Shown here in pieces: positions 1-64,000 of a stretch of 64,000 bases of DNA. Location of the stretch: positions 2,604,001-2,668,000 of the forward strand of contig NC_063021.1 of the NCBI RefSeq assembly GCF_020509005.1. The letters run 5' to 3'. The position numbers and the translations under genes were made by a program. This stretch comes from Fulvia fulva. Taxonomy: Eukaryota > Ascomycota > Dothideomycetes > Mycosphaerellales > Mycosphaerellaceae. Within the stretch, counting starts at the first letter, position 1, and each line of letters begins with the position of its first letter. The notes beneath the pieces are model-generated. The model did no database searches. It saw nothing but the letters and a program-made list of their open reading frames with translations, and was not told the origin of the DNA.

Positions 1-3000
1 TCAACTTGAAACTAGGATTAGAAGCGTAGCGACCCTATAAGAAGGCCTTTAGTATAAACCCGGATCAGCTAGTAGTCGTTAAGAAATTCATTAATAATAG
101 TATAGCTAACGGTACGGTTGAACCATCTAAATTAGACATATCGTCTCCCGTATTGATTATTAAAAAGCTAGGAGGCGGACTCTAGGTCTACGTCGACTAC
201 TATACCCTAAATACTATTATAGTCAAGGACCGATACCTAATACCTCTATTAAGAGAGACACTTAAGCGAGTTTCTAAGGCCAAGTAGTTTACTAAGCTTA
301 ATATCGTTGCCGTACTTAATAATATAGGTATCCGTAAGGGGGACGGATAGATAACCGCCTTTATTACTAGGTATAGATTATACTAGTTTAAGGTCCTTCC
401 GTTCGGCCTCTATAATAGCCCGAGTAGTTAGTAGCGTAAGATCAACGACATCCTCCGAGAATTTCTAGACGACTTTACTATAGTATACCTCGATAACGTC
501 CTAATTTATATAGACTTATAGAGCTTACGTACGAAAGGTCCTTTATAGACTATAGGATATAGGGCTACTAGTAGATATCGACAAGTGTGAATTCTACGTT
601 AAACGAATTAAATAGTTAGGCCTTATTATTACGACGGAGGGCGTTAAGATAGACCGTATAAAGATTAAAGCTATTATAAACTAGGAGGTGCCTCGTAACG
701 TTAAGGACGTTCTTACGTTCCTTAGCTTTACTAGATTCTATAGGAAGTTTATCTACGCCTTCTCTAAAGTAACCGCGTACCTTATAGACCTTACAAAGAT
801 AGGTAAGAAGAGTAAAGTCGACGGCAAGGTAGTTAAGAAGCTACCCTTCGTATAGACCTAATAGTACGATATAGCCTTTAAGGAACTTAAGTAGCGCTTT
901 AGCTAAGTAGGTATACTAGCCTATTATTAACTAGGCGAGTAGATTTAGGTAGAAATAGACTCTAGCGACTAGGTTAATATAGGGGTACTGTTATAGATAA
1001 TTAACGGCGTCTTTAGACCCGTAGCGTTCTACTTAAAGAAGCTTAGTCCGTAAGAATATAACTACGACACTTACGATAAAGAGCTACTAGCTATCGTTAA
1101 GGCGTTCGAGGAATAGTAAACGGAACTTATCGGCGCTATAGACGATAAGCTAGTTCGGGTACTTACTAAATACCGTAATCTTAAGTACTTTATAACTATT
1201 AAGTAGCTTAACCGGCGCTAGGTACGCTAGGCTAAGTTCCTATCCTAGTTCAACTTTAAGATTAGCTATTGCCCGGGCGCCTAAGGAACGAAACTAGATA
1301 GTCTTACTCATCGCTCTTAAGACATACCGGCGGGGATAGACGATACTAGAACGTAGTATTAATAATAGACTATTCTAAAACCCTATAACCTAGACATCGT
1401 TACTTAGTTTACTATATAAGTATAGGACGACCTACTAATAAACTATTAAGTACTATTAATTTACGACTCGGACGATAAAGAAGAAGACTACTATACTAGC
1501 GATATCGCTACCCCCCGGCGATTAACCCGCCTCGCCTAGCGAGACGTAATATAGCCTTGACTCGAACTAAACGACGCCGAGGTAGGTAGTAACGTCGACT
1601 CGGAACTAGATAGTAGAGTCCTAGTCGAAGAGATACCTAGTAACGAGTAACCTATCGAAGGAAGTAAAGAGCCGTTAGGCGAACCTACGCTACTAGAGGA
1701 ACGGGAGTAAACGGAGTTATATAAAGAAGAACTATATATAGAAGTATATAATAGCCGGTCTTTAACGACACGTATACTTAAACTAAAGTCCGATCTCTAG
1801 TAGGGGACCGCTAACGTATAGCTATAATAATAGAAGATCGCCGTATTAGATTACGAAATTATCGCGGATCGACTTTATATCGACAAAGCCTTATATATCC
1901 TAGCCTTTTCGAACCTCCGTACCCGGATAGTACGTAAATACTATAATAGTAGAGTAGCTAGCCACTAAGGTATAGTAAGGACTTTTGATCTACTATAGAG
2001 GCAAAACCTCTTCTAGCCTAGTATAGTAAGTAACGTCGTAAGATACGTACGATACTACCTAATATATAGGCGCTCGACTCTATTAAGACTAATAAAGTGA
2101 GGCACCCTATTCCTATACTATACGCCCGGTTACGAATAGAAGTATGTTACCGTAGACTTTCTTATCGACCTACCCGCTAGTAAAGATCCTAATACTAGAC
2201 CAATCTATAAATATATTATAATAGTTACCGATATACTAACTAAACGCGTACGGCTACTCCCTACTAATAACTTAAACGCTAAGTACGCCGCTACCTTGTT
2301 CTATAAGTATATATTTCCTATATACGGCCTACCGGAGGTAGTCGTAAGTAATAGAGGCACGTAATTTGTTAGCGCGCTCTTCCGTAGACTCTACGTAAGG
2401 CTTCGTATCTACTAAAGTCTTTCTATAGCCTTCTATCTAGAAACGGATAGGCAATTAGAACGTATAAACTAAGTACTCGAATAGTATATCAGCGCCTATA
2501 CTAACTATTAATAAGATAACTAGGTCGAGTTAATACCCGACGCGGAGTTCGCCCTTAATAATTACGAGTCTATAAGTACCGGAATAACTCTATTCTTCGC
2601 CGACTCTAGCCGCTACCCGCGGATAGAGTTTAGTAGCCTAGCTATACTATAAGTTATAGCTCGGGAAGTACCTAACGTCGAGGCCGCTAACGCGTTAGTT
2701 AAAAATATATAAGACACTTAAGTATAGATACGGCGGGTACTCGAGTCTATACGCCGCGACCGCCTAGACGAGCTACGTAACGTATATACTTTTACGTAAG
2801 TATAAACGGCCGACGCCGTAAACACTCGGCGAGTACTAGCGCCTACCTACTAGCCTAACGATATAGTTCTACTAGATGCCCGTAATATTAAGACTATACG
2901 CCTAAGTAAGAAACTCGATTATAAGTTCCTTAGACCGTTTCGAGTCGTTAGGGCCGTAGGTAGACGCTCGTATAAACTCGAATTTAGCGATAGGATATAA

Positions 3001-3480
3001 ATCTATAAAGTGTTCTATACGAGTAAGTTACGCCGCGTAGTAACCGAAGGGATACCTAGATAACGTAAACTACTACTAGCGGCCGTAATCGTCGAATGTA
3101 AAGGCTAGATATTAGAGGAACACGAAGTAGAGGATCTAGTAGATTCTAAGATTAGGTATAACGATATATAGTATATAGTTATTTAGAAGGATCGTATACG
3201 GAGCTAGGCTAAGTAGTTAGCTATACTACCTAGATATAAAGAACTCGTAATCGCGTTCTACTAGCTATACCTAGATAAACCTAAGCCTACCTTCGACGGA
3301 GTCGATTAGCTAGAAACTTAATACGGGCTAGCGCTAATCCTTAGACCGTATATATAAACGCGGCATAACTATATCTTCCTTAATAAAGCTCTCGAAACTA
3401 GTACCGGTATTAGTACTAGCGATAGCCCTCTATACGCTCCGAGTATTAAACGTAGAAACGTCGTAGGAGCTCCTTATTCG
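1..3480 (+). pseudogene. RIP-mutated Ty3/gypsy pol (RT, RNase H, integrase, chromodomain), 5' end outside window
   Basis: Read on the plus strand through many TAG and TAA codons, this is a gypsy polyprotein. The RT begins near 120-300 with recognisable KxGGGL and FTKLDIVAAFN-like blocks. The catalytic YLDD reads YLDN near 485-505, a TpG to TpA change. RNase H follows at about 950-1300, then the integrase zinc region at about 1900-2060 and the DDE core at about 2140-2560. A chromodomain-like region lies at about 3090-3260, just before the polypurine tract. The domain order is that of a chromovirus. It resembles the intact element at 14781-22002 but has a different LTR, so it is a separate family. 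It has no coding capacity. The gag, protease and 5' LTR lie to the left of the window. Confidence 0.85.
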
Positions 3481-3494
3481 AGGAGGGGGGGTAC
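3481..3494 (+). other. Polypurine tract of the first gypsy element
   Basis: A purine run (AGGAGGGGGGGTAC) lies directly before the LTR start TGTTATAAG. The same GGAGGGGGG-TAC arrangement precedes the 3' LTR of the intact gypsy, which supports the strand and the LTR boundary. Confidence 0.75.
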
Positions 3495-3692
3495 TGTTAT
3501 AAGACAGCCCTTTTTACGAACTACCTCGTAATATAGTATCGTTAGCTATACGCTCGCGCGCTAGCGGCCGCTAGTACCCGCTAGCTCGATTTGCGCTACT
3601 TTATCTTCTCGCGCTTCTTACGCTCTCTTAGATAGCTCGCGTAACTATATATGTCTTTGCCCGACCCTATTATAGTACTCTCGCCCGTAATA
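3495..3692 (+). repeat. 3' LTR of the first gypsy element
   Basis: A 198-bp LTR begins TGTTATAAG right after the polypurine tract and ends CCCGTAATA, a RIP form of a CA terminus. The partner LTR lies outside the window, so the end is inferred from the terminus alone. The possible TSD (AGCCC, 3693-3697) cannot be checked here. Confidence 0.65.
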
Positions 3693-3697
3693 AGCCC

Positions 3698-3886
3698 GGA
3701 CTACTATTACCTAGGAGTTACCTAACGTAGCTAGGCACCTCCGCGGCGTTTAGAGCTAAAGAAATAGGGTAAAGAGAACTTTAAGCTATCTAAATGAAAT
3801 AAGGTAAAACTCCCTTAATTCTAGGGGTAGTAGCCTACTTTATAGATCGTTAGAATAGCCTTAATAAGGGCTTTCAAATATATTAT
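3698..3886 (-). repeat. Detached 5'-end block of LINE family F
   Basis: About 190 bp match, with RIP-type differences, the 5' terminal region of the two long family F copies (8712-8893 and 60355-60545). No LINE coding sequence follows on its 3' side, where the gypsy LTR begins, so this is a remnant of a copy whose body was lost. The next 80 bp (3887-3969) hold nothing I recognise. Confidence 0.6.
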
Positions 3887-4099
3887 GTTTAGTAATAGCG
3901 CCTAATCGCCCGGGTAAAACGAGTCTCGAGAAGTCTCTATCTTTAATACTCTATATAAGCCCGTATAATAGATAGATAGATAGATTTGTCATTCCCCTAT
4001 TCTAGGACCCTATTCGGCCTATATAGGTATATATCTATTATTATATACAAAGGGAAACCTAAATAGGTGAAAACCCTTCCCGCCCCCGACTTCTCCTTA

Positions 4100-7000
4100 T
4101 CTAGATTAGCTTTCCCTCTAAACGTACGTAGTCTATGTCACTGCCCTATTAGCCCCCGCTCCTAGCTAGTCTCGTCGCGCTACGCCGTGTCCTCTCTTCC
4201 TATACTACTCTTACTAGGCGGTACTGTTCTAGCTAGCCCTTCTCTAGTATCTAGTTTGTAATACGCCGTAGGTCCTTAGCGTTGTTAAGAAGTGCCCTAA
4301 TCGTCCGGTTCCTCGTCTTTGCTATCTACTCCCCCCTTCCTAGCGACCACCTCGGATAGACGAGGAGTACGTACCGTACGTTCTAGGAGTAATAGCTATA
4401 GGGGTAGCTAGTATTTATGTATTCTAGAACCTTCCTCTATAAGAGGTACCCCTAGAGGCCGATATGTTCGCTTCGTAGTTAGGTTACTATACTACTCTAT
4501 ACCCTCGTAAGGCGGTAGTAGATAAGCTTCGGGGGGTACTTCACCGCGGACTTTGTAGCTAACTATTCCTTAGGTTGTCCCGCTAGCTAAGGGCGTCTAC
4601 TATACCCTACAACCTAGTTGTTCTACCTCGTTTTCTATAGTTACTCTATAAACGATTTCTTACCTTCCTATTATATTACTAGCTATTCGTCCCTTACCCG
4701 GTAGTTCGGCTCGTTTCCGCGTCGAATACCCTTATACGCTAGTACTAATTCGCGGGCCCTTACGACTATACTAGCGATGACCTTCTATACTAGGTACTAT
4801 ACCGACTTACCTAAGTAGGAGGTCCGTAGTCCCTAGATATATAGGTCGATCGGCGGTATAGCGGTCTCGTACTTAAGTATCCTTATTAGTATCGACTTAT
4901 ATACCCCGGTAACCTTCCTTAGGCATTAGTTTTAGATCTTCGCTAGCGGCGCGACGAGTCCCTTTAATAGGTAGGCCCTCTCGCCTAAGGACTACACTTG
5001 GCTACTATAGGTAAGGACTGGCCGTATAATAGCCGTATATAGGAGTCGTAACTACCGAAAGTCCGCGCCCTATATAGACGTAGTAAGCCTCTAGTATAAT
5101 GCTATATTCTGTTTAGCTTTCCGTAATATTGCCTCTACGTACTTTCTCTACCGTAGCGCCGGGTCTACCTATAGTCCGAGGATCCTAAGCTGATTTGCCG
5201 GGCTAGTCGTATACCCCTATATCTAGATAGAAGCTTATATATTATAGAACCGTAGCCGGCGCGTAAAGTATATTAGATTGTACTTTTCTAGGGTAAACCG
5301 AGCTCTATACCTCCTAGCCTAGTCCTCGTAGATCTTATACTTCTCTTCTAGTAGCCTATAGTTCTCCTTAGTCGAGGAAGACTACGCTAGGATGTTCGTG
5401 TCGTCTACGAAGCCGCTCGTAGCGGTATTCTAGGATTCTAGGGCTAGGAGTACCGTCGCTATAAAGAAGAGAAACAGAATAGGTACTAGCGTTAAGCCTT
5501 ACGGGATTCTAGTATAGACTACTTGAAATAGGCTTTTATACTAACCGACTAGGATCGACGTACTATAGTTTTAGAGGTAGGACCGTATAAAGTTAATAAG
5601 CTACTTAGGGAGTCCTTTCGACCTTAGGATATAGAGTAGCCGCGGGTATAATACGTAGTCGAAGGCTCCCGATATATCTAGACTAAGTAAGAATGCTACC
5701 TTGTCCCTAATCTTATACTAGATAGCCTTTACCTAAGAGGTAATAACTTCTATCGCGGATAGCGTCGATCGCTATAGGCGCGTACCTATCTAGGTGTCCG
5801 GGAGTAGGGAGTATTCCTCTACCGCCTCGGAGAGTCTCGTTATAACTAGCTTCCTAAGCGTCCTCCTAAGAGTATTAAGGAGCGTAATTGGGCGGTACGA
5901 CTTTACCTACGTATAGTCTTCCTTTTACGGCTTACGTAGGACTACTATCGTCGATTGTTTAAATACTACCGGGTAGTATCCGGTCTATAGGCAGGCGTTA
6001 AAGATCGCTACGACTACTTAGGCTAGTTGATCTCTATACTTCTTTAGTAGCTCGTTTAGGATCCTATCCGGCCCCGGGGCTTTTTTCGCCGGTAACTTCT
6101 TAAGTATAGCGGTAATATCTCCCTCGGGTATATCCTATTAGACCGCGATACTAGGGGCTAGGGGAGTAGAGCTATTTATATCGCTTAGATTAGCCTCGAC
6201 TAGGGGCGGGAAGAACTTACTAGCTAGTAGACGCGCCTTAGCCTTAGGGTAGCTAACCGGGCTACTAGGCGATTATAGCGCTAGGATAGAGAAGGAGGGG
6301 CCCTATATAGGGTCCTATCGGGCCCATTTTGCTAGCTTCTATATCCTCGCTAGCTTACCGGCGATTTCTTCTACTATTACTCTCTAGCCGACTATTTTCT
6401 CCTCCGTATTATAGCCTTCTTCTATTAGTATACCTCCCTTTATACGTTCTAGGCCTCCTCGCTATAGCTACTCGTCTATACCCGGCGGGCTCTCCTTACT
6501 TCTCTTACTACCGTAGTATACTATAGCGTCTAGTATAGTTTAGACTATATTATTAGTTAGGTAAGCGGAACGTAAAGTAAGGTCGCTTTTCTTATTTCGT
6601 CTATTTACCCTTAGACTACCTCGTCTATCTCGTCTTTACTATTATATTACTACTACGCGATCTAGACTAGCCTCTCGGAGTTATTAAGGTATACCTAGAT
6701 ATTAGCCTAGTAGGCCTTTCCTTAGTTTAGCTTAGGGGTTCTCGCGAGTATATATTATATCTTTATCGTAATAGAGGTCCTAACTAGTATATAGTCTAAC
6801 GACGCCTCGAGTTTATGTTCGATCCTATAGTAGGTTACTATATAGTAGTAGCTATCTTAGATCTAGGAGAGGTCGATCGTGCCTTAGAGTCCCCCTCTCT
6901 TCTAGGTGCCTAGGTCCTCCGGGGTATTAAGGGTAATTACGTTACTCGCTATTAAGTCGAGTACTTCGTTAGCTATAGGGTACGGCTATATAAGGCTTTC

Positions 7001-7490
7001 CTAGGAAGGGTAATATATATTAAAGTCTCCTACTACGATATAGTACCCTTGTCTCTTAAGCGTACTGTCTAGGTGTCTATAGACCCTAAGGTCGCGGCTA
7101 GACCTCGAGGCTAGCGGTTATATATATAGGTTGTATATCTAGGTACTACCTACGTAGAGGGAAGTAATATCGCCCCCGCCTTCTTCGTCTACGTAGTATA
7201 CTACCTCCCAGTCGGATTCTAGTATGTCCTTACTAATATAGAAGCACGTACGGGGTCTACCGTCGCCTCGTAGGTATGTCGTATAGCCTAGTGACTTATA
7301 GGTCGTTAGTCTCTTATAGTACGGGTTAATCTATAGCTCCTAGATTACTAGGACGTAGTAGACGTACGGGTCCGCCTTGTATAGGAAATAGTTCTAGACT
7401 ATATCCTTGCTATAGTTAACGTTATACTAGATAATACTAAGCGTGTCGAGGCTAGTTATCGTTATCGATAATCATTTCCTCTATAATATC
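4100..7490 (-). pseudogene. LINE F1 ORF2 relic (endonuclease and reverse transcriptase)
   Basis: In minus-strand translation the RT motif GFVDDTN is legible at 5394-5414. It is followed downstream by the C-terminal region of a Tad1/I-type LINE ORF2, and an EEP-type endonuclease region lies upstream at about 6900-7480. Many Trp and Gln codons read TAG or TAA. The order endonuclease, RT, C-terminal zinc region is the same as in the near-intact LINE at 35984-39370. The ends are approximate because the frame is broken throughout. A 65-codon plus-strand ORF at 6329-6526 is antisense noise. Confidence 0.75.
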
Positions 7491-7499
7491 CTATGTCCT

Positions 7500-8690
7500 A
7501 CTGCCTTATACGTCCTAGTCTACGCCTATCGGCTATATACTAAAGGGGAGTCGGGCCTAGTTAGATTCCCTCGCCGTAGCTAGTAGAGTACGTAGCCTCC
7601 CGTACGCCGTAGGTTACGTATCCTTTATATTATTCTCGGCCCTAGGGCGCTTATACCCGACCGCCGCTAGCTAGTTCCGGTATAGACTAGCCTTACGGTC
7701 GCCGTAGAATCTTAGGGCGACGGTTCTGTTTATAATTGCCTTGTTTTTTGCTAGTTTCCGCTATAGGCATTCCGCGCTATACGATAGGTAGTGCCCCGGA
7801 CAGTTCGCGTACCGTCTCGTAGCCGATATATAGTCCCTAGATATATAGTCTTCTATATAGTTCGAATAGGCCTACTTGTTTATATACGTATAGGTTTAGT
7901 GTCTATACTCTTAGCATTTGAAGTATTAGAGGACGCGAAAGTATAAGGAGTACTTTTCGACTATCTTAAGGCTATATTACTAGATTAGGCCTTATTCTAT
8001 TACTAGATCCGCCGCTTTTGCGTCTTATAGCTATACGATTAGCGCCGAGGCCTTCTTGCCTTCTAGCCATTTCCTATAGAGCTAAGTCGCCTTCTAGATT
8101 AGAGAGTTAAGAGTGACCGGGTTATCCTCTTAGAGAGTACGTAGGTGACCTTAGTTAGTTAGGTCGAACTCCTTAGGTATATCGTAGACTAGGATTGTAA
8201 ATTGCTTCGTTAAGACCTTCGCTAATGCCGTAACCTTAGATACCTACTATAGCTATACCTCTAGGTACCTCCTAGTAGTAGTAGAGCTAGTATAGATCTA
8301 TAGAGTACCGTTAGACTATTAGTTCACTACGACTACCCCTAGTTAATTAATTCGTTAGGCGAGCTCCTTGTTTAATAGCTTCGTAACTTCGGCCTAGTCT
8401 TTCTTTACTATAATACGGATCGTAACTATATCGTACGTTAGGCGGAGGCCTAGTATTAATACCGCGACCGATGCCTAGCTATAGGAGTGTTGCTTCCGGG
8501 TAGCCTTATTAATCGCCTAGGACGTCGTCCTTATTTCTTATCACCCTCGGTTATACGATAGTATAAGCGCCGTACGTAGCTAAGTGATTATTACCTATAG
8601 AGACCGGTATAGGAGCTAATCGTTAGTTTCTATACTTTTTGCGTCCTCTATAAGTTGCTACTAGTTGTCTTAGGGGGGCTTCGCCTATAG
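7500..8690 (-). pseudogene. LINE F1 ORF1 relic (gag-like, zinc knuckles)
   Basis: Minus-strand translation gives a gag-like protein upstream of ORF2, with cysteine/histidine knuckle remnants around 7780-7900 (for example CPGHY). This position matches ORF1 of Tad1/I-clade LINEs, an RNA-binding protein with CCHC motifs. It is RIP-mutated and not functional. Its limits are approximate. Confidence 0.55.
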
Positions 8691-8893
8691 GGCCGTAGGC
8701 GCCGTTAGTACCGTAGCCTAGGCTACTATTGCCTAGGAGTTGCCTAATATAGCTAGGCACCTCCGCGGCGTTTAGAGCTGAAGAAATAGGGTGAAGAGAG
8801 CTTCAAGCTGTCTAGATTAAATGAGGTAGAACTCCCTCAATTCTAGGGGCAGTGGCCTGCTTTATATATCGTTAGAATAGCCTTAATAAGAGC

Positions 8894-10088
8894 TTTCGAA
8901 TGTTACGATTAGTAATAGTCAAAACGTCCGTCCGGGGTTTTTTTAAGAGACCTTATTAAGTTATAATAAATAGACATAGACCGTAAGTAACGGATATACG
9001 ATATCTTCGTAGCTATACGGTCTAAGCTTTCTACCTACCTTATCCGTATAACGACCTAGTTAGAATAAGAGCTTATATATAGCCGGACTACCCTTAGAGC
9101 GAAATACTAGGCTCTTAAGGATTAGTATAGCCTAGACAATATACTACGTAAACGGTAGCTTATACTTAAGCTATTAAGGCTATAGAAGGCTAGCGTATAT
9201 AGAACCGATAATTAGTACTTAGACTAGTCAGTTTTATAGACTAAGATACTTAAGTATAACTATACTAAGTACGACGACCTTAGTAGATACTTCCTACTTA
9301 CTATTTAGTAGAAGTAGGCTCTAGCCTACGGTACTTCTCTATATAACGAGTAGAAGCGTAATAAGATATTACTATAAAAGCTTACTAAGTATTACCTCGA
9401 GTAGATACGTAATACTATACTAGTAATAACTAACGGTCGATTAGTCTTCGTAACCTTCCCCGGAGAACCCTTAGTAGAGGAGGAAATAGTACCTACTATA
9501 GTAGGGGGTACTAGTTAAAAGGAGTTTACTAATATACGTAGTAGTAGCCGCGGCTGTAGTAATAATTGCGGTAATAATAGTAATAGTAAGAGTATAAATA
9601 ACGATAAGCTAAGCGGGTACTAGAACCTTACTAGTAAGTCCAAAGATAATTACTATAAGAGCCTCTTTATATATAAGATAATTAACCCTAATAAGCGACC
9701 GTTATCTAATAAACGCTCTAACTAGTAGAAGAAGTACTAGAACAACTTTATTAAGTACTACTTAGACAATAACGGTAAACGGCCACTCGGTATATTAACC
9801 CGTAATAATCGTACCGATAAGGAACGTAATAAGGCTATCGCTAATACGAAGGTATTACTAAGTAATAAAGGATTCGTTAGGCTTACTATTCTATCGAGCT
9901 TAGTTAGTAAACTAGGCATTAACTTTAGGGATTACTAGGTAAATAATAACTATTTAGATACTTATATAATGAATGACTATAACTAGGAGGGTATAGAGTT
10001 TATGATAGAGCGCCTTACTACCTTAGAGATCTATACTAGAATAACTACCTTTCTAATTATAGCGTTAGAGCGTATTCATAACGTAAAG
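8894..10088 (+). pseudogene. Unclassified LTR-element relic, gag-like part
   Basis: No intact ORF. Plus-strand translation through RIP stops gives long open stretches rich in Asn, Ser and Lys (about 9250-10080), compatible with a retrotransposon gag, but I see no diagnostic motif. It is interrupted at 10089 by the pogo-like transposon. What follows (from 11926, then 12155-12957) reads as integrase in the same direction, so both parts may be one Copia-like element. The assignment is tentative. Confidence 0.35.
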
Positions 10089-10090
10089 TA

Positions 10091-10125
10091 CTAGTAAGCT
10101 AGGAACACTAGTAAGCTAGGAATTT
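10091..10125 (+). repeat. Left terminal inverted repeat of the pogo-like element
   Basis: It pairs with 11889-11923 over about 35 bp; the mismatches are C/T or G/A. Two tandem copies of CTAGTAAGCTAGGAA-like units may be transposase binding sites, an inference from similar subterminal repeats in this superfamily. Confidence 0.8.
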
Positions 10126-10239
10126 CGTCTTAGTACGACTAACTTCTTAATTATCGTACTATACCTCAATAATATAATATATAATCGTCTAATAAAGAAG
10201 ACAGAATTGCTCTTGCCCTCTCTACCTATCGTTAGGGCT

Positions 10240-11810
10240 AATTTTCGAATCTCCTACGCGTAGCTATAGTATATTACGTACCTTATTCGACGCTAACTAG
10301 CCGGTACTACGGAGTTACTCCTCGCGTCGATACTCGCCCTATCTAGTATAAACTTACGTTAACTAGAGAATAGACAATTGTTCGATATATCCTCGACATC
10401 GACTCGTAAGGATTCGCGCCTACTCTTAGCGAGGCAGTAGATATAGCGGATAAGCTACTCGGTAAACGCGACGCGGATCCGGTAGGTAAGAACTAGGTAG
10501 AGAGATTCGTTTCGCGCTCTACCGAGCTTAAAACGGCCTTTAACCGAGCGAAGGACCGTTAGAGAATACTCTAGGAAGATCTAGAAGTTATAAGCGCCTA
10601 GTTCAAGCTTATATTAGAGACGATTGCTAAGTATAGCGTATATAACGAGGATGTGTATAACTTCAATAAAACGGGCTTTTAAATAGGCGTAATTCGCTCT
10701 ATAAAAGTCGTTACTAGCTCAGAGCGACGCTCTCGCCCTACGGCTACTTAGCCTAGTAATAGAGAGTAGGTTATAGTTATTTAGAGTATCTATACCGCTA
10801 GCTCCTCGAGCCTGCCCTTTATAATCTATAAAGGGCGCGTCTATATTTTAGTATAGTACGAAGAGGTAGATATACCGCGGAATTAGAAGCTTACGGTCTC
10901 CGAGAATAGATAGATAAATAACGTACTTAGCCTCGAGTAGTTAAAGCACTTTAACGCGTATATAGCGGCGCGTTCTATAGGTAGCTATAGGTTACTTATT
11001 TTAGACGGCTATAGGAGCTATTTGAACTAGGGTTTTAAGGACTACTATCTAGACTATAAGATCCTTACGCTCTATATACCGGCGTATTCGTTGTCTATTC
11101 TATAGCCTCTTAACGTAGTTTGTTTTACGCCGTTAAAGCTAAAGTACTTATAACGCGTACGGGACTGAGCGCGTTAGCGTATATTCTATAATAATAAAGA
11201 AACCTTTCTTCCGGCGTTTAAAGACGCGTTTTTCGATATATTTACCGCGTCAAACTATAAGAAGGCCTTTAGGGCTATAGGTTTAGTTCCTATTAACGCG
11301 TAAGTAGTACTAAATCGCCTTAATATACGCCTACGAACCCTACTAGGACTACCCCCGCCTTAGACGACATTATAGTAGTCTTAAACTCTAAGTAATTTAA
11401 AGGAGTTTACGTCGTAATGTAAGCTTATATACGACGCTATACTGAACAACTCCAAAACAGCTTCTAATAGCTTCTCTTAGCTTATAAGAGGCGGCGAAGT
11501 AATACTATAAGAGACTACGCTTCTTAGAGCTCGTAACTCTAAGCTTAAACAATAAGTTAAGACTCTTATAAATCGCCGATCTCGTAAATAAAAGCGTCTC
11601 TAGTACGGCAGGGTCTTAGAGTATAGAGTTGGCTCGTTATAGGTAGTCGTTGAGTCGTTAAAGGCTATAGAATAGTTAAAGAAGAGTCGTAGGTCAGAGG
11701 GTACGAAAGAGGGCTAGCTAAGTAGACGGCGGTATAGTAACTACGGTCGGACTAGCTATAACGTACGAACGTACTAGGAAGACAAAGAGAACAATTCTGA
11801 ATTGGATAAG
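10240..11810 (+). pseudogene. pogo-family transposase relic (CENP-B-like HTH and DDD/DDE domain)
   Basis: Plus-strand translation gives a Tc5/CENP-B-type helix-turn-helix region at about 10240-10480, a linker, and the DDE_1-type nuclease. The first catalytic block (NFDKTGF-like) has its Asp codon as AAT at 10665-10667, a G to A change. The second Asp sits in ILDGYRS at 11004-11006. The third region follows at about 11080-11300. Several TAG and TAA codons interrupt the frame. The protein cut and joined the element at TA targets when active; this copy cannot. Confidence 0.75.
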
Positions 11811-11888
11811 AGGATTGAGTTCACTAGTTCTCGATTTAATAGTAATGAAAACAATTAATGAAGAATACGAGTTAGTTATACTAAAATA

Positions 11889-11923
11889 GAATTCCTAGCT
11901 TACTAGTATTCCTAGCTTACTAG
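11889..11923 (-). repeat. Right terminal inverted repeat of the pogo-like element
   Basis: Reverse complement of 10091-10125 with a few transition differences. It is followed by TA at 11924-11925. Confidence 0.8.
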
Positions 11924-11956
11924 TACTTTACGTTCTAGCTATATCTAGTAGGATCT

Positions 11957-12149
11957 TATTACGATTTACCTCGTAAGGCTGTACTAAGTGTCACGTGACC
12001 TCGTGCGCTAGCGCGCTCGGACCCTAGACCCCGACCTCGGCGTTTACTTTATTACGGCTTTACGACTTTCTTATCTTCTCTTCTTCGTAGAACTTATTTA
12101 ATATCAAGGTGTTTATACGTTTACGCCCTATATCGCCTTATCCGTATTA
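11957..12149 (-). repeat. Solo LTR of the element D family
   Basis: 193 bp similar over its whole length, in reverse orientation, to the 195-bp LTRs of element D (31212-31406 and 50180-50374). Perfect 5-bp TSDs GATCT flank it at 11952-11956 and 12150-12154. No internal sequence is present, so it is the product of LTR-LTR recombination. It holds a CACGTG E-box (TCACGTGAC). Confidence 0.85.
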
Positions 12150-12154
12150 GATCT

Positions 12155-12641
12155 CTAAATACTAAAAACTCTCTAGCCGCTAATAGTATTAAATCTTTAG
12201 CTATATTAGTACTAAACGTATTAAGTAGTTACCGTTTAGAGTTAAGAGGGTAGTTATTAACGAGAATAGACCCTAACTACCCTATACTATATATTTGAGA
12301 GTATATAGGCTTAGTAAAGCTAATAAGGTATATAACCGGTTATAACCTATTAGGGTTATAACTCTATACGGCTATATAGCTATAGACTTACTAAAATTCA
12401 CTATTACCTATAACGGTAATAGGTACCTCGTCTACTTCTATAATCTAGATACCTATAGGTACTTCTAGTTTACTATTAGGAGTAGGGATTAGTAATTTGT
12501 ATTAGCTTACTTTAATAGCCTACTAAGCTTTATTAACTTTATAGGTAGAAGGTTTATATACTTCTATAGCGATAATAAACTGGCTATTAGGAAGGTATTT
12601 CGCGTAGTTATTAATAATAATAAGATTAAATAGTACGTAAC
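12155..12641 (+). pseudogene. Copia-like integrase relic, first part
   Basis: Plus-strand translation gives blocks like ITYNGNRYLVYF and a following SDN-type motif (YSDNKLAI near 12570), as in the core of a retroviral-type integrase. RIP stops interrupt it. It is split from its continuation (12847-12957) by a solo LTR. A 60-codon minus-strand ORF at 12523-12705 is spurious. Confidence 0.5.
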
Positions 12642-12841
12642 TGTCACGGTAGCTCCGGAAGTAAGGGATCCGGATCGGGTCACGTGACTCGTAATCACGT
12701 GACACCGATGACTAAGCTCGGCCCGAGCGCGACCTCGGCTTCCCTTTAGAAGCCCTTACTCTCTTAGAACTACCTTCTCTCTTTAGCTATCGACTTCGTT
12801 AATAAACTACTACTATACTCGCCTACTATAGCCTCGTTATA
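12642..12841 (+). repeat. Solo LTR of an unidentified family
   Basis: 200 bp beginning TGTCACGG and ending CGTTATA, flanked by perfect 5-bp TSDs GTAAC at 12637-12641 and 12842-12846. The interrupted integrase relic reads on across it. It carries two TCACGTGA E-box palindromes (near 12680-12705). I see no full-length relative in the window. The orientation is uncertain. Confidence 0.7.
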
Positions 12842-12846
12842 GTAAC

Positions 12847-12957
12847 TATAGAATACGTACCTATAGAGGACCTAGTGGAAAGAGCTAGGACCCTTATTAT
12901 TATAATAAATAGGACGATTCGTATCTACGCGAGGCTACTAGAAAAGCTTTAGCTAGA
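12847..12957 (+). pseudogene. Copia-like integrase relic, second part
   Basis: It continues 12155-12641 after the solo LTR. Translation gives an ERARTLI...LLEKLW-like block, the region after the catalytic Glu in Copia integrases. At about 12958 the sequence switches to Copia relic A. Confidence 0.4.
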
Positions 12958-14780
12958 ATATACTATAGTATAAAGGCAAAGCTATAGAGAGAAGACCTAA
13001 AAGACTTGCTCTTATATCTATTAATATATATAGCCTACTACTAATCTTAAGACTAGGATTCAAATACTAGCTTAAGATTATTAATAACTTCTCTCGGAAG
13101 AAGTAGACCTTTTCTCTTAGGAAAAGAGAAGATGCTCCAGTTGCTCTCTAGAACTAGAAGATTAAAGTAGAGAGGAAATTATTAGCGTAGCTAATAGTAG
13201 TAAGGCTTGATAATATAAAAGAACTTATTATATTAGTAAAGTAGTAGGAGAAGGATTTAGGGATTAGGCTCGAGCCTACTAAGGTATATAACTCTCTATA
13301 GAATGGACTAGTTAAGAGGTTAATATAAACCTTAGAGGACTCTATAAGGGCAATGCTTAAAGAGGTTAAAATGCCGGTTAAACTTTAGCCTAAAGTACTA
13401 GAGGCCTAAACTTATATAAGGAACAAACTACTAAATAGCCCGGATTATAATAGGTTTAAGGTTTCACTAGATGAGGCTTTTGATAGTATTAACCCGACTA
13501 TTAACTATTTGAAAGTTTGGGGATATAAAGCTATTGTCTATATAGATATAAGATCCTAACCTTAATAGGCAAGAAGTAACAAGCTAATAGATAGGGGTAA
13601 AGAAGTAGTGTTTATTAGGTATATTATAACATAGCTAAAGTCTAGCTCTTTTAGGAACTAGACATAAGAGCTATTAAACAACACATATATATAATCTTCT
13701 TTAAGAACTAGCCTAGAGGTGATATAGATCTTAATATTCTAATATTAAATCTACGAAGTAGTGTACTAGCTAGGAAGCCCTAAGGAAGGCCGGGGAAGAA
13801 CGTATCCTTAGGACAATCTACCTACTATTTAGGCGTCTATTAAAGTAGCCCCGAAATAGATCAGCTAATTAAGACCCCTAAAGTCGCTTAGCCGAGAAAG
13901 CTGTTTATATAACTTCTCTAACCTCTAGAGAACGTAGGGAAATTTCAGAAAATTGATTAGCTAATTAAGACAAGCTCCCTAGATCCCTAGGAAATAGACG
14001 TTACTAGGTTCTAAGTGACGGTCCCTAAATTATCCCTTAAAAAGAGAAAGGCTTGTTATAATGTTAAGGGCTATAATATGAAACGGAAAGCCCTAAAATC
14101 TATAGTCCCTAAGCCTAAACTAACTACTAAAGTAGGAGAAGCAATAGACCTCTTAGAGAACCTTACTGCTTTTTACTAAGCTTTCCTTATAGCTATGAAA
14201 TCAGTAGACAGTTCAATACTATAGGATAGCAAATTCCTAGAAGAAGTTAACGAAATAGCCTTTATAGTAACTATAGAAGCTATTATATATAAGTAAGAGA
14301 TCCTAATTCCAAAATGCTATAGAGATGCTATAAATAATAAGAAATAGGGACATCTTTAGAAGGAAGTAATCCAAAAGGAACTAGATGCTCTATAGAGTAA
14401 TAACACCTAGAAAAATTCTGTTCTACGAAAAGGAGTAAATCTAGTCATATTAAGATAGGTCTTTGATATTAAGAGAAGCATTAGTAGAGCTATTAAAAAG
14501 TTCAAGGCTAGACTAGTTGTAAGGGGCTTCTTACAGAAGTTTAGTATTGACTTTATAGAGACATTTATACCTATAGTAAGATAGGACACCCTTAGGGTGT
14601 TTATAGCTATTGTTTATAGGAAGGATCTTTATCTTTACTAAGTAGATATGAATGATACATTTATAGAAAGTACTCTCTATAAAAACATCTTTATGTTACT
14701 ACTACTAGGAGTTGAGCTTCTACTAAATATAGTGTTCTAAATCCTTAAAAGTTTATATAGACTTAAGTAAGTAGCTAGAG
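12958..14780 (+). pseudogene. Copia relic A (integrase C-terminus to reverse transcriptase)
   Basis: 12973-13550 is homologous to 23451-24028 (Copia relic B). It shows the Copia integrase end (ARAMLKEAKMP-like near 13340-13390), and from about 14440 the RVT_2 domain with blocks matching FKARLVVRGFLQ, DFIETFIPIV and YQVDMND. It stops within the SLYGLKQ.AR block at 14780, exactly where the intact gypsy LTR begins. The rest of the RT and RNase H are absent on the other side of the gypsy. RIP-mutated throughout. A 60-codon minus-strand ORF at 14407-14589 is antisense to it. Confidence 0.75.
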
Positions 14781-14964
14781 TGTAAGGGCGCGCGTACCAT
14801 AGGGTCCGAATGAGATAGTTGTTGTTCTACGAAGCTACGAAAGAGGAGCGCGAGGCGCGGCGAAGTTATAAAGTAAAGCCAAGCCGCGCTAACCCGATGC
14901 AGAAGGTCCGCGGTTCAGCCGGGCCGACGCAGCTACAGTGAGGGGTCGCGGGCTGCCCGTGACA
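14781..14964 (-). repeat. 3' LTR of the intact gypsy element
   Basis: 184 bp, identical by eye to 21819-22002. In element orientation it starts TGTCACGGG and ends CCCTTACA. The pol frame continues 76 bp into it before stopping at 14889. Confidence 0.95.
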
Positions 14965-17900
14965 GTACCCCCCCTCCCAAAACACGCCTCAGTCCTCTGA
15001 GCGTTATTCACCTTGTGAGGCCACTTGCCTGTCGAGCTCCATAATCGCGCGAACGCCGAATCATCCTCTAGTGCCCTGTCGTCATCCGATAACATCGCAT
15101 TCGCTCTATCAAGACTATCCTCGACCGGCTTCCTTCGAGAAACATGTTGCCTAGTTAGCTGGCTTGCCCCAGATCTAAGTCTGTCTTCGGCTCGCACTCG
15201 CGTATGATCCTTATGACCAAAGTTGGGTATCATTGCAGGCTCTGTAGGCTCCACTCGAGTATCGAATATGTGCGGAGCAGATTCTATTAGAGGCAAGGCT
15301 CGAGGCGACTCATTCGTGACGGTGTCTTTCGGAATGACCCTGATCGAGTTGAGCCCGAGTATCTCAGTGGCTGGTAGGGACCAGTCAGATGGAGCTGCGA
15401 AGCCTACAGGCGTAGACAACTCCGGCCGGTTATGGTGAAAGTCTGCAACAGCGGCGGCTGCGTGTTCAAGCATGTCCTCTGCAGGTTGCCAGGTCTCACC
15501 ATCCTCTTCGTTCTGATATCCAGCCCATTTCACCTTGTACCATGTATCTACTTTGCGCTTGTGCCCCTTCTTCACCTTGCCTGCCCGCTTACGGGTGTAC
15601 ATGTCAAGGATCTTTTCCACCTCGTACATGTGCGTAGGTGCTGCCACTACATCGGCTGCTGCATCAGCCTCGGTGGTGTCAGGTTCGATAGTTATCGGTG
15701 GTGGCGGCGCCAGATGCTGCCCTTCAAGTGGTGGGAAATCGGGGTGGTCGGCTCGTTGTAGTAGTGAGGTGTGGAAGCAGTTATCAAGTCCTACTAGAGC
15801 GTCTGATAGTTTCAGTCGATAAGAGAGTCTGGCCGGCATAACTTCCGTGATCTGGTAAGGGCCGGCATATCTCCTGTCCAGCTTCTTAGATGGTCGAGTC
15901 GTGCGGATGTTCTTGGTGCTAAGATACACCCAATCACCCACCTTGTAGTCTGGAGGAATGCTTCGGTGGCGGTTTGCTGCCTCTGCTTGGAGAGCTTGTG
16001 ACATTCGCATATTCTCTTGAAGGTGTTTGTGAAGCTCGCAAATTCGACGCACAAAGGTTTCTGCTGATCGCGCGTCCAGTCGCTGGAGAGTGGTCAGTCC
16101 TCCCTCCTTTCCAGCGTTCAGGTCAACTCGCTCTATGAACTCAGGGTTGTATCCTAAGGTGGCGTAGAACGGCGACACACCAGTAGTCTCAGACAGGTGA
16201 TTGTTGATCGCGAACTGAGCAAGGCACAGCCATTCTGCCCAGTCATCCTGTGCCTCGTTGGTGAACATGCGGAGATACTGTTCCATCGCCTGGTTAGTGC
16301 GTTCTGACTGTCCATCAGTTTCTGGGTGATACGAAGAACTCAGCTTGCGATTTGTGCGGAGCATCTTGCAGAGTTTCTTCCAGAAGGTAGCAACCCACTG
16401 CTTGCCACGGTCTGATGTAATGGTGTCAGGAAACCCGCGCCGACAGAACACATGTTTGAGGAAAAGCCTTGCCGTATTCTGTGCTGTCATTGCGCCAATA
16501 GGGATCAGCTCGACTTCCTTAGTGAGCCTGTCAGTGACGGTCATAATGTTGTTGTAGACCATGCCGTCAAGAGTGCTGTCTGGGAGTCCGACAACGAAGT
16601 CGACTGCAATGTGTTTCCAAGGCCGATCTGGAACAGGAAGTGGCTGTAGTAATCCTAGTGGCTGGGAGTGCAGAGATTTTGTTGTACGGCAGGTGCGGCA
16701 ATTCGCGGTGTATCTGCGCACGGATCTCGCTAATCCAGGCCAGTAGAATTCACGTGCTACGAGTTCATAAGTGCGAGCTCGTCCTGGATGGCCTGCTGCT
16801 GGAGCGTCATGGTTTATCTTGATTATCCTGGTCTGTAAAGCTTGGTCATTTGGTACCCATAAGCTCCAGCCGTCGTATTGGTTTCGAACATATAGCAGGT
16901 CGCCATCCACTTTGCAGTGTGCTGGGTGAATCTTCGCTCTCTGTAGCAGTGTAGGAGTGCGGTCTTTCTGCAGGTCCTTAATCGCGGTCTTGAGCTCGTT
17001 ATCGGTTACGTACGCCGTCGACATTCGATACTCGAGTTCGGCTTCCCGCTGACTTTCACGCGTCGCCGGTTGTTCAGTAGGCGCATCTCGTTCTGTAGGC
17101 ATAAACTCTTCAGCTTCAGGGTTTAGCGGTACTGGTTCCTCTTCTTCCGGCGCATCTTCTACTGTTGCCTGTAGTGAGGCGATCTTAAGGAATCGCTTAG
17201 GAGGCAGCAATGTCTGATGCTGATGCTGGTTCCGAGGGTCGTCCACCCCCTGCGGAAGGTCCTGGCTGCGTCTCGTCAGGCTGTCTGGCTTTGTACCTTG
17301 AAGTCCTGGACGGTATATTATCTTGAAGTTGAACTGTGACAAGAACTCAGCCCAACGCGCTTGTCGCCGATTTAGCTGCTTTGTCGTCATGAAGTATTCC
17401 AGGTTCTTGTGGTCGGTGTAAATCTTGACTGGCTGTGAGTCCTCATCATCTGCCTCGCAGGCGAGCTCGGGTCTCCATTCCTCAAAAGCCTTGATGATGG
17501 CTAACAGTTCCTTATCATAGATTTCATAATTGCACTCCTGTGGACTCAACTTCTTCGAGTAGAAGGCCACAGGATGTAGCACACCATTCTCGTCATACTG
17601 CGAAAGCACGCCGGCGTTCACAAAATCTGAAGAATCTGTCTCTATTACTGTTTCCCTGCCTGGCACGTAATGTGCGAGCATGCCGGCTTTGCTGAACGCA
17701 GCTTTCAAATTGTCAAAGGCTCGTTGGCAATCTAGTGACCATTGAATCCTTCTGTTCTTGTGATTGCTTGGTCCGTCCGACTTGGTCAGGTTTGTGAGAG
17801 GAGCAGCTATGCGCGAAAATGCTTCGATGAATCGCCTGTAGAAGTTGGCAAATCCAAGGAAGGCCTGGACATCCTTCAGGTTCTCAGGAGCTTCCCATGT

Positions 17901-19685
17901 CTGAATACATTCGAGTTTCTCGGGGTCCATCTCGATGCCGTCAGGGGTTATGATTAGCCCAAGATACTTCACCTTCTGTTGGTGGAATTCGCTTTTGTCG
18001 ATGTCCACTGTAAGTCCTGCATCGCGTAGCTTGGTGAGAACCTTCCGCACGTGTTCAATGTGCTCCTCCAAGGTGTCACTGAAGATAAGTACGTCATCCA
18101 GGTAGGCCGACACAAAGTCGTCTAGGTGTTCTTGCAAGACCTTGTTGATGTATGATTGGAACGATGCTGGTCCGTTGCACAAGCCGAATGGCAACACTAG
18201 ACACTCGTAGATGCCGTATCGTGTCGCAAACGCTGTCAACCACTCGTGCCCTTCAGCTATCCGTAACTTGTTGAAGGCTGCTACAATGTCCAGCTTTGTG
18301 AAGTACTTCTTGCCGTGCATGCGGTTGAACGTCTCTTGTATCAAGGGAATCGGATACCGGTTCTTGATAGTGATCGCATTCAATCCTCTGTAGTCGATAC
18401 AAACACGCAGCCCACCTCCAGGCTTACGTACCACTAGCACTGGTGCAGGAGACTGGTTCGTCTTTTGCCCTGCTTTCCGCACCTTCCCTTCAGATGTTTG
18501 CTCGTCTAGCCATTTTTTAACTGCCTCGTTCTCCTTCTCAGCTAGGCCGTAGGGCTTGCGGTATGGTGGCTCTTGTGGACCATCAGGCTTAATGTGAATC
18601 TCATGATCTACGCCTAGTCGGTGAGGTGGGAGTCCTTCATGATCCTTAGCTGAGAAAGCGTCCGCAATATCGTGGTACATTGGCGGCAACTTCTCCTTCG
18701 GGTTGTGATTGAACTGCTTGTTCAAGAATTGGTCCAGATCATCAGCAGCCATTGCACTCAGCTTAAGCTCTCCGCCGTCGCTCTCACGCCTAGTGGGCAT
18801 GATGTAGAAGCACTCAGCCCCAGGCCGGTGCGCGTACATCCCCCACGCGCGTTGAGAAACGCCCTGGCAGTCCACTTCTTCATCGTCTATGTCTTCCAGG
18901 TCATATGATGAGGCATTCAGCTCTGCTCCTCCTGCTGTGAAGCTCGCTACATCTCCAGTGAAGGGCTCTGGTCCGTACCGTACTGGTGCCTGCTTCTTCT
19001 TCTCGCGGTGGTTCAGGGATTGCACTGTTGTCGGTGTCTTATTCTGTAGACAGTGACCAAAGCAGTAATCCGACCTGAATGCCACCTCGCCTGTCTCCCA
19101 GAAGATGTTTGGGTTGTGCGCTGTAAGCCACGGCAGGCCAAAGACGATGTCGTATTCGAGGTCGGTGACGTAGCATAACATTTGCTCGTGATGATCGCCT
19201 ATGACTACGTCTACAGGGGCCGCGTGTGTAATCTGCCGCGCAGTGGCCGTTCCATCTCCCAGTGTTAGTCGTCGGCTTTGCGTCAAAGGGATCAGGGGTA
19301 TTGTGTATTTGCGTGTGAATTTCCAGTCAAGAAAGAGAGAGGTGGAAGCAGAATCTACAAGGCCTCGAGCCTTTCTCTGTTGTATCATTACGGGTAACAC
19401 TATGTGAGGGTACACAGCTGGCTGTTGCTTATCCAGTGCGCATGCCGATATCTTAAGCTCCTCACTATAGTCTGTTACCGTCTCTTGCGTTCCGTGTCTC
19501 TCAATCTCATGCTCTTTCTGTCCTAGGAAGTTCGGGTGACCGCTGTCTACCACGCTTAGGCAGCGGTCGTGCCATTTCCCTGCCGCGGATCGGCGGCTAG
19601 GGAACTGAGGTTCGCGTTCGGATTCGGCGTGGTATTGCGTGGACGCGGTGGGCGATAGTCGCCATCGTACCCATACATTGGGCAT
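14889..19685 (-). CDS. pol: Ty3/gypsy pol polyprotein (protease, RT, RNase H, integrase, chromodomain)
   Basis: 1,598-codon open frame. The part before Gly36 overlaps gag and is probably not translated, because entry is by a -1 frameshift at 19574-19580. Domains in order: aspartic protease (LVDSAS, D111); RT with FTKLDIVAAFN and YLDD (528-531); RNase H with D684, E726 and D758; integrase with an HHCC zinc finger (H959, H966, C996, C999) and a DDE triad D1029, D1092, E1128; and a chromodomain at about 1351-1417 (YEVEKIL, WYKVKWAGY, TWQPAEDM). All catalytic residues are present. The chromodomain of such elements directs integration to methylated-histone chromatin (family knowledge). The frame runs through the polypurine tract and ends inside the 3' LTR, which adds about 25 LTR-encoded residues. 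Shorter ORFs on the plus strand here are antisense shadows. Confidence 0.95.
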   Translation of the reverse strand: MPNVWVRWRLSPTASTQYHAESEREPQFPSRRSAAGKWHDRCLSVVDSGHPNFLGQKEHEIERHGTQETVTDYSEELKISACALDKQQPAVYPHIVLPVMIQQRKARGLVDSASTSLFLDWKFTRKYTIPLIPLTQSRRLTLGDGTATARQITHAAPVDVVIGDHHEQMLCYVTDLEYDIVFGLPWLTAHNPNIFWETGEVAFRSDYCFGHCLQNKTPTTVQSLNHREKKKQAPVRYGPEPFTGDVASFTAGGAELNASSYDLEDIDDEEVDCQGVSQRAWGMYAHRPGAECFYIMPTRRESDGGELKLSAMAADDLDQFLNKQFNHNPKEKLPPMYHDIADAFSAKDHEGLPPHRLGVDHEIHIKPDGPQEPPYRKPYGLAEKENEAVKKWLDEQTSEGKVRKAGQKTNQSPAPVLVVRKPGGGLRVCIDYRGLNAITIKNRYPIPLIQETFNRMHGKKYFTKLDIVAAFNKLRIAEGHEWLTAFATRYGIYECLVLPFGLCNGPASFQSYINKVLQEHLDDFVSAYLDDVLIFSDTLEEHIEHVRKVLTKLRDAGLTVDIDKSEFHQQKVKYLGLIITPDGIEMDPEKLECIQTWEAPENLKDVQAFLGFANFYRRFIEAFSRIAAPLTNLTKSDGPSNHKNRRIQWSLDCQRAFDNLKAAFSKAGMLAHYVPGRETVIETDSSDFVNAGVLSQYDENGVLHPVAFYSKKLSPQECNYEIYDKELLAIIKAFEEWRPELACEADDEDSQPVKIYTDHKNLEYFMTTKQLNRRQARWAEFLSQFNFKIIYRPGLQGTKPDSLTRRSQDLPQGVDDPRNQHQHQTLLPPKRFLKIASLQATVEDAPEEEEPVPLNPEAEEFMPTERDAPTEQPATRESQREAELEYRMSTAYVTDNELKTAIKDLQKDRTPTLLQRAKIHPAHCKVDGDLLYVRNQYDGWSLWVPNDQALQTRIIKINHDAPAAGHPGRARTYELVAREFYWPGLARSVRRYTANCRTCRTTKSLHSQPLGLLQPLPVPDRPWKHIAVDFVVGLPDSTLDGMVYNNIMTVTDRLTKEVELIPIGAMTAQNTARLFLKHVFCRRGFPDTITSDRGKQWVATFWKKLCKMLRTNRKLSSSYHPETDGQSERTNQAMEQYLRMFTNEAQDDWAEWLCLAQFAINNHLSETTGVSPFYATLGYNPEFIERVDLNAGKEGGLTTLQRLDARSAETFVRRICELHKHLQENMRMSQALQAEAANRHRSIPPDYKVGDWVYLSTKNIRTTRPSKKLDRRYAGPYQITEVMPARLSYRLKLSDALVGLDNCFHTSLLQRADHPDFPPLEGQHLAPPPPITIEPDTTEADAAADVVAAPTHMYEVEKILDMYTRKRAGKVKKGHKRKVDTWYKVKWAGYQNEEDGETWQPAEDMLEHAAAAVADFHHNRPELSTPVGFAAPSDWSLPATEILGLNSIRVIPKDTVTNESPRALPLIESAPHIFDTRVEPTEPAMIPNFGHKDHTRVRAEDRLRSGASQLTRQHVSRRKPVEDSLDRANAMLSDDDRALEDDSAFARLWSSTGKWPHKVNNAQRTEACFGRGGTVTGSPRPLTVAASARLNRGPSASG
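14965..14978 (-). other. Polypurine tract of the intact gypsy
   Basis: In element orientation GGGAGGGGGGGTAC directly before the LTR start TGTCACGGG. It would prime plus-strand DNA synthesis. It lies inside the open pol frame. Confidence 0.8.
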
Positions 19686-21682
19686 TCAGGGTTAGTCGAC
19701 ACGTGAGAACCTGTACGGCAGCGGTAGCACTTACCCTGCTTCTTAAGGTCTTCGCGCTGCTCACGGTTGAGCGTAGGCAGGTTCTGTAGATGTGTCGGCA
19801 GATCCTCCTTCTTCTTGGTACCAGCGTACTGTAGTGGGCGCTGTACCAAGGCACCTGCTACACCGGCAGCGGCACTAGCAACTGCGTTGCCGTTGTTCTG
19901 GTTGTTCTGGCCGCCATTGCTGTTCGAGTTGCCATTGCCCCGGGGGCGCTCCTTCTGCGGGTATAGTCGATCTGTCTCGTAGAAACTCTCGTCCAGTGCG
20001 GTGCACTCCTCGATAACGTCTTGCATGCTGTCTAGGCGGCGGTCGACTTCGCGGTCGCCGAAGGTCTTGATGAAGTACTTGCGGTTCAGTCGGTTACGGA
20101 ACAGCATGAGCTCGGTCTCATCGGTCCATGACATCCAGGCGCGCAACTTCGAGTAGCGGGCATGGAAGGCTACAAAGGTTTCGCCTTGTTCTTGCTTGCA
20201 GGTAGCAATGTCAACCATAGCCTTGGTTCCCTCATTGCGTGTGCCATATTGGCGTGTCATCCAGTCTAATAACTCTTCTCCAGTCTTGAACTCGTTGAAG
20301 GACTGCTGTCCAGGCACAGGGATCCTCGGCTTGATGCTTCGCTGAGGATCACCTTGTGTCCACCCATACACGAAGCGCAGACCATCTGCCTCAGTGCGGA
20401 AGGTTGCTACAGTCAGCTTTAGGAGAACACTGCTGTACCAGCTGTCGAAATTGGGGTCGTCATCGTTCTTGAAGTGCTTAGGGTCGGGCACACCCTTGCC
20501 AATCTCCATGCCGCGAGTGAGGGTGCGGTCAATGGTGAAGAGACGTTCTGGAAGGTCAACCAGTGGTGTCTGGGTGCGGGTGTTGCGCATTCTCGAGTCA
20601 CGACTGTTGTTGGGTCCTGGTCGCGGACGGTCGTTGTCACGTCCTCGGCCATTGTCGCCACGGTCATCGTCGTCTCCATCGTTATCGTTATCACCACCAC
20701 CGCCACCGCCCCCTCCACCAGCAGCTTCGCGATACCTACGCAATAGCTGCTCGAGTGAGGTCTCGCGTGGGCGGGAACGAGAGGGTCGGCGGCCTGAGCG
20801 GCCCCTACCTCCGTTCTGTGTGGTGTCTCCTGCCTCAAGCCGAGCCTTCAGGTCATCGACTTCTTGTTGTAGGGCCTGGTTCTTCGCCTCAGCATCTTGT
20901 GCCTTCTTCTTCTCCTTCTCGCAGATCTCGCTGAACTGCTTGCACAGGTTGTTGGCTTCCTTGTATTTCTTCCCCAGCTCTTGCAACTTAGCTGGGTCGC
21001 AATCCTTCTTGCTCTTGAGATCTGCTGCCATTTTCTGTGTGACAAGCTCTTCACTTCGCAGCATCTTGTAGATGCGGTCGTATTCGGTGTACAGCGTGGT
21101 GTACTGGGTGTTCTGGAGGTCGTTGGCTCGCTCCATTACATCGAGTTGTCTGCCCTTAGTAATTGCCGTGTTGACTGCTTGTAGCACGAAGTCGTGGGTG
21201 GTCTTCGGGTGTTGGGATGCAAGGGTCGTGAGGTTGTCTGGGGTGACATTCTGGTATTCGGATGCGAGAATGTGTTCTGCCTCGTCGAGTGATAGATACA
21301 CCTCGTCTGGGTCGCCGCCTGGGTTCTCTTCGAGCTTGAACTCGAACAGTTCTGTAAAGTCAATCTCACCACCTTCTTCTCGCTCGAAGGCCTTCTGGTA
21401 AGCTTTATCAATCTCTTGTTGTAGCGCGACACCGGTGTCTACTGTGACCCGCCGGTTGTCGTCCTGTGTCTGACTCTGAGGAAAAGAGGAGAGGTCGGGG
21501 AAAAGAGATGTGCGCTGCTTGCTTTTGCCCTTAGGCTTAGGTGGCGGTCGCATGCCGCCGTTCGCTGTTTGTGAAGTCATGTTGTCTGGGTTCGGGGGAG
21601 GCGTGACGGTGCCTGTATCCTGACTGTCTACGAGCGCGCGACCACCTGCTGATGGTGTCGCCGCGTTGCGTTCTCTAGGCAT
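19556..21682 (-). CDS. gag: Ty3/gypsy gag protein
   Basis: 708 residues. The N-terminus is rich in Pro, Lys and Ser. A coiled-coil-like charged region lies at about 190-300, then an Arg/Ser stretch, then a run of nine glycines followed by an Asp-rich tract. The capsid-like retrotransposon gag domain is at about 390-590 (YGTRNEGTK, FVAFHARYSKLRAW), and a single zinc knuckle is near the end (C652, C655, H660, C667; CX2CX4HX6C, two residues longer than the usual last spacer). It would form the virus-like particle and bind element RNA. The stop lies 19 nt beyond the slippery heptamer that feeds into pol. The ATG at 21682 is the first of the long frame, about 136 nt downstream of the 5' LTR. Plus-strand ORFs such as 20394-21071 are shadows. 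Confidence 0.93.
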   Translation of the reverse strand: MPRERNAATPSAGGRALVDSQDTGTVTPPPNPDNMTSQTANGGMRPPPKPKGKSKQRTSLFPDLSSFPQSQTQDDNRRVTVDTGVALQQEIDKAYQKAFEREEGGEIDFTELFEFKLEENPGGDPDEVYLSLDEAEHILASEYQNVTPDNLTTLASQHPKTTHDFVLQAVNTAITKGRQLDVMERANDLQNTQYTTLYTEYDRIYKMLRSEELVTQKMAADLKSKKDCDPAKLQELGKKYKEANNLCKQFSEICEKEKKKAQDAEAKNQALQQEVDDLKARLEAGDTTQNGGRGRSGRRPSRSRPRETSLEQLLRRYREAAGGGGGGGGGDNDNDGDDDDRGDNGRGRDNDRPRPGPNNSRDSRMRNTRTQTPLVDLPERLFTIDRTLTRGMEIGKGVPDPKHFKNDDDPNFDSWYSSVLLKLTVATFRTEADGLRFVYGWTQGDPQRSIKPRIPVPGQQSFNEFKTGEELLDWMTRQYGTRNEGTKAMVDIATCKQEQGETFVAFHARYSKLRAWMSWTDETELMLFRNRLNRKYFIKTFGDREVDRRLDSMQDVIEECTALDESFYETDRLYPQKERPRGNGNSNSNGGQNNQNNGNAVASAAAGVAGALVQRPLQYAGTKKKEDLPTHLQNLPTLNREQREDLKKQGKCYRCRTGSHVSTNPECPMYGYDGDYRPPRPRNTTPNPNANLSSLAADPRQGNGTTAA
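19574..19580 (-). promoter_or_regulatory. -1 ribosomal frameshift site GGGAAAT (gag to pol)
   Basis: In the gag frame the sequence reads CAG GGA AAT, giving the canonical slippery form X XXY YYZ (G GGA AAT). A -1 slip here moves the ribosome from gag into the pol frame, which reads GKWHD from this point. Pol is in the -1 frame and is open here. The same heptamer in the same place is present in copies C (41514-41520) and K (63060-63066). I did not resolve a downstream pseudoknot. Confidence 0.8.
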
Positions 21683-21818
21683 CTGCGCGCTGTGCGCCTT
21701 ACCGTGTTCTGTGTTCTGATGCGGCTCTGCGCGTTCTCGAGTTCTGCGGTTCTGTCTGTTCCTGTTGTTACGCGTCCCTTACCTAGATCCGCGATCTGGG
21801 TAGTAAGGTAGAACAAAC
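21683..21818 (-). other. Leader between 5' LTR and gag of the intact gypsy
   Basis: 136 bp, non-coding. It contains a short palindrome around 21781-21800 (AGATCCGCGATCT) that is also recognisable in copies C and K. It should contain the primer-binding site, but I could not match it to a tRNA by eye. Confidence 0.5.
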
Positions 21819-22002
21819 TGTAAGGGCGCGCGTACCATAGGGTCCGAATGAGATAGTTGTTGTTCTACGAAGCTACGAAAGAGGAGCGCGAGGCGCGGCG
21901 AAGTTATAAAGTAAAGCCAAGCCGCGCTAACCCGATGCAGAAGGTCCGCGGTTCAGCCGGGCCGACGCAGCTACAGTGAGGGGTCGCGGGCTGCCCGTGA
22001 CA
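21819..22002 (-). repeat. 5' LTR of the intact gypsy element
   Basis: 184 bp, identical by eye to 14781-14964. It is followed at 22003 by LINE F sequence with no TSD matching the left side. Confidence 0.95.
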
Positions 22003-22325
22003 ACTTCTTAACAACGCTAAGGACCTACGGCGTATTACGAACTAGATACTAGAGAAGGGCTGGCTAGAATAGTACCGCCTAGTAGGAACAGTATAGGAAG
22101 AGAGGACACGACGTAGCGCGACGAGACCGGCTAGGAGCGGGGGCTAACGGGGTAGTGACATAGACTACGTACGTTTAGAGGGAAAGCTAAACTAGATAAG
22201 GAGTAGTCGGGGGCGGGAAGGGTTTTTACCTATTCGGGTTTCCCTTTGTATATAACAATAGATATATACCTATATAGGCCGGATAGGGTCCTAGAATAGG
22301 GGAATGACAAATCTATCTATCTATT
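22003..22325 (+). mobile_element. LINE family F 3' fragment
   Basis: 323 bp that, reverse-complemented, match 3970 to about 4300 of copy F1. They contain the 3' UTR hairpin (about 22210-22250) and the (TATC)n tail at 22310-22325. The 5' side is cut exactly at the gypsy LTR. RIP-mutated. Confidence 0.85.
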
Positions 22326-24029
22326 ATAGCTTAGCCAAAGATAGATCATAAAAGGACCTTAAAGATCCTTGAAGCTTAAGAAGCTAGGTTAGATCTCTCT
22401 AAGGCTAAGTATAGTATAGTAGCCACCTAGGTCAAGCCCTTAGGTCTAGCAAGACTACTCTCCTACCTTCTCTATAAGAAGGATTATCTAATCAAGGACT
22501 ACCCTAGTCTACCTAAGGCAAGAAAGGTCCTTAGATCTTATTCCTAACTACTATCTTCCTAGAATATAACACATATTAAGAAGAAGAGAACTCTACTACC
22601 TACTTCAAGGAGGACACTAAGAGAGAAGTCCTCTATAGAAGAACTTAAGAAAATGGTAAAGAAACTTAGCTCTAACATACTGTTACTCTAGAAGAACTAG
22701 GCCTAGTCTTATACCTCTAAAGCAAAGAAGACTAGAAAAGGGTTTTCCGCCCAAGAGTCACGTGACTTATACAGCTCATCCCTAGAGACAATATCTGATC
22801 ATGATGAGTATGATGAAGTGGCTTACTTAACTATAGAAGTCTAAGGCAAGTTCCTCTCGTTAGAGTAGTTACTTAACTCCTATACTTTATCCTATATAAC
22901 TGACTAAAGCTACCTCTTTAGATCTATAACTCCCTTAACAAGGAAGAAATAGATCAAAGTAGGAGGTGGGTTTTTATTAGCCACTTATATTAGGAATGTA
23001 GAGATAAGTAGGAGAGCTAGTAGAAAAGTTGTTTTAGAAGATGTCCTACTTATACCTAAGCTAGGAGTAAACCTAGTTTTATAGAACTAGTTTAGTAAGT
23101 AGTTTAGTATTTAACCTCTATCATTTTCTCTTGTTTCCCCCTCTAGTAAGACTGTTTTCTAGATAAAGCTCCTTAGGGGGGTTCTATTTATTAATAAGAT
23201 TTCTCCTCTCCTATAAGAACGGGCACATTACTCATTATATACACTACTAATAGAGAATGCCTTTGTGACTGCTTAATTAGAGACCGACCTGAAGCAGTAG
23301 GAGCTTTAGTATAGAAGATTTGCACACTTTAGGAAGAATTTGCTCTAGAATCTTTATAAGGTAACAGACTTAAAAGAACCTATTCCTATCCCTAAGGATA
23401 GCTTTCACTAGTGTAGAGTATATTCAATAGCAAAGATGAAGAAGTATAAAGGCCAAATTATAGAGAGAAGACCTAAAAGACTTGCCCTTATATCTATTAA
23501 TATATGTGGCCTACTACTAATCTTAAGACTAGGATTTAAATACTAGCTTGAAATTGTTAACAACTTCTCTAGGAAGAAGTAGACCTTTCCTCTTAGGAAA
23601 AGAGAAGATGCTCTAGTTACTCTCTAGAACTAGAAGATTAAAGTAGAGAGGAAATTAATAGCGTAGCTAAAAGTAGTAAGGCTTAATAGTATAAAAGAAC
23701 TTATTATATTAGTAAAGTAGTAGGAGAAGGATTTAGGGATTAGGCTCAAGCCGACTAAGGTATATAACTCTCTATAGAATAGACTAGTTAAGAGGTCAAT
23801 ATAAACCTTAGAGGACTCTATAAGGGCAATGCTTAAAGAGGCTAAAATGCCGGTTGAATTTTGGCCTAAAGTACTAGAGGCCTAAACTTATATAAGGAAT
23901 AAACTACTAAATAGCCTAGATTACGATAGGTTTAAGGTTTTACTAGATAAGGCTTTTAATAGTATCAAACCGACTATTAACTATTTAAGAGTTTAGGGAT
24001 ATAAAGCTATTATCTATATAGATATAAGG
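22326..24029 (+). pseudogene. Copia relic B (gag, protease, integrase)
   Basis: Plus-strand relic. The protease region is near 22880-23100 (ending in a DVLLIPKLGVNLV-like block typical of Copia proteases), then gag-pre-integrase (about 23310-23460) and an integrase core with ISINICGLL and NFSRKKQTF-like blocks. 23451-24028 is the homologue of 12973-13550 in Copia relic A, so the two are copies of one family. It ends abruptly at 24029. Heavily RIP-mutated and non-coding. Confidence 0.75.
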
Positions 24030-24990
24030 GTCGACGACGAGAATCACCTATACGTAGTGTCGGCTACGAACCTCTCGTCTTGCTACGAGAGAGCTAAGTA
24101 TTCTTACGCTAGAGCGTCGTAGGCGCGACGGGCGCGTAACGTAGGCGAGGCCGCGGCGAATAGAGGACTACTAGTAAAACGGGTATAAAAACTATCCGAT
24201 AAGCGTATACTCGTGTCGGGAGCGAGTCCCTCTTCTTTCTACGTATAAGAAGGGCGCGGAACCGTAGCCTATACGCTCGATAGGACACCTCTAGTATAAG
24301 TATAGAATTTTTACCTCCGGAGACCGTAAACCGAGCGGGCTAAGCGACGAACATTAGACGAGCGGACTATAGAACAACAACTAAGCGGACCATAGGACGG
24401 CGTCGAGGGGACTACGAAACAATCTAGTGTTTGCTAGCGGGTAATACGGTAGGTAGGTAGACACGCGACGAAGCCTATAAGGGCCTATTAAACACCCGGT
24501 ATAGGAACGAGGGTTTTGCCTAAGACACTACCTATCCCGCTACATAACGTACCTAGTCTAATATAGTAGATTGCGACGAGGAAAAGACGATAGCCTAAGT
24601 AAGGAAAAGACGGCTATTAGGACGGGGAAAAGACGTATAATACAAGTAGATTAGTTCTATAATCGGAGAGGATCGAGGGTAGGGTAATAAGGAACTTTAT
24701 ATTAGTTAGTAGGTAGAAACGTAAGGAGTACGCTGCCCGGCGTAGTGTGTACCCCGAGCAAACCTACGAGGTATAGACGGCCGCTTTCTAGAGATAGGCT
24801 ACGGTAACGCGAAGGGCGTCAAAACCTAGGGCGTAGTATATACTAGTAGCGACGGCTAATACTGTCTATATAGCCCGAGAGGACGGAGACGTATGTCGGT
24901 CAATAGAGAGCACTAAAGGGCTTAGGCCTATAGAGGTAGATATTGGCTTAAGGAGTAAATAGGGAGGGAGGGCGTAGAGGGAAGCTTTTG
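24030..24990. other. Unassigned block with lighter RIP signature
   Basis: About 960 bp between Copia relic B and the recognisable part of LINE H1. More CpA is kept here than in the neighbours (for example AACAACAAC near 24380). There is a TATAAAA at about 24183 and a pyrimidine-rich stretch after it (about 24228-24242), which would fit an LTR or a 5' UTR. The later part probably encodes the H1 endonuclease N-terminus. I recognise no protein. Confidence 0.35.
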
Positions 24991-27960
24991 CTCCGGGCTA
25001 ACCTCTCGAAACGAGGCTATACGGTAGTACTAGATAAGTAGGAAAGCGCGGTTAAGACTTATTACCTTATCTCGTAGCTAGCTTACTAAATACGATTCCT
25101 TCCTTACTAAACGACGCTAGGGGTAAAGGCGATAGAGGAGCTAGTAAACGAACTACGCCGTAACTAGAAGAAGGTACGCTAGGACGATATAAGAGGCTTC
25201 CTAATAGCGAACCTACTATAGTATAGAGAACTCGAGACGACAGCTCAGCTAGATCAAGTAGCGGAATAGATTACCTCGGTTATATAGTAAGTAGCGGAAG
25301 ATTACACGCCGTTACTCCGGCCCTTAACGTAGTAGAAGGCCTTCTAGACCCCTAAATGCTCTACGAAGGTAAGGGAGGCTAGAAGGGCAAGGCGACAGTA
25401 GACGAAGGAGTATACCTAAGAGACGTAGGAGTAATACTGTCGCGCGACATAAGAGAAGAAGGCATAGATAAGACGCGATAAGCTATAGGACTAGAGAGCG
25501 ACGATCGGGCTCGTTATAGAAAACCCGGAATAGATATAGAGACTTGCTAAATAGGCACGACTACCTAAAGAGTAACAAACCCCTTACTTCCCCCTAATCG
25601 TAGACCGCGAAGGGATTGCCTAGGCTACGCCCCGGGGCAAGGCAAAAGTATTAGCCGACTATTTCTTTTCGACGTAAGTAGAGGTAGACCTTACGGATAT
25701 CGACCCGAGTATATACCCGGAACCCCTAGATATAGATTAGGCGGTTAGCTCTAACATAGTAATAGGAGTTATAAGTAAGCTAAAAGGACGAAAAGCCCTA
25801 GGCCTAGATAGGATACTAAACGTACTGCTAAAAGAGTATAGAGAAGAGATTACGCCGAGCCTTATAAACCTATTTACCGCGTACCTACGGCTAGGGTATT
25901 ACCCGAAGCCGTATAGAGAGTCTATAACAGTAGTGCTACGTAAGCTATAGAAGGAAGACTATACTTAGCCTAAGTCGTATAGACTAATAGCACTTCTAAA
26001 CACGATAGGGAAGGTCCTAGAAAAGATAGTAGCCTAGAGACTTACGTAGCTTACCGAGGACAACTACGTACTCCTAGTAATACAGATAGGGGGAAGAAGC
26101 TCGCGATCGATACTAACAGTAATAGAGCTAATTACGGAGTAAATTCAGACCCTCTAGCACTACGGTAGGAACCGAGCGGCGTCCTTACTATCCCTCGACA
26201 TCGTAGGGGCCTTCGATAACGTCTTATACTAAAGGCTTATATATATCCTATAGTAGAAAGGCATCCCCTAGTAGGTAACGACGTTCGTCGACTCCTTTCT
26301 CTAGGAACGGACGACATACCTAGTCCTAGGAAGGTATACGTCCGACCCGGTAAAGGTAGAGACTAGAATACCTTAGGGATCTACTCTCTCCCCTATCCTG
26401 TTTCTAATATTTATGTCGGATCTAATCCCCCTACTCACCTCTCCGTAAACCTTAGTATTAGGGTCCGTAGACGATATAAACATCCTAGCCTAGTCAGACT
26501 CGACAGAAGAGAACTATCGCCTCCTTAAAGATAGGTATAAGAAATACGAGGAGTAGGCAAAGAAGTATAGTGCCCGGTTTGCCCCTAAAAAGTACTAACT
26601 TATATACTTTAGTAAAGCGAGAACATACTATAATATAAAGGCGGCGGTAAGAATCTAAGGCTACGAGACCAAGCTATTAGCGGAGCTACGAGTACTAGGG
26701 ATCTAGCTCGACCCGAAGCTAAGCTAGAATGTATAGATTAAGAAAGCCTAGAGTCGAGCGTAAGTTAACAAAGCCTCGATAAAGAGGCTTACGGTATCTA
26801 TATAGGGAGTAACATTCGATAAGGTAAGAGTAATATATAAGGCGATCGTTAGACTAGCTATATTATACGGGGCATAGATTTAGGGAATAGGAGGCGTAGG
26901 CAAGCCGATCCCGAAACGGATAGAGTAACCCCTAAACAGGATATAGGTAGGCAACCTATATAGGGTACTAGGCGTATATAAGATAACGTTAATAAGCACG
27001 GTAGAAATAGAGATAGGAATACTACTAATTAGCCAGTATATCCGGGGAATAAGAATTTAATACGCGGTAAAGACGACAGGTTACCTAGCACAAACTACGA
27101 TCTAGGAGGCAAAGAATAAGATAGAAAGCCGCTACCGGAGAGGGGTAGGACATAGGACAAGCCAAAAAGAGGATGACCTTACTACCTTTACGGCCGTATA
27201 GGCAAGTACCGAATAGTTAGTACGAAAAGAGGAGGAGCGTAGGACTCGCTAGGCCGGCGGGAGCAAGGCTAAGACCTAAAGTCTAGCGGAATAGATAGCG
27301 AGCTACCTATAGAAGTAGGACTAGAAAAGGAAGCCCCCTAGGACAATAGGCCCGATAGTACTCCAAGCCTTCTAGAGATATAATTACTAGCTATATAGGG
27401 ACCTAATAAGGGCCGAAGCAAGTATAGCGATCCAAATTAGGTCCAAATATATTAGATTAAGGGCCTACCTATTTAGGAGACGCGTACTAGATATCTAAAG
27501 CCTAGCCTACTAGTATAGCTACCTATCGTAAAACCTAGAATATATACTACTACGATGCCCGTAGTAGGCGATTAGTAGGGGAAATTGGAGGCACTAAGCG
27601 GGAAGGAGAGACTATAAGTTAATTATTAGAGATAAAGGTAACATTCGCCGAATCTCTCGGTAGATACTATAGTAGGGATACCTCTAGTAGTTTAGCCTCG
27701 CTAGCGAGACGGAGGAGTAGATAGATAAGAGGCGGAAGCTAGGGTAGTTATAGATAGGGTAGTTATTAGGGCAGGCCTATAATACTAGCGTACCCTTAAT
27801 AAGAGAAGTCTAAGACAATAACGAGGGGAAAAAGATAGGCGGGAAGGAGGAGGGGTTTTTACTAATACGGGTTCCCCTCTATATATACGAAAATAAGATA
27901 GTATAGCTATATAGGCCAAAGGGCACTATAATAGCTTAATGAAATATCTATCTATCTATA
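24991..27960 (+). mobile_element. LINE family H, copy H1 (RIP-mutated ORF2 and 3' UTR)
   Basis: Plus-strand relic of a Tad1/I-type LINE ORF2. It holds the endonuclease end near 25050, a linker, the RT from about 25780 (KALGLD, YRLIALLNTIGKVLEKI, LSLDIVGAFDNV), FVDD-type box as SVDDINILA near 26465-26490, and the C-terminal zinc region near 27500-27560. The 3' UTR hairpin is at about 27850-27880 and the (TATC)n tail ends at 27960. Many Trp and Gln codons are TAG. Left flank (Copia B) and right flank (gypsy E) do not share a TSD. Bases from 27092 belong to the tract repeated at 52159. Confidence 0.8.
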
Positions 27961-29262
27961 TACTACTACATCGACATGTTTGTCTCCGCTAATCTAGATT
28001 CGCCTACGATCCTTAGCCGCCCTTAGTATAGGAAGGTACGACTAATAGGCCGTAACTACGACGAGAGATTATAGGAGGGAACAATCGCTAGTAGGAAAGG
28101 TAAAAGTATAATATTTACGGCTATTATAGGTACTAACAAGTACAAAACTCTTCAAGAACTTCTATAGTCCTCGAAAAAAGCGAACGCGGGTTGATTTACG
28201 GTAGTTAACCCGCTATAAGTATTAGAAGTCCGGTTTTAAAACAAGTCCGCTTTTCGAGTCTAGTCGGAGAGACCTTAGTAAATATATTAGGGGCGGAGTA
28301 TTCTAATAGTACGGCGTATTAATATCGATAAGAAGGTATAACGAAGCTAAACCTAAAGCCTATAGACACGACTATCTTCGACTACTTTAAGAACTACCGC
28401 GGCCCCGTATTATAATAAAGAGAAAATCTCCTCGACCTTAGCCCGTATTCGAAGAAATTACTAGAACTACTCGGGAACCGCTAATACTTAAGCGCTAAGG
28501 TGACTACTAACGCTCTAGGAGAGTAGGTTATTATAAATATATACTCCGTATAGGACGACTAGTGTACTAATATCCTAAAATAGGGCCAGATTGATAGGTA
28601 GGCTTAGGAACGAGACGTAGGGTTATATAGACCCGGTATTAGGATACCGTATATATTTACTATATATAAGCGAAAAGCTAACAAGAAAAGACCTATTAAT
28701 AGATAGATAGATAGATTTGTCATTCCCCTGTTCTAGGACCCTATCCGGCCTATATAGGTATATATCTATCGTTATATACAAAGGGAAACCCGAATAGGTG
28801 AAAACCCTTCCCGCCCCTAACTTCTCCTTATCTAGATTAGCTTTCCCTCTAAACGTACGTAGTCTATGTCACTACCCCGTTAGCCCCCGCTCCTAGCCGG
28901 TCTCGTCGCGCTACGTCGTGTCCTCTCTTCCTACACTACTCCTACTAGGCGGTACTGTTCTAGCTAGCCCTTCTCTAGTATCTAGTTCGTAATACGCCGT
29001 AGGTCCTTAGCGTTGTTAAAAAGTGCCCTAATCGTCCGGTTCCTCGCCTTTACTATCCACTCCCCCCTTCCTAGCGACCACCTCGGATAGACGAGGAGTA
29101 CGTGCCGTACGTTCTAGGAGCGATAGCCGTAGGGGCAGCTAGTATTCGTGTATCCTAGAACCTTCCTCTATAATAGGTACCCCTAGAGGCCGATGTGTTC
29201 GCTTCGTAGTTAGGTTGCTATGCTACTCTATGCCCTCGTAAGGCGGTAGTAGATAAGCTTTA
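27092..29262 (+). repeat. Near-identical tract, copy 1 (partner 52159-54329)
   Basis: The tract spans the end of LINE H1, 740 bp of gypsy E and most of LINE F3, and matches 52159-54329 at a constant offset of 25,067 with no indel seen. I found about six differences, all CpA/TpG to TpA transitions. Outside the tract the same LINEs differ far more. This copy sits in its original setting, because F3 has a TSD on both sides. Confidence 0.85.
27961..28700 (+). pseudogene. Gypsy element E, upstream part of pol
   Basis: RIP-mutated sequence between LINE H1 and LINE F3. It lies directly upstream of the RT of gypsy E, which resumes at 29361, so it should be the gag/protease side of that polyprotein, but I recognise no motif in it. 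An almost identical copy lies at 53031-53767. Confidence 0.5.
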
Positions 29263-29346
29263 GGGGGTGCTTGACCGCGGATTTTGTAGCTAACTATTCC
29301 TTAGGTTGTCCCGCTAGCTAAGGGCGTCTACTATACCCTATAACCT
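28701..29346 (-). mobile_element. LINE F3, 5'-truncated insertion in gypsy E
   Basis: 646 bp of family F: (GATA)n tail at 28701-28716, 3' UTR hairpin and the last part of ORF2. It is flanked by a perfect 14-bp TSD AAAGACCTATTAAT at 28687-28700 and 29347-29360. It is a typical truncated product of target-primed reverse transcription, later RIP-mutated. Confidence 0.92.
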
Positions 29347-29360
29347 AAAGACCTATTAAT

Positions 29361-31211
29361 ACGAGCGTTTACGAGAGGCCTTAGTCGAAAGTAGATAGTG
29401 ATATAGAAATCGAAGCGGAAGGCTGTTTACTAGGAATCTCTAATACTAGTAGGGTAAGGCCCGTTCGATAGGAGGTATCTTATTAAAAAGTTCTCTAGTA
29501 TTGAGCGCGGCTCGAGGATTATACCTAAAAGGCTCGCTAGTATTAAGGTTAGGATCGCTCTCTCGGCTAAGGAAAGATAGATATTTAATAAAATGCTCTT
29601 TAACCGAGAGGGTGTCCTAGTGTAGGATTTTAGCTATATACGGTAGATTAGATATAATATTATACCTCCTTAGAAGATTATAACGATTACGTACAAACCG
29701 TAGTAGGCGCGGAATATTCGGTTATACGTAAGCTTACGAGCGCGTATAGAATAGATAATCCGCGCTCGAATTAAGAATAGAATTCTTAAGTATAGTTAAG
29801 GTGCTTATATAAATGCTTAGTTCTTAGTAGCGAAGAAGGTCGAGCTAAATAGCGACGCTATACTATATAGGTTGATTAAATCCGCTATACTCTTAAAAGA
29901 GGTAACGATAAGGGATACAAATATTCCCCTAGACACGGACGGGTTCTTGTAAGACTTTACTAGGTATAGAGTAGCCTCTTTAGTAGACTTGTTTTTAGGG
30001 TACGACTAGATCACGCTTAACGAATGTAGCCGAGATTTTAAGGGCCTTTATAACGCCTCTTAGGCTTATACGGTATATAAAGTTACTATAGGGTATAACG
30101 AACTTAGTTACTTAGTTCGTACGGGTAGTAACTAAGGTGTTAATAGACTATATTTCTTACCGAGCAAAACTATTTCTTAACGATATCGGCGTAAAAGGTC
30201 CTACTAAGGATTATAGTAACGCTAAGGTAGAGCCTAGCCTTCGACGATAGGTCGTAGAATATATTATATCCCTTAATCTTATTCTTACGGACCTAGAGAG
30301 GGCCGGAGCGGTAGTCGTAGGGGAGAAGTCGTAGTGGCTTTATAAGACCCTAAAGATTGTAGGCTATATTACTAGCCCGAGCGGCCGCTATCTAGATCCT
30401 AAGGTAGTGGCTAAGATCTTAAACTAGCTAACCCTAAAGTACGTAAAGGACGTTCGAGTTTATATTAGGATCTATATTTACTTCCGGATTTAGATCCCCT
30501 AGTTCGTAATCGTAGCTCGGCTAATGTATAAGCTTTTAAGGAAGGACGTCGAGTTTGTCTAGACTAAGAATAAGTAGTTCTCGAAACAGAATCTAGTAAG
30601 GTTCTTAGTAATAACACCGGCGTTAGTAACTATCTCCTACGCCCTAGGAGCTAGTAGGATCTTCGTTTCTATTAACGCGAGTAGTATTAGGTAGGGTTAT
30701 ATAATATCGTAGGAATTACTAGATAATACTCGACGAAGATACCCGTTAAGGTATAAGAGCGGCACCTAGAACGTAAACGAGGCTAAGTATAATATAGGAA
30801 AGCGGGAGTGCCTCGGAGTACTAAAGTGCCTTAAGAAGGTGTAGCGCTACCTCGTAGGGGTAGACTTTATCCTCGAAGTTAATACTAAAACGCTAGTATA
30901 GTAGTTAAATCGGCTAGTATCTAACATTCTAAACTCTATAATAGTAAGTTAGGTTACTTAGATCCGGCTGTTTACCTTTAAAGTAAGGTATATTAATAGG
31001 AAGAAGTACTCTAGACTAGATATACTGTCTCGTAAACTACCTATAGCAAAGGAGCTTACGGAACCTAACGATAATATTAATAAGATAATTAACGACAAAT
31101 TCTTCCGTTACGCCGAGCTAGTTAATACTTTCCCTATTATTCTAGAGCGAGAACGACTCCTCGAACCCTAGTATAGTAATAATTCCGAGCTTATAGCTTA
31201 TATTCTAGAAT
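29361..31211 (+). pseudogene. Gypsy element E pol relic: RT and RNase H
   Basis: Plus-strand translation shows RT blocks RDTNIPPDTDGF and SLVDLFLGYDQI (about 29920-30010), the catalytic box region FLNDIGVKG near 30150-30200, the thumb and connection (KIVGYITSPSGRYLDPKVVAKIL near 30350-30420), RNase H (KYNIGKRECLGVLKCLKKV near 30785-30845) and LSRKLP near 31030. This is a gypsy lineage distinct from the intact element. It is interrupted at 31211 by element D and continues at 50380. RIP stops occur throughout. Confidence 0.8.
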
Positions 31212-31406
31212 TAATACGGACAAGGTGTAAGATAGGGCGTAAACGTATTAATACCTTAGAATCGAATAAGTTCTACGAAGAAGAGAAGATAAGAAAGTCG
31301 CGAAGCCGCGATAAAGTAAACGTCGAGGTTAGGGTCTAGGGTCCGGGCGCGCTAGCGTACTAGGTTACGTAATACTAAGTATATTCTTATAAGGTGAATC
31401 GTAATA
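31212..31406 (-). repeat. 3' LTR of element D
   Basis: 195 bp, almost identical to 50180-50374. The termini TAATACGG...CGTAATA are RIP forms of TG...CA. A purine-rich tract in minus orientation (31407-31418) adjoins it. Confidence 0.88.
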
Positions 31407-31705
31407 CTACCCCCCTCTTAAACCGCCGTACGCCCTCGTATACGGAAACATATCGCCGTAGGGTATACCCGTAAGGAAGAACCGTACTATTAGGAAGCGC
31501 TAGCTTACGTCGGGTTAACCGTAGAGAGACTATATATCTTACCGTAGTAAGCCTTAAGTCGAGAGTCTATATTATACCGTAGTATACCTTAGATAACCTA
31601 ACTATATATTAAGCCTTAGCTTACCTTAAGTTATATCTATATTACGCGGGTATCGTAGGGTCGACTATCGGTAGCGATATCTAGGTCGTCTAATATCTAA
31701 CCTTT
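31407..31705 (-). other. Element D internal region, 3' part
   Basis: 299 bp between the polypurine tract of D and the gypsy C target site. No open frame and no motif that I recognise. Confidence 0.6.
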
Positions 31706-31710
31706 AGGCT

Positions 31711-31894
31711 TATAAGGGCGCGCGTATTATAGGGTCTAAATAAGAGAGTTGTTATTCTACGAAGCTACGAAAGAGGAGCGCGAGGCGCGGCGAAGTTAAG
31801 AAGTAAAGCTAAGCCGCGCTAACCCGATACGGAAGGTCCGCGGTTTACCCGGGCCGACGTAGCTATAGTAACGGGTCGCGGGCTACCCGTAATA
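31711..31894 (-). repeat. 3' LTR of gypsy C
   Basis: 184 bp, homologous to the LTRs of the intact gypsy, with CpA/TpG to TpA changes that differ from those in its partner at 49178-49361. Confidence 0.92.
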
Positions 31895-34696
31895 GTACCC
31901 CCCCTCTAAAAACGCGTCTTAGTCCTCTAAGCGTTATCTATCTTATACGGCCACTTGCCCGTACTACTCTATAACCGTACGAAAGTCTAATTATTCTCTA
32001 ATGCCTTATTATTATCTAGTAATACATCTATATCCTGTCTATCTATAACTAGCCTATCCGCGACCGGCTCCTTTCGAGAAATATACTACCTAGTTAGCTA
32101 GCTTACCCTAGACCTAAGTCTATCTTCGGCTAGTACTTACGTATAATTATTATAGCCTAGGTTAGGTATTATTATAGGCTCTATAGGTTTTACTTAAGTA
32201 TCGGTATAACTACCGGTACTATCGTAGAGCTAAGGGTAGTAGGTAATACCGGAGTCCTTAGTTAAGATAGTAGGCTTTTCCGTAACCTAGCTAGTATAGC
32301 AGTACGTAGTAAATATATACTAAGTAGATTCTATTAGAGGTATAGCTCGAGACAACTTATTCGTAACGGTGTTACTATTAACCCTAATCGTATTAAGCCC
32401 GAGCACCTTATTACTTAGGAGGACCTAATTAGATAGAGCTACGAAGCCTATAGGCGTAGACAACTCCGGCCGGTTATAGTGAAAATCTATAATAGCGGCG
32501 GCCGCGTATTTAAACATATTCTTAGCCGGTCACTAGGTCTTACTATCCTCCTTATTCTAATATCTAAGCCATTTTACCTTAGACTAAGTGTCTACTTTAC
32601 GCTTCTACCCCTTCTTTACTTTACCTACTCGCTTACGGGTATATATATCTTAGATCTTCTCTACCTTATATATATATATATATAGGTATTACGACTATAA
32701 TAGCGACTATATTAGCTTCGGTAGTATCGGGCTCGATAGTTATCGGCGGTAGTAGTACTAGATACTAGCCTTCGAGTAGTAGGAAATCGGGATGATCGGC
32801 TCGCTAAAGTAACGAGGTATAAAAGTAGTTATCGAGTCCTACTATAGCGTCCGATAATCTCAGTTTATATAAGAGCTTAGCTAGTATAACTTCTATAATC
32901 TAGTACGGGCTAGCGTATCTTCTATCGAGCTTCTTAGATAGTCGAGTCGTATAGATGTTCTTAGTACTTAGGTATACCTAGTCGCCTACTTTATAGTCTA
33001 GCGGGATACTTCGGTAGCTGTTTACTACTTTAGCTTAGAGAGCTTATAACATCCGTATATTTTCTTAAAGGTACTTATAAAGGTCGCAAATTCGGCGTTC
33101 GAAGGCTTTAGCCGATCGCGTATCTAGTCGCTAGAGAGTAGTTAGTCCTCCCTCTTTTCTAGCGCTTAGGTCTACGCGCTCTATAAACTTAGGGTTATAG
33201 CCTAAAGTAGCGTAGAATAGCGACATACTAGTAGTCTTAGAAAGGTAGTTATTAATCGCGAACTAAGCTAGACAAAGCTATTCTACCTAGTTATCTTATG
33301 CCTCGTTAGTAAATATACGGAGATACTGTTCTATTACTTAGTTAGTACGTTCCGACTATCTATTAGTTTCTAGATAGTATAAAGAACTTAGCTTACGACT
33401 TGTACGAAGTATCTTATAAAGTTTCTTCTAGAAGGTAGTAACCTATTACTTGCCGCGGTCTAAAGTAATAGTATTAGGAAATCCGCGTCGGAAGAAGATA
33501 TACTTAAGGAAAAGTCTTACCGTATTCTATATAGTTATCGCTCCGATCGGAATGAGCTCGACTTCCTTCGTTAGCCTATCTATTACGGTTATAATGTTGT
33601 TATAGGTTATACTATCGAGGGTGCTATTAGGAAGTTCGACTACAAAGTCTACCGCGATATACCTCTAAGGTCGGTCCTATACTAAAAGTAGGTATAATAA
33701 TCTAGGTAGCTAGGAGTATAGAGATTTCCTCGTACGGTATATACGGTAATTCGCGGTATCTCTACGTACTAATCTTACTAAGCCAGGCTAATAGAATTCT
33801 CGTACTACGAGTTTATAGGTTCGAGCTCGTCCTAGATATCCTACTACTAGAGCGTTATGATTTATTCTAATAAGCCGAGTCCGTAGGGCCTCGTTATCGG
33901 GTACCTATAGGCTCTAACTATCGTACTAGTTTCGTATATACAATATATCACTATCTACATTATAGTACGTAGGGTGTATCTTCGCCTTCTATAAGAGTAG
34001 AGGAATAGTACTATCTTTCCGTAATATCTTAATTACTACCTTAAGTTCTTAGTCTAGGGCGTAAGTAGTCGTTATATAGTACTCGAGTTTAGCTTCGACT
34101 TCGGCTTTATTCGTAGTCTATACTTTCTAAGCTAGTACTAGTTATATTTGAAGTACCTGTTCTAGTTCTAGCGTGAACTTAGTTGCTTTAGGATTTAGGG
34201 GAGTCGTCTCTTCTTCTTCGGGCGTATCTTCGATAGTAGCTCGTATAGAGTCGATCTTAAGGAATCGCTCTAGCGGAAGTAATGTCTAATACTAGTACTG
34301 ATTTCTCGGATCGTCCACCCCCTACGGAAGGTCCTAGCTACGTCTCCTTAGGCTGTCTAGCTTCGTTCCTTATATACCTAGGCGGTATATAATCTAGAAG
34401 TTAAATTGTAATAGAAATTCTGCCTATCGCGCTTATCGGCGATTTAGCTACTTCGTAGTCATAAAATATTCGAGGTTCTTATAGTCTATAAACACTTTGA
34501 CTAGATCGCCGTCCTCGTCTACTTCGCTAGTAAGCTCCGGGCGCTACTCTTCGAATGCTTTAATAATCGCGAGGAGTTCCTTATCGTAGATCTCGTAATT
34601 ATACTCCTAGGGGCTCAGCTTCTTCGAATAGAAAGCTATAGAATGTAACACTCCCTACTCGTCGTATTATAAGAGCACACCTATATTAATAAAGTC
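31895..34696 (-). pseudogene. Gypsy C pol relic, C-terminal part (RNase H end, integrase, chromodomain)
   Basis: Colinear with about 14965-17620 of the intact pol, with dense RIP stops. It carries an extra segment of about 108 bp (32204-32311) in the region after the chromodomain that the intact copy lacks. LINE I interrupts it at 34696 in the RNase H region. A 68-codon ORF at 32479-32685 is a chance frame. Confidence 0.9.
34681..34696. repeat. Left TSD of LINE I
   Basis: CTATATTAATAAAGTC, repeated at 39565-39580. Both copies carry the RIP-mutated form of the gypsy sequence (compare 17612-17630 in the intact copy). The first bases overlap the tail repeat, so the true TSD may be slightly shorter. 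Confidence 0.9.
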
Positions 34697-34727
34697 AGGG
34701 ACTATATATCGACTACGAGGTGACACG

Positions 34728-35987
34728 ATGATAGCGATCGCAGGAAACGACCAGGAGCAGGAGAGTAACGAGTGGAAGGAGGTCTGCAGGAAGGCAGAAA
34801 CAATGGCAATGGCAGGAGATGGCGAGCACCCAGAAAGAGCACTTAAGGGGATGATTTTGGAGCTCCTTGGAGGGCTAAAGGCACTAAGGAGCCAAACAGG
34901 ACAGATCATTAACAGGACAGTAGCAGCAGCAGCAAAGAAGAGGACACAGGAAGGCCAGAAACTAAGCCAACCAACCTGGGCAGCAGTTGCATCCCAAAAC
35001 CCTCCCCCCCAGAAAACAGCTATCAAGGTCTACATTTCCGACCAGCAAGAGCAGAAAGAGATCGAGGGCCTGTCAGGCAAGGAGATCATACAGAAGATTG
35101 GGATACAAGGCATCATTGGAGCCAGGAAAGAGAAGGGAGGTGTCCTTAAGCTGTTCACAGCACAGGAGCAAGACAGGAAGAGGCTAGAGACACAGAAGGA
35201 GTGGACAGTCAAACTAGGCAAGACGGCTAAGGTCTCACACCAACAAAATATGGTTATTGCCCATGGGATGACCACAAAGTTTGACATTGAAGGAGACCTT
35301 AAGAGGCTGCAGGACCAGAACCAGGCTGTATGCCCAGGGCTACAGATCACAAAAGCAGCATGGGTCAACAGAAAGACAAAGGACACAAAGAGAGAGTCTT
35401 CTCTAGTGCTCTGGATAGGCACTGTAGAACAGGCAAACACCGTGCTTGACAAGGGCATCTTCTGGGAATGCGAAAGAATGGACACAGAAATCCATAGAAG
35501 CGCCCACAGACTACTGCAATGCTTCAAGTGCCAACAGTATGGTCATATCTCTACTAGATGCCCAAGCCAAAAGGACACTTGTTCCCACTGTGCTGGTAGC
35601 CACAAAGTACAGAATTGCACAGCCCCAAAGAGTGAAGCCAGATGTGCATGCTGTGGAAAGAAACACCCTTCCTGGTCCCAAGACTGCACAGCTAGGATTG
35701 AGGCAAAGAGGAGGGCAAGAGAAGCCAGGATCAACACCCCTATCAGATTCCAGACAGGGACAATCACCCAAGAACCCCTAAGGACTGTCTACAACCCTCT
35801 GAAAAGAGGCAGAACAGAAGAGACCACACAGGCCCAAGGCCACCCTGCTATGGGTAGACCAAAATCAATTGTGGTTGCAGGAAGAGACCCGTCACAAAGC
35901 AGGCTCAACCTTACCACAATCCCAAATAGCAGCCAGCAGCAGGAAGCACGAGAAGACCAGCAGGAGACCAGCATGGATGAGTCATGA
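34728..35987 (+). CDS. LINE I ORF1: gag-like RNA-binding protein with three zinc knuckles
   Basis: 419 residues. The N-terminal half is charged and helical, rich in Gln, Lys and Glu. The middle (about 95-260) resembles the RNA-binding domain region of Tad1/I-type ORF1 proteins by position. Three Cys/His knuckles lie at residues 265-320: CX2CX4HX4C (CFKCQQYGHISTRC), CX2CX3HX4C (CSHCAGSHKVQNC) and CX2CX3HX6C (CACCGKKH). Family knowledge: ORF1p coats LINE RNA in the ribonucleoprotein. The first ATG lies 31 bp after the insertion point; the second in-frame start is some way on, so the N-terminus may be shortened. Its TGA overlaps the ORF2 ATG by 4 bases. Reverse-strand ORFs here are shadows. Confidence 0.9.
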   Translation: MIAIAGNDQEQESNEWKEVCRKAETMAMAGDGEHPERALKGMILELLGGLKALRSQTGQIINRTVAAAAKKRTQEGQKLSQPTWAAVASQNPPPQKTAIKVYISDQQEQKEIEGLSGKEIIQKIGIQGIIGARKEKGGVLKLFTAQEQDRKRLETQKEWTVKLGKTAKVSHQQNMVIAHGMTTKFDIEGDLKRLQDQNQAVCPGLQITKAAWVNRKTKDTKRESSLVLWIGTVEQANTVLDKGIFWECERMDTEIHRSAHRLLQCFKCQQYGHISTRCPSQKDTCSHCAGSHKVQNCTAPKSEARCACCGKKHPSWSQDCTARIEAKRRAREARINTPIRFQTGTITQEPLRTVYNPLKRGRTEETTQAQGHPAMGRPKSIVVAGRDPSQSRLNLTTIPNSSQQQEAREDQQETSMDES

Positions 35988-38900
35988 TTGAGACACCTAA
36001 TCTTACCACTATCCAGTACAATGTCAACAAAAGCCAGCACAAGGTCCAGAGAAGCTTTCTCCAAGCACTGGACCCAAAGAAACACCTAGTCATTGCAGTC
36101 CAGGAACCTTGGATCAACAGCAAATCTAACAGACCATCTACTGCTAACGACCCAAGGTATCACACACTCCTAGCCAAACAAGGCACCCCTAGAACATGCA
36201 TGTACATCAGCAAAGAGATGGCAACAGACAGCTGGGAACAAATCCAACAGGAAGGGGGAGACATCACCTCAGTCAGACTCAACACCAACCAAGGCAGCAT
36301 CCACATCCACAGTGTATACAACCCACCCCCCAGCTCCAGAAGCAGCACCCAGCTGGGCACACTACAACAGCTGCCAGACATCCTGCAGAGTGACTCCCAA
36401 CACATCGTGCTGGGAGACTTCAACTTGCACCATCCTACATAGGGATCAGACTTTGCACCTGCCCATCACTTCCTAGCTAACAGACTCCTCTCCACTACCC
36501 AAAGCAACAACATGCACCTAGTTACCCCAAAGGGCCTAACTACCTGGTCACAGAGAGCAAGCTCAAGCACCATTGACCTGTGCTTTGCATCACATGACCT
36601 GCAGCAGAAGGTCACCAGATGCTGGGTTAACCAGGACTTGGAGTCCTCATCAGATCACCTCCCAATTCAGGTGGAGTTTGAAACACAGACACAGCAGGAA
36701 GGAGACCTAGAACCTCAGCTGGCCTGGAAGGCAGCCAACTGGGAACAGATCAGACAAGACCTGGAACAGAAGCTAGCTGGACTAGAGACCAGGAGACTGG
36801 AAACAGCCTTAGACATAGACCAAGCAGTGGCAGAACTGGTTAGAACAATGCAGGAAACTGCGGCAGCCCACACCAGAGAAAAGAAACAGTCACTGTACCA
36901 GAAGCCATTCTGGACAAAGGAATGCTCAGAGAAGGTCAAGGCAGCCAGGCAGGCCAGGAGAGCCCTTACCCAGAGCCACTCCCAGGAAGCATGGGACAGA
37001 TACAACCAGGCAACCAGAGACAAGAAGGCCCAGATCAAGAGGGACAAGATGCTGGAGTGGAGGTCAACAGTTGGATCCATTACCCAGAATCCTGAGAAGA
37101 TGTGGAAACTAGCAAAGTGGGCAAGACAACCCACACAGGACAGAAACATGCTGCCCCAGTTTCCAAACATTGAAGACCAGGAAGGAGTAATCCAACACAC
37201 TCTCCCAGGAAAGGCACAGGCATTGGGGAAACATTTCTTTGGCACACAGGTAGAAGCTGACCTGCAGGATCTGGAGGGCAGTGTGTATCCAACACCGCTA
37301 GAGCAATCCTGCACAGTGGGAGAGGGAGAGATCAAGAGCATCATTAAGACACTCTCAGGAAACAAGGCCCCAGGACCAGATGGGATTCCAAACTTGTTCA
37401 TCAAGACATGCAAGGACCAGATCTCCCCTGCACTGTCAAACATCTTTTCACAGTGCATGGCCCAAGGACACTGCCCTAAACACTTCAAGGAGTCACTGAC
37501 TGTGGTCTTGAGAAAACCACAGAAAGAGGACTACACAAAGCTAAAGGCATACAGACCTATTGCCTTGCTCAACACACTAGGCAAACTCCTGGAAAAGATC
37601 ATAGCAGAAAGGCTGACAAACCTAGCTGAAGAACATGGAATCCTTCCTGAAGAACAGATGGGAGGCAGGAAACAAAGATCAACACTAACAGCTGTGGAAC
37701 TTATCACAGAGCAGATCAGGACCCTGTGGCACTTTGGGAACAACAAAGCAGCCACACTCCTCTCACTGGACATATCAGGAGCCTTTGACAATGTCTCACA
37801 CCAGAGGCTGATCCACATCCTAAAACAGAAGGCTATCCCTAACTGGACAGTCCAGTTCATCCAGTCGTTCCTCAAAGGCAGAACCACAAGACTAAGACTG
37901 GGCAGATACAAATCTGACAGCATGCCTACAGAGACAGGAATCCCACAGGGATCAACAATGTCTCTAATCCTGTTTCTCCTCTTTATGGCAGACCTGCCAG
38001 CAAAGCTAAACTCCAGAAACACATCAGCCTCAGGGTTTGTGGATGACACAAACATCCTAGCCTGGTCAGACAGCACAGAAGAGAACTGCAGAATCTTGCA
38101 GAAGAAACACAAGGAATGTGAGGAATGGGCCAGGAAACATGGAGCCAGATTTGCCCCAGAGAAGTATCAACTCATCCACTTCAGTAGAGCCAGAAACAGA
38201 CACAATATGCAAGCCCCAATCACTATTCAGGGACACACAACAGAACCCTCTAGTGAATTAAGGGTGCTAGGAATATGGATGGATCCAAAGCTTAGCTGGG
38301 GACCACAGGTCAAGAAAGCACAGGCAAGAGCAGACAACAACAGGCAATCAATTGACAGGCTTACAGCCTCCACATGGGGAGCCACATTTGCGAAAGCAAA
38401 GGTTATGTACAAGGCCATTGTGAAGCCAGCCATGCTATATGGAGCCCAGATCTGGTCAGCCCAAGACAAGATCCCAAAGAGAATTGCAGATCCCATCAGC
38501 AGAGCCCAAGCCTCCTGTCTGAAAAAGGTGCTTGGAGCATACAAGTCAACTCCAACAAGGGTGGTCGAAATGGAGTCTGGCTCCCCACCAGCCAAGCTCT
38601 ACCTTCAAGGGTTGAGATACCAGTATGCAGGAAAGACGTCTGCATACCCAGCCCAGCTAGTAATCCAGAAGGCAGTCAACAAAATCAGGAGCCAGTGCAC
38701 AAGAAGGCACAGACAAGCAAGACCCAATCCAGCCCCACAGAAGCAGCAGGACCTGCAGAAGTTCAAAGAGCTAACAGAACAGCTGCACCTAGCCCAGCAG
38801 GAACAGGACAGAAGGGCTCAAGGGAGAGGATCAGCAGCCAGCCAAGGGAAGAGGCAACAGTCTCTAGCTGAAAGGATGGCAGGACTCCTCTGGAAGACTG

Positions 38901-39370
38901 AATGGACAAGAACCCCACAGAGGCCAGGAACCCCAAAGGCACTCCAACAGTTTGGTAGCCACAACTACCTACTGTACTCAGACCTAACCAGGTCAGAAGC
39001 AAGCATAGCAATACAAATCCGCTCTGAACACATCGGAGTCAGGGCATACCTGCATCAGAGAAAAGTCCCAGGTATCGAAGACAAGAGTTGCCCATGCGGC
39101 TACCTGTCCCAGAATGTCGAACATAGACTTCTGGTTTGCAAAGAATGGAGTACAGGGAGAGGTGAATGGAGGGCAAGGGCAAGGAACAGAAACTTCCAAG
39201 CCATGATTAGCAATAAGGGAGACCTCCAGAGAATTACAAGGTGGATCATCCACCAAGGATTTTTGGAGCAGTTCTCTCTTACTAGGGAAACAGAGAGATG
39301 GATTGAGGAGAGAAAGAAGGAGGAGGAGAGCAGGAAGAGGGGGACAACTCCAGGGTTGCAGACAAGGTAG
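35984..39370 (+). pseudogene. LINE I ORF2: endonuclease and reverse transcriptase, one in-frame stop
   Basis: 1,128 residues if read through one TAG at 36440-36442. The N-terminal EEP endonuclease has QEPW, VYNPPP, GDFNLHHP, then the stop, then TIDL and SSDHLP. The RT has PGPDGIPN, YRPIALLNTLGKLLEKI, LSLDISGAFDNV, GIPQGS and catalytic FVDD at 38036-38047. The C-terminus has a CXCX8HX4C zinc motif (CPCGYLSQNVEH, near 39090-39140) and no RNase H. The stop replaces the Trp that normally follows GDFNLHHP-type motifs; TGG to TAG is a CpA to TpA change on the other strand, the RIP context. From 36512 a 952-codon frame with RT but only part of the endonuclease stays open. Start ATG overlaps the ORF1 stop (ATGA). 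Confidence 0.93.
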
Positions 39371-39564
39371 TCAGAGGCTAACCACCATGACACTAGTGCA
39401 CCCTAATGGAAGGAAAACTGAGAACTCATGGCAAGGAAGCTATTAGAGAAGGAGAGGAGGTTTTTACCTAGGAATAGGTTTCCTACCTTATGCAGTAACA
39501 TATATAGACATAAACCCGCATGGGCCGGAGGGCACCACAACGGGTAAATGAATCATCTATCTAT
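39371..39564 (+). other. LINE I 3' UTR with hairpin and (TATC)n tail
   Basis: It holds a potential hairpin at about 39455-39487 (AGGAGG pairing with CCTACCT through a one-base bulge, loop beginning TTTTTACC and ending GGTTT), a GGCCGGAGGGCAC block and the tetranucleotide tail. The same layout is found in families F and H, so it is probably the site recognised by the LINE RT. Confidence 0.65.
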
Positions 39565-39580
39565 CTATATTAATAAAGTC
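39565..39580. repeat. Right TSD of LINE I
   Basis: Identical to 34681-34696. Confidence 0.9.
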
Positions 39581-41520
39581 TAAGGAGTTAGTCTCGACGA
39601 CGGTCTACCTACCCGGTATATAGTATACTAGTATACCCGCCTTACTAAACGCTACTTTTAACGCCTCGAATACCCTCTAGCAATTATTAGTCTAGTTGAT
39701 TCTACGGTACTTATAATTACTAGGCCTATCTAACTTCGTTAGGTTAGTCAATAGGGATGTAATACGAGAGAAGGTCTCGATAGACCTACGGTAGAAGTTC
39801 GCGAATCCTAGGAAGGCTTAGACATCCTTAAGATTAGTTAGTGCTTCCTAGGTCTATATACATTCCAATTTCTCCGGGTCTATCTCGATGCCCTAGGGTG
39901 TAATAACAAGGCCTAGATATTTTATACGTTCCTAGTAGAACTCGGACTTATCGATATTAATAGTAAGCCCGGTATCTCGTAGCTTAATTAATACCTTTTG
40001 TACGTGTTCGACGTGTTCCTCTAGAGTGTCGCTAAAGATCAGAACGTTATCTAGATATACTAATATAAAGTTATCTAGATGTTCCTATAGAACCTTATTA
40101 ATATATAACTAAAAGGTTACGGGTCCGTTATAGAGGCCGAACGGTAATACGAGGCATTCGTATATACCGTAGCGTATTACGAAAGCTATTAGCTACTCGT
40201 ACCCTTCCGCGATACGTAACTTATTAAAGGCTACTAAAATATCTAGTTTCGTAAAGTACTTCTTTCTATATATACGGTTAAGCGTTTTCTAAATTAATAG
40301 AATAGGATAGCGATTCTTAATAGTAATAGCGTTTGGCCTACGGTAGTTAATATATACTCGTAGCCCTCCTCTAGGCTTTCTTACTACTAATACCGGTGCC
40401 GGTAACTAGCTTGTTTTCTAACTGGCCTTAGGTACCTTACCTTCTAAAGTCTATCCGAGTAACTATTTCTTAACGGCCTTATTCTCCTTCTCGGCTAGTC
40501 CGTATAGCTTTCGATATAGCGGTTCTTAAGGTCCACCGGGTTTAATATAAATCTCGTAGTCGATGCCTAGTCGGTAAGGTAGGAGTCCCTCGTAGTCCTT
40601 TACTAAGAAAGTATCTATAATGTCGTAGTATATAGGCGGGAGCTTCTCTTTAGGATTGTAGTTAAACTACTTGTTTAAGAACTGATCTAGGTTATTAGCT
40701 ACTATCGCGCTTAGTTTAAGGCTATTATCGTTATTGTTGTTATCCTCGCGCCCCGTAGGTATAATATAGAAGCACTCGGCCCTAGACCGGTACGCGTATA
40801 TCTTCTATACGCGCTACGAGACTTCCTAGTAATCCACCTCTTTGCCTACCTCTAGAGCGGACACATTTAGCTCTGCCCCTCCGGCTATAAATCCTACTAA
40901 TTCGCTAGTAAAGGGCTTTAGTCTATATTTTGTTTACTAGGTTCTACCGAGATAGTTTAGAGATTATACTATTGTCGATGTCTTATTATATAGATAGTGA
41001 CCGAAGTAGTAGTTAGATCTAAACGCTACCTCGCTAGTTTCCTAGAAGATGTTCGGGTTATACGCGGAGAGCTACGGTAGTCTAAAGACGATATTGTATT
41101 CGAGGTCGGTAACGTAGTATAGTATTTACTCGTAATAACCGCCGATAACTACGTCTATAAGGGCTATATATATAATCTGACGTACTTCAGCCGATCTATC
41201 TCCTAGTATTAATCGTCTGTTCTTCGTTAAAGGGATCAAGGGGGTTATATATTTAGGTATAAATTCTAATTAAGAAAGAGAGAGGTAGAGGTAGAGTCTA
41301 TAAGGCGGCGAGCCTTTTTATATTATATCATTACGGGTAATACTATATAAGGGTATATAGCTAGTTGTTGTTTATCTAGTATATATACCGATATCTTAAG
41401 CTCCTTACTATAGTCCGTCTCTTATATTCTATATCTCTTAATTTTAGGCTCTTTCTATCTTAGAAAGTTCGGTTACTAACCGCTATCTACTACGCTTAGG
41501 TAGCGGTCGTGCCATTTCCC
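39581..41520 (-). pseudogene. Gypsy C pol relic, N-terminal part (protease, RT)
   Basis: Colinear with about 17630-19580 of the intact pol. The RT catalytic region is legible near 40040-40080. The slippery heptamer is kept as ATTTCCC on the plus strand at 41514-41520. RIP stops occur throughout. Confidence 0.9.
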
Positions 41521-42526
41521 TATTACTATAGGTCGGTAGTAAGGGAGCTAAGGTTAGGGTTGTTTCGTAGGCGTAGAGGGCGGTAGTCGCCGTCGTAACT
41601 ATATATCGGGTATTCGGGGTTCGTTAATACGTACGAGCCTATATAGTAGCGGTAGTACTTACCCTACTTCTTAAGGTCCTCCCGCTACTTACGGTTTAAT
41701 AAAGGTAGGTTCTATAAGTAAACCGGTAGGTCCTCCTTCTTCTTCGTACCTACGTATTATAGTAGTCGCTAGACGATTATAGCGGTCGTACTAGTAGCTA
41801 CGGCGCCTACGGCATTACTACCGCCCTATACGCCGTTATTATTCGAATTAGGATTGCTACGTAGGCGCTCCTTCTATAGATATAGTCGATCGGTCTCGTA
41901 GAAGCGCTTATCTAATACCGTATATTCCTTAATAATATCCTATATATCGTATAAGCGTCTATTTGCTTCCCTATTACCGAAAGTCTTAATAAAGTACTTA
42001 CGGTTTAGGCGGTTACGAAACAGTATTAGCTTAGTCTCGTCGGTCTACTCTATCTAAGTACGTAGCTTCGAGTAGCGAGCGTAGAAGGCAATAAAGGTCT
42101 CGCCCTACTCCTACTTATAGGTAGCGATATTAACTATAGCCTTAGTTCCTTCGTTACGGGTACCGTACTAGCGCGTTATCTAATCTAGTAGTTCTTTACT
42201 AGTCTTGAACTCGTTAAATAATTGTTGTCTAGGCACGGGGATCCTCGGCTTAATACTTCTCTAAGAGTTACCCTATATCTATCTATATATAAAACGTAGG
42301 CCGTCTACCTCGGAGCGGAAAGTAGTTATAGTCAGCTTAAGAAATACGCTACTATACTAACTGTCGAAGTTAGGGTCGTTATCGTTCTTAAAGTACTTCG
42401 GGTTAGGCACGCCCTTACTAACCTCGATACCGCGTATTAGAGTACGGTTAATAGTGAATAGGCGTTCTAAAAGTTCGGTTAGGGGAGTCTATATACGGGT
42501 ATTACGCGCTCGAGAGTCGCGACCGT
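41503..42526 (-). pseudogene. Gypsy C gag relic, C-terminal part
   Basis: Homologous to about 19556-20605 of the intact gag: zinc-knuckle region near 41620-41680 and capsid-like domain near 41880-42340. Interrupted by Copia J at 42526, just before the sequence encoding the Arg/Asn-rich stretch. Confidence 0.88.
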
Positions 42527-42934
42527 TATTAATTAGTTATAGTATATATATATACGGAAGTTAGGACACGTAATAGGGAAGGAGGAAGGACTAATATAGT
42601 ATATAAAGGTATATAGTAGAACAGTATTTAGTACTAAAGGTGTCTCTACTATCGGTATAGAGACTACGTCTCTTATACCTATATAGAGGGATATTACTCT
42701 AGTCCTAGTTCTATTTTACTACGCCTTATCGGTTTTACCTTTATCTTATCCTATAACGGCAGTTCCTCCGACAGTCTCGTACTAACTAGCTAAGTAACTT
42801 TAGGTCCTCTAAGTCGCTCCTACTATTCGTACGGTATCTCGGTAGTATTACCGTACTATTGTCTCGACTAGCTTAGTATATACTAAGTTAGTCTTAGTAC
42901 CGTACGACATACCTACTAACCTATATTTGTAATA
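42527..42934 (-). repeat. 3' LTR of Copia J
   Basis: 408 bp, homologous to 47627-48034, with mostly C/T and G/A differences. Confidence 0.9.
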
Positions 42935-45900
42935 CTTCTACTTAGGTCGTAAGGTAAGGAACGATTGTTCCTACTATACTAGCTATAGCTATCGTACGAA
43001 GGTCTAGAACTAGGGACCGGCTAGCGGTTTAGTTAAATTATCTACTACTATCTCCTTAGTATAGTAGTACTCTACTTTAATCTTCCTCTACTACTAGAGG
43101 TGCCTAATATAGTTGTAGGTAACATTAATATACTTGGATCTTTCGTAGATATAGGCGTCCTTAACTAAGGTTAGAGCCGCCTAGTTATCCCCTATAAGGC
43201 GTACTAGTCTTAGTTCGTCGACGGTGCTCTTATCGGCTAGGACTGTTAGTTAGAAAGAGTAGTCTCCTACTAGCCCCGGGTAGTTTATCTCTCGGAGGAT
43301 AGCCGCTAGGAACTAGGATTGTTTCGCGGCGGCGTTTATTACTATAAACTCTACCTCTATAGTAGAGGTTACTATAGACTTTTGCTTCTTACTTATCTAG
43401 GATATAGGCGTACCGTATACTAGCTAGACATGTCCTAGAATTAAGACCCTGTCTACTCGATTTATCGCGTAGTCGGAGTCTAAGTATCTAGTTAGGGCAC
43501 TACTACTACGTCTAAATATTAACCCTAGGTCGGGGAACGACCTTAGGTATCTCGAGACCTTCTTTAGTACTTTTATCTACCGCTTTATTAGATCCGCGAC
43601 ATATATACTAGTTCTCTCGAGTAGGAAGGCTAGGTCCGGTCTCGTTATAGTCATTAGCTATATCTAGGTCCTATTATCGCTCTAGTAGTTATCCTTATTA
43701 TATCTCTTGTCGTTCGGGGCTATAGGACGGAGATTATCGTAACTATCTATTAGCGAGAGTATTAGGCTTACCTTTTCTTTTGCAATGTCTATTTTAGTAA
43801 GGGCCTTACGGATATAATAGCCCTAGTCGAGTTTTAGGGTACCGTTACGCTTATCGCGAGTAATCTTTAGTCCTAGTAGTTTCTCCGGTTCCCCGAGATC
43901 CTTAATCTTAAAGTGTTACGTAAACTACTTCTTAAACTATTAGATATCGGCTAACCTTAGTACTATAATGGGTATGTCGTCTATATAGATAAGTAGTATA
44001 ATGTCTCTCTTAGTATAAGTTAGGAGATATAGGTCTACCTCGGACTAGTAGAATTCTATTTTGACTAACGTAGCAATATAGAGCTTGTTCTAGTCTCTAG
44101 CTACCTACTTTAGGCCGTAGAGACTCCGGAGTACCTTAAGGACCGTGTTCGGTAGGGTTTCGACTCCTAGTAGGGGTTTTATATAGATGTCTTCGGCTAG
44201 GTAGCTTTAGGTAAACGTATTATTAACGTCGACCTAGTCTATCTCGAGATCCCGCTCGTAAACTACTACTATAAAGACCCTTAGGGTGTTATAGCGTACT
44301 ATAGGTACAAATGTCTCTTTAAAGTTAACGCCGAATTTCTATAAAACCCCTCTTACGACAAGTCTTGCCTTGAACCTTTCGATTACTCCGCTAATAAGTC
44401 TCTTTACGTTAAAGACCTACTTAGAGGTAACTATATTCGCCCCCCTTAGAGCAATAGCCGTTTCCTAGGTATTATTACTTAATAACAAGAGTAGCTCGGT
44501 ATCGATAGCGTCCTTCTATAAGTAGCCCTATTTAGGATCCCCTACCGTAGCCTTATATATCTTCGGGATAGGTACTTCCTATTAGTAGGCGATACCGGGT
44601 CCGAATATAGTAAAGGCGTATTCTTAGACTTCGTCGAACAGTTCCTCTACCGTAGCTATAAATATACGTTCGTCGGTATTAGTAAGTCTATTGTTCACCT
44701 ATAGTAGTTAGTAGAACAAAGCTATTATAGCTTTATAGTACTTAGCCTTATAGTCCTAGTCCTAGCCGTAGTTATCGTTAGGATCCCTTATCCTTTTCCT
44801 CCGGACGAAGAGTTCCGGTAGCTCCGGGGTTTCCTCGATCTTCTTATAGTCCGCGATATTATCTAGTCTACCGGGAAGTTAGACATAGAGCGGTTTTAAG
44901 ACAGTTAGTCCTTTGTCCTTAGCCGTAGCGGGTTCGGGCTCTACGTAGGGAGCGGGGATTAGCTAGGTCGGTTCTTCTATAGAGGACTCGGCTACTTTAG
45001 TAGTAGGAAGTTAGGGTATTATACTACCCGAGGATCGTAAGATTGCTATCGGGGCATCCGCTAGTCGCTAAACTAGTAGTAGTCGCGAGACCGCCGGTAG
45101 TCGACCGACTAGCCTTCGTTCGGGTGCCCTACTAGGTTAGTTCGTAAAGGAGATACCTAAGTCTAGATCTCGCCCCTTCTCGTTTTCGAACTAATCTACT
45201 TGGCTATACTACCTAATAGCTCGTATATCTAGCTCCTAGAACAACTATTACTTAGTCGATTAACCGTATCTAATAAAAATAGCTTCCTTACCCCGGTTTA
45301 TTAACTTATCCTATCGTAGCCCTTTTAGATATAATTTCGGTTCTACGTAAACTCCTACCCTATAGCCCTATACTCTTAGGTAATCTACCGTCGGTACTTT
45401 GCTAGTAAATGCTTCTTCCGGCGAAAGTTAGATACCGTTAAGTAACGGTCCGTTCGGTAGTAGGTTACGTATAACCGCCTATACCTCTAGCGCTTTAGGC
45501 TAGAATTCTACCGGTATCCCCGATTCCTCGAGTATTACGCGGATCGCGTTCTCCGATACCTAGATTGACCTTTCTATCACTCCGTTTTGTATAGAGTTAT
45601 AAGTATCCGTCGTATCGTATTAAACCCCCGATTCTTTCTCCTATTCTTTTAGAACTATTAGTAGCTTAGGTATATTGTTACTCCGTACTACTCTTACGTA
45701 GTATTTCGATACTTTTTCTATAGTTAGCCGCTATAGTCGTAGTACTTACGTCAGTCGGATTTGTTCTTAAGCGGGATTACCTACTTCTTTTCTAAGAAGT
45801 TATCTACGATCTCTAGCTAGTATTTAAAACCTAGCCTAGATGTCGTATTTTCGAAGGGTCCGTAGATGTCGATAGATATAAGCGTAAGTCTTTCGTTCTT

Positions 45901-47626
45901 TCGTTCTATTATAGCGCCTTTAAACTTCCGTATATTCGCGATAGAGTATACCTTATAGTTATACTCGTCCGGGATAGGAATCGGGTCCTTCTTATTACTT
46001 ACTCTATAGATGTTCCGGAGTAATCCTTTACCTAGGTATACAAATCTTCTATACTAAAGCTCCTACTAATCCTCGGTAGTTACTACGGCTAGAGCTTCCT
46101 CGTATAGCATCTCCGGGGGTCTATTATCTATCTAGTTTAGGGAGTCGGATATCGAAGATACTACCGGTACCCCCCCTCGTAGTACTATTCGTACGATAGG
46201 CTTTCCGCTCTTATACTTAAGTATAAAGTTTAGAGGTTCGATATCGAATTACTTACTAAACTGTCTCTATAAAACTAGATTAACTCCGAGATTAGGAACA
46301 AACAAGACTTTCTCTAGCGTAATTTATTTTCCCGTTAGGCCTCCTATAGTTACTATTCCTTTATAGAATATATCTAGGTACCCCCTACCGACTTTAATTA
46401 CTTTCCTTCTCGCTAGTTTCCTAAGCGATCTAAATAGGGACTTATTATCAGTTATGTATAAGGAGGTATAGGAGTCTAGTAACTATTTAGAGACGGGAAA
46501 CTTGCCTTTTACTTCGGTAGTAGAATAGGCGACTTCGTCGCCGTATATTTCCTCGGTATCGCTTTCTCGTAAGGTATAGGCTCGTATTGCCTTTACCTTT
46601 GTCTTATTATCGGATTAGCTTCTCCTATCCTTCTACTGTTTCCTAGACTTCTTAAAGGCGTTTTAGGCCTTCTCTAGATCCCGGACTAGCTCTTCGTAGG
46701 ACTTCTTCTCCGGTTACTTCTAGGTATTCTTCTTTTTAATAAACTCCTTTACGGAATCTAGTTCCGGGTACTATATAACTAGGTAGTTACTATCGTAGAT
46801 AAAGTAGCCGCTCTTACCCCCTTACCTCTAGGAGTATAGAGCGGTCTCGCCCTTACTCTCTTAGATCCGTAATTTGTAGGATTTAAGTCAGGTTATAGCG
46901 GATTCCTAGCCTAGGTTTAGCTAGGCTAGGATAGTATCCCTAGTACTAGCGTAGACGTCCGGGAGGCTACTTAGTAGGTGCTTAAACCTCCGGATAGGGT
47001 CCGTATAGTAGGTCTCTTTACTATCTGTTTCGGTAATCTATATAGATAGGTTACCTAGATATGTCTACCCTTGTCTAATTGTCTAATCGTCCGGTAGCTT
47101 AAACGATACTAGCTGTTTTATAAGCGCTACTACGTGTGTATTATAGACCCTACTATACTTCTTCTATAGAAGTTTCTAGATCTCTTTTGTATCTCGTATA
47201 TCTAAGATTTCTTAGTTATCCTCCTCGGACAAATATACTAAGATAGTATATCTCGCTATACCGTTCGCCTTCGAAGTGATCTTAGGCGTAACGGATTCTA
47301 GGAGATTAGCTAACGAGTCGTCGATAACCTAGAATACCTCCTAGCTTTCGAGATAGTCTCGTAGTATAACAAACTAGCGCTTCTAGTTCTTATAAGTAAG
47401 GGTAGGGCCGACCTTCCGGGGGCCCTCGTAACTCGTTAAGTCTTCTATAGCGAAGGTAGCCTTAGATATATAGTAAGCTCTACTTAACTACGGTGGTTAG
47501 AATAAGCTTAGACTCCCCGAGTCTATTAGTACGTTACCGTACGGATTCCGGGTATAGAGTATAATACCCTACGTCGTACTTCCTTAGTATATCGATGTCC
47601 TTTTAAGCAAACTCGGGCTTATAACC
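42935..47626 (-). pseudogene. Copia J gag-pol relic
   Basis: Minus-strand translation shows the Copia RT box LLIYIDDIP at about 43973-43997, RNase H towards 43100-43500, integrase towards about 45200-46300 and gag/zinc-finger sequence towards 46600-47500. This is the order gag, protease, integrase, RT, RNase H of Ty1/copia. Domain limits other than the RT box are inferred from position. RIP has destroyed the frame. No open frame above 60 codons remains. Confidence 0.75.
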
Positions 47627-48034
47627 TATTAATTAGGTATAGTATATATATATACGGAAGTTAGGATACGTAATAGAGAAGGAGGAAGGACTAATATAGT
47701 ATACGAAGGTATATAGTAGAACAGTGTTTAGTACTAAAGGTGTCTCTACTCTCGGTATAGAGACTACGTCTCTAATACCTATATAGAGGGATATTGCTCT
47801 AGTCCTAGTTCTGTTTCACTACTCCTTATTAGTTTTACCTATATCTTATCCTACGACGGCAGTTCCTCCGATAGTCTCGTACTAACTAGCTAAGTAACTT
47901 TAGGTCCTCTAAGTCGCTCCTACTATTCGTACGGTGTCTCGGTAGTATTGCCGTACTATTGTCTCGACTAGCTTAGTATATACTAAGTTAGTCTTAGTAC
48001 CGTACGATATACCTACTAACCTATATTCGTAATA
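47627..48034 (-). repeat. 5' LTR of Copia J
   Basis: 408 bp, partner of 42527-42934. Confidence 0.9.
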
Positions 48035-48039
48035 ACCGT

Positions 48040-49177
48040 TATTATTATTAGGTCGTAAACGGTTTCTATTACGTCCTCGGTCGTTATTACTATTGCCGTT
48101 ATTATCGTTACTACCGCCTCCGCCGCCGCCGCCTCTACTAGTAGCTTTACGATACTTACGTATTAGCTACTCGAGTAAAGTCTCGCGCGGAGGTAAATAG
48201 GAGGGTCGGCGACTAGAGCGGCCTCTATTCTATATAGTGTCTTTAGTAGCTTAGAGTCGAGTCTTTAGATCGTTAACCTCCTTCTATAGAGCCTAGTTCT
48301 TAGCTTCGGCATCCTATACCTTCTTCTTCTCCTCTTATAACTTTACTAGGTTATAATCCTTCTTACTCTTTAGGTCTACGGCTATCTTCTATATTATAGC
48401 CTCCTCGCTTCGTAGTATCTTATAGATACGGTTATACTCGGTATATAGCGTAGTGTACTAGCTGTTCTAGAGGTTATTAGCTCGCTCTATTATATCGAGT
48501 TGTCTACCTTTAGTAATCGCTATATTTACTACCTATAGTACGAAGTCGTAGGTGGTCTTCGGGTACTAGGATACGAGGGTCGTAAGTTTATCTAGTATAA
48601 CATTCTAGTATTCGGATACGAGAATATACTCTACCTCGTCGAGTAATAGGTACACCTCGTCTAGGTCGCCGCCTAGGTTCTCTTCGAGCTTAAACTCGAA
48701 CAGTTCTATAAAGTCAATCTGACTACCTTCTTCTCGCTTAGAGGCTTTCTAGTAAGCTTTATTAATCTCCTATTATAGCGCGATACCGGTGTCTACTATA
48801 ACCCGCTAGTTATCGTCCTATGTCTAACTCCGAGGAAAAGAGGAGAGGTCGGGGAAAAGAGATATACGCTACTTACCTTTGCCCTTAGGCTTTAGTAGCG
48901 GTAGTATACCGCCGTTTGTCTATAAAGTTATATTGTATAGGTTCGGGGGAGGCGTAACGATTCCTATTTTCTAACTGTCTACGAGCGCGCGACTACCTAC
49001 TAATAATGTCGCCGCGTTACGTTCTCTAGGTATTTACGCGCTATACGCCTTACCGTATTCTATATTCTATATTCTTATACGACTCTACGCGTTCTTCGAG
49101 TTCTATAGTTCTATCTATTCCTATTATTACGCGTCCCTTACCTAGATCCGCGATCTAGGTAGGGTAGTAGAACAAAC
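48040..49177 (-). pseudogene. Gypsy C gag relic, N-terminal part, and leader
   Basis: Homologous to about 20610-21818 of the intact element: the glycine-run region at about 48110-48135, the coiled-coil region, the start region near 49030 and the leader with the same AGATCCGCGATCT palindrome near 49144. RIP-mutated. Confidence 0.88.
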
Positions 49178-49361
49178 TATAAGGGCGCGCGTACTATAGG
49201 GTCCGAATAAGAGAGTCGTTATTCTACGAAGCTACGAAAGAGGAGCGCGAGGCGCGGCGAAGTTATAAAGTAAAGCTAAGCCGCGCTAACCTAATACGGA
49301 AGGTCCGCGGTTCACCCGGGCCGACGTAGCTATAGTAAGGGGGCGCGGGCTACCCGTAATA
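49178..49361 (-). repeat. 5' LTR of gypsy C
   Basis: 184 bp, partner of 31711-31894. Confidence 0.92.
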
Positions 49362-49366
49362 AGGCT

Positions 49367-50179
49367 TACGCTATCTAGGTAGTAGACCGGCCGCTAACGG
49401 GTTCTTATAATAATAATCTACTATTGCTTCCTCGGTACTACCTTTTAATTTACTATAAGGTACTTCTATAATAGTACTACCTCCCGTACCTTCTTAAGAC
49501 CGAGGTAGTCGAGACGGTATTTATCTAGGATATCTAGCTAGGCTTCTAGGTTCTTAGTAACCGAGCGAGAAAGCTCCTCGGCTATAGCGATCTAGAACTC
49601 GGTAGGGTTGTACCGTAGCCTATATTCTACCTCTTTACCCTTCTAGGTAAAGTTAATCGGTATCGTATAGCGGTAGCTAAGATATTCCTCCTTCTACGTA
49701 CGTATGCCCTATTATAAGGTCTTATCCTCTCTACCTATACGGAGTAGAGTTTCCTTCTTAGACTAACGTCGGTTATACTTATTACGTAGTAGCTCTTAGT
49801 GCTTCTAGCGCCGACGTTCTTCCTCGTACTAACGAGCCTACTTAGTATCTCCGCGACCCTAAGTCTCGTTCTATATCTCTTACGCTATATTACGTAGTCG
49901 TTCTATACCTACGGTATCGTCGAAATCCGGATCCTACTACGACTCGTCTTCTACCTCTTACTACGCTACGCTAAGTACGCCGTTCTACTTTTATTAGGCT
50001 TCTTAGAGGAACGCCTTCGTAAGAGGGTTTAGGTTAAGTCTTAGGATAAAGGATGATTTGTCTAGTCCTATAGTCGTATTAGTACCTACGGCTATTCGAG
50101 TCTCGGTCGTACGCGGTCGTAGTAGCGATACGTAGTCTATAATCGCGCGGCTCGGCGATCTAAGGGCGGTAGAACTTAA
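49367..50179 (-). pseudogene. Element D gag-like relic
   Basis: 813 bp. One minus-strand frame gives a gag-like stretch (for example INFTQKGKEVEYRL and AEELSRSVTKNLEAQLDIL near 49500-49680). No protease, RT or integrase motif is present, and there is no room for them. The minus ORF at 50003-50191 is short and ends in the LTR; I do not think it is a gene. Confidence 0.5.
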
Positions 50180-50374
50180 TAATACGGACAAGGCGTAAGA
50201 TAGGGCGTAAACGTATTAATACCTTAGAATCGAATAAGTTCTACGAAGAAGAGAAGATAAGAAAGTCGCGAAGCCGCGATAAAGTAAACGTCGAGGTTAG
50301 GGTCTAGGGTCCGGGCGCGCTAGCGTACTAGGTTACGTAATACTAAGTATAGCCTTACGAGGTAAACCGTAATA
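50180..50374 (-). repeat. 5' LTR of element D
   Basis: 195 bp, almost identical to 31212-31406, followed by TSD AGAAT. Confidence 0.88.
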
Positions 50375-50379
50375 AGAAT

Positions 50380-51256
50380 ATCGAACACGACCGGAAGGAG
50401 TCACCCGGGCTAAGTATCGAAACCTCGTTAAGAAGAGTCCTCGGTACTACTTAAGAGATAAGCTCTTATTTTATTAGCGGCGAAGGGGTATACCGAGATA
50501 GCTAGTAGTAGACGATAATAATGCTTAGAAAGAGATCGTAATATACTGTTATAGAAAGTATAGTTACCGGAGTACCGAGCTAGTATATAATCTTATTACT
50601 AGCCGGTATTACTAGGAGGGCTACTTCTCCGACGTATCGAATTAGGTAAGGACTTATACTCCTTATAACTTTCGCGAAGGTAACTAGAGAGCAGGAGAAA
50701 TATACTTATCGACTTAGTAGGTTATAGGAGAGAGGTAGTACTACGATCCCGTCTACGTATATAGAAACGGGTACTTACTTATCGCCCGAGAAGCTCTAAG
50801 TAGGTAGATTAAGGCAAAGGTCGTACGGAAGCCTTTAAATTCGCGGGCAATTGCTAAGTTCTTATATAAGATAGGACGAAAACAAGATAGTATAGCTATA
50901 TAGGCCAAAGGGCACTATAATAGCTTAATGAAATATCTATCTATCTATATAAGATAGTATTTAGCCGGTATAGATACTACTATAAGATTGTACTTAATAA
51001 CGCTAGTATTAACGAAGGGGAGGTAGAGAGGATACTTATTAGTATAGGTATTAAGTATATCCGGATCTTACCCTACTATCCGTAGTTAAATATAACTATA
51101 GAAGTAGGATATCGACCTATTCTAGCTACATTAGCTAAGCTTACTAAGAACACCTATAAGTTCTAGGAACGATAGATTACTATAGTACTTTAGGCTAATA
51201 GAACTACGGTATCTAGAATTACGGGTATAACTCCGGCGGAGGCCCTATATAGCTAT
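50380..51256 (+). pseudogene. Gypsy element E pol relic: integrase
   Basis: It continues 29361-31211 on the far side of element D. The integrase core end is clear: GIKYIRILPYYPQ.N.TIEV near 51044-51100 (the PYHPQSNG...E block with RIP changes), followed by LTKNTYKFWERWI. It is cut by the 71-bp LINE H4 insertion and ends where LINE H2 begins. No 3' LTR of E is seen. Confidence 0.75.
50875..50945 (+). mobile_element. LINE H4: 71-bp 5'-truncated tail insertion
   Basis: Only the last 71 bp of family H (3' terminal block and (TATC)n tail), flanked by a perfect 12-bp TSD TATATAAGATAG at 50863-50874 and 50946-50957. An extreme truncation, in the integrase of gypsy E. Confidence 0.9.
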
Positions 51257-53030
51257 CGCCCTCGATATCGTAGGAGCCTTCGACAACGTCTTATACTAAA
51301 GGCTAATATATATCCTATAATAGAAAGGCATTCCCTAGTAGATAACGAAGTTCGTCTACTCCTTTCTCTAGGAACGGACGACATACCTAGTCCTAGGGAG
51401 GTATACGTCCGACCCGGTAAAGGTAGAGGCTAGAATACTTTAGGGATCTACTCTCTCCCCTATCCTATTTCTAATATTTATGTCTAATCTAATCCCTCTA
51501 CTCACCTCTCCGTAGACCTTAGTATCGGGATTCGTAGACGATATAAACATTCTAGCCTAGTTAGACTCGATAGAGGAGAACTATCGCCTCCTTAAAGATA
51601 GGTATAAGAAATGCGAGGAGTAGGTAAAGAAGTATAGTGCCCGGTTCGCCCCTAAAAAGTACTAACTTATACACTTTAGTAAAGCGAGAATATACTATAA
51701 TATAAAGGCGGCGGTAAGAATCTAAGGCTACGAGACTAAGCTATTAGCGGAGCTACGAGTACTAGGGATCTAGCTCGACCCGAAGCTAAGCTAGAATATA
51801 TAGATTAAGAAAGCCTAGAGTCGAGCGTAAGTTAACGAAGCCTCGATAAAGAGGCTTACGGCGTCTATATAGGGAGTAACATTCGATAAGGTAAGGGTAA
51901 TATATAAGGTAATTGTTAGACTAGCTATGTTATACGGGGCATAGATTTAGGGTATAGGAGGCGTAGGTAAGCCGATCCCGAAACGGATAGAGTAACCCCT
52001 AAATAGGATATAGGTAGGTAACCTACGTAGGATACTAGGCGTATATAAGATAACGTTAATAAGCACGGTAGAAATGGAGACGGGATTACTACTAATCGGA
52101 TAATATATCCGGGGAATAAGAACTTAATACGCGGTAAAGACGATAGATTACGTAGTATAAACTACGATCTAGGAGGCAAAGAATAAGATAGAAAGCCGCT
52201 ACCGGAGAGGGGTAGGACATAGGACAAGCCAAAAAGAGGATGACCTTACTACCTTTACGGCCGTATAGGCAAGTACCGAATAGTTAGTACGAAAAGAGGA
52301 GGAGCGTAGGACTCGCTAGGCCGGCGGGAGCAAGGCTAAGACCTAAAGTCTAGCGGAATAGATAGCGAGCTACCTATAGAAGTAGGACTAGAAAAGGAAG
52401 CCCCCTAGGACAATAGGCCCGATAGTACTCCAAGCCTTCTAGAGATATAATTACTAGCTATATAGGGACCTAATAAGGGCCGAAGCAAGTATAGCGATCC
52501 AAATTAGGTCCAAATATATTAGATTAAGGGCCTACCTATTTAGGAGACGCGTACTAGATATCTAAAGCCTAGCCTACTAGTATAGCTACCTATCGTAAAA
52601 CCTAGAATATATACTACTACGATGCCCGTAGTAGGCGATTAGTAGGGGAAATTGGAGGCACTAAGCGGGAAGGAGAGACTATAAGTCAATTATTAGGGAT
52701 AAAGGTAACATTCGCCGAATCTCTCGGTAGATACTATAGTAGGGATACCTCTAGTAGTTTAGCCTCGCTAGCGAGACGGAGGAGTAGATAGATAAGAGGC
52801 GGAAGCTAGGGTAGTTATAGATAGGGTAGTTATTAGGGCAGGCCTATAATACTAGCGTACCCTTAATAAGAGAAGTCTAAGACAATAACGAGGGGAAAAA
52901 GATAGGCGGGAAGGAGGAGGGGTTTTTACTAATACGGGTTCCCCTCTATATATACGAAAATAAGATAGTATAGCTATATAGGCCAAAGGGCACTATAATA
53001 GCTTAATGAAATATCTATCTATCTATATAC
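51257..53030 (+). mobile_element. LINE H2, 5'-truncated, RIP-mutated
   Basis: Homologous to 26190-27960 (H1) at a constant offset of 25,067. It starts in the RT at the LDI.GAFDNV block and includes VDDINIL near 51536-51556, the C-terminal zinc region, the 3' hairpin and the tail. Up to 52158 it differs from H1 at roughly 7% of positions; from 52159 it is almost identical. It interrupts the gypsy E integrase, but the right flank is not the matching continuation. Confidence 0.88.
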
Positions 53031-54329
53031 TACTACATCGACATGTTTATCTCCGCTAATCTAGATTCGCCTACGATCCTTAGCCGCCCTTAGTATAGGA
53101 AGGTACGACTAATAGGCCGTAACTACGACGAGAGATTATAGGAGGGAACAATCGCTAGTAGGAAAGGTAAAAGTATAATATTTACGGCTATTATAGGTAC
53201 TAACAAGTACAAAACTCTTCAAGAACTTCTATAGTCCTCGAAAAAAGCGAACGCGGGTTGATTTACGGTAGTTAACCCGCTATAAGTATTAGAAGTCCGG
53301 TTTTAAAACAAGTCCGCTTTTCGAGTCTAGTCGGAGAGACCTTAGTAAATATATTAGGGGCGGAGTATTCTAATAGTACGGCGTATTAATATCGATAAGA
53401 AGGTATAACGAAGCTAAACCTAAAGCCTATAGACACGACTATCTTCGACTACTTTAAGAACTACCGCGGCCCCGTATTATAATAAAGAGAAAATCTCCTC
53501 GACCTTAGCCCGTATTCGAAGAAATTACTAGAACTACTCGGGAACCGCTAATACTTAAGCGCTAAGGTGACTACTAACGCTCTAGGAGAGTAGGTTATTA
53601 TAAATATATACTCCGTATAGGACGACTAGTGTACTAATATCCTAAAATAGGGCCAGATTGATAGGTAGGCTTAGGAACGAGACGTAGGGTTATATAGACC
53701 CGGTATTAGGATACCGTATATATTTACTATATATAAGCGAAAAGCTAATAAGAAAAGACCTATTAATAGATAGATAGATAGATTTGTCATTCCCCTGTTC
53801 TAGGACCCTATCCGGCCTATATAGGTATATATCTATCGTTATATACAAAGGGAAACCCGAATAGGTGAAAACCCTTCCCGCCCCTAACTTCTCCTTATCT
53901 AGATTAGCTTTCCCTCTGAACGTACGTAGTCTATGTCACTACCCCGTTAGCCCCCGCTCCTAGCCGGTCTCGTCGCGCTACGTCGTGTCCTCTCTTCCTA
54001 CACTACTCCTACTAGGCGGTACTGTTCTAGCTAGCCCTTCTCTAGTATCTAGTTCGTAATACGCCGTAGGTCCTTAGCGTTGTTAAAAAGTGCCCTAATC
54101 GTCCGGTTCCTCGCCTTTACTATCCACTCCCCCCTTCCTAGCGACCACCTCGGATAGACGAGGAGTACGTGCCGTACGTTCTAGGAGCGATAGCCGTAGG
54201 GGCAGCTAGTATTCGTGTATCCTAGAACCTTCCTCTATAATAGGTACCCCTAGAGGCCGATGTGTTCGCTTCGTAGTTAGGTTGCTATGCTACTCTATGC
54301 CCTCGTAAGGCGGTAGTAGATAAGCTTTA
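52159..54329 (+). repeat. Near-identical tract, copy 2 (partner 27092-29262)
   Basis: End of H2, a second copy of the gypsy E upstream segment, and the first part of F2. See the partner entry. The junctions fall inside LINE sequences on both sides. Confidence 0.85.
53031..53767 (+). pseudogene. Second copy of the gypsy E upstream pol segment
   Basis: Matches 27961-28700 almost base for base, including the 14-bp sequence that is the F3 TSD (53754-53767). Here it lies downstream of the E integrase, out of order, which shows that it was copied in. Confidence 0.8.
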
Positions 54330-57300
54330 GGGGGTACTTGACCGCGGATTTTGTAGCTAACTATTCCTTAGGTTGTCCCGCTAGCTAAGGGCGTCCACTA
54401 TGCCCTACAACCTAGTTGTTCCACCTCTCTTTCTACAGTTACTCTATAACCGATTTCTTACCTTCCTATTATATTGCTAGCTATTCGTCCCTTACCCGGT
54501 AGTTCGGCTCGTTTCCGGGTCGAATGCCCTTATACGCTAGTACTAATTCGCGGGCCCTTACGACTATACTAGCGATGACCTTCTATACTAGGTACTATAC
54601 CGACTTACCTAAGTAGGAGGTCCGTAGTCCCTAGATATATAGGTCGATCGGCGGTATAGCGGTCTCGTACTTAAGTATCCTCGTTAGTATCGACTTATAT
54701 ACCCCGGTAACCTTCCTTAGGCATTAGTTTTAGATCTTCGCTAGCGGCGCGACGAGTCCCTTCGATAGGTAGGCCCTCTCGCCTAAGGACTATACTTAGC
54801 TACTATAGGTAAGGACTAGCCGTATAATAGCCGTATATAGAAGTCGTAACTACCGGAAGTCCGCCCCCTATATAGACGTAGTGAGCCTCTAGTATAATAC
54901 TATATTCTGTTTAGCTTTCCGTAATATTGCCTATACGTACTTCCTCTACCGTAGCGCCGGGTCTACCTATAGTCCGAGGATCCTAAGCTGATTTACCGGG
55001 TTAGTCGTATACCCCTATATCTAGATAGAAGCTTATATATTATAGAACCGTAGCCGGCGCGTAAAGTGTATTAGATTATACTTTTCTAGGGCAAACCGAG
55101 CCCCGTACCTCCTAGCCTAGTCCTCGTAGATCTTATACTTCTCTTCTAGTAGCCTATAGTTCTCCTTAGTCGAGGAAGACTACGCTAGGATATTCGTATC
55201 GTCTACGAAGCCGCTCGTAGCGGTGTTCTAGGATTCTAGGGCTAGGAGTAGCGTCGCTATAAAGAAGAGGAACAGAATAGGTACTAGCGTTAAGCCTTAC
55301 GGGATTCTAGTATAGACTGCTTAAAATAGGCTTTTATACTAGCCGACTAGGATCGACGTACTACGGTTTTAGAGGTAGGACCGTACGAAGTTAATAAGCT
55401 ACTTAGGGAGTCCTTTCGACCTTAGGATATAGAGTAGCCGCGAGTAGAACACGTAGTCGAAGGCTCCTAATATGTCTAGACTAAGTAAGGATACTACCTT
55501 GTCCCTATTCTTATACTAGATAGCCTTTACCTAAGAGGTAATAAGTTCTATCGCGGATAGCGTCGATCGCTATAGGCGCGTACCTATCTAGGTATCCGGG
55601 AGTAGGGAGTATTCCTCTACCGCCTCGGAGAGTCTCGTTATAACTAGCTTCTTAAGCGCCTTCCTAAGAGTATTAAGGAGCGTAATTAGGCGGTACGACT
55701 TTACCTACGTATAGTCTTCCTTTTACGGCTTATATAGGACTACTATCGTCGATTATTTAAATACTATCGGGTAGTATCCGGTCTATAGGCAGGCGTTAAA
55801 GATCGCTACGACTACTAGGGCTAGTTGCTCTCTATACTTCTTTAGTAGCTCGTTTAGGATCCTATCCGGCCCCGGGGCTTTCTTTACCGGTAACTTTCTA
55901 AGTATAGCGGCAACTTCTCCCTTAGACACCTCCTATTAGACCGCGATACTAGGGGCTAGGGGAGTAGAGCTGTTTATGTCGCTTAGATTAGCCTCGACTA
56001 GGGGCGGGAAGAACTTACTAGCTAGTAGACGCGCCTTAGTCTCGGGGTCGCTAACCGGGCTACTAGGCGATTATAGCGCTAGGATAGAGAAGGAGGGGCC
56101 CTATATAGGGTCCTATCGGGCCTATTTTGCTAGCTTCTATATCCTCGCTAGCTTGCCGGCGATTTCTTCTACTATAGCCCTCTAGCTAACTACTTTCTCC
56201 CTCCGTATTATAGCTTTCTTTTGTTAGTATGCCTCCCTATATACGTTCTAGGCCTCCTCGCTATAGCTACTCGTCTATACCCGGCGGGCTCTCCTTACTT
56301 CTCTTACTACCGTAGTGTACTTCGGCGTCTAGTATAGTTTAGACTATATCGTTAGTTAGGTAAGCGGAACATAAAGTAAGGTCGCTTTTCTTATTTCGTC
56401 TATTAACCCTTAGACTGCCTCGTCTATCTCGTCTTTACTATTGTATTACTACTACGCGATCTAGACTAGCCTCTCGGAGTCGTCGAGGTATACCTAGATA
56501 TTAGCCTAGTAGGCCTTTTCCTAGTTTAGCTTAGAGGTCCTCGCTAGTATACGTTATATCTATATCGTAATAGAGGTCCTGACTAGTATATAGTCTAACG
56601 ACGCCTCGAGTTTATGTTTGATTCTATAGTAGGTTACCGTATAGTAGTAGCTATCTAAGAACTAGGAGAGGTCGATCGTGCCTTAGAGTCCCCCTCTCTT
56701 CTAGGTACCTAGGTCCTTTAGGGTATTAAGGGTAATTACGTTACTCGCTATTAAGTCGAGTACTTCGTCGGCTATAGGGTACGGCTATATAAGGCTTTCC
56801 TAGGAAGGGTAGTTATATATTAAAGTCTCCTACTACGATGTAGTACCCTTGTCTCTTAAGCGTACTGTCTAGGTGTCTATAGACCCCTAGGTCGCGGCTA
56901 GACCTCGAGGCTAGCGGTTGTATATATAGGTTATGTATCTAGGTACTACCTACGTAGAGGGAGGTAATATCGCCCCCGCCTTCTTCGTCTACGTAGTATA
57001 CTACCTCCTAGTCGGATTCTAGTATAGCCTTACTAATATAGAAGTACGTACGGGGTCTACCGTCGCCTCGTAGATATATCGTATAGCCTAGTAACTTATA
57101 GGTCGTTAGTCTCCTATAGTACGGGTTAATCTATAGCTCCTAGATTACTAGGGATAGTAGACGTACGGGTCCGCCTCGTATAGAAAATGGTTCTAGACTA
57201 TGTCCTTACTATAGTTAACGTTATACTAGATAATACTAAGCGTATCGAGGCTAGTTATCGGTATCGATAATCATTTCCTCTATAGCGTCCTATGTCCTAC

Positions 57301-57331
57301 TACCTTATACATCCTAGTCTACGCCTATCGG

Positions 57332-57347
57332 CTATATACTAAAGGGG
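57332..57347. repeat. Left TSD of LINE H3
   Basis: CTATATACTAAAGGGG, repeated at 59174-59189. It is present once, uninterrupted, in copy F1 at about 7541-7556. Confidence 0.92.
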
Positions 57348-59173
57348 GTCCTAGAAAAGATAGTAGCCTAGAGACTTACGCAGCTTGCCGAGGACAACCA
57401 CGTACTCCCAGCAACACAGATAGGGGGAAGAAGCTAGCGATCGACACTAATAGCAATGGAGCTAATTACGGAGCAAATCCAGACCCTCTGGCACTACGGT
57501 AGGAACCGAGCGGCGTCCTTACTATCCCTCGACATCGCAGGGGCCTTCGACAACGTCTTACACCAAAGGCTAATACATATCCTACAGTAGAAAGGCATCC
57601 CCTAGTAGGCAACGTCGTTCGTCTTCTCCTTTCTCTAGGAACGGACGACATACCTAGTCCTAGGAAGGTACACGTCCGACCCGGTGAAGGCAGAGACTGG
57701 AATACCTTAGGGATCTACTCTCTCCCCTATCCTGTTTCTGATATTTATGTCGGATCTAATCCCCCTACTCACCTCTCCGCAAACCTCAGCATCGGGGTTC
57801 GTAGACGATACAAACACTTATACACTTTAGTAAAGCGAGAACACACTATAATATAAAGGCGGCGGTAAGAATCCAAGGCTACGAGACCAAGCTATCAGCG
57901 GAGCTACGAGTACTAGGGATCTGGCTCGACCCGAAGCTAAGCTGGAATGTACAGATTAAGAAAGCCTAGAGTCGAGCGCAAGTCAATAAAGCCTCGATAA
58001 AGAGGCTTACGGCATCTATATAGGGAGCAACATTCGACAAGGCAAGAGTAATGTATAAGGCGATCGTCAGACCAGCTATGTTGTACGGGGCACAGATTTA
58101 GGGAACAGGAGGCGTAGGCAAGCCGATCCCGAAACGGATAGAGCAACCCCTAAACAGGACATAGGCAGGCAACCTACGTAGGGTACTAGGCGCATACAAG
58201 ACAACGTCAACAAGCACGGTAGAAATGGAGACAGGAATACCACCAATCGGCCAGTATATCCGGGGAATGAGAATTCAATACGCGGCAAAGACGACAGGTT
58301 ACCTAGTACAAACCACGATCTAGGAGGCAAAGAATAAGATAGAAAGCCGCTACCGGAGAGGGGCAGGATATAGGACAAGCCAAAAAGAGGATGACCTTAC
58401 GACCTTTACGGCCGTACAGACAAGCACCGAATGGCTAGCACGAAAGGAGGAGGAGCGTAGGACTCGCCAGGCCGGCGGGAGCAAGGCTAAGACCCAAAAC
58501 CTAGCGGAACAGATAGCGAGCTGCCTATAGGAGCAGGACTGGAAAAGGAAGCCCCCTAAGACAACAGGCCCGATAGCGCTCCGAGCCTTCCAGAGACACA
58601 ATTACTAGCTATATAGGGACCTAACAAGGGCCGAAGCAAGTATAGCGATTCAAATCAGGTCCGAACACATTGGATTAAGGGCCTACCTGTTCAGAAGACG
58701 CGCACTAGACATCTATAGCCCAGCCTGCCAGTGTGGCTACCTATCGCAAAACCCAGAACATATGCTACTACGATGCCCGTAGTAGGCGAGAGGCAGGGGA
58801 AATTGGAGGCACTAAGCGGGAAGGAGAGACTACAAGTCAATTATTAGGGACAAAGGCAACATTCGCCGAATCTCTCGGTAGATACTACAGCAGGGATACC
58901 TCTAGTAGTTTAGCCTCGCGAGCGAGACGGAGGAGTGGATAGACAAGAGGCGGAAGCGAGGGGGGTTGCAGATAGGGTAGTCATCAGGGCAGGCCTATAA
59001 CACTAGCGTACCCCTAACAAGGGAAATTTAAGACGACAACGAGGAGGAAAAGACAGGCGGGAAGGAGGAGGGGTTTTCACCAACACGGTTTCCCCTCTAT
59101 ATATACAAAAACAAGATAGTATAGCTATATAGGCCAAAGGGCACTACAACAGCTTAATGAAATATCTATCTAT
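57348..59173 (+). mobile_element. LINE H3: 5'-truncated, partly RIP-mutated insertion in F2
   Basis: 1,826 bp of family H starting in the RT (LEKIVA.RLTQL). It keeps many CpA and TpG and several intact Trp codons (for example near 57922 and 57941), while others read TAG, so RIP is intermediate. LSLDIAGAFDNV is near 57520-57560 and FVDDTN near 57799-57816. Directly after FVDDTN about 125 bp present in H1 are missing. The C-terminal CXC...H zinc region is near 58720-58765, the 3' hairpin at 59066-59097, and the tail ends at 59173. ORFs of 60-100 codons on either strand are accidental. Confidence 0.92.
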
Positions 59174-60545
59174 CTATATACTAAAGGGGAGCCGGGCCTA
59201 GTTAGATTCCCTCGCCGTAGCTAGTAGAGTACGTGGCCTCCCGTACGCCCTAGGTTACGTATCCTTTATATCGTTCTCGGCTCTAGGCCGCTTATACCTA
59301 ACCGCCGCTAGCTAGTTCCGGTATAGGCTAGCCTTACGGTCGCCGTAGAATCTTAGGGCGACGGTTCTGTTTATAATTGCCTTGTTTTTCGCTAGTTTCC
59401 GCTATAGGCATTCCGTACTATACGATAGGTAGTGCCCCGGACAGTTCGCGTACCGTCTCGTAGTCGATATATAGTCCCTAGACATATAGTCTCCTATACA
59501 GTTCGAGCAGGCCTACTTGTTTATATACGTATAGGTTTGGTGTCTATACTATTAGTACTTAAAGTATTAGAGGACACGAAAGGATAAGGAGTGCTTTTCT
59601 ACTATCTTAAGGCTATATTACTAGATTAGGCCTTATTCTATCGCTAGATCCGCCGCTTTCGCGTCTTATAGCTATACTATTAGCGCCGAGGCCTTCTTAC
59701 CTTCTAGCCATTTCCTATAGAGCTAAGTCGCCTTCTAGATTAGAGAGTTTAGGGTGACCGGGTTGTCCTCTTAGAGAGTACGTAGGTAACCTTAGTTAGT
59801 TAGGTCGAACTCCTTAGGTATATCGTAGACTAGGATCGTAAATTACTTCGTTAAGACCTTCGCTAATACCGTAACCTTAGATGCCTACTATAGCTATACC
59901 TCTAGGTACCTCCTAGTAGTAGTAGAGCTAGTATAGATCTATAGAGTGCCGTTAGACTATTAGTTCACTACGACTACCCCTAGTCAGTTAATTCGTTAGG
60001 CGAGCTCCTTGTTCAATAGCTTCTTAACTTCGGCCTAGTCTTCCTTTACTATAATACGGATCGTAACTATATCGTGCGTTAGGCGGGGGCCTAGTATCGA
60101 TACCGCGACCGATGCCTAGCTATAGGGTTATTGATTCCGGGTGGCCTTATTAATCGCCTAGGACGTCGTCCTCATTTCTTATTACCCTCGGTAATACGAC
60201 AGTATAAGCGCCGGACGTAGCTAAGTGATTATTACCTATAGAGACCGGTATAAGAGCTAATTATTACTTTCTATACTTTTTGCGTCCTCTATAAGTTGCT
60301 ACTAGTTATCTTAGGGGAGCTTCGCCTATAGAGCCGTAGGCGCCGTTAGTACCGTAGCCTAGGCTACTATTGCCTAGGAGTTGCCTAATATAGCTAGGCA
60401 CCTCCGCGGCGTTTAGAGCTAAAGAAATGGGGTGAAGAGAACTTCAAGGTATCTAGATTAAATAAGGTAGAACTCCCTTAATTCTAGGGGTAGTGGCCTA
60501 CTTTATATATCGTTAGAATAGCCTTGATAAGAGCTTTCGAATATG

Positions 60546-60667
60546 TCGTGTTTTGAGGCTACTTTTTAATAAGAAATAATAAAGTCCTATCCCTCCTTTC
60601 CCCTAATTAATATATAAATACGCCCTAACGCTATAATTAGAAAGGTAGTTATTCTAGCCTAGATTTC
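60546..60667. other. Spacer between LINE F2 and gypsy K
   Basis: 122 bp, AT-rich, non-coding. I see no feature in it. Confidence 0.6.
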
Positions 60668-60851
60668 TATTACGGGCAGCCCGCGACCCCCTACTATAGC
60701 TACGTCGGCCCGGCTAAACCGCGGACCTTCCGTATCGGGTTAGCGCGGCTTGGCTTTGCTTTTTAACTTCGCCGCGCCTCGCGCTCCTCTTTCGTAGCTT
60801 TATAGAACAATAACTATCTCTCCCGGACCCTATAGTACGCGCGCCCTTATA
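60668..60851 (+). repeat. 5' LTR of gypsy K
   Basis: 184 bp, homologous to the reverse complement of 21819-22002, with RIP-type changes. It starts TATTACGGG and ends CCCTTATA. Confidence 0.92.
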
Positions 60852-60984
60852 GTTTGTTCTACTAGCCTACCTAGATCACGGATCTAGGTAAGGGACGCGT
60901 AATAATAGGAACAGACTTATAGAACTAATAAATACGCGACTACGAGCGAGTAGTATAATACGGTAAGGCGCTAAGTACGTAGAT

Positions 60985-63084
60985 ACCTAGGGAAGTTAAC
61001 GCCGCGAAGACCTTAGCGATAGCGATAGGTCGCGTTAACAACTATACTATAACGAGTCAGTAGGACTTATAGACCTAGAACGGTATACTACTACCGGTAA
61101 AGCCCTTAGGTAAGCGTATATCTCTTTTCCTAGATCTCTTATCTTTTCTATAGCCCTAGACTTAAGATAACGACCGGCGTGTCACGATTAATACCGGCGT
61201 CGCTCTTTAGTAGGAGTTGGATATAGTATAGGAGAAGGTACTTAATAGGGAATAGAGAGGCGCCATTAACTTTATAGAACTCTACGAGCTAAAGGAGTAC
61301 TAGGAGAAGGGTAGCGACGATATACTACCTATTTACTACTCTCTCGACGAAGCCGAACATATCGCCGCTAGCGATTTCTAAACGTCGACGCGAACGACCT
61401 CGCCGAGTTAGTCCGAGACTATCTTAAGACTTTGTACGACTTTATCCTACGAGGATTTAATACCGCGTAGACCGCTACCGAGCAAGTCGACGTCTTATAA
61501 CGTATAAACGCCCTCTAGAACGACTAGTACCGTAACCTCTACGCCGAATACGACCGTATCTATTAGATACTTAGAACCGAGAAGTCCGCCTTATAGAAGA
61601 TAGTATAGGATCTTAAGAACGTACTAGACCTAGCTAAGATAAAGGAGGTCTAGGATAAGTATAAGTAAGCTAATAATCTATATAAACAATTTTATGATCT
61701 TAGCGAAAAGGAGAAGAAGAAGGTATAAGAGGCTAAGAAGAAGGCATAAGATACTAAGAGTACAAACTAGGCGTTATAGAAGGAGATTAATAACTTAAAG
61801 ACTCGACTCTAAGCTATAGAGGACAATACTACTAACGGTAATAGGCGTCGAGGCCGTAGTCCGTTACGCTCGCGCTCTTACCCGCGAGAGACCTCCCTCG
61901 AGAAGCTTTAGCGTATATATCGTAAAGCCGCTACCGGGGGCGGTAGGAGTAGTAGTAGAGATGACGATAATAATAATAGCCTAGGCCATAGTAATAAGGA
62001 TAAGGATCGAGGCCGCGATAATCGCCGCCGTAACTAGCGCTAAGAGACGGTACGTACTAGAGGAGGACGTACTAATCGTATATAGATACCGCTAGTAGAC
62101 CTCGCCGAGCGTCTTATTAATATCGACCGTACCTTAGAGCGTAGTATAGAGATCGGTAAGGGAGTACTAGATCCTAAGAAGTTTAAGAACGATACCGACC
62201 TATCTTTCGATAGTTAGTATACGAGTATCCTACTAAAGCTTATAGTAGCGACCTTCCGTACTAAGTAGGATGCCCTCCGCTTCCTATATAGATAGACTAA
62301 TAGTAAAGTCTAGACTACTATTAAGCTACGTATCCCTATCCTAGGACATTAGTTATATAACGAGTTTAGTACCGGCGAGGAGCTACTAGACTAGATAACT
62401 CGATAGTACGGTACCCGGAACGAAGCTATAAAGGCTATAGTCGATATTATAACCTATAAGTAGTAGTAGAAGGAATCCTTTATCGTATTCTTCGTACGTT
62501 ACTCGAAGTTACGTACCTAGATAGACTAGGGGGATAATACCGAGCTAATACTTTTCCGTAACTGCCTAAACCGTAAGTATTTCGTTAAGACATTCGGCGA
62601 CCGAGAGGTCAACCGTTACCTAAATAGTATATAGGATACTATTAAGGAGTGTACCGAGTTAGACGAGACCTTCTACGAGACCGAGCAGCTATACCCTTAG
62701 TAGGATAATAACCGCCCTCGTAGTAGCGGCGGAGGAGGTAACTAGAACCTAGGCCCTACTAGTAACGTAATAACTACTATAGCTACCGTAGCTAGCGTAA
62801 CTAGTACGATCGTATAGCGCCTACTATAGTACTTAGGCATTAAGAAGAAGGAAGACTTACTAGTACACCTTTAGAATCTACTACCGCTTAACCGCGAGGG
62901 TCGCGAAGATCTAAAGAAGTAGGGTAAGTACTTCCGTTACCGTACCGGACTATATATTACTAGTAACCCCGAGTACGAGATATACGGCTACGACGGCGAC
63001 TACCTCCTACCTCGACTACGTAACGTAAGTCCGAACTTAACCGCCCTCGCTACCGAGTAGGGAAATGCCGGGGCTACTACCTAA
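60985..63084 (+). pseudogene. Gypsy K gag relic
   Basis: Aligned with the intact gag: coiled-coil region at about 61500-61820, Arg/Ser and glycine-rich region at about 61850-61960, capsid-like domain at about 62200-62640, zinc knuckle near 62925-62975. The slippery GGGAAAT is at 63060-63066 and the frame closes with TAA at 63082-63084. RIP stops interrupt it throughout. Confidence 0.88.
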
Positions 63085-64000
63085 GTATAGTAGATAGTAG
63101 TTAGAATAAGAATTAGAAAGAGTATAAGATCGAGAGGCATAGAATATAAGAGACGGACTATAGCGGAGAACTTAAGATATCGGCCTATATATTAGAACTA
63201 TAGTTACCGGATATATACCCTTATATAGTACTACCTATAATAATACAAAATGGAAAGGCACGAGGCCTACTAGATTCTACTTTAACCTCTCTCTTTCTCG
63301 ATTAGAAATATATACGTAAACATAACATCCCTCTAATACCCCTAGTTTAGAGTAAGAACTTGATACTAGGTAATAGGAAGGCGAGTGCTAGACGTATTAT
63401 ACACGTAGCCTTAGTCGACGTTATTATCGGCGGTTATTATTACGAGTAAATAATATGCTACGTAACCGACCTCGAATACGAGATCGTCCTCGGCCTATCT
63501 TAGTTAAGCTAGCACAACCCTAATATCTTCTAGGAAACCGGCGAAGTGGCCCTTAGATTAGACTACTACTTTAGTCACTGTCTTCGTAGGAAGACTTCGG
63601 TAATAGTTTAGTCCCTAAACTACTAATACCGGTAACGTACGAAATACGGACTAGAGCCCTTTACCGGGGAGTCGCTAGGATTTACGGTAGGAGGGGCGGA
63701 GTTAAACGTCTCGTCCTTATATATAGACGACGATAAGAAAGTGGACTATTAAGGCGTTAGTCGTTACGCTTAGGAGATATATACGTACCGGCCTAGGGCC
63801 GAGTGCTTCTATATTCTACCTACTAGTAACGAGTCTAGCGAAACGGATAGTAATAGCGAGTTAAAGCTAAGCGTAATGTTAGCTAACGATCTTAATTAGT
63901 TCCTAAATAAGCAATTTAACTACAACCCGAAGGAGAAGCTTCCGTCCGAGTACTATTATATTACGGACGCGTTCTTAGCTAAAGACTATAAAGGGCTCCC
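63060..64000 (+). pseudogene. Gypsy K pol relic, N-terminal part (protease region), continues beyond the window
   Basis: It corresponds to roughly residues 36-350 of the intact pol. The protease LVDSAS-like site is near 63260-63290. The window ends within the linker before the RT. RIP-mutated. Confidence 0.85.

What the first reader, a model, noticed from the sequence alone, without database searches (positions are those of the whole stretch)
27092..29262. 2.2-kb near-identical tract copied between two LINE-flanked loci (27092-29262 and 52159-54329)
Seen: the two tracts match at a constant offset of 25,067 with only about six differences, all CpA/TpG to TpA, in both directions. Immediately to the left the same LINEs H1 and H2 continue at the same offset but differ at roughly 7% of positions (about 23 differences in a 330-bp stretch I compared). 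To the right F3 and F2 diverge again (four differences in the last 84 bp). The tract brings 740 bp of gypsy E and its F3 TSD sequence to a place downstream of the E integrase. Locus 1 is original because F3 has both TSDs. The best explanation is ectopic gene conversion or break-induced copying primed in dispersed LINE copies, after RIP, followed by light RIP of the few remaining sites.
Basis: partly seen in the sequence, partly recalled or inferred. Interest (0 to 1): 0.75.

Follow-up and report, generated by a model that had tools for sequence, protein, structure and literature searches.

The report
Local re-copying of mutated transposon DNA
A 2.2-kb piece of dead, mutation-riddled transposon DNA was most likely copied onto a second spot 25 kb away by homology-guided repair between old transposon copies; similar local near-copies turn up elsewhere in this genome, so the event looks real but of a known kind.

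Summary
Windows 26192-29347 and 51259-54414 align without gaps at offset 25,067. They differ at 62 of the first 900 positions, at 5 of 2,177 (27092-29268), and at 4 of the last 79. The near-identical tract runs from LINE H through a 740-bp gypsy-like fragment (E) into LINE F. Against 29 other H and 28 other E copies, the tract has 18 mutations seen only at these two loci; the left H flank has none. Both loci are halves of one E copy, split by a nested LTR element with a 5-bp target duplication. E 3720-4459 recurs, out of order, after E 7103, so copying went from locus 1 to locus 2. Best explanation: non-crossover repair with H and F as homology arms, after RIP, then light RIP. It is not unique. 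Among sampled H and E copies, 8 of 11 other pairs within 105 kb carry a near-identical tract, against 0 of 857 more distant pairs. Later samples gave 1 of 3 and 1 of 7 local pairs, so the first rate is probably inflated. The process is known; its local recurrence in RIP-mutated DNA is the interesting part.

The parts
27092..29268 (.). Donor copy of the near-identical tract (right edge between 29263 and about 29328)
   Evidence: 5 differences in 2,177 bp against 52159-54335; change-point fit
52159..54335 (.). Recipient copy of the tract
   Evidence: Same alignment; E order is broken here
26192..27091 (+). LINE H1, diverged left flank at the same offset
   Evidence: 62/900 differences to H2, 0 shared-private mutations against 29 other H copies; RVT_1 hit with X at stops
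51259..52158 (+). LINE H2 left part; blunt 5' start joined to E 7103 at CCTATATAGCTATCG
27963..28701 (+). E (gypsy-like) fragment, E positions 3720-4459 of copy L061 within 1 bp; last 15 bp are the F3 target duplication; colinear with 29347-31211
53030..53768 (+). Second copy of E 3720-4459, placed after E 7103: out of order
28702..29346 (-). LINE F3, 5'-truncated, with 15-bp target duplication AAAGACCTATTAATA on both sides (28687-28701 and 29347-29361)
   Evidence: E 4445-4459 present on both sides
53769..60542 (-). LINE F2, long copy with LINE H3 nested in it; its left flank carries F3's target sequence, its right flank does not
   Evidence: RVT_1 in 54420-55980 with X at stops
57333..59176 (+). 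LINE H3 nested in F2, target duplication ATATACTAAAGGGG (edges within a few bp)
29347..31211 (+). E 4445-6307, right of F3 (RNase H remnant)
31212..50374 (.). LTR element with 195-bp LTRs (31212-31406, 50180-50374; 96.4% identical) and 5-bp target duplication AGAAT, with nested insertions, splitting E between 6307 and 6303; its own coding parts were not identified
50375..51258 (+). E 6303-7103 with a 76-bp LINE H4 insert (about 50875-50951)

Best explanation
A break or gap at locus 2, between LINE H2 and LINE F2, was repaired by copying from locus 1. One end paired with H1 and the other with F3; synthesis crossed the 740-bp E segment and rejoined without crossover. The original DNA between H2 and F2 was replaced and so lost. 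This happened after the families had been mutated by RIP. The fresh 2.2-kb duplicate then took a few more, mostly CpA-type, mutations. Shown: the identity steps, the mutations shared only by the two loci, the direction of copying and the types of the later differences. Inferred: a break as trigger, synthesis-dependent repair, and loss of an original spacer.
For: Sharp steps at both ends within homologous LINE sequence in unchanged register. In the left flank H1 and H2 differ by 6.9%, more than the median of 435 H pairs (4.7%); in the tract they differ by 0.23%, tied third closest of 435. Tract H part: 9 shared-private, 0 private mutations; left flank: 0 shared-private, 5 and 11 private, against 29 other H copies. 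E block: 2 differences in 734 bp, 9 shared-private against 28 other copies. F part: 3 shared-private against 13 other F copies. E is colinear at locus 1 and out of order at locus 2; F3 has both target duplications at locus 1 only. Of 40 E-block hits scored (144 candidates), these two loci stand at 100% and the next best at 95%. Four of 5 later differences are CpA-type, p = 7e-5. Other local tracts with steps on both sides: L011/L013 and L009/L025.
Against: The original spacer of locus 2 was not found: right of F2 the only match to copy L062, which runs on past E 7250, is 39 bp in the wrong orientation; whether that part of L062 is still E is not known. No reads or other isolates could be examined. 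The right edge rests on 4 differences in 78 bp. The first sample overstates how common local tracts are.
Confidence: 0.78

Rival explanations
1. Break-induced or microhomology-driven template switching: a one-ended break at locus 2 invaded locus 1, copied 2.2 kb and switched back.
For: Same product. The H2 start at E 7103 is a blunt junction that could also be a switch point.
Against: Needs a second switch that lands in register in the other LINE. The H2 start also fits an ordinary 5'-truncated LINE insertion at a TATATA-type site like those of H3 and H4 (inference).
Confidence: 0.12
2. The whole 3.1-kb H-E-F block was duplicated once; RIP later hit only the outer parts.
For: The ungapped register over 3,156 bp.
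Against: H2 starts at 51259 while H1 runs further left, and F2 is a long copy with its own nested LINE while F3 is 645 bp. The left flank has no shared-private mutations, and the focal differences outside the tract include 8 transversions. RIP with such sharp inner limits is not expected (established knowledge, not tested).
Confidence: 0.03
3. Assembly or polishing artefact: reads of locus 1 were placed into locus 2.
For: Dense, similar repeats 25 kb apart; some other local pairs show 0 or 1 difference over 1.5-4.4 kb.
Against: The remaining differences are biased to CpA: 4 of 5 here, 45 of 67 over nine pairs. Polishing would not be expected to add a 740-bp E segment with two junctions.
Confidence: 0.06

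Closest known systems
Ectopic (non-allelic, interlocus) gene conversion between transposable elements such as Alu, Ty and Tf2 (PMC6598467; two passages seen)
   Same: One-way copying between dispersed homologous repeats, favoured by short distance (Alu: elevated within 10 kb, as the passage says).
   Different: Here the tract bridges a 740-bp spacer between two different LINE families, in RIP-mutated DNA; the other local pairs found lie 11-105 kb apart.
Meiotic gene conversion and RIP in Zymoseptoria tritici (PMC10294615; abstract, outline and three passages seen)
   Same: Conversion is more frequent in heterochromatin of a RIP-active fungus.
   Different: The abstract describes conversion at polymorphic markers in whole meioses; the passages seen define interlocus conversion but do not describe copying between repeat copies. 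Most of its text was not read.

Membership tests
Ectopic gene conversion | Near-identical tract with continuing, more diverged homology on both sides | tested here: met
   62/900, 5/2177, 4/79; the right flank of homology is only 79 bp long
Ectopic gene conversion | Non-reciprocal: donor unchanged, recipient altered | tested here: met
   E colinear and F3 target duplications intact only at locus 1; the pre-event recipient was not seen
Ectopic gene conversion | Event seen as a difference between related genomes | not testable with these tools
   The tool states that this genome has no relatives here
Segmental duplication | Both ends at loss of homology | tested here: not met
   The left edge lies within continuing homology; another pair, L008/L016, does fit
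RIP-mutated repeats | CpA/TpG depletion with TpA excess in repeats | tested here: met
   Tract CpA 0.24, TpG 0.20, TpA 1.87 of expectation
RIP-mutated repeats | Dependence on the sexual cycle and on the RIP enzyme | not tested
   none
LINE (H, F) | Reverse transcriptase, 5' truncation, simple-repeat tail, target duplication | tested here: met
   RVT_1 4.7e-11 (H1) and 1.1e-20 (F2) with X at stops; target duplications of F3, H3 and H4
Ty3/gypsy (E) | RT, RNase H, then integrase, with LTRs | tested here: inconclusive
   RNase H PF17917 4.6e-9 only; no RT or integrase hit in the pieces scanned; LTRs of E not located

The most novel reading that the evidence does not exclude
RIP-killed repeats in this genome are not frozen: copies within about 100 kb of each other are repeatedly overwritten by conversion, and each overwrite makes a fresh near-identical duplicate that draws a new, light round of RIP, so that RIP clocks and repeat phylogenies are locally reset.
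Probability: 0.45. Interest if true: 0.6.

Novelty: new member of a known kind. Interest (0 to 1): 0.42.

Why it matters
Age estimates from RIP divergence between repeat copies assume independent decay. Local re-copying breaks this and joins unrelated element pieces into composites that look like single insertions. It also gives substrates for asking whether RIP still recognises old, CpA-poor duplicates.

Tried and rejected
A search for the lost spacer of locus 2 in L062 gave only a 39-bp match in the wrong orientation.

Idea that all near neighbours are homogenised: no. The C10 59-kb and C2 58-kb E pairs show ordinary divergence. For F, 6 of 7 local pairs are at background (3) or outside the top 40 hits (3); this was judged over the whole 643 bp, so a short tract could be missed.

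Idea that every near-identical pair is a conversion: no. L008/L016 ends at loss of homology on both sides, and L056/L057 is uniform over the held 3.7 kb, so these may be plain duplications.

Two near-identical pairs between different contigs were seen: L006/L049 (1,002 bp, 100%) and L010/L033 (974 bp, 99.9%). They lie outside the H and E blocks scanned; L010/L033 matches window 24029-25002 at 90.6%, upstream of the H block. Both are GC-rich (0.53, 0.57) without the RIP pattern in their CpA, TpG and TpA counts, so I read them as young elements and left them out of the census. They count against a claim that all near-identity here is local.

Paper searches: ectopic, nonallelic or non-allelic gene conversion together with repeat-induced point mutation gave 0 papers each; one search gave 0; some searches gave 6, 2, 1 and 46 papers (15 of the 46 listed); two were opened in part. 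This covers the held open-licence library only.

Full report
Observation. The window lies at G000 C10:2604001-2668000 of a 67.2-Mb, 14-contig genome without a name. The two stretches align without gaps over 26192-29347 and 51259-54414. Differences: 62 in the first 900 bp, 5 in 27092-29268, 4 in 29269-29347. A three-segment fit puts the edges at 27092-27121 and 29259-29329. The sequence is depleted in CpA and TpG with TpA excess, as RIP leaves it. Four of the 5 differences within the tract are CpA/TpG to TpA; 27630 is not.

Anatomy. E copy L061 serves as ruler. Locus 1 reads E 3720-4459, F3, E 4445-6307: F3 (28702-29346) sits in E with a 15-bp duplication of E 4445-4459. Then a 195-bp repeat starts at 31212 and recurs, 96.4% identical, ending at 50374. 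E resumes at 6303, so AGAAT (E 6303-6307) is duplicated: an LTR element, 19.2 kb with nested insertions, split one E copy. E continues to 7103, carrying the 76-bp H4 insert, and meets H2 at 51259. After H2 comes E 3720-4459 again and then F2. The second E 3720-4459 is out of order, and F2's left flank bears F3's target sequence while its right flank does not. Copying therefore went from locus 1 to locus 2. That H2 was an ordinary insertion at a TATATA-type site is inferred from the H3 and H4 sites. E left of 3720 was not found left of H1, so that side is rearranged too and not explained.

Ancestry of mutations. Against 29 other H copies (28 loci plus H3 of the window), the left 900 bp has 0 mutations shared only by H1 and H2, with 5 and 11 private; the tract's 871 bp of H has 9 shared-private and 0 private. 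Against 28 distinct other E copies, E has 9 shared-private and 2 differences in 734 bp. Against 13 other F copies, 3 sites are shared-private, the last at 29262. So the tract was copied after these mutations had arisen. Judged by the other copies, 27630 changed at locus 1 and 27982 at locus 2; at 27620, 28682 and 28851 both states are found among the other copies, so direction is less certain. Each copy keeps 59 CpA/TpG sites.

Is it unusual here? I scanned all 435 pairs among 30 H copies and all 435 among 30 E copies for low-difference tracts (score above 20). These copies are the 30 loci cut out and, for E, the 28 non-window loci cut out plus the window's own two; 40 candidates were scored in each of those calls. 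H: 5 of 8 pairs within 105 kb, 0 of 46 further apart on one contig, 0 of 381 between contigs. E: 5 of 5, 0 of 28, 0 of 402. Without the focal pair, which is in both sets, this is 8 of 11 against 0 of 857. The 105-kb limit was set after seeing the data (one E pair lies at 104 kb). The copies were those scoring highest against the focal query; near-identical pairs enter such a sample together, so the rate is inflated, though the contrast with distant pairs should not be. Later samples were lower. E pairs within 105 kb picked from the table, where their scores were already in view: 1 of 3 (C7, 69 kb, identical over 1.5 kb; C10 and C2 negative). F pairs: 1 of 7 (C4, 25 kb, inverted, 1151 bits; the rest at background or outside the top 40). 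In those four F searches no non-local hit exceeded 1115 bits. Outside the scanned blocks two inter-contig near-identical pairs exist, both GC-rich and not RIP-patterned.

Of the nine pairs typed, L011/L013 and L009/L025 have steps on both sides like the focal pair; L051/L059, L033/L035 and L048/L049 show a step on one side at least; L003/L004 differ at 1 of 4,356 bp over a stretch ending at the H 3' end; L008/L016 and L056/L057 may be duplications. Within the nine tracts 45 of 67 differences are CpA-type. The p-value of 6e-41 uses 61 transitions and the focal tract's composition, so it is rough.

Mechanism. Two-ended homology-directed repair with H and F as arms accounts for both edges, the register, the direction and the absence of F2's own left target sequence. 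One-ended copying needs a second switch. Assembly error does not readily explain CpA-biased differences, but reads were not seen.

Prior work. Conversion between transposable elements is known and depends on distance (PMC6598467, two passages). Conversion is reported more frequent in heterochromatin of a RIP-active fungus (PMC10294615, abstract, outline and three passages). The searches showed no title on conversion among RIP-mutated repeat copies; most listed papers were not opened, and only open-licence papers are held.

Changes at checking: element edges of F3, F2 and the E fragment were moved by 5 bp to fit the target duplication, H3 was added to the H comparison (counts unchanged), and the inter-contig pairs were moved into the main text.

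Noticed in passing
14781-22002: LTR element with two identical 184-bp LTRs (14781-14964, 21819-22002), minus-strand stop-to-stop frames of 1,598 and 740 aa and GC 0.54, without the RIP pattern, in an otherwise RIP-mutated window; its flanking 5-mers do not match, so no target duplication is visible.
   Followed up: partly
34632-39370: Run of long plus-strand stop-to-stop frames (451, 153 and 975 aa) inside the nested LTR element; CpA 1.44, TpG 1.29, TpA 0.62 of expectation, so no RIP pattern.
   Followed up: no
L003 and L004 (C8): Two inverted LINE H copies about 10 kb apart differ at 1 of 4,356 bp although they are among the most CpA/TpG-depleted H copies; identity stops at the H 3' end.
   Followed up: partly
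L056 and L057 (C11): Direct repeat at 29,780-bp spacing, 1 difference in 3,725 bp, reaching both ends of the held stretch.
   Followed up: no
24015-27962: Other H-bearing loci join 24075-25105 directly to 25724 (L003, L004, L005, L010) or about 24015-25107 to 26182 (L006, L012, L017, L019, L022), which suggests amplified internally deleted H subfamilies.
   Followed up: no
3693-3898: A further F 5'-end fragment lies next to F1 (3966-8901), 86-89% identical to the F1 and F2 ends.
   Followed up: no
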